Source: Betaproteobacteria bacterium
Lineage (GTDB): Bacteria; Pseudomonadota; Gammaproteobacteria; Burkholderiales; Methylophilaceae
NCBI GenBank assembly: GCA_016867975.1
Contig: VGIC01000002.1
Location: forward strand, 1-64,000
DNA length: 64,000 nucleotides
Direction: 5' to 3'
Below the pieces are notes generated by a model. It searched no databases and had not been told where the DNA came from. It worked only from the letters and a program-made list of their open reading frames with translations. How positions within the stretch are numbered: the stretch's first letter is position 1; every line of letters starts with the position of its first letter. Position numbers and translations under genes: made by a program. Shown here piece by piece: positions 1 through 64,000 of the stretch.

Positions 1-62
1 CCCGCTTCACCTTCCTTCAAGAAACCAATAATCTGCTCTTCTGTAAATCGACTCTTCTTCAT
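1..62 (-). CDS. IS3-family transposase OrfA, N-terminal fragment cut by the window edge
   Basis: The minus-strand ATG at 62 opens a frame reading MKKSRFTEEQIIGFLKEGEAG, the typical start of the helix-turn-helix OrfA of IS3-family elements of the IS407/IS51 type. A purine-rich site (TAGGAGTGG) lies just upstream. OrfA binds the element ends and is usually fused to the OrfB integrase by -1 frameshifting. Only about 20 codons are visible, so nothing can be said about whether the transposase is intact. Confidence 0.8.
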   Translation of the reverse strand, partial: MKKSRFTEEQIIGFLKEGEA

Positions 63-127
63 TTCATCCACTCCTAAAAGTGGACTTTACTAACTTTTAA
101 TTGGTACGGCAAATAGGGAGCAGGTCA
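1..127 (-). mobile_element. End of an IS3-family insertion sequence (partial)
   Basis: Read on the minus strand, the segment starts with an IS3-type terminal sequence (TGACCTGCTCCC) whose outer edge is near base 127. A short leader and the beginning of a transposase OrfA reading frame follow. The rest of the element lies beyond the left edge of the window. The neighbouring plus-strand frame (PuuD-like fragment) resumes right at the IS edge, so the insertion appears to have interrupted that gene. The target duplication cannot be checked because the far end is absent. Family assignment rests on the terminus and the OrfA N-terminus. Confidence 0.8.
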
Positions 128-385
128 ATTGATACAATTCTTCTGAAAGGCTATGCAGCAGTAATTGGTACCGGATTCTGGATTGGGACTTTGATGTTGG
201 TCAATCTTTGGCTGGTGTTGTGGCCACATCAGAAGAAAGTACTTGGCTTCGTTCCCGCAACGCTGGAGGAGCGTGTGCGCTGCGCTCGTATCACCTTCTT
301 GTCCTCGCGCACGAACACCATGCTGTCCATTCCACTTTTGTTCTTTATGGCCGCCGGTTCGCATGGGGTAGCGTTGTTTGCCTGA
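128..385 (+). pseudogene. PuuD-like membrane protein, C-terminal remnant truncated by the IS
   Basis: This frame is open from inside the IS to a stop at 385. Beyond the IS edge it encodes about 85 residues with a hydrophobic segment (IGTGFWIGTLMLVNLWLVLW), the motif WPHQKKVLG and a final hydrophobic segment after SSRTNTMLSIP. These match the conserved core of the membrane domain seen in PuuD-type urate hydroxylases and in single-domain relatives often mislabelled NusG-like. Several N-terminal membrane helices expected in the family are missing, and no native start is visible. The ORF-track start (TTG 101) lies in IS sequence. The stop overlaps the TTG of the next gene by 8 nt, so they were probably one transcription unit before the insertion. 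Family assignment is from memory. Confidence 0.6.
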
Positions 386-1478
386 AACGTCTGAGAAGGT
401 ATTCAACTTCGCCGCCGGCCCCGGCGTCATGCCGCATGAGGTGCTCCGGCAAGCCAAGCAGGAGTTTCTTGACTGGGACGGTAGTGGATTCTCCATGCTG
501 GAAACTCCGTTTACCGGAGATGCCTTCAAAAAAGTTCTACATCAGGCACGCGATGATTTGCGTGAACTACTGAACATCCCAGACAACTATCGTATTTTGT
601 TCATGCACGGCGGTGCCTCAGCACAGTTCTCACTAGTGCCGCTCAATCTACTTGGTTCTGCGAGATCAGTTGATCACATCGATACGGGCTACTGGTCGTC
701 CAAGAGTCTACGAGAAGCGCGCCGTTACTGCAAAGTTCACGTTGCGGCTAGCAGTGCAGATAGCCAGTACGATCACATGCCGGAAAATTGGAAACTAAGC
801 CCGGAATCCGCCTATTGCCACTTCACTAGCAACGAAACTGCCAACGGCGTGCAGTTCCACCAGATTCCTGAAACTGGGGGCGTGCCATTGGTGGTGGACA
901 TGACCTCGGATTTCCTAAGTCGCCCGCTCGATGTGTCACGCTATGGACTGATCTACGCAAGCGCGCAGAAGAACGTTGGGCCGGCTGGCGTGACGGTCGT
1001 CATCGTACGAGATGATCTGCTTGGGAAAGCTCATCCGGCCACGCCCACTGTATTCAACTATGCCGCACAGGCAGAAGCAGACTCCATGCTGCAAACACCA
1101 GTCACATTCTCAGTTTATCTGGCCGGTTTAGTGTTTCGCTGGCTACGCCAACAGGGCGGTATAGCCACAATGGAGCAGAACAGCTTGCGGCGCAGCTCCA
1201 GTCTTTATCAGGTGATAGATGATAGCAATGGCTTTTATTGTTGCCCAATACAACATGGTCATCGTTCACACATGAACATCTGCTTTAGTACGACCAATGA
1301 TACCCTAGCCCCAGTATTTCTGTCTGAAGCAACTTCAGAAGGTCTTATGTACCTCAAAGGTCATCCCGTGATGGGAGGTATGCGTGCCAGCTTGTATAAC
1401 GCCATGCCAGATACTGGAGTCATGGCGCTAATTGAATTCATGCGGAGCTTCGCAGAAGCGCATCGCTATGATATATAA
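378..1478 (+). CDS. SerC-like class V aminotransferase with an altered phosphate-binding site
   Basis: This 366-residue PLP enzyme has the full-length fold of phosphoserine aminotransferase. The PLP lysine is K198 in SAQKNVGPAG, and the carboxylate-binding arginine is in GGMRAS (R336). Two positions that bind the substrate phosphate in E. coli SerC differ: the SHRG motif (His41-Arg42) is PFTG here, and KGHR (Arg329) is KGHP. The E. coli residue roles are family knowledge; the replacements are read directly. The enzyme probably does not use phosphoserine, but an amino acid or keto acid without that phosphate. The start is TTG at 378, giving the normal SerC N-terminus and overlapping the truncated upstream gene. 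The stop overlaps the downstream PyrD-like ATG by 11 nt, which indicates translational coupling. A diverged ordinary SerC cannot be excluded. Confidence 0.75.
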   Translation: MPETSEKVFNFAAGPGVMPHEVLRQAKQEFLDWDGSGFSMLETPFTGDAFKKVLHQARDDLRELLNIPDNYRILFMHGGASAQFSLVPLNLLGSARSVDHIDTGYWSSKSLREARRYCKVHVAASSADSQYDHMPENWKLSPESAYCHFTSNETANGVQFHQIPETGGVPLVVDMTSDFLSRPLDVSRYGLIYASAQKNVGPAGVTVVIVRDDLLGKAHPATPTVFNYAAQAEADSMLQTPVTFSVYLAGLVFRWLRQQGGIATMEQNSLRRSSSLYQVIDDSNGFYCCPIQHGHRSHMNICFSTTNDTLAPVFLSEATSEGLMYLKGHPVMGGMRASLYNAMPDTGVMALIEFMRSFAEAHRYDI

Positions 1479-2367
1479 GTGTTTTTCGACCATTGTCTCG
1501 AACTTCGGGGCACCTCATGTCAGAAGATTGGCAGTTAAGGCTATTCGGATAGCCGCGCTCATGACGCCTGCGGAACCACCTTCATCACTTCGTCGCGAGG
1601 TCATGGGGCTGACGTTCCCAAGCCCAGTCGGTCTTGCTGCCGGATTCGACAAGCATGGCGAGCTCTATTCATCTCTCCCACCACTGGGCTTAGGTTTCGT
1701 CGAAGTCGGTTCTGTCATCCCGCGCCCAGAACCTCAACGTAGTCAGGGAGTCGATGAAGTCGTTGCAATCCTGTCGCAAATCCCGCGGCCACATCCGATT
1801 CCCATCGGGGTCAGTATCAGCATGAACCGTAACACCCACCCAGATCAGATGGTTGATGATTATTTGGCCTGCCTCGAAAAACTCTGGAAATATGCGGACT
1901 ATTTTGCGATAAATCTCGGTGTGCGAACGGGTCCTGATTTGCATATGGAAGAACATGCCGGCACGTTGCGTAAAGTACTGACGGCTGCAAAAGCCTCACG
2001 AACTGACCTTGCCCGTATTACAGGTCTGAGGCGTCCAATGGCAGTCAAGATAGACTGCAACCGTGGTGACACGACATCGCTAGTGGCCTGTGTTCAGGAG
2101 TATGCGTTCGACAGTTTGATATTGAGTGGATATGTAGAACGTGGCAAAGAGCGCCACGCTCTTGAAGGGTTGGAGCAAGTGATAAAAAGTCTTGATGGTC
2201 AGATGCCGGTGATTTCGGTTGGGGGTATACGCACCCCGCAGGACGCCGTTGATCGGCTGTCTGCCGGAGCCACACTGATACAACTTTACAGCGGTATTGT
2301 TGAATCTGGCCCCCTTTTACCACGACGTATTAACTCACATTTGTCGAGCCAATTGGTAGGTTCATGA
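1468..2367 (+). CDS. PyrD-like FMN-binding protein with a non-canonical active site
   Basis: Starting at ATG 1468 this is a 299-residue TIM-barrel protein related to class 2 dihydroorotate dehydrogenases. The N-terminal FMN region (GLAAGFDKHGE, GFVEVGSVIPRP), a VKID lysine strand and the C-terminal phosphate loop (VGGIRTPQDA, LIQLYSG) are well kept. The NRMGFNN segment and the NxSSPNT loop with the catalytic serine of class 2 enzymes are absent; the corresponding stretch reads YFAINLGVRTG. It is therefore probably an FMN oxidoreductase acting on another substrate. The start lies inside the end of the SerC-like gene; the ORF-track start at 1432 would give a longer unsupported N-terminus. It ends about 90 bp before the convergent yhcC. 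Function unknown. Confidence 0.65.
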   Translation: MIYKCFSTIVSNFGAPHVRRLAVKAIRIAALMTPAEPPSSLRREVMGLTFPSPVGLAAGFDKHGELYSSLPPLGLGFVEVGSVIPRPEPQRSQGVDEVVAILSQIPRPHPIPIGVSISMNRNTHPDQMVDDYLACLEKLWKYADYFAINLGVRTGPDLHMEEHAGTLRKVLTAAKASRTDLARITGLRRPMAVKIDCNRGDTTSLVACVQEYAFDSLILSGYVERGKERHALEGLEQVIKSLDGQMPVISVGGIRTPQDAVDRLSAGATLIQLYSGIVESGPLLPRRINSHLSSQLVGS

Positions 2368-2455
2368 ATTTTTGAAGGTGATGTAAGTACGTTGCCTGTG
2401 AAGATGGGGGATGACAGTATCCACCTTAAAGTTTAGAGAAAGTAGTCAAATAACC

Positions 2456-3370
2456 TTAGGTCCGACAACCTTGACGGGTGCCACGTCGGCGGAGCTCCCG
2501 TTCTATTCCATTAAGTACCTTCCATTTTTTAGAGCACCAGTCAGGCGCAAGCAGAACATCGCTAGCAGCAGTAGCTGTTACTCTGTGAAATATAATATGC
2601 TCTGGAGTGCGTTCAATCATATCTGCTGAAATTCTTATATAGTCATCCATGGACAAGGGGGAGTACTCACCGCGTTTCCATTGGTATGCTAACAAGGTGT
2701 TTTTTACCACATGAAGAGGATGAAGTTTGAGTCCATCGACACCAAGTTCAAGTACCTTGTCGAGCGTTGTATGACACTGTTCTTCACCTTCTCCTGGTAA
2801 TCCAATAATCAAATGGGTGCATACTGGTATACCACGCGCTCTGGCTGCCAATAAAGTTTCTTTATACTCTGAGAAACCATGCCCTCGGTTAACGCGTACA
2901 AGGGTTTCATCAAATGCAGATTGCAACCCAAGTTCCAGCCAAACTTCCCAGCCTTCATTTTGTAAGGTATCCAATAATTCAAGTACTTCAATAGGTACGC
3001 AGTCAGGTCTGGTGCCCACCGAAATTCCAATGATGTCAGGTTGTAACAAAGCTTCACGATAAAGGTTCTCTAGCAACGTTACGTCAGCATAGGTGTTTGT
3101 GTAAGCCTGAAAATATGCTAAAAAACGTTTCGCTCCGGTGCGTTTGGAAATGGCTATTTTTGCTTTGGCCATTTGACCATGTAAATCAAGATTTGAGTCA
3201 GCATCCGGGCTAAAAGACACATTATTGCAAAAGGTACAGCCACCATAACCTTTTGAGCCATCCCGGTTTGGGCAAGTGAATCCGACATCAAGTGCGATTT
3301 TATGCACGCGTTTTCGGTGTCGCTTGAGCAAGTGTTGTCCAAAAGTGTTTATTTTGTCTGAAAGTACCAT
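2456..3370 (-). CDS. yhcC: TIGR01212-family radical SAM protein, YhcC type
   Basis: This 304-residue protein has the usual length for the YhcC family. The radical SAM cluster motif appears as CPNRDGSKGYGGCTFCNN near residues 33-50, the non-standard CX14CX2C spacing typical of this family. Further conserved blocks are GTRPDCV, ELGLQSA, HLIIGLPGE and LKLHPLHVV. The biochemical role of YhcC is not established. The start ATG at 3370 has a purine-rich GTGGAG upstream. It lies downstream of ubiV on the same strand across 218 bp that contains no other gene, so it may be read from its own promoter or from the ubi transcript. It converges on the PyrD-like gene. Confidence 0.85.
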   Translation of the reverse strand: MVLSDKINTFGQHLLKRHRKRVHKIALDVGFTCPNRDGSKGYGGCTFCNNVSFSPDADSNLDLHGQMAKAKIAISKRTGAKRFLAYFQAYTNTYADVTLLENLYREALLQPDIIGISVGTRPDCVPIEVLELLDTLQNEGWEVWLELGLQSAFDETLVRVNRGHGFSEYKETLLAARARGIPVCTHLIIGLPGEGEEQCHTTLDKVLELGVDGLKLHPLHVVKNTLLAYQWKRGEYSPLSMDDYIRISADMIERTPEHIIFHRVTATAASDVLLAPDWCSKKWKVLNGIERELRRRGTRQGCRT

Positions 3371-3588
3371 TTGTATGCTCCACTCTATGTATTGTCACCA
3401 TTCATCACCACAATACTCACCCCTGACATTGACAGACCCTTAAATCCAGCAAAAATAACCATCACTTAAGCTTTGGCTGTCAGTCATGCCCTAATCAAAT
3501 CAGGTCTTTTGGGTTGACATAGTGCGCATTGTTTTATCGTGAGCTGGGGTAGGGTTGTTTCTTGTTCGATATCACTAATTAAAAAAGT

Positions 3589-4542
3589 TTATCTGCTCAA
3601 TGCATGGGTATGATTGCGCCATTCATACCCGGCAGCATGACTGTAAAATCCGTTAAAGCAAGGCACATCGCCCAATAAAGATTGGATAATCAAAGTGGCT
3701 TGTTCTCCGGTAATACGTCCATGCAATATTGAGTGGGCAGTTTCAATGATGGTGTCTGTATGTAAACTATGAGGTGATATACGAAAATTAGTAATGCCCA
3801 TCTCCATTAATTCCGGAATCTGGGGGAGAAGGTTAAGGTAACCATAAGACATGGTTTGTATGCCGTTTATACAAAGAAAACTCTGGTCTGTCAGGGTTTT
3901 TAATGGCATGCCATCAGGATCGTGTTCACAAACGTATTGACAGTTATCTTTGACTCGGCCGTACGAACGGGCGTGATAGCATCTCGCTGACAGCGCAAGG
4001 CCAACCCGTCCGGAAACCTGCACTTCAAGGCTGACGTCAAGCGTTTTGGCAGCTTTTCCCATAATATATATGGTGTTACGTGGTAGTTCCGCGGGCAGCA
4101 CTACATGATGAGCGCCATTTAAGGCCAGATATCTTAAAGTTTCCTCATTATAGACATTGCAGTATTGGCCGATTCGATGTGGTTTTTTTCGTAAATGATA
4201 GATTGCAGAGGTGTCATTTGCCTCAACCTCATATTTTTCGTCGTGACAAAGTGCCTCAGTCATTTTACGTTCACGCGGTGTCATGATTTCTGCCAGTGAG
4301 GAAAAAACTACTTTCTTACCTGCACGTGTCAGGCGATCAGTAACCTCGGCATAATAAGGCATCATAAAAGGCGATCGCTTCGAGCACACGACCTCTCCAA
4401 GGTAGACCGTATTGATAGGTGACTCATCAGCAATTTTTAAATAAAAGTCTCGCTTTGTTTCAGCAGACCAATGAAACAATATCGGTCCCAGCGTTAGATT
4501 ACCTTGTGCTGTATCCATGCTATCTCCAGCGTTTTGTTTCAT
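3589..4542 (-). CDS. ubiV: UbiV, U32-family protein of O2-independent ubiquinone synthesis
   Basis: UbiV with UbiU forms the iron-sulfur complex that hydroxylates ubiquinone precursors without molecular oxygen. The 317-residue product has the U32 fold motifs YLGEVVCSKR and CINGIQTMS. All four cysteines expected to ligate the [4Fe-4S] cluster can be located: VVC near the N-terminus, SARC, and the pair in DNCQYVC with CX3C spacing. The N-terminus is about 15 residues longer than E. coli UbiV; an internal ATG at residue 9 is an alternative start. It overlaps the end of ubiU by 23 nt, which points to one operon ubiT-ubiU-ubiV. Confidence 0.9.
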   Translation of the reverse strand: MKQNAGDSMDTAQGNLTLGPILFHWSAETKRDFYLKIADESPINTVYLGEVVCSKRSPFMMPYYAEVTDRLTRAGKKVVFSSLAEIMTPRERKMTEALCHDEKYEVEANDTSAIYHLRKKPHRIGQYCNVYNEETLRYLALNGAHHVVLPAELPRNTIYIMGKAAKTLDVSLEVQVSGRVGLALSARCYHARSYGRVKDNCQYVCEHDPDGMPLKTLTDQSFLCINGIQTMSYGYLNLLPQIPELMEMGITNFRISPHSLHTDTIIETAHSILHGRITGEQATLIIQSLLGDVPCFNGFYSHAAGYEWRNHTHALSR

Positions 4543-5533
4543 AGGCCCCCAACGTTTGTTTGTGGCCTTCAGTCAATGATAAAAGATGGTCCATATTCAC
4601 GGATCCACCCTCCAGAACACTATCGATAGCCTTTCTCCACGAAGAGACGACACTCTGTATATAAGCTTTTGAACGCTGGCGTCCTTCTATCTTAAAGGCG
4701 TCAACCCCTGCAGCAATTAATTCGGGGAGAAGAGACGCAAGATTCAGGCTTAATGGTTCTTCAAAAGCATAGTAAGGGTCATCCCTGTGAGCGACCGTGT
4801 AACGGCCCTTGCATATGGTCGGATAACCAGGGTTCTGCGAGCAGGAGAAGCTATCTATCGTAAATCTATTGAGCTCAGTACGAAGATTTCGATTGGCATC
4901 TACTTGATAACTTACAAAGTTAGCAGGTGAGCATATGCCATCCATGTTCGTTGATAAACCTGTTGCATAATTCGTAAGGCTACAGCGACCTTCAGCCATC
5001 AACCCATGGTTCCCGAAAATAAAGCATTCGATCTCACATGGTATTTCTTGCTTCAATGATTTTATTTCTGTAATAGTTAAAATACGTGGCAGTACAACAC
5101 GTTTGACATCAAATTCTTCACAATAAAATTTAATGGCTTCAATGGATGGAGCGCCCGCCTGCACTGAAAGGTGAAGCCGCAAATCCGAATGTTTGTTTTT
5201 TGCGTAGAGCGCCACGCCTATGTCTGCAACTATGATCGCATCAGCCCCCAGGTTATAAGCCAAATCAACGGCATTAGCCCACAACGGAAACTGCCCTGCG
5301 GGAGGAAAGGTGTTAAGCGCAACAAGTACCTGAGCTTTATGCGCATGCGCATAGGCAATCGACTCTTCCAATTCGGCAGGCGTAAAATTCAGACCGGGAA
5401 AGTTGCGGGCGTTGGTGGCATTTTGAAATCCACAATAGACTGTATCTGCTCCTGAATCGACCGCTGTGCGCAAAGAGGCTGGTGTACCTGCTGGGCATAC
5501 AAGTTCTGGTTTATGTTGAGTATTGATGTTCAT
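4520..5533 (-). CDS. ubiU: UbiU, U32-family partner of UbiV, with one cluster cysteine replaced
   Basis: UbiU is the second subunit of the O2-independent ubiquinone hydroxylation complex. The 337-residue sequence has the family motifs CPAGTPASLRTAVDSGAD near the N-terminus, LHLSVQAGA, LMAEGRCSLTNYATG and YPTICKGRY. In E. coli four cysteines (C169, C176, C193, C232) hold the [4Fe-4S] cluster. Here C184, C201 and C241 fit the last three, but the residue matching C169 is Gly177 (FGNHGLMAEGRC). Extra cysteines sit just before, at 166 and 170. Either the cluster uses a nearby cysteine or another ligand, or it is altered. The start codon is inside the end of ubiT (23 nt overlap). Confidence 0.9.
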   Translation of the reverse strand: MNINTQHKPELVCPAGTPASLRTAVDSGADTVYCGFQNATNARNFPGLNFTPAELEESIAYAHAHKAQVLVALNTFPPAGQFPLWANAVDLAYNLGADAIIVADIGVALYAKNKHSDLRLHLSVQAGAPSIEAIKFYCEEFDVKRVVLPRILTITEIKSLKQEIPCEIECFIFGNHGLMAEGRCSLTNYATGLSTNMDGICSPANFVSYQVDANRNLRTELNRFTIDSFSCSQNPGYPTICKGRYTVAHRDDPYYAFEEPLSLNLASLLPELIAAGVDAFKIEGRQRSKAYIQSVVSSWRKAIDSVLEGGSVNMDHLLSLTEGHKQTLGAYETKRWR

Positions 5534-6053
5534 TAGCCATTTTTATAAGTATTGTTAAGAACAGCATGCCGATTGGTCCAAAATAGGAAGCAGCTTCACT
5601 CGCTACGCTCCCTTCTACATCGTCCAGCGCGTTACGCAAACAGACAATTGCTTCTGTATCGCCAGATATTTGTAAATCACGCGTAAAAAAAAGTGCATCT
5701 CCATCAAGGCGTCCGTCTACCATTCCAATGAGAGCAAGAAATGAACCGGAAATTGTGGCGTCAGCGTGAAATCCAGTTTTTTTACGTATTGCAAGCAGAT
5801 GAGGGGATGCTGGGTTGGGGCAAAGTATTAAGTCAAAGGATAAGTTTGTAATTTCAATGAGAAAGGTTTTATGGTGGTGCCCTGACAGCCTGTTAAACAG
5901 AGTGGGATATTTCTTCGTGATTTTTACAATTGTGCGGTCTAGAACGTAATTAATCAGCGGCAATGGTATAGGACGGGCTAATAAACCCAGAAATTCTGCC
6001 TTGTGCGCAGGATTTTTTCTGAAACGTTGAGCCCGTATTGATAACATATTCAT
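5511..6053 (-). CDS. ubiT: UbiT, SCP2-domain lipid-binding protein for anaerobic ubiquinone synthesis
   Basis: UbiT is the SCP2-type accessory protein that replaces UbiJ in O2-independent ubiquinone synthesis, binding the hydrophobic intermediates. The 180-residue product has an SCP2 core (residues about 45-145, including LALIGMVDGRLDGDALFFTRDLQISGD with the typical sequence F..R.L.I.GDTE). It is the first gene of the ubiTUV operon. ATG 6053 and ATG 6047 are both possible starts, neither with a strong ribosome site. An FNR-type box lies 37-50 bp upstream. Confidence 0.88.
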   Translation of the reverse strand: MNMLSIRAQRFRKNPAHKAEFLGLLARPIPLPLINYVLDRTIVKITKKYPTLFNRLSGHHHKTFLIEITNLSFDLILCPNPASPHLLAIRKKTGFHADATISGSFLALIGMVDGRLDGDALFFTRDLQISGDTEAIVCLRNALDDVEGSVASEAASYFGPIGMLFLTILIKMANEHQYST

Positions 6054-6061
6054 GGCAACAG

Positions 6062-6103
6062 ACTGTATCGTCTATAAAAATAAAAAACGTTGATTTTGGT
6101 CAA
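6062..6103 (-). promoter_or_regulatory. FNR/Dnr-type promoter of ubiTUV
   Basis: On the minus strand TTGACCAAAATCAA (6103-6090) matches the FNR consensus TTGATNNNNATCAA at 9 of 10 fixed bases. Exactly 22 bp downstream is TACAGT (6067-6062), a 4/6 match to the -10 element. This is class II geometry, with the box centred near -41.5 and a start point near 6055. That leaves almost no leader before ATG 6053, so ATG 6047 may be used. Anaerobic control of ubiTUV by FNR-type regulators is known in other proteobacteria. Confidence 0.7.
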
Positions 6104-6453
6104 GTAGTACTACATATATTTTTTATGTTTAGCTTGCTTCAAGCTTCACCGAAACTTTGAAATTAAGTATAAATTAGGCTTTAGTGTTAAAATGCAGTGG
6201 CGATTCAGGAAAGATTTAATCGCATAGTCGGTTATTGCGTAAGTTTTCAACTTACTACATAGGTCGAAATACAGGCGCGGGTAGCTCTATTCTATCTACG
6301 GCATCCACGAGTGGAGCGAGCGGATAGAATGTAGTCGACATAGTTACGCTAATCGGCTTTCTCCAGTAGAAATTGAAAGGCGTATTTCTCGAGGCTGGAA
6401 AGTGTCTAGTCAAGACGGGCGATTCAATGTTCGTAAAATATCTCTCCCAATTC
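6104..6453. other. Intergenic stretch without a convincing gene
   Basis: About 350 bp between the two divergent FNR-type promoters. The first part is AT-rich. From about 6290 to 6450 base composition is more gene-like, and one plus-strand frame without a start reads SPVEIERRISRGWKVSSQDGRFNV before a stop. That resembles the N-terminus of bacterial Kir-type potassium channels and may be a decayed gene remnant. The antisense ORF at 6255-6467 has no supporting feature. I see no RNA gene here. Confidence 0.4.
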
Positions 6454-6502
6454 TTGATTAGAATCAATTGAGAAACTCTTGCTAGATGTTTTAATTTCTC
6501 GC
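6454..6502 (+). promoter_or_regulatory. Perfect FNR/Dnr box and promoter of dnr-pdxS-pdxT
   Basis: TTGATTAGAATCAA at 6454-6467 is a perfect match to TTGATNNNNATCAA. The hexamer TTTAAT at 6490-6495 lies 22 bp downstream and matches the -10 element at 5/6, placing the box centre 41.5 bp upstream of a start near 6502. The predicted leader to the dnr ATG is about 76 nt. The regulator may therefore control its own gene and the two pdx genes behind it. Confidence 0.75.
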
Positions 6503-6577
6503 AGATTACTTGCTGGATTCTCTACCACTAAACTAGTGTAAAAGGTGGGCGTCTGGTTTAGACGGAAAGAGCAGTTT

Positions 6578-7270
6578 ATGTCTCCTAAGATTATTTCACA
6601 AACGCTAGCGAATTTTTCTTTATTTAAAGAGCTTGGCTCAGATCAAATTGAGAAAATCGCAGAGCAGTCACGTGTGATTAACTTTCAAAAAGGACAAAGC
6701 GTTTTTAATTGTGGAGATCAAGCCATTGGCTTGTATATCTTGGTTGAAGGGCAGCTAAAGCTTGGGTTGATCTCCTCGCAGGGTACAGAAAGAATCCTCA
6801 GGATTATTTCTCCTAGTGAGAGTTTTGGTGAGGCGATTTTATATCTTGAACGTCAGTTTCCTGTTTACGCAAAAGCGATTATAGATTCGAAGGTTTTATT
6901 AGTTCCCAAAAATCTCATTTTTTCTATGCTTGATGCTAATCCTCACTACGCTCGCAAAATGCTGGCTGGCTTATCAATTAGAATGCATCAGCTAATTCAA
7001 AACATTGAAATGCTGTCGTTACAATCATCTACCCAGCGATTTATAACTTATTTGTTGCAAATCAGTGCCGAGGTCAAAGATGGGACGAAAATTAGGCTTC
7101 CTGCTAGCAAGGCAACAATTGCATCTTTATTGAATTTAAAGCCGGAAACTCTGTCCCGGATTCTCGCGAAACTACAAAAATTGGAGCTAATAGATGTGAG
7201 GGGAAGTAGCCTGACGATTATAGCTTTGAAAAAGCTCAGAAGCTATGATTTGAGTGTTTGTGAGGTATAA
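6578..7270 (+). CDS. dnr: Crp/Fnr-family regulator of the Dnr type
   Basis: The 230-residue protein has an N-terminal cyclic-nucleotide-type sensor fold (residues about 10-125), a dimerisation helix, and a C-terminal winged helix. The recognition helix contains KPETLSRIL, matching the E-x-x-S-R pattern that reads TTGAT half sites in FNR. It lacks the N-terminal cysteine cluster of FNR, so it is not an iron-sulfur oxygen sensor of that kind. It is closest in layout to the haem/NO-responsive Dnr group; the signal is inferred. ATG 6578, with GGAAAGAG upstream, is preferred over the ORF-track GTG at 6545. Only 2 nt separate it from pdxS. A perfect FNR/Dnr box lies upstream. Confidence 0.75.
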
Positions 7271-7272
7271 CT

Positions 7273-8193
7273 ATGCAATCAGATAAAGAAAATGATGCCG
7301 TTCGCCTAAAAGTTGGGCTTGCAGAGATGCTTAAAGGAGGCGTCATTATGGATGTCACCGATGCACGTCAAGCCGAAATTGCACAATCTGCAGGGGCTGT
7401 GGCTGTAATGGCCTTGGAACGGGTTCCAGCACAAATTCGGAGTGAAGGTGGCGTCGCGCGGATGGCTGCCCCGCAAAAAATTCGAGAAATTATGTCGGCC
7501 GTCAGCATTCCTGTAATGGCCAAATGCCGTATCGGACACTTTGCTGAAGCACAAATTTTGCAGGTTTTAGGTGTAGATTACATCGATGAATCAGAGGTGC
7601 TTACTCCTGCAGATGATGAATATCATGTGGATAAAAGTGCCTTCAGAGTGCCATTTGTTTGTGGAGCAAAAAATCTAGGGGAGGCCTTAAGGCGGATCAA
7701 TGAGGGTGCAGCGATGATTCGTACAAAAGGAGAAGCGGGAACTGGAGATATTGTGCATGCAGTAAAGCATTTGCGAAATATCCGTCGAGAGATTAGATCG
7801 TTAACACTCCTTGAAGATGCTGAGCTTTACTCCTACGCTAAGAATCTACAGGCACCCTATCATTTGGTTCATTTAGTGGCAAAATCTGGGAAGCTGCCAG
7901 TTCCAAATTTTTCTGCAGGAGGTGTTGCTACGCCTGCAGATGCTGCATTGGTCCGTCAACTTGGTGCCGAATCTGTATTTGTTGGTTCGGGTATCTTTAT
8001 GAAAGATTCAGTAACGTTCTGTTCCGAAGCCGAGGCTGAATCAAGAGCAAAAGCGATTGTGCGAGCCACAGTTTATTTTGAAGATCCTAAAATTCTCCTT
8101 GAAACTGCTGCTGAATTACTTGGCACCATGAAGGGTCTGGCTACATCACAGCTGGTTACTGGCGATTTACTTCAATATCGTGGGGCATCGTGA
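7273..8193 (+). CDS. pdxS: PdxS, synthase subunit of the PLP synthase complex
   Basis: PdxS condenses ribose 5-phosphate, glyceraldehyde 3-phosphate and ammonia directly into pyridoxal 5'-phosphate, without deoxyxylulose phosphate or the O2-dependent PdxH oxidase. The 306-residue barrel shows the family motifs [33 protein letters not shown] and [12 protein letters not shown]27, K84 and K151 correspond to the catalytic Asp and the two Schiff-base lysines. A GAGG ribosome site lies in the end of dnr. The stop overlaps the pdxT GTG. Most betaproteobacteria use the PdxA/PdxJ route, so this gene is unusual here and may have been acquired. Confidence 0.95.
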
Positions 8194-8792
8194 TTTCTTC
8201 TTTATCGATAGGTGTTTTAGCGCTCCAAGGTAGTTACGACGCCCATCTGCAAAGCCTTAAAAGATTCTCCGTAAATGCCAGGTTAATTCACCATGCAGAG
8301 GACTTGGCATCCATCGATGCGTTGATTGTTCCTGGCGGAGAATCAACAACCATGTTGGAGCTTCTTAAAAAAACTGGTTACTTTTGGGAAGAGTTGCAGC
8401 AATTTGTTCATAAAAAGCCATCTTTAGGAACATGCGCTGGTGCAATATTACTGGCATCAAATGTGGAAAATCCCACTCAAGACTGTTTGGGTGCGCTCGA
8501 TATCACTGTTCAGCGAAATGCTTACGGTCGACAATTACAAAGTTCAATTCATGATGGTAGGTGCAAGTTTGATGATAGTGACATTGAACTTGTATTCATA
8601 CGTGCGCCTAAAATTGTCAGAACTGGATCTGCAGTTGAAGTGCTGGCCGAACATGATGGAAGCCCGATTTGGGTGAAGCAGGGCCAAACGATGGCAGCAA
8701 CCTTTCATCCAGAGCTAACTTCGAACGCCATCGTGTATGAAAAGTGGTTAGAAAACATTAAGCCTGATATCACTGCATTGCTGAAATTTTAG
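8190..8792 (+). CDS. pdxT: PdxT, glutaminase subunit of the PLP synthase complex
   Basis: PdxT releases ammonia from glutamine and channels it to PdxS. The 200-residue class I amidotransferase has [12 protein letters not shown] at the start, the oxyanion segment PGGESTTM, the nucleophile Cys82 in LGTCAGAI, and the catalytic His-Glu in FHPEL. All catalytic residues are present. The GTG start at 8190 overlaps the pdxS stop (GTGA), so translation is coupled and the two subunits are made together. Confidence 0.95.
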
Positions 8793-8848
8793 ACACGTGT
8801 CATAGGCTTAAACCTTTGCGGAAATTGCATCTAATTTAAGGAGAGATA

Positions 8849-8932
8849 ATGGCGCGTTTCCAAGCCCGGGATGGTGGTAGCCAAGACCTCGACCTAATCG
8901 CTTGCGTATCGATCAACGTGCATCGGTGTTGA
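8849..8932 (+). CDS. Possible 27-residue peptide with a strong ribosome site
   Basis: An ATG at 8849 follows TAAGGAGAGATA, a good Shine-Dalgarno sequence at suitable spacing. The frame runs 27 codons (MARFQARDGGSQDLDLIACV...) to a TGA. It lies 56 bp after pdxT and is too short for the ORF track. No family is recognised and there is no signal peptide or membrane segment. It could be a leader peptide, the remnant of a longer gene, or chance. Confidence 0.3.
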   Translation: MARFQARDGGSQDLDLIACVSINVHRC

Positions 8933-8991
8933 GCGCTTTTGCAGCTAAATAATCGTATTTGAGTCGGTATATATGCATAACCTACAGACAT

Positions 8992-9017
8992 AAAAAAAGC
9001 CCACATTACTGTGAGCT
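8992..9017 (-). terminator. Intrinsic terminator of tRNA-Phe
   Basis: On the minus strand AGCTCACA-GTAA-TGTGGGCT forms an 8-bp stem with one G-U pair, followed by seven T. It lies about 10 nt past the tRNA-Phe CCA end. Confidence 0.85.
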
Positions 9018-9026
9018 TAATTTTAC

Positions 9027-9102
<76 letters not shown>

Positions 9103-9264
9103 GACATGCAAACGCTGGTGCGTTGTTTGCAAGTCGCGCATTATAGCAAATTTCATCACGGTGTGATAAAAATTTTGCTGGCGACATTGGGATATCGTCT
9201 TTTATACGATTTTTAAGTTCGTTCTGTGTTCATATTCGTTTGCGCGTTGTAGAATCCTTTTCCT

Positions 9265-10308
9265 ATGAAATTCAATATTGATCCGCCACAACAGGCGCTT
9301 AGAACAGCATTGCTGGATAAGGTGAACAAAAAAACCAAGCCTCTTGGTGCTTTGGGTTTGTTGGAGGAGGTGGCCATTCAAGTAGGGTTGATTCAACAAA
9401 CCTTGTCACCTCAATTGTCAAATCCTGCCATGTTGGTCTTTGCCGCGGATCATGGCATTGCGATTTCTGGCGTGAGTCCTTATCCACAAGCGGTGACTGC
9501 CCAGATGGTATATAACTTTCTGCAAGGTGGGGCAGCCATCAATGTGTTTGCGCATCAACATGGCATGCATTTGCGTGTGATCGATGCCGGTGTTAACCAT
9601 GATTTTGGGGTGAGTCCTGATTTGATTGATGCAAAAATTGCACGGGGGACAGCTAACTTCCTGTATGAGCCGGCCATGTCGAAAGCCCAATGCGAGCAGG
9701 CAATAATGGTGGGTGCGGCGATAGCAAGAAAGGAGTTGGCGATCGGCTGTAATGTTTTCGGTTTTGGCGAGATGGGTATAGGTAACACTTCATCTGCCAG
9801 TTGTTTGATGAGTGTGTTGTGTCAATTGCCTTTGTCTGCTTGCGTGGGACGTGGCACCGGTTTGGATGATGTAGGCTTAGCCAGAAAGTTGGCGGTACTG
9901 GAGCAAGCGGTGAGTTTGCATGCGGTTGATAACTCACAACCTATGGAGGTGCTGGCGACTTTTGGCGGCTTTGAGCTTGCTATGATGGTGGGGGCAATGT
10001 TGGGGGCTGCTGAACAAAAGGCGTTGTTGCTGGTGGATGGTTTTATTGCTACGGCTGCTTTGTTGGTTGCTAGTCAATTAGCACCGGCGATTTTGCATTA
10101 TTGTGTGTTTGCACATTGCTCAGGTGAGGCTGGGCATCGTCAATTATTACAACATTTAGGTGCGACCCCGTTACTGGATATCGGTTTGCGTCTTGGGGAG
10201 GGGACTGGTGCAGCTTTGGCCTATCCGCTCGTGCAATCAGCGGTGAATTTCTTGAATGAGATGGCTTCGTTTGAGAGCGCAGGTGTGAGCTCGCGGGGGG
10301 GGGCTTAA
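9265..10308 (+). CDS. cobT: CobT, nicotinate-nucleotide-dimethylbenzimidazole phosphoribosyltransferase
   Basis: CobT activates 5,6-dimethylbenzimidazole to alpha-ribazole phosphate, the precursor of the lower ligand of cobalamin. At 347 residues it has the normal length. Motifs include [11 protein letters not shown] near the N-terminus, [20 protein letters not shown] in the middle and [12 protein letters not shown] with the catalytic glutamate near the C-terminus. The last codons contain a run of nine G (10295-10303) just before the stop. CobS follows after 2 nt. It pairs functionally with BluB, which makes the DMB base and is encoded in the opposite-strand operon of the same island. Confidence 0.96.
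10295..10303 (+). repeat. G9 homopolymer at the cobT-cobS junction
   Basis: Nine consecutive G within the last codons of cobT (SSRGGA-stop). One extra G in DNA or mRNA would skip the cobT stop and read through TTA ATA GTG straight into the cobS frame, giving a CobT-CobS fusion. The tract is long enough to be slippage-prone. No evidence of actual slippage is available from sequence alone. Confidence 0.8.
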
Positions 10309-10310
10309 TA

Positions 10311-11114
10311 GTGCAATCGCTAACAAAAGAATGGCAAAGGGTTTGCTTGGCGTTTGGATTTTTTACGCGCATTTCCGTCCCCAGCTTGGATAGTTTTAAG
10401 GAAGAGGATTTGGCTGGCGCTGCTAAGTATTTCCCCTTGGTAGGTATTGTGGTGGGGATGGTTGGTGCGGGCATGTATCTGGTTGCTACGCGCCTTTTCC
10501 CCAGCAGTATTGCAATATTGTTGAGTATGGCAGCTACGCTCTATTTGACGGGTGCTTTTCATGAGGATGGGTTGGCGGATAGTGCAGATGGCTTTGGTGG
10601 AGGATGGGGAAGAGAGCAAATACTCACTATTATGCAGGATTCCAGACTTGGCACTTATGGAGCCGTGGTGTTATGTTTGGTGTTGTTTGGTAAATATCAG
10701 GTGCTGAATGCATTGCCGGATTATTTTCTGGCATTTATCCTGGTGGTGGGGCATGCATTGAGTCGTTTAGCCGCAGTCTATGTAATGGCAAGTCTGCCTT
10801 ATGCCAAGCCTGATGGTAAGGCTAAGCCGTTGGCTACCAGGGTCGGTTGGCCGGATTTGTGCGTTGCGACGGTGTTGGCCTGTTTGCCTATACCGCTCTT
10901 CTATTGGCATTTTTCGCCATTTGTGTTTGAGGCCAAGGATTGGTTGGTGTTGGGGGGGCATTGCGTGTCACCGATGATTTTGGTTTGGATCTGGTGGCGC
11001 AATAAAATCCAACATTGGTTGGGTGGTTACACGGGTGATTGTTTAGGCGCCATGCAACAATTGACAGAGCTTGCGCTTTATATTGGGTTGCTTGCTTGGT
11101 GTCAGCAGCTATGA
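10311..11114 (+). CDS. cobS: CobS, adenosylcobinamide-GDP ribazoletransferase
   Basis: CobS is the membrane enzyme that joins adenosylcobinamide-GDP to alpha-ribazole (phosphate) to complete cobalamin. The 267-residue protein shows the family signature GAFHEDGLADSADGFGGG (about residues 81-98), with the acidic residues that bind the metal and substrate, plus the block MQDSRLGTYG. Several hydrophobic helices follow. The start is GTG 10311, 2 nt after the cobT stop. Its TGA overlaps the ATG of cobC, so cobT-cobS-cobC form a tight operon. Confidence 0.96.
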   Translation: MQSLTKEWQRVCLAFGFFTRISVPSLDSFKEEDLAGAAKYFPLVGIVVGMVGAGMYLVATRLFPSSIAILLSMAATLYLTGAFHEDGLADSADGFGGGWGREQILTIMQDSRLGTYGAVVLCLVLFGKYQVLNALPDYFLAFILVVGHALSRLAAVYVMASLPYAKPDGKAKPLATRVGWPDLCVATVLACLPIPLFYWHFSPFVFEAKDWLVLGGHCVSPMILVWIWWRNKIQHWLGGYTGDCLGAMQQLTELALYIGLLAWCQQL

Positions 11115-11677
11115 ATCTGCATTTGATACGTCATACCTCGCTCAATATTCCCGCTAGCATCTGTTATGGGCAGAGCGATGTAGATGTTTCAGAAAACTTC
11201 GAGGCTGAGTGTGCCACGCTGGCGAGTAAACTGACAGCGATTAAATTTGATGCTGTTTACGCCAGCCCATTGCAGCGTTGTACCAAGTTGGCACAGGCGC
11301 TCAATTTGGGTGCGGTTCATATAGATGAGCGTTTGAAAGAGCTACATTTCGGCGATTGGGAGATGCAAGCTTGGGAGAGTATTCCGCGCAATGTGTTTGA
11401 CACGTGGGCCAATGATTATGCGAACCTTACTCCGCCTAATGGGGAGAGCTTCTCGCAGCTACACGCGCGTACAAAGAAGTTTGTAGAGGAAGTGAGCGGA
11501 CACTCTCGTGGCAAAGAGATAGCCGTAGTAACGCATGGCGGTGTGATACGTGCCATTCTTGCGGAAGTGCTGAATATGCCGTTAAAAGGCTTATTTAGAA
11601 TCGTGATTGATCATGCCAGCGTGACGCAGATTTCGTTTGGCGAAGTAGTGCCTAGAATTCACTTTGTGAATCGATAA
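11111..11677 (+). CDS. cobC: CobC, alpha-ribazole-5'-phosphate phosphatase
   Basis: CobC is a histidine-phosphatase family enzyme that removes the 5'-phosphate from alpha-ribazole phosphate or cobalamin phosphate. From ATG 11111 it has 188 residues. The catalytic N-terminus is HLIRHTS (the RH motif), followed by ASPLQRC, ELHFGDWE and the second histidine in VVTHGGVIRA. The ORF-track start at 11039 lies inside cobS and is rejected in favour of the ATGA overlap with the cobS stop. It converges on cobD with a 4-nt gap and no obvious T-rich terminator between them. Confidence 0.93.
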   Translation: MNLHLIRHTSLNIPASICYGQSDVDVSENFEAECATLASKLTAIKFDAVYASPLQRCTKLAQALNLGAVHIDERLKELHFGDWEMQAWESIPRNVFDTWANDYANLTPPNGESFSQLHARTKKFVEEVSGHSRGKEIAVVTHGGVIRAILAEVLNMPLKGLFRIVIDHASVTQISFGEVVPRIHFVNR

Positions 11678-11681
11678 GCGA

Positions 11682-12653
11682 TCAGAGTGTTTTAAGCGCT
11701 TCCTCTAATCGTCCCCAGCCATTCTCATGGGGCAACCCAAAACGCAACGCTGGCGTGTCTGTGAATAGTCTTACCCATATGCCCCGAGTAGCCAGGTGAT
11801 GTTGCCATTGTATGGCTTTTGCTGTGGGAGTGTACTGAAACAACGCTGTGCCAGCTTGCGGTGCTAAATGATGTTCGCTGAGCAGTGCTACCAGGCGCTG
11901 ACTTTTATGGGCAAGAGCTAGACGTGTTTTGTCTTGCCAAGCCTTGTCAAGCAATGCCTGTTTTGCAATCAGGCGACTTGCGCCCGTGAGTGTCCATGGA
12001 CCTAGCTCTTCCTGTACCCTGGCAAGTTGCGAATCTTCGGCAAGTAAAAACCCCACCCTTGCCCCAGCCAAGCCAAAGAACTTGCCGAGAGAGCGTAATA
12101 CAAAGAGCCCTTCTAGGTGGGCATGTTGGGCAATGCTATATTCTGGTGTGGTATCCATAAAGGCTTCATCAACTATCAGCCAGCCACCACGTCGCCTCAA
12201 GTGGTTATGTAAGTCTAGCAGCTCCATTGGCGTGAATAATCTGGCCGTTGGGTTGTTTGGGTTGCAGATTAAGACGACGTCTGCCTGAGCTACTGACGTA
12301 TCGGCCAAGCTGGTAAAGCTGCTGACAGCATGCCCCTGACGTTGCCATGCATGTGCATGTTCACGATACATGGGGTTGAGCATGGCAACCTTACAAACTG
12401 GGCGAAGCCTTGGCAATACTTGTAATGCAGCTTGTGAACCCGCAGTAGGGAGTAGTGACTGGCATCCATAATAACTGCATGCGGACTTTATCAAATCATC
12501 GTCATTATCAGGAAGTCTTTGCCATACCGCGTCAGGAACCACTGTGACAGGGTAATTGTCTGGGTTAATCCCTGTCGATAGGTCTAGCCAGTCGGCAAGC
12601 GGGATACCGTACATTTTTGATGCCAAGGATAAGTTGCCGCCATGTTCAAGCAA
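11682..12653 (-). CDS. cobD: CobD, L-threonine-O-3-phosphate decarboxylase
   Basis: This PLP enzyme makes (R)-1-amino-2-propanol phosphate, the linker between the corrin ring and the nucleotide loop (Salmonella CobD; CobC in Pseudomonas denitrificans naming). The 323-residue aminotransferase-fold protein has the N-terminal HGGNL, DLSTGINP, the pyridine-binding ICNPNNPT, DEAFMD, and the PLP lysine in SLGKFFGLAGAR. It is complete. Its start overlaps the end of cbiB by 8 nt, consistent with coupled translation of the two enzymes that make and attach the linker. Confidence 0.92.
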   Translation of the reverse strand: MLEHGGNLSLASKMYGIPLADWLDLSTGINPDNYPVTVVPDAVWQRLPDNDDDLIKSACSYYGCQSLLPTAGSQAALQVLPRLRPVCKVAMLNPMYREHAHAWQRQGHAVSSFTSLADTSVAQADVVLICNPNNPTARLFTPMELLDLHNHLRRRGGWLIVDEAFMDTTPEYSIAQHAHLEGLFVLRSLGKFFGLAGARVGFLLAEDSQLARVQEELGPWTLTGASRLIAKQALLDKAWQDKTRLALAHKSQRLVALLSEHHLAPQAGTALFQYTPTAKAIQWQHHLATRGIWVRLFTDTPALRFGLPHENGWGRLEEALKTL

Positions 12654-13617
12654 AATGGATGCTCCTTAGAAATTCTGTCGTGATGATGATGAGGCACCAT
12701 AATATCAGGCTGTGTTTGACCAGCTTGATTGCGTGCAGAACATGATGCAACTGGGCTGGTTCGCCCATGCCTAATGTGGGGCGCTGTTTAACCGTGCCAT
12801 GATAGCTGGCTACACCGCCCAATTTTACTCTGAGCGCGCCCGCGCCGCTCGCCATCACGGGCCCTGCATTGGGGCTATACCAGGTGTGAGCTTGGGTAAG
12901 CCAGCATTTGAGCGCACTCGCCGTGTGGCCACAAAGGGCATAGCTGAGTGCAGTGAGACGTGCGGGAATTAAATTGAGCAGGTCATCCAAGCGTGCGGCA
13001 GCCCAGCCAAAATACAAAAAGCGCGGTGTGCGGTAACCCCACATGGCATCCAGTGTGTTGGCCAATCTGAAAACAAGTGCGCCTGTGCCGCCGAATAGCA
13101 CAAACCAGAAAATCGTACCGAACACCGCATCATTGCCATTCTCGAGTACAGATTCAATCGTGGCCGTGGCGATTTGATTTTCATTTAGTTGCGATGTGTC
13201 GCGGCTGACAATCATGCTGACATGATAACGAGCCTGCTCAAGGTGATGCTGCGATAGCGGTTGATAAATCTGTTCTGCATGCTGCACCAGACTGCGCGCG
13301 CCAATGGAAAAATATAATAGCAGCACGTTAGCCAGCCATGCGATTGGGTCGTGAGTTAGTGCACTGTTGGTAACAAAATAGCTGATTGCCGCAAAAGGCA
13401 CCAATAGAGAAAACCAAGCCAGCAAGCCGGCAAGCCTGACCCTTAGGGTGGTGGCGCCTATATTCAATCGCTGTTCGATCATTGCTGCTAGATTGCCAAA
13501 CCCCACCAAAGGGTGCCAGCGTTTTGGCTCACCAAGCAAAGCATCGAGCCACACTGCAACAATGATAGCGAGCCCTGTGCTATATGGGCTGATGATGGGA
13601 TAATAGTCGAATGGCAT
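12646..13617 (-). CDS. cbiB: CbiB, adenosylcobinamide-phosphate synthase
   Basis: CbiB attaches the aminopropanol (phosphate) linker to adenosylcobyric acid. The 323-residue membrane protein begins, after a short leader, with a hydrophobic helix and the family motif [18 protein letters not shown]. Later blocks are [29 protein letters not shown] and [21 protein letters not shown]. The start codon (ATG 13617) overlaps face to face with the ATG of cbiP at 13611 on the other strand, so the two divergent genes share their first codons and each promoter must lie within the other gene. Confidence 0.92.
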
Positions 13618-15110
13618 TTAAATCACTTATGGTTCAGGGCACTACGTCTGATGCGGGGAAAAGCACCCTAGTCGCGGCACTGTGTCGCGTATTGTATCGC
13701 AGAGGCATGCGTGTTGCGCCGTTTAAGCCACAAAATATGGCGTTAAACTCGGCAGTGACTGTCGATGGCGGTGAAATCGGTCGTGCACAGGCAGTGCAGG
13801 CTTTTGCATGCGGTCTGGAGCCGCACACCGATATGAACCCTGTGTTGTTAAAACCTAACTCTGATACTGGCTGCCAGGTAATTGTGCACGGTAAAGTCGT
13901 CACCAACTTGGAAGCGACCAGTTATCATGCCTATAAACCAGTTGCCATGCGTGCGGTGCTGGATTCTTGGCGGCGCTTACAGGATCAATATGACTGCATC
14001 ATCGTAGAAGGCGCGGGTAGCCCAGCAGAGATCAATTTACGTGACAATGACATTGCCAATATGGGATTTGCCGAGGCGGTGGATTGCCCGGTCATTCTGA
14101 TAGCGGATATAGACCGTGGCGGGGTGTTTGCGCATATTGTTGGCACATTGGCATTGCTTTCCGAACCTGAAAAAGCGAGAGTGGTTGGTTTTGTTATCAA
14201 CCGCTTTAGGGGTGATATTGCACTGCTGCAATCGGGTTTGGATTGGTTGGAGCAGGAGACAGGAAAGCCGGTATTGGGCGTGCTGCCGTATTTGCATGGG
14301 TTGCACATTGAGGCTGAAGACTCAGTGCCGAAGCAGACGCAATTGAGCGGTAACGTTGCCGGTCATGTTCCAAATTCGAATGTGCTCGGCGCGAGAATAA
14401 AAGTCATTGTTCCGGTGCTGCCCCATATCAGCAACCACACGGATTTTGATGCACTGCGTTTGCATCCACAGGTGGATTTTCAATTCATTAATATGAATGA
14501 AGTTATCCCGCCTGCAGATTTGATTATCTTGCCTGGGAGCAAAAATGTGCGGGGTGATCTTGATTGTTTGCGGGCTAATGGTTGGGAGCAAGCACTTACT
14601 CATCATTTGCGCTATGGTGGAAAAGTAATTGGTGTGTGTGGCGGGTTCCAGATGCTTGGTCGCATGATACATGACCCGCTGGCGATAGAAGGAGATGCGG
14701 GCTCTAGCGCGGGGTTTGGTTGGTTGGAAATGGAAACGACGCTTGAAAAAACCAAGCAATTAAAGCAGGTCGTCGGGCAGATGGCTTTTGCAAGTGTAGC
14801 CATTACGGGTTATGAAATTCACATGGGCGTAAGCACTGGGGTTGCATTAGACAACCCCGCAATGTATTTAAATGAAGCATCTCAACCCAAGCAACCAGAA
14901 GGTGCAATGTCGCAGGACAATCAAATCGCGGGGACTTATTTGCATGGGCTGTTTGACCATCACGAGGCCTGCGCAGCTTGGCTACAGTGGGCCGGACTGC
15001 AAGTAGAGCAGCGTTTTGACTATGAAAAATTACGCGATGATGCGCTGAACCGCTTGGCAGACTGTGTGGAAAAGCATTTAGATTGGGATAGGGTGGCAGA
15101 ATATATTTAG
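13611..15110 (+). CDS. cbiP: CbiP/CobQ, cobyric acid synthase
   Basis: This glutamine amidotransferase amidates the b, d, e and g side chains of adenosylcobyrinic acid a,c-diamide. The 499-residue protein has the N-terminal ATP-binding domain starting [14 protein letters not shown], followed by [11 protein letters not shown] and [12 protein letters not shown]. The C-terminal class I-like glutaminase domain has [10 protein letters not shown] (nucleophile Cys) and the His in TYLHGLFDH. It is full length. ATG 13611 gives the usual family N-terminus; its 7-bp overlap with the divergent cbiB start is noted separately. The next plus-strand gene is far downstream, so it is probably monocistronic. 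Confidence 0.96.
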
Positions 15111-15218
15111 GGTGCTTCTATAAATGCCCATTTTTGCGAGCATCAGCTGCGCTGATTGCTTGTTTAAACCACTTGGTGGCATTACTGCGAGCCAGTTACG
15201 CGATGCTTCTTCTAGCGC

Positions 15219-15431
15219 TTATAAGACCTTAATTTGCTGTCCTAAACATTCTACGAGTTGCCCGCTACGTATTTTTGCAGTTTTGCGAAATTCCACTTCA
15301 CCATCCACGGTGACCAGCCCTTCAGCTACCATGGCTTTACCTTGGCCGCCACTTTCGGCGATACCTTCTGTTTTAAGTAAATCACAAAGGGCAATGTATT
15401 CGCCTTTTAATTTAAATGTCGTGATTTCCAT
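15219..15431 (-). CDS. S4-domain RNA-binding protein, YbcJ type
   Basis: A 70-residue protein made of a single S4 RNA-binding fold: ALCDLLKTEGIAESGGQGKAMV, then GLVTVDGEVE with the characteristic basic and glycine pattern and FRKTAKIRSG. It resembles E. coli YbcJ, whose exact role is unclear. It is the last gene of the minus-strand cobalamin operon, 2 nt after cobU. No functional link to cobalamin is known; it is probably just co-transcribed. The overlapping plus-strand ORF 15124-15444 is a shadow. Confidence 0.85.
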   Translation of the reverse strand: MEITTFKLKGEYIALCDLLKTEGIAESGGQGKAMVAEGLVTVDGEVEFRKTAKIRSGQLVECLGQQIKVL

Positions 15432-15433
15432 GC

Positions 15434-15964
15434 TTATCCTTTGAGGTGAAGTGGTAGCCCGGCAGCAATAAAACTCACATTGTCTGCGATGTTGGCAATC
15501 GCTTGGTTCAGTCTACCCTGTTCATCTTGGAACTGGCGATTAATTTCGCCCAGTGGCACGATTCCCATACCCACTTCATTGCTGACCAGAAACATATGCC
15601 CTTGCACAGAAGGCAGTGCGTCAAGTAGTGTCTTACGCTCTTGATCCCAATTTAAGTGTTTTGGACGTTCGCAATCGGGGCAAATGCATTGTGCCAACCA
15701 GAGTGTGAGGCAATCTACAATGACACATTCGCCTGCTTTGGCATGCGTTAACATTGCTTCTGCCAAATTGAAAGATTGCTCAATAGTTTTCCAATGGGCG
15801 GGACGTCTGTTTTTGTGATGCGCTACGCGCTGGCCAAATTCGGCATCATAAACTTGAGCGGTGGCAATGTAGGTGACTGGCAAACCACTTTCCGTAGCCA
15901 GTTTTTCTGCAAATGCGCTTTTGCCGGAACGGGCGCCGCCTAGAATCAGGTGAATATTACGCAT
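15434..15964 (-). CDS. cobU: CobU, adenosylcobinamide kinase and guanylyltransferase
   Basis: CobU phosphorylates adenosylcobinamide and transfers GMP to give adenosylcobinamide-GDP, the substrate of CobS. From ATG 15964 it has 176 residues, the normal family length. It starts LILGGARSGKSAFAE (P-loop), then HHKNRRPAHWKT with the histidine that carries GMP, VDCLTLWL and VSNEVGMGIVP. The longer ORF-track start at 16120 would add 52 residues inside bluB without similarity. The start overlaps the bluB end by 8 nt, in line with tight coupling. Confidence 0.95.
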   Translation of the reverse strand: MRNIHLILGGARSGKSAFAEKLATESGLPVTYIATAQVYDAEFGQRVAHHKNRRPAHWKTIEQSFNLAEAMLTHAKAGECVIVDCLTLWLAQCICPDCERPKHLNWDQERKTLLDALPSVQGHMFLVSNEVGMGIVPLGEINRQFQDEQGRLNQAIANIADNVSFIAAGLPLHLKG

Positions 15965-16622
15965 GCGGTTTCCAGGTGTTTTCCATGACCATGTCGGCAA
16001 GCGGTCTTGGCTGTTTCCAGCCGGTTTCCACCAACATGGGTGATTTGTAAAAAGTACTGACGTGTCCCAAACACAATACGGCAATCGGTTTGGCATCTTG
16101 CGGCATGTGCAGTAGCGCACCCAGTTTTATCGGGTCAAAAATTGACACCCAGCCCATTCCCAAGCCCTCGGCGCGTGCGGCTAGCCACATATTCTGTATC
16201 GCACAGCTCACTGAGGCGATATCCATTTCTGGTAGTGTTCTGCGCCCAAAGACGTGTGCATCACGTTTATCGCATAGCGTAGCCACCAGCAACTCACCAC
16301 ATTCTAAAATACCTTCGACTTTCAATCGCAAGAACTCCGCCATGCGGTCAGCGTTTTCATTTTCGCCAATGGCGTACGCGGTTTGAATGCGCTCTTCATC
16401 TACCAATTTGTGTATCGCTTGGCGCATGTTCGCATCAGTGATACGGATAAATCGCCATGGCTGCATCAGCCCTACGCTGGGTGCTTGGTGGGCTACTTGC
16501 AGTATGCGCGACAGCACTTCCGGAGCGACAGGGTCCGGCAAGAAGTGCCGCATGTCACGGCGTTCTGCTATCACACGATAGACAGCGGCTATTTCTTCTT
16601 CAGAATAGCGATGAGTACTCAT
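15957..16622 (-). CDS. bluB: BluB, 5,6-dimethylbenzimidazole synthase
   Basis: BluB is a nitroreductase-fold flavoenzyme that breaks down reduced FMN with O2 to form 5,6-dimethylbenzimidazole, the lower ligand base of cobalamin. The 221-residue protein begins with VYRVIAERRDMRHFLPDPV and contains HQAPSVGLMQPWRFI, the conserved BluB substrate and flavin region, and GMGWVSIF. The reaction needs O2, in contrast to the O2-independent pathways encoded at 3.5-8.8 kb. It overlaps cbiA by 4 nt and cobU by 8 nt. Its presence implies that the organism makes true cobalamin. Confidence 0.94.
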   Translation of the reverse strand: MSTHRYSEEEIAAVYRVIAERRDMRHFLPDPVAPEVLSRILQVAHQAPSVGLMQPWRFIRITDANMRQAIHKLVDEERIQTAYAIGENENADRMAEFLRLKVEGILECGELLVATLCDKRDAHVFGRRTLPEMDIASVSCAIQNMWLAARAEGLGMGWVSIFDPIKLGALLHMPQDAKPIAVLCLGHVSTFYKSPMLVETGWKQPRPLADMVMENTWKPHA

Positions 16623-17878
16623 GGTAAAAAAAGCCCTGCCGCCGCTTGTGGATTGGATGCAAAATAAAAGTGCAGGAAACTGGCATGAATCGAGCCGTGT
16701 CGATAAATGTTCTCAGGTTTACCAAAGCGCGTTTTAGCGATGGCGCAAGGCAAAATGTCGGTCTCAAAACTACCGTAATGGAAAGTGTGCGCGCCGAGTT
16801 CGCCATACGCAAGTTCGGCCTTGAGTGAGCCTAAGCCCTGTATCTTGTCATGCATCCTGCTTTTACCTGCTAACAAGCCAAAGGCAGGTTTTTCATCAAT
16901 GCTGTGCGATAGCGCCATCATGCCGCCACATTCGGCGAGTATGGGCTTGCCCGCATCTGCCGCAGCTTGTAGCGCGTATTTCATGGCGCTATTATTGCCA
17001 ATTTCGTCAAGATGCAATTCAGGATACCCGCCAGGAAGCCAATAGGCATCTGCCTCTGGCAACGGCTGGTCGTTTAATGGCGAAAAGAATTTGATGCTGG
17101 CGCCCATGTCCGTCAGCCAGTCTAAATTAGCCTGATAAATGAAACAAAATGCCGCATCACGTGCAATCGCAATCGTTTTACTAGCCAGCAGTGGAGGTTG
17201 ATTGGACTGCACAGGCGCTTTGAATGCCACCACTGGAGGCAAAGGCAAATCCGCACTGATAGTAGCGGCGGCGGCCTCGATTTTTTCTTCCAAGTCGCCA
17301 ATTTCACTGGCACGGAATAAGCCCAAATGCCTTTCTGGCAGGCTCAGTGTTTTATCTTTGGGTAGCGCACCAAACCAGTTAAGATGTGGCGGTAATGAAT
17401 TTTTTAATAATTGTGCATGACCAGTGCTACCCACCTTGTTGGCCAGCACCCCTGCCGGTTTGAGTAGAGAGTGATGGGTCAGCAGGCCAGAAGCCAGTGC
17501 ACCAAAGGTTTGCGCCATACCGCTTGCATCTATGGTGAGTAAGACGGGCAGGTTGAAACGTGCGGCGACGTCGGCGCTAGATGGGGTGCCGTCATACAAC
17601 CCCATGACGCCTTCTACGACAATCAGGTCAGAGTGCTGCGCTGCACGGTAGAGTTGAGCCTCACCATCGTTCTCGCCGCACATGGTGAAGTCGAGATTGT
17701 AAACAGGGCGGCCAGTGGCGACTTCCAATATCATTGGGTCTAGAAAATCCGGACCGCATTTAAATGCCTGTACGCGTAGCCCTTGGTTGCGCCAAGCGCG
17801 CGCCAGTGCGGCAGTAATGAGGGTTTTTCCTTGCCCGGAAGATGGGGCGGAAACCAGTACAGCATGACATTGCATCAT
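16619..17878 (-). CDS. cbiA: CbiA/CobB, cobyrinic acid a,c-diamide synthase
   Basis: This amidotransferase amidates the a and c carboxylates of cobyrinic acid. The 419-residue protein has the N-terminal domain with VSAPSSGQGKTLITAALARA and KCGPDFLDPM, and VVEGVMGLYDG. The C-terminal glutaminase domain has LAECGGMMAL with the nucleophile Cys and HTFHYG near the end. It is complete. It is the earliest corrin step encoded in the window; no ring-forming genes are seen. The start ATG 17878 overlaps cobO by 4 nt. Confidence 0.94.
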   Translation of the reverse strand: MMQCHAVLVSAPSSGQGKTLITAALARAWRNQGLRVQAFKCGPDFLDPMILEVATGRPVYNLDFTMCGENDGEAQLYRAAQHSDLIVVEGVMGLYDGTPSSADVAARFNLPVLLTIDASGMAQTFGALASGLLTHHSLLKPAGVLANKVGSTGHAQLLKNSLPPHLNWFGALPKDKTLSLPERHLGLFRASEIGDLEEKIEAAAATISADLPLPPVVAFKAPVQSNQPPLLASKTIAIARDAAFCFIYQANLDWLTDMGASIKFFSPLNDQPLPEADAYWLPGGYPELHLDEIGNNSAMKYALQAAADAGKPILAECGGMMALSHSIDEKPAFGLLAGKSRMHDKIQGLGSLKAELAYGELGAHTFHYGSFETDILPCAIAKTRFGKPENIYRHGSIHASFLHFYFASNPQAAAGLFLP

Positions 17879-18480
17879 AGATCGATGCCTGGCTGCGCTT
17901 TGATGCCTGCCCGCCAGGCATGCTTTATATCCATAATCTCGCTTACAGTATCTGCTGCATCGATTAAGGCTTGTGGCGCGGCGCGACCAGTTACTACCAC
18001 ATGCTGCATGGGTGGGCGGGCCGCGATATCTGCGAGGATTTGTGTCGTGTCCAGGTAGCCGTATTTCATGGTGTAGGTGAGCTCATCGAGAATGACCAGT
18101 CCGATTCCTGGGTTTTTGAGCATTTGCTGTGCGAGTTTCCAGCCAGCTTCTGCGGTGCGAATATCACGTTCGCGGTCTTGCGTTTCCCAAGTAAAGCCTT
18201 CGCCCAGTACATACCATTCCACATTTGGCTGATGGCTAAAGAAACCTTCTTCTCCGGTATCTTTACGGCTCTTGATAAACTGCGCCACACCAACCTTCAT
18301 GCCGTATCCCAGGGCACGCGCCATCATGCCAAATGCAGAGGAGCTTTTACCTTTGCCATTACCTGTGAGGACAAGAAGCAGGCCTTTTTCCTGATTAGCT
18401 TGTTTGATAGCAGCATCAATCACTGCCTTTTTGCGCACCATGCGTGCGGCATGACGCGCATTTTTGTCCTGATCCGACAT
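17875..18480 (-). CDS. cobO: CobO/CobA (BtuR), corrinoid adenosyltransferase
   Basis: This enzyme transfers the adenosyl group of ATP to Co(I) corrinoids, both in biosynthesis and in salvage of imported cobalamin. The 201-residue protein has the P-loop LVLTGNGKGKSSSAFG near residue 37, ARALGYGMKVGVAQFIKS, and LVILDELTYTMKYGY. Length and motifs match the CobA/BtuR family. The start (ATG 18480) shares one base with the btuM stop. Placement after btuB and btuM suggests immediate adenosylation of imported corrinoid. Confidence 0.95.
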   Translation of the reverse strand: MSDQDKNARHAARMVRKKAVIDAAIKQANQEKGLLLVLTGNGKGKSSSAFGMMARALGYGMKVGVAQFIKSRKDTGEEGFFSHQPNVEWYVLGEGFTWETQDRERDIRTAEAGWKLAQQMLKNPGIGLVILDELTYTMKYGYLDTTQILADIAARPPMQHVVVTGRAAPQALIDAADTVSEIMDIKHAWRAGIKAQPGIDL

Positions 18481-19049
18481 TACGCTTTAGCGTTGCTGGC
18501 TCGCTTGGTCATCACGAATGCGACATGAACCAACAATGCAACCGCCAGCCAAAAGCCGATATTTTCTAATTGATGCGGGAAATATTTCATCAGGCGCTCA
18601 CCAAATACGACCAATGTCGGGTCTGGGTAACGACCACCAAAGAAATAAAATCCACCGCTAGAGAACAGCTCACTGACTGTGGCGGCAACAGCAATGCTGC
18701 CTACGAGGGGCAACAGGGCGCTAGTGCTAAAGGTATAGCGCTTTGCAAACCAACGGCCAGCAAGCCACATTGCGCCATAGGCTGGCAACAAAAAGCCATA
18801 GGCTGGCGTTACGCAGAAGCTGCTAGTGCCAGTGAAGGTAATGGAATAAAAATCCAAACCAGCGCATAGCGCCAATAATGATGGAAATACCCAGTTAGGA
18901 CGTAAATACAGCCCTGCCAAAAAGAAAACGGCAAGTGAGGCGCTAGGTAGTGCGTTAATCGAGGCAAAGTGATTGCCCCGCGTCATCACGATAAGCAATG
19001 TGAGTGCGATACCCACGATGATTTGTTGTGTTTTAGTAAGTGACAGCAT
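18480..19049 (-). CDS. btuM: BtuM-type solitary S component for cobalamin uptake
   Basis: This is a hydrophobic protein of about 189 residues with five or six predicted membrane segments. It resembles BtuM of Thiobacillus denitrificans, an ECF-type substrate-binding protein that imports cobalamin without a dedicated energising module. The region SSFCVTPAYGFLLPAYGAMWLAGRW carries a cysteine at residue 79 from the chosen start, matching the cobalt-coordinating Cys80 I recall for BtuM. ATG 19049 is preferred over ATG 19076 because AGGAGG lies 11 nt upstream. It stands between the outer-membrane receptor gene btuB and cobO. No ECF ATPase or T component is encoded nearby. Confidence 0.8.
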   Translation of the reverse strand: MLSLTKTQQIIVGIALTLLIVMTRGNHFASINALPSASLAVFFLAGLYLRPNWVFPSLLALCAGLDFYSITFTGTSSFCVTPAYGFLLPAYGAMWLAGRWFAKRYTFSTSALLPLVGSIAVAATVSELFSSGGFYFFGGRYPDPTLVVFGERLMKYFPHQLENIGFWLAVALLVHVAFVMTKRASNAKA

Positions 19050-19143
19050 GATTGGGATAGCCTCCTGTTGAATCATTAAATTAATAGGGTACGATTTTAG
19101 CGTAAATGTGTTTTGTCTAAGTATTTATTTTGGCGAGAGATCA

Positions 19144-21054
19144 CTAGTGTTTCATATCGTAGCGTAGCCCTACAAACAAATTACTACCTGCCGTATTGTA
19201 TGGCACTGCGGTTGCGGTGTTGCCGGTGTAAGCCAAAATATAATTTTTATCGAAAATATTATTTGCGCGAGCCTCAATTTTCCACTCAGGGGAGAGTTTG
19301 TAGTTGGCGGTTAAATTGACCAGCATGTAGCCGCTCATCTTCTTGGTGTTTGCAAGATCGTTGTAGCGTGTAGATGATCCCGTTACCTCCGTACCCCATT
19401 GAAAATCGCCAAGGCTATTTAACAGACTGATAGTGCCATAGCGGTTAGCGCGTCGGATGAGTAGTTGATTAACTTCGTTGGGCTTGTTTGAGTCTTCAAC
19501 ACGTGGCGACTGTGTTGTGAAATTGCCACGTAGTATTAAATGATCGCTAACTTTCCAAGAGGCATCCAGCGTTGCGCCCTGAATCTCAGTTTTACCAACA
19601 TTTATTGGACAAAACCCTGCGAGGGTGCAAGTTGCGGTAGCAGACCCTGCATTTGCAAGCATATTTCTAATATTATTTTGGAATACGGTTAGATTGGCAT
19701 TAAAAGCAGGGGTGTTGTACTGGACGCTCGTTTCAATATTGTCTGACTTCTCCGGCTGTAAGGTCGGGGCGCCAAAATTTGGAAAGTACAATTGGTTAAA
19801 TGTTGGCACCTTGAAAGCATTGCCATAGTTTACATTTGCTCGCCATTGATGGTTGATTTGATAAGCATACCCAGCACCACCAGTGGTGTAATTGCCAAAT
19901 TGAGTGTTGTGATCTTCACGCAGAGAAAGTTGCATAGCATGGTTGCCAACCTCGGCGATATAACTCGCCAAGAAGCTGTCATCATTCCGTTCTTTCTGGA
20001 ATTTTGTTTTAACATTGCTGCGGCTGTCCACATCCTGCTCCAGCCGGTCATAAGTCAATGTCAACAAACCAATGGGCAATTTGAAGTCGTTTTGCCAGGT
20101 GAGTTGTTGCTGTTCTGTACGGATCTGACTTACCCCAGTTGGATTATAACTAGCGCTTGCTGGGCTTGTATTTGGTCTGGCATGGCTGTCTAAATCATCA
20201 ACCCCCATGCCTAGCTTGAAAGTGCTATGCCAAAAGTCTGTAAACTGATTTTTACTGGTAAAAGCATAGCTTTGCAGGACTTGTTCGTTATAGTTTTCGT
20301 AATTGCTGTCAAACTCGCCATGTCCTTTGCTTTCAAAGAACTGCAAACCCCAGCTATGTCCTGGCGCGAGTTCCAGCTCGCCAAAGGTGGATACGCTTAA
20401 ATTTCGGTAGCTGTCGTCATCTGCATCTTTGTTAGTGCGAATACGTTTAGCCGAAAAGCTTTCGGTATCCAGACTGCTCACGTTGACACCATATCTCAGC
20501 GCACCAATACCGCCACTCACGCCAGCCTCGGCGGTTTTGGTGTCATAAGTTCCCAAGCCGATGGCTGCATGTACAAGTGGTTTTTTAGAGCTGCTTTTAC
20601 GCGTAAATATTTGAATCACACCGCCAATCGCGTCTGCACCATAAAGACTAGAGGCTGATCCCCGTAGAATCTCAATCTTTTCGATTTGCGCAAGGGGGAT
20701 GTTTTCAAATGATGTGGTGCCAGTTGTGGCGGAATTGATGCGCAGACCATCTACTAATACAGCCACATGGTCTGCGTTGGTGCCACGCAGAAATACGTGG
20801 CTGGCTGTGCCGGTGCCGCCGTTGGTGTAAATCTGTACACCGGGTTGCATACGCAGGATGTCTGTAACTGAAACAGCCCCAGCTCGCTCGATTTCTTCTC
20901 GACCTATCACGGTCACATCCCCAATCACCGCTTCGCGCGGCTGAGGTACGCGACTGGCGGTAATTACGATGTCATCTAAATTTATATTTTCTGCCGAAAA
21001 AGCAGGTGGTGTGAAGACGAGCGCGATTGCGCTGGCTATGATGGTTTTTTTCAT
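19144..21054 (-). CDS. btuB: BtuB-like TonB-dependent outer-membrane cobalamin receptor
   Basis: The 636-residue protein starts with a signal peptide (MKKTIIASAIALVFTPPAFS-A), followed by a TonB-box region (DDIVITASR). A plug domain (GDVTVIGREEIERAGAVSV, LRGTNADHVAVLVDGLRIN, IEILRGSASSLYGADAIGGVI) and a long beta-barrel follow, ending in a terminal strand LFVGLRYDMKH. It imports corrinoids across the outer membrane using TonB energy. A cobalamin riboswitch ends 165 nt before the start. About 90 bp separate it from btuM, and the whole minus-strand block to 15219 probably forms one riboswitch-controlled operon. Confidence 0.93.
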   Translation of the reverse strand: MKKTIIASAIALVFTPPAFSAENINLDDIVITASRVPQPREAVIGDVTVIGREEIERAGAVSVTDILRMQPGVQIYTNGGTGTASHVFLRGTNADHVAVLVDGLRINSATTGTTSFENIPLAQIEKIEILRGSASSLYGADAIGGVIQIFTRKSSSKKPLVHAAIGLGTYDTKTAEAGVSGGIGALRYGVNVSSLDTESFSAKRIRTNKDADDDSYRNLSVSTFGELELAPGHSWGLQFFESKGHGEFDSNYENYNEQVLQSYAFTSKNQFTDFWHSTFKLGMGVDDLDSHARPNTSPASASYNPTGVSQIRTEQQQLTWQNDFKLPIGLLTLTYDRLEQDVDSRSNVKTKFQKERNDDSFLASYIAEVGNHAMQLSLREDHNTQFGNYTTGGAGYAYQINHQWRANVNYGNAFKVPTFNQLYFPNFGAPTLQPEKSDNIETSVQYNTPAFNANLTVFQNNIRNMLANAGSATATCTLAGFCPINVGKTEIQGATLDASWKVSDHLILRGNFTTQSPRVEDSNKPNEVNQLLIRRANRYGTISLLNSLGDFQWGTEVTGSSTRYNDLANTKKMSGYMLVNLTANYKLSPEWKIEARANNIFDKNYILAYTGNTATAVPYNTAGSNLFVGLRYDMKH

Positions 21055-21219
21055 TATATTTTCCCTGATTTACATGCGACCCCGCATGCGGATTCATTAA
21101 AGACTAGGGAATATGTGAAATGAAACCAAGAAAAGTAAACGCTTACCATGTTAAGTAGCGTAGCTTTTAATGACCGTCACCCCGCGGTATTCTCTAGCGC
21201 GCCTTGACATAAGGCTAAT

Positions 21220-21430
21220 GTTGCGAGGCCGGTCTCCGGGCTTGTGAGGATATGGATTGCGTCTTCCCATGTTGTTCACACAGTGACATTTTGCGATCCA
21301 TTTTGCGTTTAACGCTCACTTACCGTTGCGGGGGCAGCATAGGAATTGTTGATTCTCTAAAACAGAAAATCAGCGCACCTATTTCCCAGTTTCACCTCGT
21401 TTGTGGAAAACAAACTCGGCACCTGGCAAC
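21220..21430 (-). promoter_or_regulatory. Cobalamin riboswitch upstream of btuB
   Basis: On the minus strand the region shows the hallmark blocks of the cobalamin aptamer: GCTGCCCCCGCAACGGTAAG, GTCACTGTG, TGGGAAGACG and the B12 box AAGCCCGGAGACCGGCCT. The ends pair as P1 (GTTGC-C-AGG at 21430 with CCT-C-GCAAC at 21220). Binding of adenosyl- or another cobalamin should lower expression of btuB and the genes behind it. The 165 nt between the aptamer and the btuB ATG would hold the expression platform; I could not define the competing stems. Confidence 0.93.
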
Positions 21431-21566
21431 AAGGTTGAGATTCTAACTTTTTAATGGATCTTTGCAAGGTAATTTTTCGATTTCAGAATCCATAACATCT
21501 TGTAATACTTTGAAAAGTAGATGTTACCTATTGACTATAATCATTTTTCTAAACTATAGTGACCGC

Positions 21567-21755
21567 ATGGATGAAGATTTAAAAGCGTTGGAAGATAAAT
21601 TGTCGCAATTGATTTCGTTGTGCGCAGAGTTGCGTGGCGAGAATGCCAAGTTGCGCGCTGACCTAGGTGCGATGGAATCAGACACTGTGTCTTTAAAGGC
21701 CAATATGGCGCAGGCGAGCGAGCGCATTGAGCGATTGATGCGGACTTTGCCATAA
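21567..21755 (+). CDS. zapB: ZapB-like cell division coiled-coil protein
   Basis: From ATG 21567 the product has 62 residues and is almost entirely a heptad coiled coil (LKALEDKLSQLISLCAELRGENAKL...), as in ZapB-like or TIGR02449 proteins that work with ZapA at the FtsZ ring. The ORF-track start at 21462 adds 35 residues that do not fit and that overlap the promoter region. It lies 26 nt upstream of zapA. Confidence 0.75.
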   Translation: MDEDLKALEDKLSQLISLCAELRGENAKLRADLGAMESDTVSLKANMAQASERIERLMRTLP

Positions 21756-21781
21756 CAAACCTATCCGTAAGGCGAAAAATT

Positions 21782-22087
21782 GTGAGTGAAATCAAAGCGG
21801 TAGATGTCAATATTATGGGGCGAGAGTTCACGGTTTCGTGTGCTGATGAAGAGCGCCCGGGCTTAATCAATGCCGTGAATTATCTCGATAAGAAAATGCG
21901 TGATATTCGCGACGCTGGTAAGGTGGTAGGTTTGGAGCGCATCGCCATGATGGCGGCACTTAATCTTTCTCACGAGCTTTTAAACAGCAAGAGTGGTAGC
22001 GTGGATATTGGTGACATCAAACGTCGTGTGGCGCTGATGCAGGATCAAATTGATCAGGCGTGCGCACAAAATAAATCACCGCTTTAA
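21782..22087 (+). CDS. zapA: ZapA, FtsZ-ring-associated protein
   Basis: ZapA bundles FtsZ filaments at the division site. The 101-residue product starts at GTG 21782 (VDVNIMGREFTVSCADEERPGLINAVNYLDKKMRDIR) and continues into a C-terminal coiled coil (ERIAMMAALNLSHELL). This is the standard domain order and length. It is followed by a structured RNA region that fits 6S RNA, the usual gene order in proteobacteria. Confidence 0.92.
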   Translation: MSEIKAVDVNIMGREFTVSCADEERPGLINAVNYLDKKMRDIRDAGKVVGLERIAMMAALNLSHELLNSKSGSVDIGDIKRRVALMQDQIDQACAQNKSPL

Positions 22088-22099
22088 TTTTTTTGGCAC

Positions 22100-22275
22100 T
22101 TCACAGTCTGCCGCACTTACCCCCTTGTATTTACCCCAATCTTTACGCATTGAGAATTTCTAATGGAAATTTGGGATGATCACTTGGAAGGCTCAAAACT
22201 GTGTCAAATCTTCCGCCGTATCAAGCTTGCCTTAAAGTCGTAATCCAGTGGATGGGGTGGTAAGGGCGGGCCGTC
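22100..22275 (+). ncRNA. ssrS: Probable 6S RNA
   Basis: Directly downstream of zapA, where 6S RNA is found in most proteobacteria, a roughly 170-nt stretch folds on a long closing stem: CCGCACTTACCCCC (22111-22124) pairs with GGTGGTAAGGGCGG (22256-22269) with only two mismatches. A GCCTTAAA block inside recalls the E. coli sequence. 6S RNA mimics an open promoter and binds the housekeeping RNA polymerase. Exact ends are estimates, and the 3' end touches the nnrS stop. Assignment rests on synteny and fold rather than primary sequence. Confidence 0.65.
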
Positions 22276-23491
22276 AACCCCACGCACCGTCTACTCTGAT
22301 GCGCCATAGTATAGGGGCGTAAATCACGGTAAAAACAGAGAAACATACGATCCATAGTATGCCGGCCAATAACACCCATTCTGCGTAGAGTTGTGGTGCC
22401 AACATAGGCATCACACTCCTGAATAAGGCGCTTGCAATTAATCCAGCGAATGCGTAGATCATCCAATGTGATGGCTTTCTAATGTCACGGCCGGTGTGCC
22501 CCAAAGACACGCGAGCCATCATGCTCAATGTCACGAGCCCAATTCCGCCCACTGTAAACAGATGCATCGTTAGAATAGGTAAGAGACTGTTTTTGTCCCA
22601 CCATGCAAGCGTTTCTAGTGCGTAAAACAAAAAACCTACATTGATGAGGAAAAAAGAAAGATAGAGGCTCCATAGTAAAGGGATGCGCCACACTCCTGCT
22701 GTGTGCCAATTAAACAAGCGAGTACTGTTTAAAACAAACAGGGCGATGGCACATAGCGAAGAAGCATGAGGTATCTGGAAAAAGATCACGTTGGCGAACA
22801 GCGCCAGCAGCGCCATCATAATACTCAAGTCCAGCCATTTGAACTGCTTGAGCGTCGTCTCACCTCCCACGCCGCGCTCAATAAAAAATGGAATCACGCG
22901 GCGGCCGATGGTGAGTATCAGTCCAATGAATAACAGTACTGCCCCATTGATGGCATATAGCATGCCGTTGTTTACAAGACCAAAGCAGCCAAGATAGAAA
23001 ACAATATTGCCTATCCAAAGCATCAAGACTTTGCCCGCGACTGCTAATTGCATCCATTGCTTGACCTGAATAATTGGTTTCAATATCGCCACCAGCAACC
23101 CCAACCCAAACAGCACATCTGCTGTAGCCGCATAGGCTATTAAATCTGTCCCGAACAACAGCAGAATTCTGGCTACACACCATAGTCCGAATAATGATGC
23201 CAACGATTTTCCTTGCGCCGTTGGGACACCGGTCCAGTTTTTAACCGCGGTGAGTAAAAACCCTGCTGCCACCGCTAAGCCATAGCCATACAGCATTTCA
23301 TGTGCGTGCCATTGGCTCAGAGTGATCCCCTGTGTCTCAATGGGTAAGCCTAATGTATAAGCAGCTAACCACGTAAGCATGGAAACAATGGCAAACAGAC
23401 CGGCACCGAGAAAGAAAGGTCTAAATCCTAGATTGAATAAGGCGAACTTTTTGAGGTCTACCGGTTTTGCATTGTTAATCTGAATAAGCAT
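22274..23491 (-). CDS. nnrS: NnrS family membrane protein
   Basis: The 405-residue protein has about 12 hydrophobic segments and the NnrS signature: FNLGFRPFFLGAG at the N-terminus, the histidines in SQWHAHEMLYGYG, RRVIPFFIERG, and MHLFTVGGIGLVTLSMMARVSLGHTGR. NnrS proteins contain haem and copper and help cells resist or metabolise nitric oxide stress, often under Dnr/NnrR control. A Dnr-type box is found at the right position upstream (separate entry). It is divergent from alkA. Confidence 0.92.
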   Translation of the reverse strand: MLIQINNAKPVDLKKFALFNLGFRPFFLGAGLFAIVSMLTWLAAYTLGLPIETQGITLSQWHAHEMLYGYGLAVAAGFLLTAVKNWTGVPTAQGKSLASLFGLWCVARILLLFGTDLIAYAATADVLFGLGLLVAILKPIIQVKQWMQLAVAGKVLMLWIGNIVFYLGCFGLVNNGMLYAINGAVLLFIGLILTIGRRVIPFFIERGVGGETTLKQFKWLDLSIMMALLALFANVIFFQIPHASSLCAIALFVLNSTRLFNWHTAGVWRIPLLWSLYLSFFLINVGFLFYALETLAWWDKNSLLPILTMHLFTVGGIGLVTLSMMARVSLGHTGRDIRKPSHWMIYAFAGLIASALFRSVMPMLAPQLYAEWVLLAGILWIVCFSVFTVIYAPILWRIRVDGAWG

Positions 23492-23526
23492 GATATTTCA
23501 ATCCCAAAGTTTCTGACTAATGGGAC

Positions 23527-23568
23527 ATCATAACTTAGCTGTAGAATGGGCGTATTGATTAAACGCAA
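23527..23568 (-). promoter_or_regulatory. FNR/Dnr-like promoter of nnrS
   Basis: On the minus strand TTGCGTTTAATCAA (23568-23555) matches 8 of 10 fixed FNR-box positions. TATGAT (23532-23527), a 5/6 -10 match, lies 22 bp further on, the same geometry as at ubiT and dnr. The predicted start near 23520 leaves a 28-nt leader to the nnrS ATG. Confidence 0.55.
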
Positions 23569-23576
23569 AAGATGTC

Positions 23577-24215
23577 ATGCAACCACTCATGAATCAATTC
23601 AAACAGGCGACAGAGTTTCTTGCGCAGCAGGACTCGGATTGGGCTTGGTTAATCGCCACTGTGGGGGAATGTTCTTTTTCAGCTAAGTCAGAACGTGAAC
23701 CATATGAGGCTTTGGCCAGAGCAGTTGCCTACCAGCAGCTTAGCACCAAAGTGGGCGATAAGTTGATCGACAAGTTGGTGAGTCGTTTTGGCCATTTTCC
23801 ACTCCCCCATGAGCTAGTGGCTGCTGACTTTGAAAGTCTACGCGCCATCGGCTTCTCAGTAAGAAAGATTGATACATTAAAAGCGATTGCATCTGGCGTG
23901 CTTAGCGGGTTGGTACCATCCCGTGAAGTGGCGAATCACATGAGTAATGAGGCCTTGATAGCGCGATTGGTGTCAATTAAAGGCATTGGGCAATGGACGG
24001 TGGAAATGATGCTTATCTTCACTCTTGGGCGCCTAGATATCCTACCGGTCGATGACTTTGGTATTCTCGCAGGCTATATGCGGCTAAAAAAGCTTGATGC
24101 CTTACCCAAGCGTAAAGAGATGATGAGAATAGCGCAAGCGTGGAGCCCTTGTCGTACTATCGCAAGCTGGTATCTTTGGCGTGTTCCAAAAGAACTTGAA
24201 TCAATAAAAAGTTAG
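23577..24215 (+). CDS. alkA: AlkA-type DNA-3-methyladenine glycosylase II
   Basis: This is a 212-residue HhH-GPD base-excision enzyme that removes alkylated purines. The helix-hairpin-helix is LVSIKGIGQWTVEMML (about residues 135-150), followed by the catalytic aspartate in LPVDDFGI. It lacks the N-terminal TBP-like domain of E. coli AlkA, so it is the short form common in other bacteria. The ATG at 23586 is an alternative start. The gene stands alone. Confidence 0.9.
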   Translation: MQPLMNQFKQATEFLAQQDSDWAWLIATVGECSFSAKSEREPYEALARAVAYQQLSTKVGDKLIDKLVSRFGHFPLPHELVAADFESLRAIGFSVRKIDTLKAIASGVLSGLVPSREVANHMSNEALIARLVSIKGIGQWTVEMMLIFTLGRLDILPVDDFGILAGYMRLKKLDALPKRKEMMRIAQAWSPCRTIASWYLWRVPKELESIKS

Positions 24216-24370
24216 TGCGCCCAATCTATTTCAGCAGCACCACACTAGGTCAATGGCGACTCATCGGCAACACGGTCAGCATTGCTTACTGCCTTATTCA
24301 TAGCACTAACGGTTGCATTGTAGCCCGTATCGTCAAGTGAGGCTAATTTCATCTTGGTTTTGCCCTTATA

Positions 24371-25600
24371 ATGCGGGCTATGGAACTATTGAAACAGGGT
24401 AACTTTGCCTTTGCCAAGCTACTGGCATTTCGAGTGCAACTTGTGTTGGCGTATCAGATTATGGCCGTGGTGGTGGGCTGGCACATCTATGAGATCACGC
24501 GCGATCCACTGTCGCTCGGGCTGATCGGTCTTGCCGAAGTGATCCCTTACTTTGCATCTGCGCTATTTGCCGGACATGCCGTTGATCATTATTGCTCCCG
24601 TCGTTTCTTTGCGGTGCTGGCGGGGGTTTTGTTGTTGAGCAATGCGTTCACTTTGGCTGCGTTATCGGCAGGCTGGCTTAGTGACAACATGATATTCTGG
24701 ATATATGGTTCAATTGCCTTTACCGGCTTGGCAAGAGCGTTCATTGCGCCGAGTTACAGTTCACTCTTTGCGCTCATTGTGCCTCGAGAGCACTATGTGC
24801 GCGCATCGGGGATCGGGTCGGCGTGTTTTCAGATTGGCCTGGTATTGGGTCCGGCGATTGGTGGACTGTTGGTGGGCTTCGGTAGCAAGTCGCTGGCCTA
24901 TGCAGTCACGACGCTCTTATGTTTTGGTGCAACAATCGCCATCCTCCTATTAAAGCTCAATGAGCCACCAAAGTTCGAGGGAGCAGCGGTTTTTGCCAGC
25001 ATTGCACAGGGCTTGCGTTTTGTGTTCAGTAATCAGGTCGTGCTGGGTGCCATGTCGCTGGATATGTTTGCGGTGTTATTTGGCGGTGCAGTGGCCATGT
25101 TGCCGGCCTTCATTCACGATATCTATCAGGCTGGACCGGAAGGTTTGGGTATCCTGCGTGGTGCGCCAGCGTTGGGGGCAATCGTCACCGGTTTGTGGTT
25201 GGCGCGTCATCCGATTAATCATCATGCAGGGAAATGGCTACTAGCCGTAGTCGCTGGTTTTGGGTTGTCTATCATCGGCTTTGCCTTAACTTCCAGCTTC
25301 TGGGTTGCCGCTCTGATGCTGTTGATTTCAGGGCTATTCGATGGTGTTTCGATGGTGCTAAGGCAAACCATCATGCAATTGGCAACGCCGGACCATATGC
25401 GAGGCAGAGTGTCCGCCATTAATGGTATTTTTATCGGCTCATCCAATGAGTTGGGGGCATTTGAATCGGGAGTTGCGGCCCGCCTGATGGGTTTAGTGCC
25501 TTCGGTGATTTTTGGGGGTGTCATGACCCTTTCGATTGTAGGTGTCACCGCAAAACTTGCGCCTAAACTGCGTCGTTTAGATTTGCAGCAATTGCACTGA
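24371..25600 (+). CDS. MFS transporter, EntS/DHA3-like exporter
   Basis: A 409-residue protein with about 12 membrane segments. The inter-helix loop LFAGHAVDHYCSRRFFAV and the later RQTIMQLATPDHMRGRVSAINGIFIGSSNELGAFESG are typical of the DHA3/EntS branch of the major facilitator superfamily. The substrate cannot be inferred. The ATG at 24371 overlaps a TATAAT sequence (24367-24372), so the ATG three codons later (24380) or a leaderless transcript is possible. It is followed within 4 nt by a DUF4186 gene. Confidence 0.8.
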   Translation: MRAMELLKQGNFAFAKLLAFRVQLVLAYQIMAVVVGWHIYEITRDPLSLGLIGLAEVIPYFASALFAGHAVDHYCSRRFFAVLAGVLLLSNAFTLAALSAGWLSDNMIFWIYGSIAFTGLARAFIAPSYSSLFALIVPREHYVRASGIGSACFQIGLVLGPAIGGLLVGFGSKSLAYAVTTLLCFGATIAILLLKLNEPPKFEGAAVFASIAQGLRFVFSNQVVLGAMSLDMFAVLFGGAVAMLPAFIHDIYQAGPEGLGILRGAPALGAIVTGLWLARHPINHHAGKWLLAVVAGFGLSIIGFALTSSFWVAALMLLISGLFDGVSMVLRQTIMQLATPDHMRGRVSAINGIFIGSSNELGAFESGVAARLMGLVPSVIFGGVMTLSIVGVTAKLAPKLRRLDLQQLH

Positions 25601-25604
25601 TGCC

Positions 25605-25967
25605 ATGCGAGACTTAGACGCATTGTTCAAAGCGCTGGCGCAATCGGCTTTTAGAACAAAATTTCGGCTGAGCGCCAAAGAAAAAGCATATCTCCAGTTA
25701 AAAGGGATGTCGCTTATTCTTGACCATGCAGAAGATTTCGTTCAAGAACGTCTTGCCCCAGCGGTGATTGTTAATGATGGTATGCAAACCCCGATGCGAG
25801 GACATCCGGTTTTTGTCGCCCAGCATGCAACAGCCTGTTGTTGTCGTGGATGTTTGCAACAATGGCATCACATCCCTTCAGGGCGAAAGCTTTCTCAATC
25901 TGAACAAGCCTATGTGGTTGTGGTGATTGAGCGATGGTTGAACAGGCAAATGTCACTTAGTGCTTGA
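25605..25967 (+). CDS. DUF4186 protein
   Basis: The 120-residue product matches the DUF4186 family. Its distinctive region is HPVFVAQHATACCCRGCLQQWHHIP, rich in Cys and His and probably metal binding, followed by the C-terminal helix LSQSEQAYVVVVIERWL. Function unknown. The start ATG is 5 nt after the MFS stop, so it is probably co-transcribed. Its 3' end overlaps the convergent DUF3820 gene by 15 bp. Confidence 0.75.
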   Translation: MRDLDALFKALAQSAFRTKFRLSAKEKAYLQLKGMSLILDHAEDFVQERLAPAVIVNDGMQTPMRGHPVFVAQHATACCCRGCLQQWHHIPSGRKLSQSEQAYVVVVIERWLNRQMSLSA

Positions 25968-26198
25968 AGTGATGCTCTGGCGCAAAGGTGTTAGCAACGA
26001 TGACAGACCGTTATGGTCAATCTCGTGCATCAGTTGTAGCAATCGCCCTAGCCCCCCCTTTGGGAACCCCTCGCGCGCGAACCAATTCAGATAATTGCCG
26101 GGCAAATCTGCAAGCAAACATCCTTGGTGCTTGCCGTATGGCATCGTTGTGGTCAGTAAACGCTCTAAATCTTCAGGGTTCATATGCCTGCGAGCCAT
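25953..26198 (-). CDS. DUF3820 protein
   Basis: From ATG 26198 the product has 81 residues (MARRHMNPEDLERLLTTTMPYGKHQG...). The blocks MPYGKHQGCLLADLPGNYLNWFAREGFPKGGLGRLL match the DUF3820 family of small, possibly nucleic-acid-associated proteins. The ORF-track start at 26321 adds 41 residues with no family fit. An internal ATG at 26183 is also possible. It converges with and overlaps the DUF4186 gene. Function unknown. Confidence 0.8.
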   Translation of the reverse strand: MARRHMNPEDLERLLTTTMPYGKHQGCLLADLPGNYLNWFAREGFPKGGLGRLLQLMHEIDHNGLSSLLTPLRQSITSSTK

Positions 26199-26479
26199 CA
26201 CTCTCACTCTGCACTTTGTTAAGCGCGGGATTATATTGCATTTTTTTAGTCCCGTTTGCCATGAGTTTTGGCTTGGGGAGTCAATTGTGGGATTTTGGAG
26301 ATATGTTGGGTCTAGTTGCACTTGCCGAAAAGGTCTATTTAAGTGATAATTCGAGCTTTATAAAAGTAGTTTAATGTGCCTGCTTTCTGAGGTGGGTGAT
26401 GTGAATCATTGCAGCTTAATGTAAAGATTTTATCGTTAAGTTGTTGAAGGTTTTTAAGTTAATCATTAGGGAGAAAACA

Positions 26480-28495
26480 ATGGCAACACGTAACGACCTA
26501 TGTAACGCTATTCGTGCGTTATCTATGGATGCAGTGCAAAAAGCTAACTCAGGCCACCCAGGTGCGCCTATGGGAATGGCTGAAATCGCAGAAGTATTGT
26601 GGAACCACAATATGCGTCACAATCCAACAAATCCAAACTGGGCTGACCGTGACCGCTTTGTGCTCTCCAATGGCCACGGTTCAATGCTGATCTATTCATT
26701 GTTGCACTTGACAGGCTATGATTTGAATATGGATGACATCAAGTCATTCCGTCAGTTGCATTCACGTTGTGCTGGTCATCCAGAGTATGGTTATGCACCA
26801 GGCGTTGAAACAACGACAGGTCCGTTAGGTCAAGGGATCACCAACGCGGTTGGTTTTGCAATGGCTGAGAAATTGTTGGCCGACCAGTTTAACAAACGCG
26901 GTCATTTCGACGGTTACAATCAACCTATCGACTACGATATCGTTGATCACTACACATACTGCTTCTTGGGTGACGGCTGTATGATGGAAGGTGTATCACA
27001 TGAGGCAGCTGCTTTGGCTGGTACATGGGGCTTAGGTAAATTGGTTGCCTTCTGGGATGACAACGGTATCTCTATCGACGGTCATATCGAAGGCTGGTAT
27101 ACAGATGACACGGCTAAACGTTTTGAGTCATATGGCTGGCACGTTCAGTCAGTGGATGGTCACGACTCTGAAGCTATCGACAAAGCAATCAAGGCCGCTA
27201 AAGCAGTGACAGATAAACCATCATTGATCTGCTGTAAAACCATCATTGGTAAAGGTTCGCCAAACAAATCAGGTTCACATGACTGCCACGGTGCTGCATT
27301 AGGCGATGCAGAAGTTGCTGCAACACGTGAAGCAATCGGTTGGCCACATGCACCATTCGTGATTCCAGAAGATGTTTACGCTGGTTGGGATCAAAAAGCG
27401 AAAGGCGCTAAATTAGAAGCTGACTGGAATGCTAAGTTTGATGCTTACGCTAAGGCATTCCCAGCAGAGGCGGCGGAGTTCAAGCGTCGTATGGCGGGTG
27501 ATTTGCCAGCTAACTGGAAACAGACAACAGATGCAATGATTGCTGCAACGAACGAAAAAGCAGAGACAGTGGCAACACGTAAAGCTTCACAAAACGTGAT
27601 TGCTGCATTGGCTCCGGTATTGCCAGAGTTCTTGGGTGGTTCAGCTGACTTGACAGGTTCTAACCTGACGTCATGTAGCAGCTTTACTCACGTAGATGGC
27701 AAGAAACCAGGTAACTACATCTCTTACGGTGTGCGTGAGTTTGGTATGTATGCCATCATGAACGGTATGGCATTGCACGGTGGCTTGTTGCCATTCGGCG
27801 GTACATTCCACATGTTCTCTGACTATGCGAAGAGTGCATTGCGTATGGCCGCATTGATGAAGCAGCGTACCATTGCCGTGCTGACTCATGACTCTATCGG
27901 TCAAGGTGAAGATGGTCCTACGCACCAGCCAGTTGAAAACACATCTGGTTTGCGTTACATCCCACGTATGGATGTATGGCGTCCATCTGACTCAACAGAA
28001 ACTGCAGTGGCGTGGGTGGCCGCGGTTGAGCGTCAAGACGGTCCATCTAGCTTGGTGTTGTCACGTCAAAACGTGCCAGGCATCAAACATGACGCAGCGC
28101 ACTTGGATTTGATGCGTAAAGGTGGTTATGTATTTTCAGATGTGGTTGGTAGAGCAGATGCAATCATCATCGCTAACGGTTCAGAACTTGATTTGGCGAT
28201 TAAAGCAGCAGCTGAATTGAATGCGGCGGGGACTAAAGTGCGCGTGGTTTCAATGCCATCTACTAACGTATTTGATCGTCAAGACCAAGCATACAAAGAC
28301 AGCGTGTTGACTGCTGGTGTAAAACGTGTGGCTGTGGAAGCGGCTCATCCAGACTTCTGGCGCAAATATGTAGGTTTGGAAGGTGCTGTAGTTGGTATCA
28401 ACACATTCGGTGAGTCCGCACCAGGTGGCGTACTGATGAAAGAGTTTGGCTTTACAGTTGAGAATGTAGTTGCAACTGTTAAATCGGTGCTTTAA
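26480..28495 (+). CDS. tkt: Transketolase
   Basis: Transketolase moves two-carbon units between sugar phosphates, here probably serving the rearrangement phase of a ribulose monophosphate cycle as well as the pentose phosphate pathway. The 671-residue protein from ATG 26480 (after AGGGAGAAAACA) has [21 protein letters not shown], the thiamine-diphosphate motif [28 protein letters not shown] and the C-terminal domain. The ORF-track start 13 codons upstream is not needed. Codons are strongly biased, fitting high expression. A terminator hairpin separates it from gap. Confidence 0.97.
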
Positions 28496-28529
28496 TCCTA
28501 CCAGTTTATTTTGATCTAGGTCAGTCTGA

Positions 28530-28559
28530 GGGGGCCCAAAAGCACAGGGCTCCCTTTTT
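28530..28559 (+). terminator. Intrinsic terminator after tkt
   Basis: GGGGGCCC and GGGCTCCC form an 8-bp stem with a nine-base loop, followed by TTTTTC. It lies between tkt and gap, so read-through may be partial. Confidence 0.75.
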
Positions 28560-28601
28560 CTTTATGCGATAGAGCGCGTTGTTTTAAAAAGTGAAAGTTG
28601 A

Positions 28602-29609
<1,008 letters not shown>

Positions 29610-29621
29610 TTTTTTTGGTAA

Positions 29622-29644
29622 AGGGCTGGAGTAAATCCGGCCCT
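29622..29644 (+). terminator. Hairpin after gap, weak terminator
   Basis: AGGGCTGG and CCGGCCCT pair around a seven-base loop. No T-run follows, so it may be a processing or attenuating stem rather than a full terminator. Confidence 0.4.
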
Positions 29645-29722
29645 AATTGCTTGTAAGAATGTAGTTCTGTGAGTGTTGAGACTGCATGTTAAAGGCTATA
29701 ACTTTATAAATCAAAGGGAAAC

Positions 29723-30907
29723 ATGTCTGTTATCAAAATGACCGATTTGGATTTGGGCGGAAAACGTGTGTTCATCCGTGCCGACTTAAACGTGCCAGTG
29801 GCTGATGGTAAAGTGACTTCTGATGCGCGTATCATGGCTTCAATGGCAACAATCGAATATGCCTTGAAGGCGGGTGCAAAGGTGATGGTAACTTCTCATT
29901 TAGGTCGCCCGGAAGAAGGCGTTTACTCGGCTGAGAACTCATTGCAACCAGTAGTAGATGTGATTTCAGCCAAATTAGGCAAGTCCGTGCGGCTGATTAA
30001 AGACTGGGTCAATGGTGGCTTTGATGTGGCTGCTGGGGAGTTGGTGCTGCTGGAAAATTGTCGCTTCAATAAAGGCGAAAAAAAGAATGTTGATGAAACG
30101 GCACAGAACTATGCTGCTTTGTGCGATGTGTTTGTGATGGATGCGTTTGGCACGGCACACCGCGCCGAGGCTTCTACTCATGGCATCGCTAAGTTTGCAC
30201 CTGTGGCATGTGCCGGCATTTTGTTGACCGAAGAGCTGGATGCGTTGACCAAAGCATTATTAGCGCCTGCGCGACCACTGGTAGCGATTGTGGCGGGGTC
30301 TAAGGTTTCAACTAAGCTGACAGTGCTGGAAAGCTTGTCTGAAAAAGTGGATCAGATGGTAGTGGGTGGCGGTATTGCCAATACTTTCCTGAAAGCGGTT
30401 GGTCATGAGATTGGAAAGTCGTTATGCGAAGATGATCTGGTGCCTACAGCTAAAGCATTGATGGAAAAAATGCGCCAGCGTGGTGCAGCAGTACCAATTG
30501 CTGTGGACGTTGTTTGCGGTAAGAAATTTGATGCAAATGAGCCTGCGGTGAAGAAGGATGTGACAGAAGTAGCCGCTGATGACATGATTTTTGATATTGG
30601 TACGAAATCTGCTGATGAGTTAGCAGAGATTATCAAAAATGCGGGAACAGTGGTTTGGAATGGGCCCGTAGGTGTGTTTGAGTTTGACCAGTTCGGTGAG
30701 GGTACTAAAGTCATTGCAAATGCCATCGCCAACACCAAGGCATTTACGCTGGCAGGGGGTGGGGATACGATTGCGGCCATTCAAAAGTATGACATTTATG
30801 ATAAGGTAGATTACATTTCAACCGCGGGTGGCGCTTTCCTTGAGTTCTTGGAAGGCAAGAAATTGCCCGCAGTCGAGATTTTGGAGCAACGTGCTAAAGG
30901 GGCGTGA
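29723..30907 (+). CDS. pgk: Phosphoglycerate kinase
   Basis: Phosphoglycerate kinase makes ATP from 1,3-bisphosphoglycerate. The 394-residue protein has [37 protein letters not shown] in the N-domain, the hinge region and WNGPVGVFE plus [11 protein letters not shown] in the C-domain. Full length, with an AAGGGAAAC ribosome site. It is followed by a clear terminator. Confidence 0.97.
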
Positions 30908-30927
30908 CCTGATTCTTTAGGACACCA

Positions 30928-30956
30928 AAATGGGGCTGACAGCCCCATTTTATTTT
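30928..30956 (+). terminator. Intrinsic terminator after pgk
   Basis: AAATGGGGCT-GAC-AGCCCCATTT forms a 10-bp stem with a 3-nt loop, followed by the T-rich TATTTTG. Confidence 0.85.
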
Positions 30957-31019
30957 GCAGAGTATCCGAAGATATTTGCAAAGCCCCTCTATGGGCAATT
31001 TAATTGAAGGTAAAACAGT

Positions 31020-32456
31020 TTGACATTACGTAAAACAAAAATCGTGGCCACTCTAGGTCCATCCTCAAATAGCGAAGAGATGCTCGCGCGTATGATCAGT
31101 GCTGGCATGAATGTTGTGCGTCTGAATTTTTCACACGGTAGTGCCAGTGAGCATATCAGACGTGCAGAGATTATCCGTAGCATTGCAGCCAAGCTTGGTC
31201 GTCCGGTAGGGGTGTTGTGTGATCTGCAAGGGCCAAAGATCAGAATTGGCAAATTCGAGTTGGGCAAGATTACCTTGAAGATGGGTGATATTTTTATACT
31301 GGATTCAGATTGTGTATTGGGGAATCAGGATCACGTTGGCTTGGATTACAAGTCACTACCGCAGGAAGTAAAAGAAGATGATGTGCTGCTACTGGATGAT
31401 GGTCGTATCACCATGCAGGTCAATCGTGTAAAAGGCAATCAGATTCATTGTGTTGTGCTCAGTGGCGGCGTGCTATCCAACAACAAAGGCATCAACCGTC
31501 AGGGTGGGGGCTTGTCTGCAGATGCCTTGACTAAAAAAGACCGGGAAGATATCAAAACAGCCGTTGCGCTTGAGGCTGACTATATCGCAATCTCTTTTCC
31601 AAAATCTGCAGAAGATGTGACGTTAGCCAGAAACTTGGTTAAGCTGGCGGGTGGCAGTGCTAGCATTATCGCCAAGATAGAGCGTGCGGAGGCCATTGAT
31701 GATCTCGAGGCTATTATCGAGGCGGCTGATGCCATCATGGTGGCACGTGGTGATTTGGGCGTGGAAGTCGGTGATGCGGCCGTACCTGGTCTGCAAAAAC
31801 GCATGATCCGTATGGCGCGAGCTCAAAATAAACTGGTGATTACCGCCACGCAGATGATGGAGTCGATGATTACCAATCCTATTCCAACACGTGCCGAGGT
31901 GTCAGATGTTGCCAATGCAGTACTGGATGGGACTGATGCGGTGATGTTGTCGGCCGAAACCGCGGCAGGTCAGTATCCGCTCGAGACTATTGAGGCGGTA
32001 CATCGGGTGGTGATAGAGGCGGAGAAAGAGTATTTCAGGCAGCAGCATATGCGTAAGTTAGATCAGGTGTTCTCTAGGACGGATGAGGCCGTTGCGGCTG
32101 CAGCGATTTATACCACCCAGCATTTGAAAATCAAGGCGCTGGCGGCATTGACGCAATCGGGCAATGCCGCGCAGTGGTTATCGCGAGCTGACCCTGAAGT
32201 GCCTATCTATGCTTTATCACCGGACAAGTTTGCACGCAGGAAACTGACATTACACCGCGGTGTTTATCCATTCCCGATTGAGCAAGCAGGCAAGAACCGT
32301 GACGAGATTCTTAATGAGATGGAGCAAGTGCTGTTGAGGCAGCGCGTGGTCAATCATGGTGATTTAGTTGCGCTCACCTATGGCGAGCCAATAGGCAGCC
32401 TGGGTGGGACGAATACTTTAAAGATCATACGCATTGGTGATAGCTCACTCACCTAG
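31020..32456 (+). CDS. pyk: Pyruvate kinase
   Basis: Pyruvate kinase converts phosphoenolpyruvate to pyruvate with ATP formation. The 478-residue protein begins at TTG 31020, with GAAGG nine bases upstream (MTLRKTKIVATLGPSS). It shows MNVVRLNFSHGS, the metal-binding IIAKIERAEAID, VARGDLGVEVG and ATQMMESMI, then the C-terminal domain. Length is typical. In several betaproteobacteria fba follows pyk; here purC follows instead. Confidence 0.96.
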   Translation: MTLRKTKIVATLGPSSNSEEMLARMISAGMNVVRLNFSHGSASEHIRRAEIIRSIAAKLGRPVGVLCDLQGPKIRIGKFELGKITLKMGDIFILDSDCVLGNQDHVGLDYKSLPQEVKEDDVLLLDDGRITMQVNRVKGNQIHCVVLSGGVLSNNKGINRQGGGLSADALTKKDREDIKTAVALEADYIAISFPKSAEDVTLARNLVKLAGGSASIIAKIERAEAIDDLEAIIEAADAIMVARGDLGVEVGDAAVPGLQKRMIRMARAQNKLVITATQMMESMITNPIPTRAEVSDVANAVLDGTDAVMLSAETAAGQYPLETIEAVHRVVIEAEKEYFRQQHMRKLDQVFSRTDEAVAAAAIYTTQHLKIKALAALTQSGNAAQWLSRADPEVPIYALSPDKFARRKLTLHRGVYPFPIEQAGKNRDEILNEMEQVLLRQRVVNHGDLVALTYGEPIGSLGGTNTLKIIRIGDSSLT

Positions 32457-32546
32457 CCACATGTATGATTCCTGAGATAGGCAAGAGCGTTTATAATAGA
32501 CGCTCTGTCTAATCTATCACTGATACGGCGAGTGCCGTGAACGCTT

Positions 32547-33449
32547 ATGAATACTCCATTGCTAGAAACCTCCATCAAAAGTTTGAAACGTATCCATCAA
32601 GGCAAGGTGCGCGATATTTATGATATTGATGCGAATACGATGCTACTGGTGAGTACAGATCGCCTGTCCGCATTTGATGTGATTTTGCCCACAGGGATTG
32701 CAAATAAGGGCGCCATGCTCACGCAGATGGCCAATTTCTGGTTCGAGCAGCTCAAGGATGTTGTGCCTAATCACTTGACAGGCGTGGCACCGGATACAGT
32801 GGTGACGGATGCTGTTGAAAAAGCGCAACTTGCGAATCGTTCTGTCGTGGTTAAAAAACTGAAAGCGTTGCCGATAGAAGCGATTGTACGCGGTTATCTG
32901 GTGGGGAGTGGATGGAAAGAGTATAAGGCAAAAGGCACAGTATGCGATATTGCCCTGCCTGCTGGGTTGCAAGAGGCATCGAAACTGCCTGAGCCCCTGT
33001 TTACCCCATCCAGCAAGGCTGCGGTTGGTGAGCATGATGAAAATATCAGCATTGCTCAAGTCGAAGCGTTGATAGGCAAGACATTGGCAGCACAGGTAGC
33101 TCAAGTGGCTGTCGCACTTTATACCAAGGCTGCCGAATACGCACTAACCAAAGGCATCATTATCGCCGATACCAAATTTGAGTTTGGTTTGGATGAGTGT
33201 GGGGTGTTGCATGTGATGGATGAGGTGTTGACGCCAGACTCATCACGCTTTTGGCCTGCGGCAAGTTATGCGGTAGGTAAGAATCCGCCCAGTTATGATA
33301 AGCAGTATGTGCGTGATTGGCTTGAGGCAAGTGGCTGGGATAAAACACCGCCGGCACCGGCATTACCAGAAGATGTGGCGGCAAAAACCAGTGAAAAATA
33401 TATGGAAGCGTTTGAGCGTTTAACTGGACAACCTCTACGCATTGACTAA
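32547..33449 (+). CDS. purC: SAICAR synthase (phosphoribosylaminoimidazole-succinocarboxamide synthase)
   Basis: PurC joins aspartate to CAIR in de novo purine synthesis. The 300-residue protein contains IHQGKVRDIYDI, the nucleotide-binding LLVSTDRLSAFDVILP, PIEAIVRGYLVGSGWKEY and DTKFEFGLDE followed by EVLTPDSSRFWP. It is of the longer type found in many proteobacteria and yeast rather than the 237-residue E. coli form. A GAGCGT hairpin with TATAAT in its loop lies about 40 bp upstream, where a promoter or the pyk terminator might be. Confidence 0.96.
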   Translation: MNTPLLETSIKSLKRIHQGKVRDIYDIDANTMLLVSTDRLSAFDVILPTGIANKGAMLTQMANFWFEQLKDVVPNHLTGVAPDTVVTDAVEKAQLANRSVVVKKLKALPIEAIVRGYLVGSGWKEYKAKGTVCDIALPAGLQEASKLPEPLFTPSSKAAVGEHDENISIAQVEALIGKTLAAQVAQVAVALYTKAAEYALTKGIIIADTKFEFGLDECGVLHVMDEVLTPDSSRFWPAASYAVGKNPPSYDKQYVRDWLEASGWDKTPPAPALPEDVAAKTSEKYMEAFERLTGQPLRID

Positions 33450-33469
33450 ACCTTAAGGTATGACCAATT

Positions 33470-33760
33470 GTGTTGGATAAGTTCAAAGCGCTTACTAAAC
33501 AGCTCAAAAAGGAGTTCGACGTTTATCGCTTGGTGCTGAGGCATTCCGAAACACCTTGGATTTCCAAGTGTTTTTTAGGATTAGCGGTAGGCTACTTGCT
33601 ATTGCCATTTGATTTGATTCCTGATTTTCTCCCCGTGATTGGTCAGCTGGATGATGTGGTGATTATTCCAGTGTTGTTATATCTAGCGTTATTGTTTATC
33701 CCCAAGCAGCTCATTCAAAGCTGCCGTGAGCAGGTTGAACAGATGCGCCAAGCAAATTAG
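33470..33760 (+). CDS. YkvA/DUF1232 family small membrane protein
   Basis: A 96-residue protein with the DUF1232 signature GYLLLPFDLIPDFLPVIGQLDDVVIIP flanked by two hydrophobic segments, so it is probably an integral membrane protein. The start is GTG 33470, 20 nt after purC, and the two are probably co-transcribed. Function of the family is not established. Confidence 0.85.
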   Translation: MLDKFKALTKQLKKEFDVYRLVLRHSETPWISKCFLGLAVGYLLLPFDLIPDFLPVIGQLDDVVIIPVLLYLALLFIPKQLIQSCREQVEQMRQAN

Positions 33761-33855
33761 TTACAAGTCGTTACGAAATCCTGTTCTCCGCCTTGTTATA
33801 ATCCCGCCACAAATTTAACTTCAATTAATTAGTCAATTTATTTTAGGAATAAGTC

Positions 33856-34404
33856 ATGTCATTGAATCAAGTAGCGACCGGTAAAGATGTCCCGAATGAT
33901 TTTAACGTTATCATTGAAATTCCAATGCAGGGAGACCCAGTAAAATATGAGGTCGACAAAGAAAGTGGAGCCATTTTTGTCGATCGCTTCATGGGAACTG
34001 CCATGCAATATCCCACCAACTATGGCTATGTGCCACACACATTGGCAGCAGATGGTGACCCGGTGGATGTACTGGTTATTACCCCTGTGCCGCTGATCCC
34101 TGGTGTCGTGGTGCGTTGTCGTCCTCTAGGCGTTTTGCTAATGGAGGATGAGGCGGGGCTTGACGCGAAAGTATTGGCTGTGCCAGTTGATAAGGTGTGT
34201 GGCTTGTATGGGTATTTAAAGACATATCAAGATGTGTCAGAGTGGCGTCTGAATATGATTGCTCACTTCTTTGGTCACTATAAAGACCTGGATAAAGGTA
34301 AGTGGGTGAAGATCAATGGTTGGGGTGATATTGATGCGGCCAAGAAAGAGATCCTAGATGGCGTTGCAACTTACAATAGCGCAAAGGTCAAACCAGCGTT
34401 CTAA
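33856..34404 (+). CDS. ppa: Soluble inorganic pyrophosphatase
   Basis: This family I enzyme hydrolyses pyrophosphate to phosphate. The 182-residue protein shows [39 protein letters not shown], and the metal-binding [10 protein letters not shown] and [14 protein letters not shown]. Complete. It is followed by a terminator. The proton-pumping pyrophosphatase hppA lies about 1 kb downstream on the other strand, so the cell has both a dissipating and an energy-conserving route for PPi. Confidence 0.97.
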
Positions 34405-34421
34405 TTCCACGAGATGAGAAG

Positions 34422-34444
34422 AAGGCAGCCTAGGCTGCCTTTTA
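34422..34444 (+). terminator. Intrinsic terminator after ppa
   Basis: AAGGCAGCC-TA-GGCTGCCTT forms a 9-bp stem followed by TTA. It is nearly symmetric and could stop transcription from both sides. Confidence 0.8.
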
Positions 34445-34479
34445 TATTGATTCGGCACGAATAAATAATCTAATACACT

Positions 34480-34543
34480 GTTCGGTCTGAGTCTGTCGAG
34501 GATCATTGAATCCATTTATATTTCGACAGGCTCACTACGAACG
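34480..34543. repeat. REP-like inverted repeat
   Basis: GTTCGGTCTGAGTCTGTCGAGG and TTCGACAGGCTCACTACGAACGG are imperfect inverted copies around a 20-bp spacer. The arm resembles a TTCGACA-GCTCA-TACGAACGG element I have seen dispersed in intergenic regions of many proteobacteria, probably a REP-type sequence. It lies between the convergent ppa and VIT-family genes. Confidence 0.6.
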
Positions 34544-34567
34544 GATTGATGTTATTTATGTGCCTGA

Positions 34568-35263
34568 TCAATAAGCGGCAACAACCCCGAACAATTTGCC
34601 TATTGCGGCAGTGGCTACCATAGCCAGTGCGCCCCAGATTGCAACGCGAGAGGCGCCAGTGAATACATGAGCACCTCCTGCTCGAGCCGCTAGGCCGCCG
34701 AGTGTGGCGAGGAAGGCGAGTGAGGTGCCTGCGACAGAGGGCACGGTTGTAGATTCAGAACAAAAAACAGTGACTAAAAGCGGCAGGGACGCACCAATAG
34801 CAAACGTTGCTGCTGAGGCGAGGGCTGCCTGTATTGGGCGGGCATTCATCATTTCCGTGATGCCCAGCTCATCTCTCGCATGCGCGCCTAACGCATCATG
34901 CTGGGTAAGCTGTAAGGCGACCTGGGCTGCCAGATCGGGGCTGAGGCCGCGGCTGATATAAATTCCTTGGAGTTCCTCTAGTTCATGTTCAGGTTGTGTG
35001 GCGAGCTCCTCTGCCTCTCTGGCGAGGTCAGCCGCCTCGGTATCGGCCTGTGAGCTTACGGAAACATATTCACCTGCGGCCATCGACATGGCCCCAGATA
35101 CCAATCCTGCAATACCCGTGATGAGAATGGCATCATGGGAAATGCCTGCGGAGGCAACGCCAATCACCAGACTGGCTGTGGAAACGATGCCGTCATTTGC
35201 GCCTAGTACTGCCGCACGCAACCAACCAATGCGGTGTGCACGGTGGAATTCAGAATGTCTCAA
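34568..35263 (-). CDS. VIT1/CCC1 family transporter
   Basis: The 231-residue protein has five membrane segments and the family motifs LRAAVLGANDGIVSTASLVIGVASAG in helix 1 and AGLVSGAMSMAAGEYVSVSSQADTE in helix 2, followed by an acidic cytoplasmic loop. VIT/CCC1 proteins move Fe2+ or Mn2+ out of the cytosol; the acidic loop is the likely metal-binding part. It has no ferritin-like domain. The substrate is not determined. It stands alone between ppa and hppA. Confidence 0.9.
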   Translation of the reverse strand: MRHSEFHRAHRIGWLRAAVLGANDGIVSTASLVIGVASAGISHDAILITGIAGLVSGAMSMAAGEYVSVSSQADTEAADLAREAEELATQPEHELEELQGIYISRGLSPDLAAQVALQLTQHDALGAHARDELGITEMMNARPIQAALASAATFAIGASLPLLVTVFCSESTTVPSVAGTSLAFLATLGGLAARAGGAHVFTGASRVAIWGALAMVATAAIGKLFGVVAAY

Positions 35264-35306
35264 GATAAGCTCTACATCTAAAATAATTGTGAACAGGGAA
35301 ATGCTG

Positions 35307-35347
35307 ATAAAAAAGGCGACTTGAATCGTGTGACTTAAGTCGCCTTT
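35307..35347 (-). terminator. Intrinsic terminator of hppA
   Basis: On the minus strand AAAGGCGACTT and AAGTCGCCTTT pair around a 14-nt loop, followed by a run of T. It begins about 15 nt after the hppA stop. Confidence 0.85.
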
Positions 35348-35361
35348 GAGTTGATGCTAGT

Positions 35362-37389
35362 TTACAGCAAAGGTACGATCAATAATGCTACGATGTTGAT
35401 GATTTTAATCAGTGGGTTGACTGCAGGACCTGCGGTGTCTTTGTAAGGATCACCTACAGTGTCGCCGGTCACTGCCGCTTTGTGCGCATCAGAACCCTTG
35501 CCGCCATGATTGCCATCTTCAATGTATTTCTTGGCATTGTCCCATGCGCCACCACCGGTACACATTGAAATCGCCACGAATAGACCGGTAACAATCGTGC
35601 CCATCAGTAGACCGCCTAGCGCTTTTTCACCCAGCGCAAGACCAACAACAATCGGCACGGCAACGGGGAGAAGTGATGGAATCATCATTTCTTTGATGGC
35701 GGCCGACGTGAGCATGTCAACAGCTTTACCATATTCCGGCTTGCCACTGCCATCCATAATGCCTTTGATGTCACGGAATTGACGGCGTACTTCTTCGACC
35801 ACACTGCTAGCTGCACGACCTACGGCTTCCATGGCCATCGCACCAAACAGGTAGGGAATCAGACCGCCAATAAACAAGCCGATGATCACCATGGGGTCAC
35901 TCAGGCTGAAGTCCACCGATTTTCCTGCCACTTCTAACTTGTGCGTGTAGTCGGCAAACAACACCAAGGCGGCCAATCCTGCAGAACCAATGGCATAGCC
36001 TTTGGTCACAGCTTTGGTAGTGTTACCAACAGCATCTAGCGGATCGGTCACATCACGTACACTGCTTGGTAATTCGGACATTTCAGCAATGCCACCTGCG
36101 TTGTCAGTAATTGGACCGTAAGCATCCAATGCCACCACGATGCCTGCCATGCTTAGCATCGAAGTAGCTGCAATGGCAATGCCATATAGACCGCCAAGTT
36201 GATAAGCCGTTAAGATGGCGATACATACTGAAATCACTGGCCAAGCGGTTGATTTCATAGAAATACCGATGCCGGCAATGATGTTGGTGGCATGACCAGT
36301 GGTAGAGGCTTGTGCCACATGTCTTACTGGAGCATAGTCGGTTCCTGTGTAGTATTCAGTAATCCACACCAAGGCAGCAGTAAGAATAAGGCCGACTGCG
36401 CATGCACCGAATAACTGGGAAGCTGAGATAGCGCGATCACCCGCCATCAGACCTTCCGGGAACATCTTGGTTGTGACGAAATAAAATGCAGCTAAAGATA
36501 GAACACCTGCAACAGCCAAGCCTTTATAGAGTGCAGGCATCACGTTTTTCATGTCTGGGCTTGCTTTCACAAAGAAGCAACCAATGATTGAGGCTACGAT
36601 AGATACAGCACCAAGTAACAGAGGGTAAAGAATGCCATTTGCACCTGAATTTGTAATGAGTAGGCCGCCTAACACCATGGTGGCGATCAGGGTTACGGCA
36701 TAGGTTTCGAACAAGTCTGCGGCCATGCCTGCACAGTCGCCTACGTTATCGCCAACGTTGTCAGCAATTACGGCAGGATTGCGCGGATCATCCTCAGGGA
36801 TGCCGGCTTCAACTTTTCCGACCAAGTCGGCCCCAACGTCTGCGCCTTTAGTGAAGATGCCCCCACCTAAGCGAGCAAAGATAGAAATAAGAGAGGAGCC
36901 AAAAGCTAAACCAATGAGCGGGTTTAAGTCTGTAGCAGCTTCCCCGCCTAAAAAGGCATAAAAACCAGCAACACCGAGTAACCCTAGGCCAACCACTAAC
37001 ATCCCAGTGATCGCGCCACCTTTGAATGCCACATCCAGCGCGGGTGCTATACCATTGGTCGCAGCTTGCGCTGTGCGAACGTTCGCTTTGACCGACACAT
37101 TCATGCCGATAAAGCCGCATGCTCCTGAGAGAACGGCGCCGAGAACAAAGCCAATTGCTGTTGTGGTGCCGAGGAAAAGGGCGATTAAGATCGCGAGGGC
37201 GATACCGACCATCGTGATTGTTTTATATTGGCGAGCCAAGTAAGCTGCAGCTCCCTGTTGAATGGCACCGGCAATTTCTTGCATTCTCGCATTGCCGGCG
37301 GGCAGATTGGAAATCCATTTACTCATTACTACACCATACAGCACGGCTAGAATAGCAGCGCCAATGGTAATCATTAGTTCAACTGACAT
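35362..37389 (-). CDS. hppA: Membrane-bound proton-pumping pyrophosphatase
   Basis: HppA couples hydrolysis of pyrophosphate to proton transport. The 675-residue protein has about 16 membrane segments. The catalytic loop [42 protein letters not shown] and the second acidic block [10 protein letters not shown] are complete. The segment [16 protein letters not shown] carries lysine where K+-dependent enzymes have alanine, so it should belong to the K+-independent H+-pumping class (family knowledge). The C-terminal [21 protein letters not shown] is intact. Confidence 0.96.
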
Positions 37390-37617
37390 GATTTCTCCCT
37401 ATTAATTTTTTGTAACGTTAGTGCTCTTAGAATAATGCTTACCGTAAAGATTACGTCAAAATAAAACTGATGAAACAGGTACAAACTACATGATTTTCGA
37501 TGACTGGAAGTGGGGTGGAGGCGCTCCTTCAATTAGTGTTAGAGGTGTGATAGCTGTCTCATTATTGCACTATTGCTACATTGCGACAACATGCTCGGAT
37601 GTCCTAAAAATAGATGT

Positions 37618-38034
37618 CTAACGGCTGTTTTTTATCATCCTGTTCAGAATATCCCCCAAAGGGGTTCCAGCGAGCTGCTCACCTAGTGTTTGTATTTGTT
37701 TGGCTGCCACAGGACTTAAACATTTTAATTCTTTTGGCCTGATTCTAGGGGCAGATTTTACTTGCACTTTTACTTGAATTGAAGTAACTTCACACCCTCT
37801 GTTTTCTAAATTAATCAATAAGCTAGGTGTCACAAGTTTAATTTTTGCAGCAACTGCATTGTTGCTCGCATACACGGTGAGTTGCTGTTTCTTGATCTCG
37901 GAGGCGTGGCTGTATTGCGCCAGATGGGATGGGGCAATCGCCTCCCATATTTTTTGTGCTACCTGATGTCGCTCGTTATAAGCGTTGAGTGCTGAGAGTT
38001 CAGGCTGGCTGAGTAATGAGTTCAATCGTTGCAT
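37618..38034 (-). CDS. DciA family protein (DUF721)
   Basis: The 138-residue product has the DUF721/DciA core: VAQKIWEAIAPSHLAQYSHASEIKKQQLTVYASN, then LLINLENRG. DciA helps load the replicative helicase in bacteria that lack DnaC. The C-terminal third is basic and less conserved. It is divergent from the M23 peptidase gene with 34 bp between starts, an arrangement common upstream of secA in betaproteobacteria. Confidence 0.75.
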   Translation of the reverse strand: MQRLNSLLSQPELSALNAYNERHQVAQKIWEAIAPSHLAQYSHASEIKKQQLTVYASNNAVAAKIKLVTPSLLINLENRGCEVTSIQVKVQVKSAPRIRPKELKCLSPVAAKQIQTLGEQLAGTPLGDILNRMIKNSR

Positions 38035-38068
38035 GCGTTACGAGATGCCTGTGATGGTTAGGGGCAAT

Positions 38069-38989
38069 ATGAATATTATCTTAGTTTCTAACAACATGGC
38101 AAAGGCGAGAACGTTGTCCTTGTTGCAGGTGAGTGTCATCGTGTTTGCGCTGGTTTTCGTACCGATATTGCTGGCATTGATGCTGATTGATCCATCTGTA
38201 TCGTCGGAACAGACGAGGGCGAGATCTTTGTTGCCCAAGCATTTACATTTTTCTTTCCATAATCCGCAGAAGCATCTTGACGCATATGCATTGCAATTGG
38301 GCGAGATGCAGGCGCGCATGATGCAATTAGATGCGCAAAGTGAGCGCCTGACAAGATTGGCAGGAGAGAAGGCGGCTGTGCGAACAAATGCTCAAGATGA
38401 GCGGTCTCGTGATGCGCAAAGAAATCGCCGTGCTGGACCCAATCTTGGAGGCCCGTTAGTGCTCACTTCCCCCATGTCTGAGAAAGAGTTACAAAAAGAA
38501 ATTGCCAATATGATGGTGCAAATTGAATATGAGACTGATTACTTAAATGATTTAGAGGCGAAGTTGTTACAACAAAGCGTGTTTAAAGACATGTTGCCTA
38601 ACAGCAGTCCGGTTGCCGCTGCTTACAATTCATCCAGTTATGGTTGGCGAATAGACCCTTTTAGTGGCAACAAGGCTTTTCATGAAGGTTTGGATTTTAC
38701 TGCATCCACAGGTGCGCCCATTTATGCAGCGGCTGAAGGGATCGTTTCTTCCGCAGAAGTGACACCCGATTATGGTAGAATCATCAAGGTTGATCATGGG
38801 GCTGGTTTGGAAACGCGCTATGCACATGCCTCAAGGTTGCTGGTGAGTGCTGGTGAGCGCGTGAAAAAAGGTCAGAAAATCGCGGAAGTAGGCAGCACAG
38901 GACGTTCCACAGGACCTCATCTGCATTATGAGATCAGATTGCATGGCAGTCCACTAGACCCAAGAAAATATCTTGGCGCGAGAAAGTAG
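38069..38989 (+). CDS. M23 family (LytM-type) peptidase
   Basis: From ATG 38069 (AGGGG just upstream) the protein has 306 residues: a short cytoplasmic start, one membrane helix (VSVIVFALVFVPILLALMLI), a periplasmic region with a coiled coil (about 80-170), and a C-terminal LytM domain. The domain has HEGLDFTASTGAPIYAAAEG and the HLHYEIR motif, and the first metal-binding His and Asp (HEGLD) are present, so it should be an active peptidoglycan endopeptidase. The longer ORF-track start at 37985 runs into the divergent dciA gene and is rejected. Confidence 0.9.
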   Translation: MNIILVSNNMAKARTLSLLQVSVIVFALVFVPILLALMLIDPSVSSEQTRARSLLPKHLHFSFHNPQKHLDAYALQLGEMQARMMQLDAQSERLTRLAGEKAAVRTNAQDERSRDAQRNRRAGPNLGGPLVLTSPMSEKELQKEIANMMVQIEYETDYLNDLEAKLLQQSVFKDMLPNSSPVAAAYNSSSYGWRIDPFSGNKAFHEGLDFTASTGAPIYAAAEGIVSSAEVTPDYGRIIKVDHGAGLETRYAHASRLLVSAGERVKKGQKIAEVGSTGRSTGPHLHYEIRLHGSPLDPRKYLGARK

Positions 38990-39163
38990 AGTTTTTTAGT
39001 TGTTGGCATTGAAAAGTGCTATGGTAGCCCCCAATTCAGTAAAGTTTATGGATCCTTCTTGAGTATTGGCAATACGGCAGATTATTCTTCCAAGTTTATT
39101 ACATCCTCGTCCTCCATTTTTATTCAAAAGCAATTTGACCTTTAGCGGAAAGTCTTTCATTTC

Positions 39164-41890
39164 ATGATATCCACGTTGTTTAAAAAATTATTCGGTAGCC
39201 GTAATGAAAGGCTCGTTAAGCAATACATGCAAAAAGTCCAGCAGATTAATGCGCTGGAGCCATCAATGCAGATGTTGAGTGATGAGCAGTTGCGCGAGAA
39301 AACGGCAGAATTCAAGCAACGCTACACCAATGGTGAGTCGCTGGATAAGCTGTTGCCAGAAGCTTTTGCTGTAGTGCGTGAAGGTGGTATTCGCGCGCTG
39401 GGGATGCGCCATTTCGATGTGCAGCTGATTGGCGGGATGGTGCTGAATGCGGGCAAGATTTCAGAGATGCGTACCGGTGAGGGTAAGACGCTGGTTGCTA
39501 CCTTGCCGGTATATCTGAACGCGCTGACTGGCAAGGGTGTTCACGTGATTACTGTGAATGATTATCTGGCTAAGCGCGATGCGGAATGGATGGGTAAACT
39601 TTACAATTTCTTGGGCTTATCCGTTGGTATCAATCTGTCGCAAATGCAACATGAAGCCAAACGTCTTGCGTATTCAGCAGATATTACCTATGGCACTAAC
39701 AATGAGTATGGTTTCGATTATCTGCGCGACAACATGGTATACAGCCGTGAGGAGCGCGTGCAACGCGGGTTAAGTTATGCATTAATCGATGAGGTGGATT
39801 CGATCCTCATCGATGAGGCCCGCACGCCTTTGATTATTTCAGGTCAGGCTGATGACAGCGTGGCGCTCTACAAGCAGATCAACGAGGTGGCGGCAAAGTT
39901 AACGCGTCAGCAGGAAGAAGAGGGTGAAGGTGATTACTGGGTGGATGAGAAAGCCCAGAATGTTGTCATGTCAGAGCAGGGGCATGAGCATGCGGAGCAA
40001 GTGCTCATTGAGGCTGGCTTGTTGGTCGAGGGGTCAAGCCTTTATGAAGCCTCTAATATTACTTTGGTACACCATTTGTATGCCTCGTTGCGCGCACGTA
40101 ATTTGTATCAGCGTGATCAACACTATGTGGTGCGCAATGGTGAGATTGTAATCGTGGATGAGTTTACTGGCCGTATGATGGCGGGTCGCCGTTGGTCAGA
40201 TGGTTTGCATCAGGCGGTTGAAGCTAAGGAGGGTGTTGAAATTCAGAAAGAGAATCAAACACTTGCATCGATTACGTTCCAGAACTATTTCCGTATGTAC
40301 AGCAAACTGTCTGGGATGACGGGGACTGCGGATACTGAGGCCTATGAATTTAACCAGATTTATGGATTAGAGACTGTAGTGATTCCGACGCATCGCACGA
40401 TGCAGCGCGTAGATGCCATGGATAAGGTCTATAGAACTGCCCGAGAAAAGTATGAGGCAGTGATTTTAGATATTAAGGAGTGCCAGGGTCGTGGTCAGCC
40501 GGTGCTGGTGGGGACTACTTCGATCGAAAACTCTGAATTAATCTCCAACTTACTTAAAGAGGCAAAATTAGATCACCAAGTCCTAAATGCCAAGCAGCAT
40601 GAGCGTGAGGCACATATCATTGAGCAGGCAGGGCAGCCAGGAATGGTCACGATCGCAACCAATATGGCGGGGCGAGGCACGGATATTGTACTGGGCGGCA
40701 ATCCTGAATCCGATATCCACTTGGTACAGACCGATGTCGCATTGAGTGATACAGAAAAAGAATCGCGCATTGCGGCAATTAAAACGGAGTGGAAAGTGCG
40801 CCATGACGCGGTACTGGCGGCGGGAGGCTTGCATATCGTAGGTACTGAACGGCATGAGTCGCGGCGTGTCGACAATCAGTTGCGCGGTCGTTCTGGGCGT
40901 CAGGGGGATGTGGGCTCTAGTCGTTTCTATCTGTCCTTGGAAGATCAGCTGTTGCGTATATTTGCATCGGACCGTGTGTCAGTGATTATGGAAAAACTCA
41001 ATATGCCGGATGGTGAGGCTATTGAGCATCCTTGGGTGACGCGTGCAATCGAAAATGCACAACGCAAAGTTGAGGGGCGTAACTTTGATATCCGTAAACA
41101 GTTACTTGAGTTCGATGATGTGTCGAATGATCAGCGTAAGGTAGTGTACGAGCAGCGCAATGAATTGCTGGACGCGACAGATATTGGTGAGACCATCAAG
41201 GCGATGCGTGAAGATGTGCTCGTGACGATGATGGCGACACATATCCCACCTGACAGTGTTGAGGAGTTATGGGATGTGTCAGCGCTAGAGCGTGAACTGA
41301 AGTCTGAAATCGGTTTGGATATTCTGCTACAAAAAATGCTGGAAGATAATCCGGATCTGCATGAGGAAACGCTGCGTCAGCGTATTCTTGATGCAGCCAA
41401 TGCTACATATCAGGCGAAAGAGGATCTCGCCAGCGCTGATATCTTGCGTCAATTCGAGCGGTCCGTCATGTTGCAGAGCTTGGATGTCCATTGGCGTGAG
41501 CATTTGGCGGCTTTGGATCATTTGCGTCAGGGGATTCATTTGCGTTCTTACGCACAGAAGAATCCTAAACAGGAATATAAGCGTGAAGCGTTCGAGCTGT
41601 TTGAAGCGCTATTAAATACGGTGAAGCGTGAAGTCACGAAAGTGACTATGTTGGTGCAGGTGAGGACTGAGGCGGATGTAGAAGCGGTAGAGAGGCCTGC
41701 CGACGTCGAGAACGTACATTATCAACATGCAGACTATGATGAGGCCTTGGCCAACCCAACGGATGAAGAGCAAGTATTATTGGCTCAAGGTCGACCTGTT
41801 TTTCGCGAGGGAGCTAAAGTTGGCCGTAATGACCCTTGTCCGTGTGGCTCTGGCAGGAAATACAAGCAGTGCCACGGCGCTTTAAGTTAA
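39164..41890 (+). CDS. secA: SecA, preprotein translocase ATPase
   Basis: SecA drives protein export through SecYEG. The 908-residue protein has the Walker [15 protein letters not shown], the DEAD-like [32 protein letters not shown] in the second motor domain, and the C-terminal zinc-binding tail with [14 protein letters not shown]. The tail binds SecB. Complete and of usual length. It is preceded by an intergenic region of about 170 bp and followed by a convergent protease gene. Confidence 0.98.
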
Positions 41891-42183
41891 TCAATAAATT
41901 CAATGTTATTAAGTTTTCTTAACGTGATATATTGTTGTCCAATTGTTATGCTATTGGGCAACATGGCTGGCGAGTTAGGTGGAGTTAGGCAGCGAACATA
42001 GTGAGCTGTTAGAAGGCGGTGACGTGCTGTTGTTTAGTCGTGACGGCATTTTCAGGTCCGTGGTGTAGCATTCGCTATGCTGTCCTTTACCTTGGTTGGC
42101 GCAGGTTGATTGAGCCCCTACTCCGACAGCGATGCTCGCCGCTGCTTTTGGAGTTGCGCATCAACAATTAAGGTTGCATAGCC
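41891..42183. other. Convergent intergenic region with two inverted repeats
   Basis: About 290 bp between secA and degQ. GTTGTCCAAT (41934-41943) pairs with ATTGGGCAAC (41953-41962), a 10-bp stem with one wobble but no T-run. A second, bulged inverted repeat (ATCAACAATTAAGG with CCTTAATCGTTATTGTTGAT) straddles the degQ stop at about 42161-42201. No coding frame of note is seen. Confidence 0.6.
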
Positions 42184-43350
42184 TTAATCGTTATTGTTGA
42201 TAGGCTGGGGGCGTTTGCCAATGGTCACCATGATGTTGATGACTTTCTTTGTGCGAGCAATCTGTAGAGTGGCTGGTTGGTTGGGCTTCAAAGCAGCAAT
42301 CAAATTGAGCATGCTACTGCTGTCGGCGACAGTCTTCCCTTCGATGCTTAATAAAATATCGCCAGGGAGTATGCCGGCATTGTGCGCAGGTCCTCCGCGT
42401 AATACACCTGCAATCAGCGCCCCTCTCACATGACCTAGCTTGAAAGATTCAGCGAGTTCAGGCGTGATGTCTTGCGCCTCTATGCCTATCCATCCGCGCG
42501 TAACAGCGCCTTGGCTGATAATCTGCTCCATTACTTGGCGTGCCAGTGTTGCTGGAATGGCGAAACCAATGCCCATAGATCCGCCATCGCGTGAGTATAT
42601 GGCACTGTTAATTCCGACAAGGTCACCATTGACATCAATTAAAGCGCCACCTGAGTTGCCTGGGTTAATAGAAGCATCTGTCTGGATGAAGTTCTCAAAG
42701 ATATTAATGCCAAGGTGATTGCGTCCCAGAGCGCTTACGATGCCTTGCGTGACGGTCTGCCCCACACCAAATGGATTGCCGATAGCTAGCACCACATCGC
42801 CTACATTGAGTTGATCTGAGCTTGAAAAAGAAATAGCGGGCAAGTGTTCGGTCTCTACTTTGATGACAGCCAAGTCTGTATCAGGGTCGGTGCCAACAAT
42901 CTTGGCAGACAATTTTCTACCATCTGAAAGTGCGACCTCGATTTGATCGGCGGCGGCGATAACGTGGTTGTTAGTGAGTACGAATCCCTGCTCGCTGACA
43001 ATGACGCCTGAACCCAAGCTGCTCTCGGGTTGTGAGGAGGGGGTGTTATCAAACTGCTCGCCAAAGAAATGGCGAAATATCGGATCATCCCAATATTTTT
43101 GATACGGGCTGACCGTTGGTTTGTTGCTTGTGAAGATATTAACAATGGCGGGCATCGCCTTTTTTGCTGCAACACGATATGAGCCTGATGCCGATGATGT
43201 TGGGGAGGTCACTTGTTTGATGACTACAATGGACTCTTTTTTATCCAGAAAATCCGGATAAAAAATGTGTAACACGAACAGTAGCCCTAGGCAGGCAGTG
43301 GTGGCTTGGGCAAAGGTAAGCCATAATTTTTTGGGAAGTGAAAGATTCAT
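42184..43350 (-). CDS. DegS/DegQ-like membrane-anchored serine protease
   Basis: The 388-residue protein has one N-terminal membrane helix, a trypsin-like domain (about 65-270) with His in LTNNHVI, Asp in DPDTDLAVIKV and Ser in NPGNSGGALID, and a single C-terminal PDZ domain (about 280-380). A single anchor and a single PDZ domain is the DegS/AlgW layout, suggesting a periplasmic stress sensor acting on an anti-sigma factor. General quality-control activity like DegQ is also possible. Naming is uncertain, function as a protease is not. Confidence 0.88.
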   Translation of the reverse strand: MNLSLPKKLWLTFAQATTACLGLLFVLHIFYPDFLDKKESIVVIKQVTSPTSSASGSYRVAAKKAMPAIVNIFTSNKPTVSPYQKYWDDPIFRHFFGEQFDNTPSSQPESSLGSGVIVSEQGFVLTNNHVIAAADQIEVALSDGRKLSAKIVGTDPDTDLAVIKVETEHLPAISFSSSDQLNVGDVVLAIGNPFGVGQTVTQGIVSALGRNHLGINIFENFIQTDASINPGNSGGALIDVNGDLVGINSAIYSRDGGSMGIGFAIPATLARQVMEQIISQGAVTRGWIGIEAQDITPELAESFKLGHVRGALIAGVLRGGPAHNAGILPGDILLSIEGKTVADSSSMLNLIAALKPNQPATLQIARTKKVINIMVTIGKRPQPINNND

Positions 43351-43490
43351 TCTGTTCAGTCAATGTGATTCAAAATTTAAATGGTCAAGCTAAAGTAAAG
43401 CCGCTTCTTATCAATTCAGTGGAAACTGATTTAATATTAAGGGTGTTAGGCAGAAATACAATGTCAGTCCATCATTAAGGTAGCAATAAA

Positions 43491-44240
43491 ATGGTAAAAA
43501 TCAATGAATTATCTCATTATACACAACAACTTATGCAGGCAGAGAGATTCAAAGATTATTGCCCGAATGGATTGCAAGTTGAGGGGCGGGAGGAGATTAG
43601 AAAAATTGTGACAGGTGTTACAGCAAGTATGGCATTGTTAGAGGCAGCCCATCGGGCAGAGGCGGATTTGATTTTGGTGCATCATGGTTATTTTTGGCGT
43701 AATGAAGACGCGAGAATCATCGGCATCAAGCGCAACAGAATTCACTTTTTGTTGAGCAATCACTTAAATCTTATGGCCTATCATCTGCCGTTGGATGCCC
43801 ATCCAGAGTTGGGAAATAATGTGCAATTCGGTCAATTGTTGGGTTTAACCCCGGTTGATTATTTGGGGGAAGCAAGCCTTGTTGCAGTCGGAGACTTGGG
43901 TCAGGCAATCCCTTTGTCTAGTTTGGTCGAAAAATTAAAAGTACAATTAGAACGTCAGCCCATGCTTATAGGGGACCCTCAGCAGATGGTTCGTCGCGTG
44001 GCTTGGTGTACAGGCGCAGCCCAAGGGTATATGGATGTGGCGATCGCATCGGGTGTGGATGTGTATATCAGTGGTGAAGTTTCAGAGCAAACGACGCATC
44101 AGGCGCTGGAGAGTGGGGTGTCGTACATCGCGGCTGGACATCACGCCACAGAGCGTTATGGTATACAGGCGCTCGGTCATCATTTAGCTGAGAGGTTTGA
44201 TTTGGAGCATGAGTTTATAGACATTAAAAATCCCGTTTAA
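43491..44240 (+). CDS. Nif3-like dinuclear metal centre protein (YbgI family)
   Basis: The 249-residue protein has DYCPNGLQVEGREEI at the N-terminus, DLILVHHGYFWRN with the metal-binding histidines, YHLPLDAHPELGNNVQ, and near the C-terminus VYISGEVSEQTTHQA and AAGHHATERYGI. These are the metal-ligand blocks of YbgI/Nif3 proteins, which form hexameric rings. Proposed to be a GTP cyclohydrolase-like enzyme, but no activity is firmly assigned. It lies before petABC, as in many betaproteobacteria. Confidence 0.9.
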   Translation: MVKINELSHYTQQLMQAERFKDYCPNGLQVEGREEIRKIVTGVTASMALLEAAHRAEADLILVHHGYFWRNEDARIIGIKRNRIHFLLSNHLNLMAYHLPLDAHPELGNNVQFGQLLGLTPVDYLGEASLVAVGDLGQAIPLSSLVEKLKVQLERQPMLIGDPQQMVRRVAWCTGAAQGYMDVAIASGVDVYISGEVSEQTTHQALESGVSYIAAGHHATERYGIQALGHHLAERFDLEHEFIDIKNPV

Positions 44241-44295
44241 TCTTTTCATTTCAGTCACTTATAAAATAACCCTTTAATTTAACATTTGAAAATTG

Positions 44296-44308
44296 TATAA
44301 TTCCTGCT
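44296..44308 (+). promoter_or_regulatory. Possible -10 element of the petABC operon
   Basis: A perfect TATAAT at 44296-44301 lies about 78 bp before the petA ATG in an AT-rich stretch. No good -35 hexamer is found at 16-18 bp, so the assignment is tentative. Confidence 0.35.
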
Positions 44309-44379
44309 TTTAGAACGATGAAATTGCTCCCAAAAAAAGCGAGATCATTTTTAAATAATCCTTTATGCATGGGGAAAAC

Positions 44380-45018
44380 ATGTCAGATAAGCAGAACAGT
44401 CAGCACCAGGCGGTTTCGCCAGTATGCTGCGCCAGTCAGGTAGATTTTGAAAAGCGTAATTTTTTGATTGCGACATCGGCGGTGGGTGCTTTGGGGTGCG
44501 CGGCGGTGGCTGTGCCGTTCGTTAAGAGTATGACGCCAAGTGAGCGTGCAAAAGCGGCTGGTGCGCCGGTGGAGGTGGATATCAGCAAGCTTCAGCCAGG
44601 CACCATGATGACAGCTGAATGGCGTGGACAGCCGGTTTGGGTGATCAATCGCACCGATGAGATGACGGCGGAACTTGCTAAGCATCATGATCAGCTATCT
44701 GATCCCGCTAGCGAAGTGACTTCACAACAACCCGGATATTGTAAAAATGCCAGTCGATCAATTAAGCCGAACATTGCGGTTGTTGTGGGAATCTGCACAC
44801 ACTTGGGTTGTTCACCAACTGAAAAAATGCAACGCGGTGGTGATATGGGTGAGAGCTGGATGGGTGGGTTCTTCTGTCCGTGCCATGGCTCTAAGTTTGA
44901 TCTGGCTGGCCGAGTGTTTAAGGGGTCTCCTGCCCCGATTAATTTGGTTGTGCCACCGCATAAGTATCTGAGTGAGACTACCTTACTCATTGGCGTTGAC
45001 TCTGAAGACAAGGCTTAA
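44380..45018 (+). CDS. petA: Rieske iron-sulfur subunit of cytochrome bc1
   Basis: The Rieske protein carries electrons from ubiquinol to cytochrome c1. From ATG 44380 (GGGGAAAAC just upstream) it has 212 residues: a Tat-type N-terminal region with EKRNFLIATSAVGALGCAAVAV, the membrane anchor, and the cluster-binding loops CTHLGCSP and CPCHGSKFD with both Cys-His pairs. The ORF-track start five codons upstream is unlikely. petB follows after 5 nt. Confidence 0.96.
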   Translation: MSDKQNSQHQAVSPVCCASQVDFEKRNFLIATSAVGALGCAAVAVPFVKSMTPSERAKAAGAPVEVDISKLQPGTMMTAEWRGQPVWVINRTDEMTAELAKHHDQLSDPASEVTSQQPGYCKNASRSIKPNIAVVVGICTHLGCSPTEKMQRGGDMGESWMGGFFCPCHGSKFDLAGRVFKGSPAPINLVVPPHKYLSETTLLIGVDSEDKA

Positions 45019-45023
45019 TCATC

Positions 45024-46310
45024 ATGACGGATAAAAATCAAAACAAATTGGATTGTGTGCTGAATTGGGTGGATGAGCGTTTTCCGCTCACCAGCAATAT
45101 TAAGGCTCATCTAACGGAATATTACGCACCTAAAAACTTTAACTTTTGGTATTTCTTTGGATCACTTGCGCTATTGGTGCTGGTCTTGCAGATACTAACG
45201 GGTATTTTTCTGACGATGCACTATAAGCCAGATGCTGATTTAGCGTTCGGTTCGGTTGAGTACATCATGCGTGACGTACCTTGGGGTTGGCTCATTCGTT
45301 ATATGCACTCTACGGGGGCTTCCATGTTCTTTGTAGTGGTGTATTTGCATATGTTTCGCGGTTTGCTTTATGGGTCGTATCGTCAGCCACGAGAGTTGAT
45401 TTGGCTGTTTGGCGTGGCGATTTTCTTGGCGCTTATGGGCGAGGCGTTCTTTGGATATTTGTTGCCTTGGGGGCAAATGTCCTATTGGGGAGCTCAGGTG
45501 ATTGTGAATTTGTTTTCGACGATTCCTTTTATTGGTCCCGATGTTTCAGAGTGGCTACGAGGTGATTATCTGGTTTCTGATGCAACGTTGAACCGCTTCT
45601 TTGCGTTTCATGTGATTGCTTTGCCATTCGTTTTGGTGGGTTTGGTAGTGGCGCACTTGATTGCATTGCATGAAGTTGGCTCGAACAATCCAGATGGAAT
45701 CGAAATTAAGAAGTTAAAAGATAAGGATACGGGCATCCCATTGGATGGCATTCCTTTTCATCCATACTATACGGTGAAAGATCTGGTGGGAGTGTCAGCG
45801 TTCCTGATCGTATTCTCCGCGATTATGTTCTTTGCGCCCGAGATGGGGGGGTATTTCCTGGAAGCGAACAACTTCATTCCAGCTGATCCCCTTAAAACGC
45901 CAGCGCACATTGCGCCAGTTTGGTACTTCACGCCTTATTACTCTATATTGCGGGCTGTTCCACCGATCCTGAATTCTCAGTTTCCTGGCGTTGCGGCCAT
46001 GGGCTTGTCTGTTGTTGCATTCGCATTCTTGCCTTGGTTGGATAAGAGTCCGGTGAAGTCAATACGCTATCGTGGCACATTGTATAAAGGCTGGTTGGTT
46101 GCATTTGTAGTGAGCTTCCTTGTGCTGGGTTATTTGGGGACCGTTCCATCCAATGTTTGGGGGCAGTTTGGCCCAGTGTTGGGCGGAGCTGACCGTGCTA
46201 CAGTTGTTGCACGTACCTTTACAATTATTTACTTCTTGTTCTTTATCTTGATGCCTTGGTACACCAGGAAAGATAAAACCAAGCCAGTGCCAGAAAGAGT
46301 AACGGGGTAA
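45024..46310 (+). CDS. petB: Cytochrome b subunit of cytochrome bc1
   Basis: Cytochrome b holds the two b haems and both quinone sites. The 428-residue membrane protein has eight expected helices, the haem-ligand histidines in RYMHSTGASMFF, VYLHMFRG, FAFHVIALPF and AHLIALHEVG, and the Qo-site motif ADPLKTPAHIAPVWYFTPYYS with PVW (the PEWY equivalent). Complete. Confidence 0.97.
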   Translation: MTDKNQNKLDCVLNWVDERFPLTSNIKAHLTEYYAPKNFNFWYFFGSLALLVLVLQILTGIFLTMHYKPDADLAFGSVEYIMRDVPWGWLIRYMHSTGASMFFVVVYLHMFRGLLYGSYRQPRELIWLFGVAIFLALMGEAFFGYLLPWGQMSYWGAQVIVNLFSTIPFIGPDVSEWLRGDYLVSDATLNRFFAFHVIALPFVLVGLVVAHLIALHEVGSNNPDGIEIKKLKDKDTGIPLDGIPFHPYYTVKDLVGVSAFLIVFSAIMFFAPEMGGYFLEANNFIPADPLKTPAHIAPVWYFTPYYSILRAVPPILNSQFPGVAAMGLSVVAFAFLPWLDKSPVKSIRYRGTLYKGWLVAFVVSFLVLGYLGTVPSNVWGQFGPVLGGADRATVVARTFTIIYFLFFILMPWYTRKDKTKPVPERVTG

Positions 46311-46315
46311 TTAAC

Positions 46316-47026
46316 ATGAAATCTCTAACAAAAATGAAGAAAGTTTTATGGCTTTTGGTGTTAATGCCTTTGGTCGCCTTTGCTAGCCAGGAGGTGCATC
46401 TAGATAAAGCGCCAGTGGATGCTTCGAATCATGAGTCGTTGCAGCGTGGTGCACGCACTTTTGTTAATTACTGTTTGAATTGCCATAGTGCAAACTACAT
46501 GCGTTATAACCGTTTGTTGGAAATTGGTTTGACAGAAAAGCAGATCAAGGAAAATCTGCTTTTTGCGGGTGACAAAGTAGGGGACACCATGAAGGTTGCT
46601 ATCAATAAAAAAGATGCTGCCAAATGGTTTGGTGCAGCGCCTCCTGACTTGTCAGTTGAGGTGCGCGCGCGCGGTGCTGACTGGGTTTACACCTATATGC
46701 GCGGTTTTTACCGTGACTATTCTCGCCCGTCTGGATGGAATAATACGGTGTTTGATAAAGTGGGGATGCCTCATGTGCTCTATGCGTTGCAAGGTGAGCA
46801 GGAGCTTGATCACGAAACGCACCAGTTAAAGCTGGTGAAGCCTGGCGCGCTCTCCGTTGATGAGTATGATGCCTTGGTGGCTGATTTAACTAATTTTATG
46901 GCTTATATGGCTGAGCCAGCTAAACAGCAGCGTCATCAATTGGGCTGGTTTGTTTTGGCGTTCCTGGGCTTGTTGCTTGTGCTGACATATAAACTGAAGA
47001 AAGCCTACTGGAAGGAAGTGCATTAA
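46316..47026 (+). CDS. petC: Cytochrome c1
   Basis: Cytochrome c1 passes electrons to soluble cytochrome c. The 236-residue protein has an N-terminal signal peptide (KVLWLLVLMPLVAFA-S), the haem-binding CLNCH (residues about 53-57) followed by SANYMRYNRL, a methionine-containing region near VGMPHVLY, and a C-terminal membrane anchor (LGWFVLAFLGLLLVLTYKLKKAY). Complete; last gene of the three-gene bc1 operon. Confidence 0.96.
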   Translation: MKSLTKMKKVLWLLVLMPLVAFASQEVHLDKAPVDASNHESLQRGARTFVNYCLNCHSANYMRYNRLLEIGLTEKQIKENLLFAGDKVGDTMKVAINKKDAAKWFGAAPPDLSVEVRARGADWVYTYMRGFYRDYSRPSGWNNTVFDKVGMPHVLYALQGEQELDHETHQLKLVKPGALSVDEYDALVADLTNFMAYMAEPAKQQRHQLGWFVLAFLGLLLVLTYKLKKAYWKEVH

Positions 47027-47028
47027 TT

Positions 47029-47628
47029 ATGATGACGTTATATTCTGGGACGACTGATCCCTATAGCCATCGTTGCCGCATCGTGTTGTTTGAGAAGGGA
47101 ATGGACTTTCAGGTCATTGACGTGGACTTGGCAAACAAGCCAGAAGATTTGGCGGTAATTAATCCGTATAACCATGTGCCAGTTTTGGTGGAGCGTGACT
47201 TGGTGTTGTCTGAGGCGAATATTATCAATGAATATATCGACGAGCGTTTCCCTCATCCTCAGTTAATGCCGCCTGATCCTGTGATGCGCGCGCGCGCGCG
47301 ATTGTTCTTGCATGGCTTTGAGAAGGATTTATTCAGTCACATTGCAGACATTGAGTCTGGTGATGAAGAGCGGGCTTCTAAAGCGCGTGTAATCATTCGT
47401 GACAACTTGACACAGCTGGTTCCGATTTTTTCCAAGCAGAATTATTTGTTAGGTGACGATTATTCGATGCTGGATGTAGCGGTGACACCGCTATTGTGGA
47501 GGCTGGGTCATTATGGGATTGAATTGCCAAATCAGGCAGCGCCCATCTTGAAGTATGCCGAGCGTCTATTTTCAAGACCTTTGTATGCTGATGCGATGAC
47601 ACCATCGGAAAAAGCAATGCGTAAATAG
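47029..47628 (+). CDS. sspA: Stringent starvation protein A
   Basis: SspA is a glutathione-transferase-fold protein that binds RNA polymerase and modulates transcription under stress. The 199-residue product begins MTLYSGTTDPYSHRCRIVLFEKGMDFQV and contains NPYNHVPVLVERDLVLSEANIINEYIDERFPHPQLMP, typical of SspA. It starts 2 nt after petC. The coding region holds a 15-nt alternating GC tract (47286-47300), encoding RARAR. Confidence 0.95.
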   Translation: MMTLYSGTTDPYSHRCRIVLFEKGMDFQVIDVDLANKPEDLAVINPYNHVPVLVERDLVLSEANIINEYIDERFPHPQLMPPDPVMRARARLFLHGFEKDLFSHIADIESGDEERASKARVIIRDNLTQLVPIFSKQNYLLGDDYSMLDVAVTPLLWRLGHYGIELPNQAAPILKYAERLFSRPLYADAMTPSEKAMRK

Positions 47629-47674
47629 TGAATCATTGCCTGATAGTGCTCTGAATCACGCGTAAGTGGTCAAT

Positions 47675-48082
47675 ATGTCCAATCTGATCTCAACGAAACC
47701 TTATTTGATACGAGCCATTCATGAGTGGTGTGTAGATAACAATCTCACACCGCATTTGGTTGTGGCAGTAAATGCACAGACCATGGTGCCCATGGCTTAT
47801 GTCAAAGAAGGTGAAATCGTACTGAATATCAGTTATGGAGCAACCAAAGATTTGCATATCGACAATCAATCCATCGTGTTCTCAGCGCGATTTGGTGGAG
47901 TTTCGCAAAATTTGTTTATCCCGATGGGAGCAGTTGGGGGTATTTTTGCGCGCGAGAATGGGCAGGGGATGTTCTTTGAGGGGTCCTTGCCTGAGGAAAG
48001 TTTGCATCAGGAGCCGCTGGCAGGTGCTTCAGCAGAGAAAGTACAGGCCAGCAAGAAGCCGACTCTTACTGTCGTTAAATAA
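47675..48082 (+). CDS. sspB: SspB, ClpXP specificity-enhancing factor
   Basis: SspB delivers ssrA-tagged peptides to ClpXP. The 135-residue protein from ATG 47675 has TKPYLIRAIHEWCVDNNLTPHLVVAVN, the peptide-binding beta-sandwich including IVLNISYGATKDLHIDNQSIVFSARFGG and PMGAVGGIFARENGQGM, and a variable C-terminal tail ending KKPTLTVVK that docks on ClpX. The GTG at 47666 is an alternative start. It lies downstream of sspA, the usual pair. Confidence 0.95.
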   Translation: MSNLISTKPYLIRAIHEWCVDNNLTPHLVVAVNAQTMVPMAYVKEGEIVLNISYGATKDLHIDNQSIVFSARFGGVSQNLFIPMGAVGGIFARENGQGMFFEGSLPEESLHQEPLAGASAEKVQASKKPTLTVVK

Positions 48083-48103
48083 GTGAACTTTTTATAAAAT
48101 CAC

Positions 48104-48131
48104 TTAACATTTTCTAAAATCTCAGTATAAT
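48104..48131 (+). promoter_or_regulatory. Promoter of the tRNA-tuf transcript
   Basis: TTAACA (48104-48109, 5/6 to the -35 consensus) and TATAAT (48126-48131, perfect) are separated by 16 bp, and the first tRNA begins 17 bp downstream. This fits a strong housekeeping promoter for tRNA-Thr through tuf. Confidence 0.75.
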
Positions 48132-48148
48132 ACGCAACTCAATTTAAC

Positions 48149-48224
48149 GCCGGATTAGCTCAGTTGGTAGAGCAGCGCACTTGTAATGCGAAGGTCGTCA
48201 GTTCGATTCCGACATCCGGCACCA
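48149..48224 (+). tRNA. tRNA-Thr (TGT)
   Basis: 76 nt from GCCGGATTAGCTCAG to encoded CCA; anticodon loop CTTGTAA gives TGT. All four stems pair. First of four tRNAs upstream of tuf, an order shared with the E. coli tufB operon. Confidence 0.97.
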
Positions 48225-48299
48225 AATTCTTGAACTTTATCCTATTCATTTTTATTTGACGGTCTGTTGAATATTAATCAATAGACACGGGTTCGGTTT

Positions 48300-48384
48300 G
48301 GAGGGGTGGCCGAGTGGTTAAAGGCGACGGACTGTAAATCCGTTCTCTCAGAGTACGAAGGTTCGAATCCTTCCCCCTCCACCA
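48300..48384 (+). tRNA. tRNA-Tyr (GTA)
   Basis: 85 nt with a long variable arm (class II), from GGAGGGGTGGCCGAG to CCA; anticodon loop CTGTAAA gives GTA. Confidence 0.97.
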
Positions 48385-48443
48385 ATGTATTTAGTGTATT
48401 TAGTTTTGAGCTGTAAGCGTGGGCTTTAAGTTTGTATCGGTGC

Positions 48444-48519
48444 GCGGGTGTAGCTCAGCTGGTAGAGCACTTGCCTTCCAAGCAAGATGTCGCGAGTTCG
48501 AACCTCGTCGCCCGCTCCA
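48444..48519 (+). tRNA. tRNA-Gly (TCC)
   Basis: 76 nt from GCGGGTGTAGCTCAG to CCA; anticodon loop CTTCCAA gives TCC. Confidence 0.97.
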
Positions 48520-48541
48520 ATTGGCTGGGTAGCATTTGAAT

Positions 48542-48616
<75 letters not shown>

Positions 48617-48638
48617 TAAATTTGATGGTAATTTGAGC

Positions 48639-48664
48639 AAGTTTTATTAATTTTAATAAAACTT
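48639..48664 (+). repeat. Perfect AT-rich inverted repeat in the tuf leader
   Basis: AAGTTTTATTAA-TT-TTAATAAAACTT, two perfect 12-base arms, sits between tRNA-Thr and tuf, 33 nt before the tuf ATG. In RNA it would form a long hairpin. It is not followed by a T-run, so it is more likely a processing or stability element than a terminator. Confidence 0.75.
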
Positions 48665-48697
48665 ATGGTTAATAAAATATTGTAAAGGACTTGAGTA

Positions 48698-49888
48698 ATG
48701 GCAAAAGGTAAATTTGAACGGACCAAGCCGCACGTTAACGTAGGCACGATTGGCCACGTAGACCACGGTAAGACAACACTGACAGCGGCGATCACCACTG
48801 TATTGACGAAGAAATTTGGCGGCGAAGCGAAAGCCTACGACCAAATTGACGCGGCTCCAGAAGAAAAGGCACGTGGTATTACCATTAACACAGCCCACGT
48901 AGAATACGAAACAGCCACCCGCCACTACGCACACGTAGACTGCCCAGGCCACGCTGACTATGTTAAAAACATGATTACTGGCGCAGCGCAAATGGACGGC
49001 GCCATCTTAGTATGTTCAGCCGCTGACGGCCCAATGCCACAAACACGTGAACACATCCTGTTAGCACGTCAAGTAGGCGTACCCTACATCGTGGTATACC
49101 TCAACAAAGCAGACCTGGTTGACGACGCAGAGCTGCTAGAACTCGTAGAAATGGAAGTGCGAGACCTGCTCAGCAAATACGACTTCCCAGGTGACGACAC
49201 CCCAATCATCAAAGGCTCAGCACGTCTAGCCCTTGAAGGCGACCAATCAGAAATCGGCGAAGCCTCAATCTTCCGATTGGCAGAAGCCCTAGACACCTAC
49301 ATCCCAATGCCAGAACGCGCCATTGACGGCACATTCCTGATGCCAGTAGAAGACGTATTCTCAATCTCAGGTCGTGGTACCGTAGTCACAGGACGTATTG
49401 AGCGCGGCATTGTCAAAGTCGGCGACGAAATTGAAATTGTAGGCATCAAACCAACCCTGAAAACCACCTGTACTGGTGTAGAAATGTTCCGCAAACTGCT
49501 CGACCAAGGTCAAGCAGGCGACAACGTAGGCGTATTACTCCGTGGTACAAAACGTGAAGAAGTAGAACGTGGTCAAGTATTGGCTAAAGCTGGCTCAATC
49601 AAACCACACACCAAATTCACAGCAGAAATCTACGTATTGGGTAAAGACGAAGGTGGACGTCACACCCCATTCTTCCAAGGCTACCGCCCACAATTCTACT
49701 TCCGTACCACAGACGTTACGGGCGCAGTAGAATTGCCGGCAGGCACAGAAATGGTAATGCCAGGTGACAACGTTTCTATCACTGTGACATTGATTGCACC
49801 GATTGCGATGGAAGAAGGCTTACGCTTTGCGATTCGTGAAGGCGGCCGTACTGTTGGTGCGGGTGTCGTAGCTAAAATTATCGAGTAA
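48698..49888 (+). CDS. tuf: Elongation factor Tu
   Basis: EF-Tu brings aminoacyl-tRNA to the ribosome. The 396-residue protein has the G1 motif [24 protein letters not shown] and GSARLAL of the GTPase domain, then domains 2 and 3 ending [11 protein letters not shown]. Complete. The middle of the gene uses more C- and A-ending codons than the surrounding rpo and rpl genes, while the last 150 bp look like the neighbours. A strong terminator follows. Confidence 0.98.
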
Positions 49889-49897
49889 TTTAGTATT

Positions 49898-49932
49898 AAA
49901 AAAGCCGCGCCAGCAACCCGGCGTGGCTTTTT
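49898..49932 (+). terminator. Intrinsic terminator after tuf
   Basis: AAAAAGCCGCGCC and GGCGTGGCTTTTT pair over 13 bp with one G-U pair around an 8-nt loop, ending in a T-run. Confidence 0.92.
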
Positions 49933-49967
49933 AACTTTAAGGTTCAGCGTATTGTTCCTTAAATGAT

Positions 49968-50043
49968 AGGCCAATAGCTCAATTGGTAGAGTATCGGTCT
50001 CCAAAACCGAGGGTTGGGGGTTCGAGACCCTCTTGGCCTGCCA
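49968..50043 (+). tRNA. tRNA-Trp (CCA)
   Basis: 76 nt from AGGCCAATAGCTCAATTGG to encoded CCA; anticodon loop CTCCAAA gives CCA. It lies between the tuf terminator and secE, as commonly seen in proteobacteria. Confidence 0.97.
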
Positions 50044-50077
50044 AAATTATAGTAGTAAGGATCTGACTATGTGAAAT

Positions 50078-50108
50078 GACTGGAAGTTTTGAGCTTCCAG
50101 TCTTTTTT
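50078..50108 (+). terminator. Intrinsic terminator after tRNA-Trp
   Basis: GACTGGAAG and CTTCCAGTC pair around TTTTGAG, followed by TTTTTT. It separates tRNA-Trp from secE. Confidence 0.92.
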
Positions 50109-50171
50109 GCTTGTTTAAAATCTATTGGAATGATAGTCACTGGTACTTCAGTGTTTATTTTTAAGTGAATT

Positions 50172-50519
50172 ATGGTCAACAAAATTAAAATGCTTGCGGC
50201 GGTGTTGCTGCTAGTGGCCGGGTTGGCAGGATTTTACCTGCTGGCAGATAAGGCGCTAGTGTTACGTATATTGGCGGTTATGGCTGGTTTGGTTGCTGCT
50301 ATTGCCGTGCTTCGCACCACGCCGTTAGGGCAGCAGGCGCTGAGTTTTGTCGGGGACGCTGTTTTAGAGGCTCGTAAAGTGGTATGGCCCACGCGCAAGG
50401 AGACGATTCAAACGACCTTAGTCGTGTTTGCGTTGGTGGTGGTGATGGCCGCATTTTTGGCTGTTGTTGATATTGGTTTTGCCTACATGGTGAAATCGTT
50501 AATGGGACGAGGCGCGTAA
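50172..50519 (+). CDS. secE: SecE, preprotein translocase subunit
   Basis: SecE is the clamp of the SecYEG channel. The 115-residue protein has three membrane helices, with the conserved cytoplasmic motif [17 protein letters not shown] before the last one. This three-helix form is usual in proteobacteria. Its stop overlaps the nusG ATG by one base. Confidence 0.95.
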
Positions 50520-51055
50520 TGAGTATGAAGTGGTACGCGGTGCAGGCTTTCTCTGGATTTGAGAAGTCCGTGCAAAAGGGTTTGGAAGAGCGTGTGGCTC
50601 GTGCGGGCTTGCAGGATCAGTTTGGTCAGATTCTGGTTCCAATCGAGGAAGTTATTGAAATGAAGGCGGGGCAGAAAACTATTTCTGAGCGCAAGTTGTA
50701 CCCAGGGTATGTGCTTGTTCAGATGAATATGTCTGATGAGACTTGGCATTTGGTTAAGAGTACGCCGCGCGTCACAGCCTTTATTGGAGGTAGTGCACAG
50801 AAGCCTACGCCAATCAAAGACAAAGAGGTGGATATTATCTTGCAGCGTATTGACGACAGCAAGAGCAACCCGACTCAGAAACTTACCTTTGATAAGGGTG
50901 AGTCTGTTCGCATCACTGATGGACCATTTAAAGATTTCTCTGGGGGTGTCGAAGAAGTTAATTACGAAAAAAGCAAGTTGCGTGTTTCCGTGGTTATATT
51001 TGGTCGTTCTACTCTGGTTGAGTTGGAGTTCAGTCAAGTAGAGAAGGAAGTTTAG
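50519..51055 (+). CDS. nusG: NusG, transcription termination/antitermination factor
   Basis: NusG binds RNA polymerase and links it to Rho or the ribosome. The 178-residue protein has the NGN domain ([39 protein letters not shown]) and the C-terminal KOW domain ([24 protein letters not shown]). The second ATG (50525) is an equally good start. Complete. Confidence 0.97.
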
Positions 51056-51118
51056 TAGTAGTGTTTATCAACGGGGAGCTTATTTTTAAGCGTTTGGACC
51101 CATTTTAGGAGTAATAGC

Positions 51119-51550
51119 ATGGCAAAGAAAGTTATTGGCTATATCAAGCTGCAGATTCCTGCAGGTAAGGCTAATCCAAGTCCTCCAGTTGGCCCAGCGT
51201 TGGGTCAGCGTGGTTTGAATATCATGGAATTCTGTAAGGCATTTAATGCTGCGACACAGGGTGTAGAGCCAGGTCTGCCAATTCCAGTAGTGATTACAGC
51301 ATTTGCTGATAAGAGCTTCACTTTTGTGATGAAGACGCCTCCAGCCACAATTCTAATTAAGAAAGCGGCTGGTCTCACCAAGGGTTCTTCACGTCCACAT
51401 ACAGATAAAGTTGGAAAGATTACACGTAAGCAAGCTGAGGAAATCGCGACCACCAAGAAGCCTGATTTAACGGCGGCAGATATGGATGCTGCGGTACGTA
51501 CTATCGCTGGTAGCGCTCGTAGCATGGGTATTGAAGTGGAGGGGGTGTAA
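51119..51550 (+). CDS. rplK: 50S ribosomal protein L11
   Basis: L11 forms the GTPase-associated centre with the L10-L7/L12 stalk. The 143-residue protein begins [32 protein letters not shown] and ends with the RNA-binding domain ([23 protein letters not shown]). Standard length. rplA follows after 1 nt. Confidence 0.98.
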
Positions 51551-51551
51551 C

Positions 51552-52238
51552 ATGGCTAAAAGAATCAATGCGTTACGTGCAAAAGTAGATCGCAACAAAT
51601 TGTATCCAGTTGCCGAAGGTTTGGCGCTGGTGAAAGAGAATGCCACAGCAAAATTCAATGAATCAATTGATGCGGTTGTTAACTTAGGTATCGATGCACG
51701 TAAGTCGGATCAACTCGTGCGTGGTGCTTTGGTGTTGCCAAACGGGACTGGTAAAACAACACGTGTGGCTGTGTTCGCGCAAGGAGCCCAAGCCGAGGCG
51801 GCAAAAGCGGCGGGTGCTGACATCGTTGGTTTTGAAGACTTGGCTGAGCAAGTTAAAGCTGGTCAAATGGATTTTGATGTTGTGATTGCAACGCCAGATG
51901 CAATGCGTATTGTGGGTGCTCTAGGTCAAGTGTTGGGTCCTCGTGGTCTGATGCCAAACCCGAAGGTGGGTACTGTGACACCTGACGCAGCAACAGCGGT
52001 TAAAAACGCTAAAGCGGGTCAAGTGCAATATCGTACAGACAAGGGTGGTATCGTGCACTGTACGATTGGCCGCGCATCTTTTTCAGTAGAGCAGTTGCAA
52101 GGTAACTTGACTGCGTTGGTGGAGGCTTTGAATAAAGCGAAACCAGCTTCAAGTAAAGGGATTTATCTGAAGAAGTTGTCAGTATCTAGCACCATGGGTG
52201 CTGGTGTACGCGTAGATCAAGCGAGCTTGACTGCGTAA
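51552..52238 (+). CDS. rplA: 50S ribosomal protein L1
   Basis: L1 forms the mobile L1 stalk near the E site and in many bacteria represses its own operon. From ATG 51552 the protein has 228 residues with [50 protein letters not shown] and VGTVTPD. The ORF-track start at 51486 lies inside rplK and is rejected. Confidence 0.98.
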
Positions 52239-52247
52239 TTGGATGTT

Positions 52248-52273
52248 GAACAAGGCGGCTTGCCGCCTTGTTC
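52248..52273 (+). repeat. Perfect inverted repeat after rplA
   Basis: GAACAAGGCGGC-TT-GCCGCCTTGTTC, two perfect 12-base arms starting 10 nt after the rplA stop. It is followed by AAAAAG rather than T, so it is probably an attenuator or processing hairpin between rplKA and rplJL. Confidence 0.85.
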
Positions 52274-52379
52274 AAAAAGAGCTTTGGGCTTGCTTTGCTG
52301 ATGAATGTTTAGTTTGTCCGTGAAGTGAGGTTGTCAAAGACCGTAGGTGCCGTATTGGTTTAATGTAAGTGATTTAAAT

Positions 52380-52559
52380 GGGTAGACCGTGTTTTTCTTC
52401 TCACTTGATTCAACTTAGACCTACGCAGATGGCGTATCCCTAGACAGGATTGATTCCTGATGACAGGTCGCCGAAAAAGTGGCTTGTACGATTGATTAAT
52501 TGTATGAGCTGATTCCGACTTAGCAATAAGTCGGAGATTTTAACGGAGGGAGAGAGACC
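52380..52559 (+). promoter_or_regulatory. L10 leader region of rplJL
   Basis: The 320 bp before rplJ carry no gene. In the position of the autoregulatory L10 leader there is a structured stretch that ends in a perfect hairpin TCCGACTTA-GCAA-TAAGTCGGA (52514-52535) just before the GGAGGGAGAG ribosome site. L10(L12)4 binding to such a leader represses rplJL in E. coli. The exact L10-binding fold was not worked out here. Confidence 0.6.
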
Positions 52560-53051
52560 TTGAGTCTAAATCTTACAGAGAAAAAAGAAGTCGTTGCTGA
52601 AGTGAGTGCGCAAGTTGCACAAGCACAGGCAATTGTTCTTGCTGAGTACCGTGGCATAGGCGTGGCTGACATGACTACACTGCGTGCAGATGCTCGAAAT
52701 GCAGGTGTTTACCTGCGTGTGTTGAAAAACACACTGGTGCGTCGTGCAGTGGAGGGCACGCCATTTTCAGCATTAGCTGACAGTATGGTAGGTCCTCTGG
52801 TGTTCGGTATTTCTACAGACCCAGTGGCAGCAGCAAAGGTAATGAATAATTTTGCAAAAGCCAATGACAAGTTTGTAATCAAAGCAGGTGCAGTGCCTAA
52901 TCAGTTGATGGATGTTGCTGGCGTTCAAGCGTTGGCATCTACATTGGGTCGTGAAGAGCTGCTCGCTAAGTTTGCGCGTACGCTCAACGAAGTGCCAACC
53001 AAGTTCGCACGTGCGATGGCGGCAATTCGTGATGCGAAAGAGGCTGCTTAA
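52560..53051 (+). CDS. rplJ: 50S ribosomal protein L10
   Basis: L10 anchors L7/L12 dimers on the ribosome. The 163-residue protein starts at TTG 52560, with GGAGGGAGAG upstream ([19 protein letters not shown]). It contains [32 protein letters not shown] and the C-terminal L7/L12-binding helix. A TTG start with such a strong ribosome site may help autoregulation. Confidence 0.97.
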
Positions 53052-53096
53052 CTCAACTTAATTCAGTAACATTTTTAATTTTAGGGAATATTCAAA

Positions 53097-53471
53097 ATGG
53101 CAATTTCAAATGCAGATATTTTAGACGCAGTTGGTGCAATGTCAGTGTTAGAGCTGACAGCATTTATCAAAGAAATCGAAGAGAAGTTCGGTGTTTCAGC
53201 TGCAGCGGTAGCAGTTGCAGCTGGGGGTGCAGCGGCTCCTGCAGCGGCAGCTACTGAGCAAACAGAATTCAACGTGGTTCTGCTGAGCGCTGGCGAACAA
53301 AAAGTTGGTGTGATTAAAGCTGTGCGTGAGTTGACTGGTTTAGGCTTGAAAGAAGCTAAAGACTTGGTTGATGGCGCACCAAAAACAATCAAAGAAGGTG
53401 TTTCTAAAGCTGACGCTGATGCGGCACTGAAGAAATTGATTGAAGCTGGCGCAACTGGCGAAATCAAATAA
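53097..53471 (+). CDS. rplL: 50S ribosomal protein L7/L12
   Basis: L7/L12 forms the stalk that recruits translation GTPases. The 124-residue protein has the N-terminal dimerisation helix ([22 protein letters not shown]), an alanine-rich hinge and the C-terminal domain ([38 protein letters not shown]). Standard. Confidence 0.98.
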
Positions 53472-53494
53472 TACATTGACTAATGTATGAAATA

Positions 53495-53516
53495 GGCTGA
53501 CGGGAAACCGTCAGCC
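53495..53516 (+). terminator. Attenuator hairpin between rplL and rpoB
   Basis: GGCTGACGG-GAAA-CCGTCAGCC is a perfect 9-bp stem with a GNRA tetraloop, followed by a weak T-rich stretch. It is well placed to reduce read-through from rplJL into rpoBC. A second stem (AAAATACTT at 53654 with AAGTATTTT at 53685) lies in the rpoB leader and could be an RNase III site. Confidence 0.7.
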
Positions 53517-53723
53517 TTATGCATTTTGTAATGCGGTGTATATGTAACGAGTTGTAATTGTTTTGTTTTTAGGGCGCCGCAAAAGAATGTATTGATAGAA
53601 GTGCCCTTGTAGTAGTTAAGACCTTCAGTGGAACGTGACTGAGGTTAGAGGTGAAAATACTTACGTAGTGGATGTAGTGCAAAAAAGTATTTTAATTTCT
53701 GCCCTCAAACATTAGGAGACGCA

Positions 53724-56700
53724 ATGAGCTATTCCTTTACCGAAAAAAAACGCCTTCGTAAAAGTTTCGCTAAACGCGAAAAAGTGCAAGACATTCCCTA
53801 TTTGCTAGCGATGCAATTGGAGTCTTACAAGGCCTTTTTACAAGCAGACATTCCTGCGGATAAACGTAAGAATGATGGTCTGCAATCAACTTTCAATTCC
53901 GTCTTTCCAATGGTTAGCCATTCAGGCAATGCGCGTTTGGATTATGTGAGCTATCAACTGGGTGCCGAACCTTTCGATGTGAAGGAATGTCAGCAACGTG
54001 GTCTTACCTATGCGGCGCCTTTGCGCGTCAAAGTGCGTTTGACCATTATGGATAAAGAAGCCTCTAAGCCGACTGTGAAAGAGGTTAAAGAGCAAGAAGT
54101 TTACATGGGCGAGTTGCCTTTGATGACAGAGAATGGCTCGTTTGTGATTAATGGTACTGAGCGTGTGATCGTATCTCAGCTACACAGAAGTCCAGGTGTT
54201 TTCTTTGAGCATGACCGCGGTAAGACTCATAGTTCAGGCAAGCTGCTGTTCTCTGCACGCATCATTCCTTATCGTGGTTCGTGGCTTGATTTTGAATTTG
54301 ATCCGAAAGATTATTTGTATTTCCGTATAGACCGTCGTCGCAAGATGCCGGTGACTATCTTGTTGAAAGCGTTGGGTTACACGCCAGAGCAGATCATCTC
54401 AACCTTTTATGATTCCGATACCTTCCATATCAGTAATAAGGGGGTTGAGTTTTCTGTGGTGCCCGAAAGGCTGCGTGGCGAAGTGGCTAAGTTTGATATT
54501 CTGGGCAAAGATGGCTCAGTGATCATAGCCAAGGACAAGCGCATCACAGTGAAGCACATACGCGACATGGAAAAAGCGGGAGTGAGTGAGGTTGCTGTAC
54601 CACAGGATTTCATTCTCGGTCGTGCGGTTGCTAATGCCATCGTCGACAAAGAATCCGGTGAAGTGCTTGCTAACGCGAACGATGAAATGACCGAATCACT
54701 GTTGGGCAAATTAATCGACGCCGGTGTTACAACGGTCAAGACGCTATACTCTAACGACTTGGACCATGGCGATTATATTTCACAGACCTTACGCATCGAT
54801 GAGATTCCTGATCAGTACAGTGCACGCGTAGCAATCTACCGTATGATGCGCCCAGGTGAGCCACCAACAGAGGAGTCAGTAGAGGCGCTGTTTCAAGGTT
54901 TGTTCTTCAGCGAAGAGCGATATGACTTGTCTCGTGTTGGACGTATGAAGTTTAACCGTCGAGCTTTCCCACAGAAAGCTGAAGAGCGTCAATCTGAGTG
55001 GATCAAGCGTTTTTATGAATCAGTGGGCGCGCAGGGCGATGAGGGCGCTAACGTGCTCTCAAATGATGACATTTTATCGGTGATTGCCGTGTTGCTCGAA
55101 TTGCGCAATGGCCGTGGCGAAATCGATGATATTGACCATTTGGGGAATCGTCGTATCCGCTCTGTAGGTGAGTTGGCAGAGAATCAATTCCGTACAGGCT
55201 TGGTGCGTGTAGAGCGTGCTGTGAAGGAGCGTCTGTCTCAGGCTGAGTCAGACAATTTGATGCCGCATGACTTGATCAATTCTAAGCCAGTATCTAGCGC
55301 GATTCGAGAGTTCTTTGGCTCGAGTCAACTGTCACAGTTTATGGATCAAACTAACCCGTTGTCAGAAATTACGCACAAACGCCGCATTTCCGCACTCGGT
55401 CCAGGGGGGCTGACTCGTGAGCGTGCTGGTTTTGAGGTGCGTGACGTTCATTCCACGCACTATGGTCGCGTATGTCCAATTGAGACTCCTGAGGGACCGA
55501 ACATTGGTTTGATCAATTCACTGGCACTGTATGCCCGTACCAATGAATATGGCTTCTTAGAAACACCATATCGTCGTGTGGCTGGCAATAAAGTGTCTGA
55601 CACGATTGACTATCTTTCTGCTATTGAAGAAAGTCAATACATGATTGCGCAGGCGAATACAGATGTAGATGCGAAGAATGTATTCGTGGATGATTTGATT
55701 TCTTCTCGTCACCACAATGAATTTATGATGACTCAGCCTGAGCGTGTTCAATACATGGACGTTGCGCCAGGTCAGATCGTATCTGTCGCGGCATCGCTAA
55801 TTCCGTTCTTGGAGCATGATGATGCAAACCGTGCGTTGATGGGTGCAAACATGCAACGTCAAGCTGTACCATGCTTGCGTGCAGAAAAACCAGTGGTGGG
55901 TACCGGTATTGAGCGTACCGTTGCGGTTGACTCCGGCACTGTAGTGATTGCCCGTCGTGGTGGTGTTGTGGATTACGTCGATTCCGGTCGTATCGTGATT
56001 CGTGTGAATGATGAAGAGGCGAAAGCTGGTGAAGTCGGTGTGGATATCTACAACCTGACCAAATACACGCGCTCTAATCAGAATACCAACATCAATCAGC
56101 GTCCTTTGGTTAAAGTGGGTGACAAGCTCTCTCGCGGTGATGTGATTGCGGATGGCGCTTCAACTGACATGGGTGAATTGGCACTCGGCCAGAATATGTT
56201 GATTGGCTTTATGCCATGGAACGGCTATAACTATGAGGACTCTGTACTAATCTCAGAGCGCGTAGTAGCGGATGACCGTTACACATCAATTCACATTGAA
56301 GAGTTGTCAGTGGTGGCGCGTGATACCAAACTCGGACCTGAAGAAATTACTCAAGATATCTCTAATCTCAGCGAGCGTATGCTGGCGCGTCTGGATGAGG
56401 TGGGTATCATTCATATCGGCGCAGAAGTGGAAGCTGGTGACGTTCTGGTAGGTAAAGTCACGCCAAAAGGCGAAACACAACTGACCCCTGAAGAAAAATT
56501 GCTGCGTGCGATTTTTGGTGAAAAAGCATCGGATGTTAAGGATACTTCACTGCGCGTGCCTTCTGGCATGAGCGGCACGGTGATTGATGTTCAAGTGTTT
56601 ACGCGTGAAGGTATCGAGCGTGATGCACGTGCGCAACAAATCATTGATGATCAATTGGCGCATTACAAGCAAGACTTGGCTGACCAGATGCGTATCGTTG

Positions 56701-57896
56701 AAGATGACGCGTTCGGTCGTATCCGTCGCTTGATTGAAGGTAAGGTGGCTACCGGTGGTCCTAACAAGCTAAAAAAAGGCGAGACATTAACTGCCGAGTA
56801 TCTAGATGCAGTAGGTCGCTATGATTGGTTTGATATTCGCTTGTCTGATGAAGAGACTGCAGTTCAACTGGAACAGTTGAAAGACAGTTTGTCACAAGCA
56901 CGTGTTGAGTTCGATACACGTTTCGAAGAGAAAAAACGTAAATTGACTCAGGGCGATGAGCTGCCACCAGGCGTACAGAAGATGGTAAAAGTGTACTTGG
57001 CAGTGAAGCGTCGTATCCAACCAGGTGACAAGATGGCGGGCCGCCATGGTAATAAAGGGGTGATTTCAAAAATCTGCCCGGTAGAAGATATGCCACACAT
57101 GGCGGATGGAACCCCATTGGATATCGTGTTGAATCCGCTGGGCGTTCCCTCTCGTATGAATATCGGTCAGATTCTGGAAGTGCACTTGGGCTGGGCGGCT
57201 AAGGGCTTGGGTCTGCGTATCGAAGAGATGTTGCGTCAAGAAGTGAAAGTGGCTGAGCTGCGTAAGTTCTTAAACAAGATTTACAACGACAGTACGGGTA
57301 AGAAAGAAGATATCAAGTCTTACTCTGATGTGGAGATTGTGGATCTGGCACAGAATTTGACCAGTGGCGTGCCATTTGCCACTCCTGTGTTTGATGGTGC
57401 GGCAGAGTCTGATATTAAAGCGATGCTTGATCTTGCGTACCCGGATGACGATGCACGTACAAAACAATTGCAGTTCCATGCAGGCAAGACACAGGTGACC
57501 TTGTTTGATGGTCGTACCGGAGAGGCGTTCGAACGTCCAGTGACAGTGGGTTACATGCACTTCTTGAAACTGCATCACTTGGTCGATGATAAGATGCATG
57601 CGCGTTCAACAGGGCCTTATTCATTGGTTACACAGCAGCCATTGGGCGGTAAAGCCCAATTTGGTGGCCAACGTTTCGGTGAGATGGAGGTTTGGGCGCT
57701 GGAAGCTTATGGTGCTTCGTATACCTTGCAAGAGATGTTGACAGTGAAGTCTGATGACGTCACTGGCCGTACCAAAGTGTATGAAAATATCGTCAAGGGC
57801 GAACACAAGATTGATGCAGGCATGCCTGAATCATTCAACGTGCTGGTGAAAGAAATCCGTTCGCTCGCTATCGACATTGACCTAGACAGAAACTAA
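53724..57896 (+). CDS. rpoB: DNA-directed RNA polymerase subunit beta
   Basis: The 1390-residue beta subunit contains the fork-loop and rifampicin region ([32 protein letters not shown]), wild type at the residues that usually mutate to resistance (Q, D, H, R, S pattern present). Other blocks are [37 protein letters not shown] and the C-terminal [17 protein letters not shown]. Full length for betaproteobacteria. The leader upstream contains a terminator-like stem and a second AT-rich stem. rpoC follows after 11 nt. Confidence 0.99.
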
Positions 57897-57907
57897 GGAT
57901 CATTCAC

Positions 57908-60900
57908 ATGAAAGCTCTATTAGACTTATTTAAACAGGTAACGCAAGAAGAAGAGTTTGACGCGATTAAGATTGCGTTGGCTTCACCTGAAAAAATCCGT
58001 TCATGGTCATATGGCGAAGTGAAAAAGCCAGAAACCATTAACTATCGTACTTTCAAGCCAGAGCGGGATGGCTTGTTCTGTGCCAAGATCTTTGGCCCAA
58101 TCAAAGATTACGAGTGCTTATGCGGCAAATACAAACGTTTGAAACACCGTGGTGTCATTTGCGAAAAATGTGGCGTTGAAGTGACCTTGTCAAAAGTGCG
58201 TCGTGAGCGCATGGGTCACATTGATTTAGCGTCTCCAGTCGCGCATATCTGGTTCTTGAAATCATTGCCGAGTCGTCTTGGCATGGTGTTGGATATCGCC
58301 TTGCGTGATATTGAGCGTGTGCTTTACTTTGAAGCATTCATCGTAGTTGACCCGGGCATGACACCGCTGACGCGTGGTCAACTGTTGACCGAAGATGATT
58401 ATCTAGCCAAGGTTGAAGAGTACGGTGATGAATTTAACGCTGTGATGGGCGCGGAAGCGATTCGCGAGCTGTTGCGTACTATGGACATCGAGCGTGAAAT
58501 CACCAATTTACGTCAAGAGTTGGGCGCTACTGGTTCTGAAGCCAAAATCAAGAAAATTGCTAAACGTCTGAAAGTGTTGGAAGCCTTCCAGAAGTCTGGC
58601 ATCAAACCCGAGTGGATGATTTTGGAAATACTGCCAGTATTGCCACCAGAACTACGTCCATTGGTGCCATTGGATGGTGGTCGTTTTGCGACTTCCGATT
58701 TGAATGATTTGTATCGTCGTGTAATCAATCGTAACAACCGGTTGAAGCGTTTATTAGAGTTGAAAGCACCGGAAATTATCGTGCGCAATGAGAAACGTAT
58801 GCTGCAAGAGGCGGTAGACTCATTGCTGGACAATGGCCGTCGCGGCAAGGTGATGACGGGCGCAAGCAAGCGTCCATTGAAATCACTGGCTGATATGATC
58901 AAGGGTAAAGGCGGTCGTTTCCGTCAGAACCTACTCGGTAAGCGTGTGGACTACTCAGGTCGTTCGGTGATTGTGGTGGGGCCACAATTAAAGCTACATC
59001 AGTGCGGCTTGCCTAAGAAAATGGCGCTGGAATTATTCAAGCCATTCATTTTCCATAAACTGGAAGTGCTAGGTTTGGCGACCACGATTAAAGCCGCGAA
59101 GAAAAAGGTTGAAGAAGAAGGACCAGAAGTATGGGATATCCTTGAGGACGTGATTCGCGAGCATCCGGTGTTGCTGAACCGTGCGCCTACATTGCACCGC
59201 TTGGGTATTCAAGCGTTCGAACCTATCCTGATTGAAGGTAAGGCGATTCAGCTACATCCGTTGGTTTGTGCGGCGTTTAACGCCGACTTCGACGGTGACC
59301 AGATGGCGGTGCACGTCCCATTAAGTCTGGAAGCACAAATGGAAGCTCGGACCTTGATGCTGGCATCTAATAACGTGTTGTCCCCAGCGAACGGTGAACC
59401 TATCATTGTGCCCTCACAAGACATTGTGTTGGGTCTGTACTACATGACCCGCGAGAAAGTGAACGCGCGTGGTACAGGTATGCGCTTTGCTGATGTGAAA
59501 GAAGTGCAACGTGCTTACGATCAAAATCTAATCGATTTGCATGCGCGTATCACAGTGCGTATCAAAGAGTTCGACATTGACCTGAATGGCGTGAAAACGG
59601 AGAAAGTTACACGTTACGAAACGACAGTAGGTCGTGCGCTGCTGTCAGACATCTTACCAGCAGGCTTGTCATTCAGCACGATTGATAAGGCATTGAAGAA
59701 AAAAGAGATTTCCAAGTTGATCAATGCTTCATTCCGAAAAGTAGGCATTCGTGAAACCGTGATTTTTGCTGATAAGTTGATGTATACAGGGTATTCCTAC
59801 GCAACAAAAGCAGGGATCTCAATCAGTATTAACGACATGTTGGTGCCGCCAGAGAAGGAGCAATTGATTGCTGCAGCAGACGCTGAAGTGAAAGAGATTG
59901 AAGGTCAGTATGTCTCTGGTCTGGTAACGCAAGGTGAGCGCTACAATAAAGTGGTCGATATCTGGGGTCGTGCCGGTGATAAAGTGGCTGATGCCATGAT
60001 GAAGCAGCTACGCGAAGAAGCCGTACTGGATAGCGATGGTAATCCACTTAAAGGCGCTGATGGAAAAGCAGTGCGTCAAGAGTCATTCAACGCCATTTAC
60101 ATGATGGCTGACTCAGGTGCGCGTGGTTCTGCAGCGCAGGTGCGTCAGTTGGCTGGCATGCGTGGTCTGATGGCGAAACCGGATGGCTCTATCATCGAAA
60201 CGCCAATTAAGGCGAACTTCCGTGATGGCCTGAACGTGTTGCAATACTTTATTTCAACCCACGGTGCGCGTAAGGGTCTAGCTGATACGGCGTTGAAAAC
60301 AGCGAACTCTGGCTACCTGACACGTCGTCTGGTTGATGTAACACAAGACTTGGTTGTGACCGAGCATGATTGTGGCACGGCTGAGGGGTTGGTTACTAAA
60401 GCATTGGTTAAGGGCGGCGAAGTAATTGAGCCGTTGCACGATCGTATTCTAGGTCGTACGGCTGCTTTGGATATTCTGAATCCTGAAACGCAGGAAGTGA
60501 TTTACCCAGCGGGGACATTGCTGACAGAAGACGAAGTTGAGCGCATCGATGCCTTGGGTATTGATGAAGTTAAAGTGCGTACAGCGCTGACGTGTGATAC
60601 GCGTTACGGCATCTGTGCCAAGTGTTATGGTCGTGACTTGGGTCGTGGTAAATTGATTAGCCAAGGCGAGTCTGTTGGGGTGATTGCTGCGCAGTCTATC
60701 GGTGAACCAGGTACTCAGTTGACCATGCGTACATTCCACATTGGTGGTGCGGTGTCTCGTGCTGCCTCAGTGTCTCAAGTGGAAAGCAAGTCAAACGGCG
60801 TGTTGAACTTTACATCAACCATGCGTTATGTGACGAATGCGCGCAATGAACAAGTGGTGATTTCACGTAATGGTGAAGTGGTTATCGTTGATGATAATGG

Positions 60901-62164
60901 CCGTGAACGTGAGCGTCATAAAGTACCATACGGTGCGACCTTGCAAATTACTGACGGTAAAGCGGTAAAAGCGGGTCAGGCAATCGCAACGTGGGATCCG
61001 CACACTCGTCCGATCATTACGGAATATGCCGGCTTCGTTAAGTTCGAGAACGTAGAAGAAGGCGTTACCGTAGCAAAACAAATTGATGATGTGACAGGCT
61101 TGTCATCATTGGTAGTGATTGATCCTAAGCAACGTGCAGGTCAGACCAAAGGTCTGCGTCCGCAAGTTAAATTGCTGGATGCCAAGGGTGTTGAAGTGAA
61201 ACTTGCTGGCGGTGATCAGCCGGTCAATGTGACGTTCCAGATCGGTTGTATCATTACCGTGAAAGATGGTCAGGAAGTGGGCGTGGGTGAAGTTCTGGCA
61301 CGCGTACCACAAGAATCATCTAAAACACGTGATATTACCGGTGGTCTGCCACGTGTCGCCGAATTGTTCGAGGCGCGCTCACCAAAAGACGCGGGGATGC
61401 TTGCTGAGGTAACAGGTACGATCTCATTCGGTAAAGATACCAAAGGTAAACAACGTCTCGTGATTACTGACTTGGATGGTATTTCTAACGAATACCTGAT
61501 TCCAAAAGATAAACACGTGACAGCGCATGACGGTCAAGTGGTGACTAAAGGTGAGACGATTGTAGATGGTCCTGCTGATCCGCAAGACATTTTACGTCTG
61601 CAAGGCCGTGAGGCTTTGGCTCGTTATATCATCGATGAAGTGCAAGATGTTTACCGCTTACAAGGGGTTAAAATCAATGATAAGCACATTGAAGTGATTG
61701 TGCGTCAAATGTTACGTCGCGTACGCGTGACAGATGCCGGCGACACCAGCTTCATCATCGGTGAACAAGTAGAGCGTGCAGACTTGCTGGCGGAAAATGA
61801 ACAGGTAATCGCGCAAGACAAACGTCCTGCACAATTTGAGTACGTGTTGCTAGGGATCACTAAAGCGTCATTGTCCACCGATTCATTCATCTCAGCAGCA
61901 TCGTTCCAGGAAACAACTCGCGTACTGACAGAGGCGGCAATTTTAGGCAAACGTGATGATTTGCGTGGTCTGAAAGAAAATGTCATCGTGGGGCGCTTAA
62001 TCCCAGCAGGGACAGGTCTGGCCTATCACGAATCGCGTAAGCGTGCGGCAGTTGCAGATGGTGCCCCAGTAGTTGAATTGGCTGTAGCTGAAGAAGCTGA
62101 GGTGGCGGTAACGGAAGCTTCTGACGACTCATTGGAAGTGGGAAGTGATGCGGTAGCGGAATAA
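57908..62164 (+). CDS. rpoC: DNA-directed RNA polymerase subunit beta'
   Basis: The 1418-residue beta' subunit has the N-terminal zinc site ([23 protein letters not shown]), the catalytic [16 protein letters not shown] with the three magnesium aspartates, the bridge-helix region ([21 protein letters not shown]), the second zinc site ([16 protein letters not shown]), and trigger-loop sequence [16 protein letters not shown]. The acidic C-terminal tail (about 35 residues) is lineage specific. Complete. Confidence 0.99.
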
Positions 62165-62221
62165 AATCAAGCATTTGTGGCTTGACAATAAAAGTCGACC
62201 CAAATAGAATGCCGAGTTTTT

Positions 62222-62266
62222 CAGGATGGTGTTATTGTCTTCATTGACTTCGCCATCCTGGTTTAT
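62222..62266 (+). terminator. Possible terminator after rpoC
   Basis: CAGGATGG and CCATCCTG pair over 8 bp around a 23-nt loop, followed by GTTTATTTTG. The large loop makes it weaker than the others in this block. Confidence 0.6.
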
Positions 62267-62334
62267 TTTGTAGCCTGTATTAAAAATTATTTAAAGAAAC
62301 ATCTTTTTAGAGACTTAAGTTAGGGGTTTGGGCA

Positions 62335-62721
62335 ATGCCAACCATCAATCAGTTAGTACGTAAACCACGCGTTAAAGTGGTTACAAAGAGCAAAGTGCCG
62401 GCACTTGAAGCTTGTCCGCAAAAACGTGGTGTATGTACACGTGTTTATACGACAACGCCTAAAAAGCCTAACTCAGCTTTGCGTAAAGTTGCAAAAGTGC
62501 GTTTAACCAATGGTTATGAAGTCATTAGCTACATCGGTGGTGAAGGCCATAACCTGCAAGAGCACAGTGTGGTTCTGTTGCGCGGCGGTCGTGTAAAAGA
62601 CTTGCCAGGTGTGCGTTACCATATGGTGCGTGGCAGTTTGGATACTGCAGGTGTTAAAGATCGTAAGCAATCACGTTCTAAATACGGTGCTAAGCGTCCT
62701 AAAGAAGCTAAAGCTAAATAA
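62335..62721 (+). CDS. rpsL: 30S ribosomal protein S12
   Basis: S12 controls decoding accuracy at the A site. The 128-residue protein has [21 protein letters not shown] and [13 protein letters not shown], both wild type at the lysines (K43 and the one in RVKDLPG) whose change gives streptomycin resistance. Its C-terminus ([13 protein letters not shown]) is typical for proteobacteria. Confidence 0.98.
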
Positions 62722-62824
62722 TTTAGTTTTACCGAATTGTTATATAGCGGCTAACCAAAAGCCTTGCTGAGCAGTTGCTAGCAAAACATAAAAGATAATA
62801 GAGACCAAGAAAGTAGATATAAGC

Positions 62825-63295
62825 ATGCCAAGACGTAGAGAAGTCCCCAAGCGTAACATTTTGCCGGATCCAAAATTCGGTAGCCAAGAAGTTTCAAAAT
62901 TTGTAAACGTATTGATGACAGGCGGTAAAAAGTCTGTTGCAGAGCGTATTTTGTACGGTGCGTTTGATCAAATTACAAATAAAACAAGTAAAGATGCATT
63001 GGAAGTGTTTACAGTGGCGTTGCAAAACTTGCGTCCGCTGGTTGAGGTTAAGAGTCGTCGTGTGGGCGGTGCCAACTATCAAGTGCCTGTTGAAGTGCGC
63101 CCAAGTCGTCGCAGTGCGTTGGCAATGCGTTGGTTGCGTGATGCTGCGCGTAAGCGTGGTGAGAAGTCAATGGGTTTGCGTTTAGCTGCTGAATTGATCG
63201 AAGCTTCAGAAGGTCGTGGCTCAGCGATGAAGAAACGTGAAGAAGTTCATCGTATGGCAGAAGCAAATAAAGCATTCTCACACTTTAGATTTTAA
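62825..63295 (+). CDS. rpsG: 30S ribosomal protein S7
   Basis: S7 nucleates assembly of the 30S head and in E. coli represses the str operon. The 156-residue protein begins [28 protein letters not shown] and has the conserved [34 protein letters not shown]. Standard length. It lies about 100 bp after rpsL. A terminator separates it from fusA. Confidence 0.98.
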
Positions 63296-63300
63296 TAAGT

Positions 63301-63338
63301 AAATGTATCTTTCTAACAAAAGGTACATTTGTTTTTTT
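63301..63338 (+). terminator. Intrinsic terminator between rpsG and fusA
   Basis: AAATGTATCTTT and AAAGGTACATTT pair over 12 bp with one G-U pair around CTAACA, followed by GTTTTTTT. This looks like a strong terminator and would uncouple fusA from rpsL-rpsG. Confidence 0.88.
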
Positions 63339-63392
63339 GTAAGCTGTTCTTTAAGAATTTTAAGCAATAATATTTAAGCAAAGGTAATAGTC

Positions 63393-64000
63393 GTGGCTCG
63401 TAAAACCCCTATACAACGCTATCGTAACATTGGTATTTCTGCGCATATTGATGCAGGTAAAACAACGACGACAGAGCGTATCCTCTACTACACAGGTGTG
63501 AACCACAAGATTGGTGAGGTGCATGATGGTGCAGCTACCATGGACTGGATGGAGCAAGAGCAAGAGCGTGGGATTACTATTACGTCTGCTGCAACTACCT
63601 GCTTCTGGAAGGGGATGGATAACGCTCGTCCAGAGCATCGCTTTAATATTATTGATACTCCGGGACACGTTGACTTCACGATTGAGGTTGAGCGTTCAAT
63701 GCGTGTTCTCGATGGCGCATGTATGGTTTATTGTGCTGTGGGTGGTGTGCAGCCGCAATCAGAAACCGTTTGGCGGCAAGCTACAAAATACAAGGTGCCG
63801 CGTTTGGCATTTGTAAACAAAATGGACCGTTCAGGTGCAGACTTTTTCAAAGTGGTAGATCAAATGAAGGTGCGCTTAAAAGCGAACCCTATTCCTGTCG
63901 TTATCCCTATTGGTCGTGAAGATACCTTTACCGGCGTGGTTGATCTGATTAAGATGAAATCCATCATCTGGGATGAGGCATCACAAGGTATGAAATTCAC
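63393..64000 (+). CDS. fusA: Elongation factor G, N-terminal part, cut by the window edge
   Basis: From GTG 63393 the frame reads [35 protein letters not shown], with the G1 motif AHIDAGKT, then the switch region [22 protein letters not shown] and NKMDRSGAD. This is the GTPase domain of EF-G, which drives translocation. About 200 of roughly 700 residues are visible. It is absent from the ORF track because it is open at the edge. Confidence 0.97.

Follow-up and report, generated by a model that had tools for sequence, protein, structure and literature searches.

PqqB and PqqC carry out the O2-dependent steps of PQQ synthesis, PqqC being an O2-using oxidase. PQQ synthesis has been treated as O2-requiring, and a study from 2024 on growth with methanol under anaerobic conditions concluded that PQQ enzymes function without O2 only when PQQ is carried over or supplied from outside (PMC11102522). 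The closest described system is the pqqADE-puuD-serC-pyrD cluster, which Li et al. (2025; PMC12423496) report from Hyphomicrobium denitrificans (Hden_0548-0553), with transcription data for that species, and from a few other denitrifiers; several of the carriers named are methylotrophs, for which PQQ is a requirement in the absence of O2. Such clusters were proposed, at the level of "tempting to speculate", to complete PQQ without oxygen. The idea of O2-independent PQQ synthesis through this cluster is theirs, while in the literature that we searched no experimental test of it was found and the product was unreported. Here, we describe a 64,000-nucleotide stretch of bacterial DNA (termed the window) carrying a real, and probably truncated, member of this cluster type, and compare it with operons in related genomes.

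Base 1 of the window is base 1 of contig C2 in a genome assembly of 1.56 Mb that is 92.7% complete. The 3' half of a PuuD-like membrane protein gene (mem), a serC-like gene (serC') and a pyrD-like gene (pyrD') lie in that order at positions 128-2367, with mem overlapping serC' by 8 nt (378-385) and serC' overlapping pyrD' by 11 nt (1468-1478). A sequence-only reading of the window had placed the latter two genes and their overlap exactly here, and had described a neofunctionalised pair acting in an unknown pathway next to an insertion sequence (IS); it recorded neither the cut mem gene (~128-385) nor the lack of pqqADE. The IS adjacency is less firm, the contig end holding just the first 20 codons of an IS3-type transposase, with an HTH_Tnp_1 match under the Pfam cut-off. 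Downstream, the order of ubiT, ubiU and ubiV is the same in the window, L035 and L037-L039, and regulator-pdxS-pdxT-pqqA2 is the gene order in L035. Further into the window, cobalamin synthesis and salvage genes were recognized by eye at 9265-18480, followed by an NnrS-like gene at 22274-23491.

Table 1. Features of the window locus and protease genes of related operons (positions without a prefix are those of the window; L numbers denote other loci)
Feature	Position	Strand	Remarks
IS3-type transposase OrfA, first 20 codons (MKKSRFTEEQIIGFLKEGEA)	3..62	-	runs off contig end; HTH_Tnp_1 E=0.011, under Pfam cut-off
mem, PuuD-like membrane protein gene, 3' half	128..385	+	cut at codon ~83 of 167, beside IS end; Urate_ox_N
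serC', aminotransferase class V, SerC-like, altered substrate site	378..1478	+	TTG start, 366 aa; Aminotran_5 E=5.9e-48
pyrD', flavoprotein related to dihydroorotate dehydrogenase, without its substrate site	1468..2367	+	ATG at 1468, 299 aa; DHO_dh E=2e-31
Radical SAM protein, YhcC-like	2456..3370	-	Radical_SAM and Radical_SAM_C; flanks operon in L035 too
UbiV-like U32 protein (O2-independent ubiquinone synthesis)	3589..4542	-	Peptidase_U32
UbiU-like U32 protein	4520..5533	-	Peptidase_U32; for distribution within genus see text
UbiT-like SCP2 protein	5511..6053	-	SCP2
Crp/Fnr-type regulator	6545..7270	+	named by reading sequence; L035 counterpart upstream of pqqA2
pdxS (O2-independent PLP synthesis with pdxT)	7273..8193	+	SOR_SNZ
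pdxT	8190-8792		3' of pdxS; named by reading
M48/CAAX-type membrane protease	L060:8807-9985		
M48/CAAX-type membrane protease	L137:421-1665		
M48/CAAX-type membrane protease	L138:5028-6326		
M48/CAAX-type membrane protease	L139:4344-5588		
M48/CAAX-type membrane protease	L140:13415-14581		
M48/CAAX-type membrane protease	L142:9099-10346		
M48/CAAX-type membrane protease	L143:7408-8667		

With the window PyrD' as query, orthologues were found in four other genomes (53-60% identity), all of the same genus as the window; among named relatives, the nearest one carrying the locus is a Methylotenera MAG. The host is accordingly a Methylotenera-like methylotroph. Upstream of the pair in all four lie genes for a 24-aa PqqA-like peptide (MQWxEPDFCDLRLGFEVTAYVYVR), PqqD, PqqE and a 167-aa membrane protein. 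More widely, the SerC-like gene is the fifth of an operon, pqqA2-pqqD2-pqqE2-mem-serC', in 15 other genomes or plasmids of Beta-, Gamma- and Alphaproteobacteria, with pyrD', a gene for an M48 membrane protease, or both on its 3' side; no counterpart of pqqB or pqqC was found in any of these operons. The label of an unknown pathway is thus not supported and the question largely settled, since the neighbourhood conserved at these 15 loci is that of a second PQQ operon, a cluster type for which O2-independent PQQ synthesis had already been proposed (PMC12423496). The full order with pyrD' is seen in L035, L037-L039, L074, L113, L060, L073 and L137, while pyrD' is absent from six alphaproteobacterial operons. 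The suggestion that SerC' and PyrD' belong together stands, but as these six operons show, SerC' does not always have PyrD' as its partner. To recognize operons in distant classes, the membrane-protein profile was able to serve where a narrow PyrD' profile could not tell canonical PyrD from PyrD'.

The operon is found in varied surroundings. Seven of the genomes with it belong to a different class of the phylum, which we take to be Alphaproteobacteria. It is also carried by a mobilizable plasmid of 45.8 kb in Acidibrevibacterium fodinaquatile and by a Methylovirgula plasmid, on which a CbpA/CbpB radical-SAM peptide system also lies a few genes upstream (L073:3980-5559). In G101, a genome from the order of the window host, it sits inside a heme d1/NnrS denitrification cluster (genes named by reading), and in a gammaproteobacterial genome (G496) beside canonical pqq genes and a PQQ-dehydrogenase. 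PQQ-dehydrogenase genes adjoin the operon in L113, L138 and L140, which favours PQQ as its product. Canonical pqqA-B-C-D-E is intact on contig C16 of the window genome, and canonical pqqC was found in 6/6 operon genomes tested, a set separate from the seven alphaproteobacterial operon genomes.

PqqA2, PqqD2 and PqqE2 all score above their NCBIfam equivalog cut-offs (33>20, 86>46 and 507>381 bits, respectively). In every operon the C-terminus of PqqA2 is CDLRLGFEVTAYVYVR or differs little from it, whereas the ends of canonical PqqA are variable; its last 16 residues, CDxRLGFEVTAYVYVR, are constant with small variation from Alpha- to Gammaproteobacteria, and by this pattern PqqA2 is a peptide class of its own. 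An M48/CAAX-type membrane protease gene (identified by Pfam for six operons and by reading for L141 and L142) lies directly 3' of serC' or pyrD' in Acidibrevibacterium and seven further operons, being divergent and adjoining in L140, and we propose its product as a candidate PqqA2-processing protease. In the pqqE-mem interval, L140 holds a gene for a second radical SAM/SPASM protein (10396-11490), and L138, whose operon is without pyrD', holds one for an acyl-CoA-dehydrogenase-like flavoprotein (8668-9990), a possible stand-in dehydrogenase.

To characterize the substrate site of SerC', it was aligned to E. coli SerC (1BJN/1BJO), with ~50% identity to canonical SerC. As had been read from the sequence, the window protein retains the PLP lysine K198 and the carboxylate arginine R335, together with D174, T153, Q197 and W102, while the phosphate-binding pair H41-R42 is replaced by F-T and R329 by P. 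N239, which we take to be a PLP-phosphate contact, is Q in the window protein, unique among the SerC' compared. The changes recur elsewhere: S40P, H41F, R42T/S/G, S176T and I179F/L are common to 16/16 operon-linked SerC', in contrast to S, H, R, S and I in all canonical SerC compared, and R329 is lost in 15/16, the exception being L138. In a tree of these 16 with eight canonical SerC, SerC' forms one clade (support 100/99), and the full set of residue changes is not due to chance. In E. coli SerC, the side-chain carboxylate of the substrate is bound by H41' and R42' (PMC6797613). Retention of the PLP residues and R335 with replacement of H41/R42 points to an altered substrate, and we infer that the alpha-carboxylate of an amino acid is still recognized by SerC', although neither phosphoserine nor glutamate would be bound in the usual way. 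Exactly one canonical SerC is present besides SerC' in 7/7 genomes checked.

PyrD' belongs to the same superfamily as class 2 PyrD of E. coli (1F76) and, in the alignment to it, retains the FMN residues AAGxD, N172, K217 and G296-G297. Its substrate loops are gone: residues ~95-117 (E. coli numbering) are deleted, including NRMGFNN with N111; in the window protein S175 is V, N177 is T and N246 is G, and the SGxP loop is lost. This agrees with the earlier description of kept FMN motifs and a missing NRMGFNN and serine catalytic segment, although S at 175 persists in 2/9 PyrD'. PyrD' is also shorter (234-299 aa) and scores 156 bits, under the TIGR01036 cut-off of 200. The pair are not the only serC and pyrD of the window genome, the canonical genes lying on contigs C16 and C15, and the residues agree that both proteins are neofunctionalised, with intact cofactor sites and changed substrate sites. 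In summary, the earlier observation is confirmed, while its interpretation as a whole is partly supported.

Full-length mem is 167 aa, with a partial Urate_ox_N match and the family-invariant residues H13, H23, E57-H58 and H161. It corresponds to the short, 4-helix DUF989 variants described in PMC4562309, thus having four of the eight helices of PuuD, and differs from PuuD in its length, its gene context and the absence of both the full 8-helix domain and the cytochrome c domain. PuuD oxidises urate, apparently through cytochrome c and without H2O2, and its cytochrome c domain is suggested to be essential (PMC4562309). AlphaFold2 models of mem (mean pLDDT 53, shallow alignment) and of PyrD' (mean pLDDT 50, shallow alignment of two sequences) were too low in confidence for a fold search.

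We then considered the anaerobic setting. Genes resembling ubiU, ubiV and ubiT adjoin the operon in 5/5 Methylotenera loci. Within the genus, ubiU is present in 5/37 genomes, and the operon in 4/5 of these versus 0/32 others; as the two sets of genes are linked, this co-occurrence reflects joint inheritance and does not represent separate events. In L035 and L073, a Crp/Fnr gene stands before pqqA2. FNR-like boxes, matching at 9 or 10 of 10 positions, precede 5/15 pqqA2 versus 0/16 canonical pqqA, a share that was 5/8 in the first loci; at this frequency they may hint weakly at anaerobic regulation, against which their absence from 10/15 operons must be counted.

Gene membership, conservation, residue changes and neighbourhood are observed here, whereas we infer the identity of the product, each catalytic step and the order of steps. 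The function of the operon is probably O2-independent PQQ biosynthesis. The specific version of this idea, in which mem, the repurposed SerC and, in some carriers, PyrD replace PqqB and PqqC in a complete pathway, with a dedicated M48/CAAX-type protease processing PqqA2 in alphaproteobacteria, we hold to be evenly poised between right and wrong. In this pathway, the radical SAM enzyme PqqE2 would receive the PqqA2 peptide from PqqD2 and would cross-link the Glu and the Tyr within the GFEVTAY motif; the linked pair would then be released by a protease, in many alphaproteobacteria probably the M48 membrane protease of the operon itself. Mem may then hydroxylate or oxidise the tyrosine ring in place of the O2-using PqqB, passing electrons to cytochrome c or a quinone, with the oxygen probably coming from water. 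SerC' would form a PLP imine with the alpha-amino acid part of the intermediate, its former phosphate-carboxylate site at H41/R42 now being predicted as hydrophobic and suited to a bulky aromatic substrate. PyrD', where present, could finish the ring by FMN-dependent dehydrogenation and aromatisation in place of PqqC. Counted against this pathway are the lack of a cytochrome c domain in mem and the difficulty of fitting a SerC' step into PQQ chemistry as known, and six operons without pyrD' mean that PyrD' cannot always be the PqqC replacement. If true, an O2-free PQQ route would explain methanol oxidation by denitrifying methylotrophs, and would be a case of quinone cofactor synthesis recruiting a PLP enzyme together with a dihydroorotate dehydrogenase relative.

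Canonical pqqC is present in all six genomes tested, so that none of these is evidence for the operon sufficing by itself; this weighs against O2-independent PQQ synthesis and bears on two alternatives. The main rival, which we consider unlikely, is that the operon makes a PqqA2-derived cofactor or small molecule other than PQQ, such as an aminated or decarboxylated analogue. Co-occurrence with pqqC is expected if the products differ, PqqA2 is a distinct and very constrained peptide, and PQQ chemistry as known offers SerC' no role; the ExxxY core, PqqE and PqqD at equivalog level and the three PQQ-dehydrogenase neighbourhoods nevertheless speak for PQQ, as does the description of carriers in PMC12423496 as denitrifiers including several methylotrophs needing PQQ without O2. 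Less probable still is that the operon only provides more precursor or salvages intermediates when O2 is low, with PqqB, PqqC and trace O2 finishing PQQ. This would fit both the retained pqqC and the duplication of pqqADE without B and C, but it makes three additional conserved enzymes superfluous, and pqqB and pqqC are neither linked nor co-duplicated, the linked genes being those for anaerobic ubiquinone synthesis.

It is very improbable that SerC' is simply an isozyme of phosphoserine aminotransferase and PyrD' one of dihydroorotate dehydrogenase, and this reading was rejected. SerC' does exceed the NCBIfam serC cut-offs (NF003764, 481.5>253 bits; TIGR01364, 455>443.6 bits), such that automatic naming by these equivalog models calls it a phosphoserine transaminase, a misnomer; against this stand the substrate residues replaced in all members, the canonical copies elsewhere in the genome, the sub-threshold PyrD' score and the fixed PQQ gene context. 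Anti-phage and IS-cargo readings were likewise rejected; the defence-system library gave no match.

O2-independent PQQ synthesis as the function of the family is compatible with a separate reading of the window copy, to which we give slightly less than an even chance: that it is a decaying remnant, in which a transposon removed pqqADE2 and half of mem, leaving serC' and pyrD' without a present function. The window holds only the 3' part of the operon. In relatives the second pqqA, pqqD and pqqE lie directly upstream, whereas the window assembly is without them and the contig ends at the IS; pqqE2 was not found in this assembly, nor was the N-terminal half of mem, for which a profile search matched only residues 83-168 (E=3e-46), and in the intact L035 protein the remnant has residues 83-167 as its counterpart. 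At alignment columns that are invariant in the other SerC', the window protein additionally carries five changes of its own, N239Q among them, versus 0-2 in relatives. On the other side, serC', pyrD' and the 85-codon mem remainder are all intact, and their dN/dS of ~0.05-0.08 argues against long decay, although dS near saturation makes dN/dS fail as a decay test. The rest may also simply be unassembled, the assembly being 92.7% complete and ending at the IS: either transposon removal or a short unassembled piece beyond the repeat would account for the missing 5' part, and the window copy may thus be incomplete. Between the window and L035, UbiU (4520-5533) has a dS of 0.42, yet serC' and pyrD' (378-2367) are synonymously saturated; it seems that operon copies at this site were exchanged without the genes that flank them.

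Compared with canonical pqqABCDE, the operon shares a PqqA with ExxxY, PqqD and PqqE, but is without PqqB and PqqC, has a distinct PqqA2 C-terminus and adds mem, SerC', PyrD' and the M48 protease. The UbiU/UbiV/UbiT route to ubiquinone is alike in that O2-free steps replace O2-dependent ones while the aerobic set is retained, and its genes adjoin the operon in Methylotenera, although its proteins are unrelated to those of the operon. The H. denitrificans cluster (PMC12423496) has the same gene set and order, co-occurs with canonical pqqABCDE and is linked to denitrification and ubiXDTUV; the window copy differs in lacking pqqADE and half of mem. To that description we add the near-invariant PqqA2 C-terminus, the single SerC' clade with P-F-T/S/G fixed for S-H-R, a dihydroorotate site that PyrD' has lost entirely, the PQQ-dehydrogenase neighbours and the co-occurrence with ubiU within a genus, as well as the M48 partner and the six operons without pyrD', a protease-bearing branch that the available portion of the paper leaves unmentioned.
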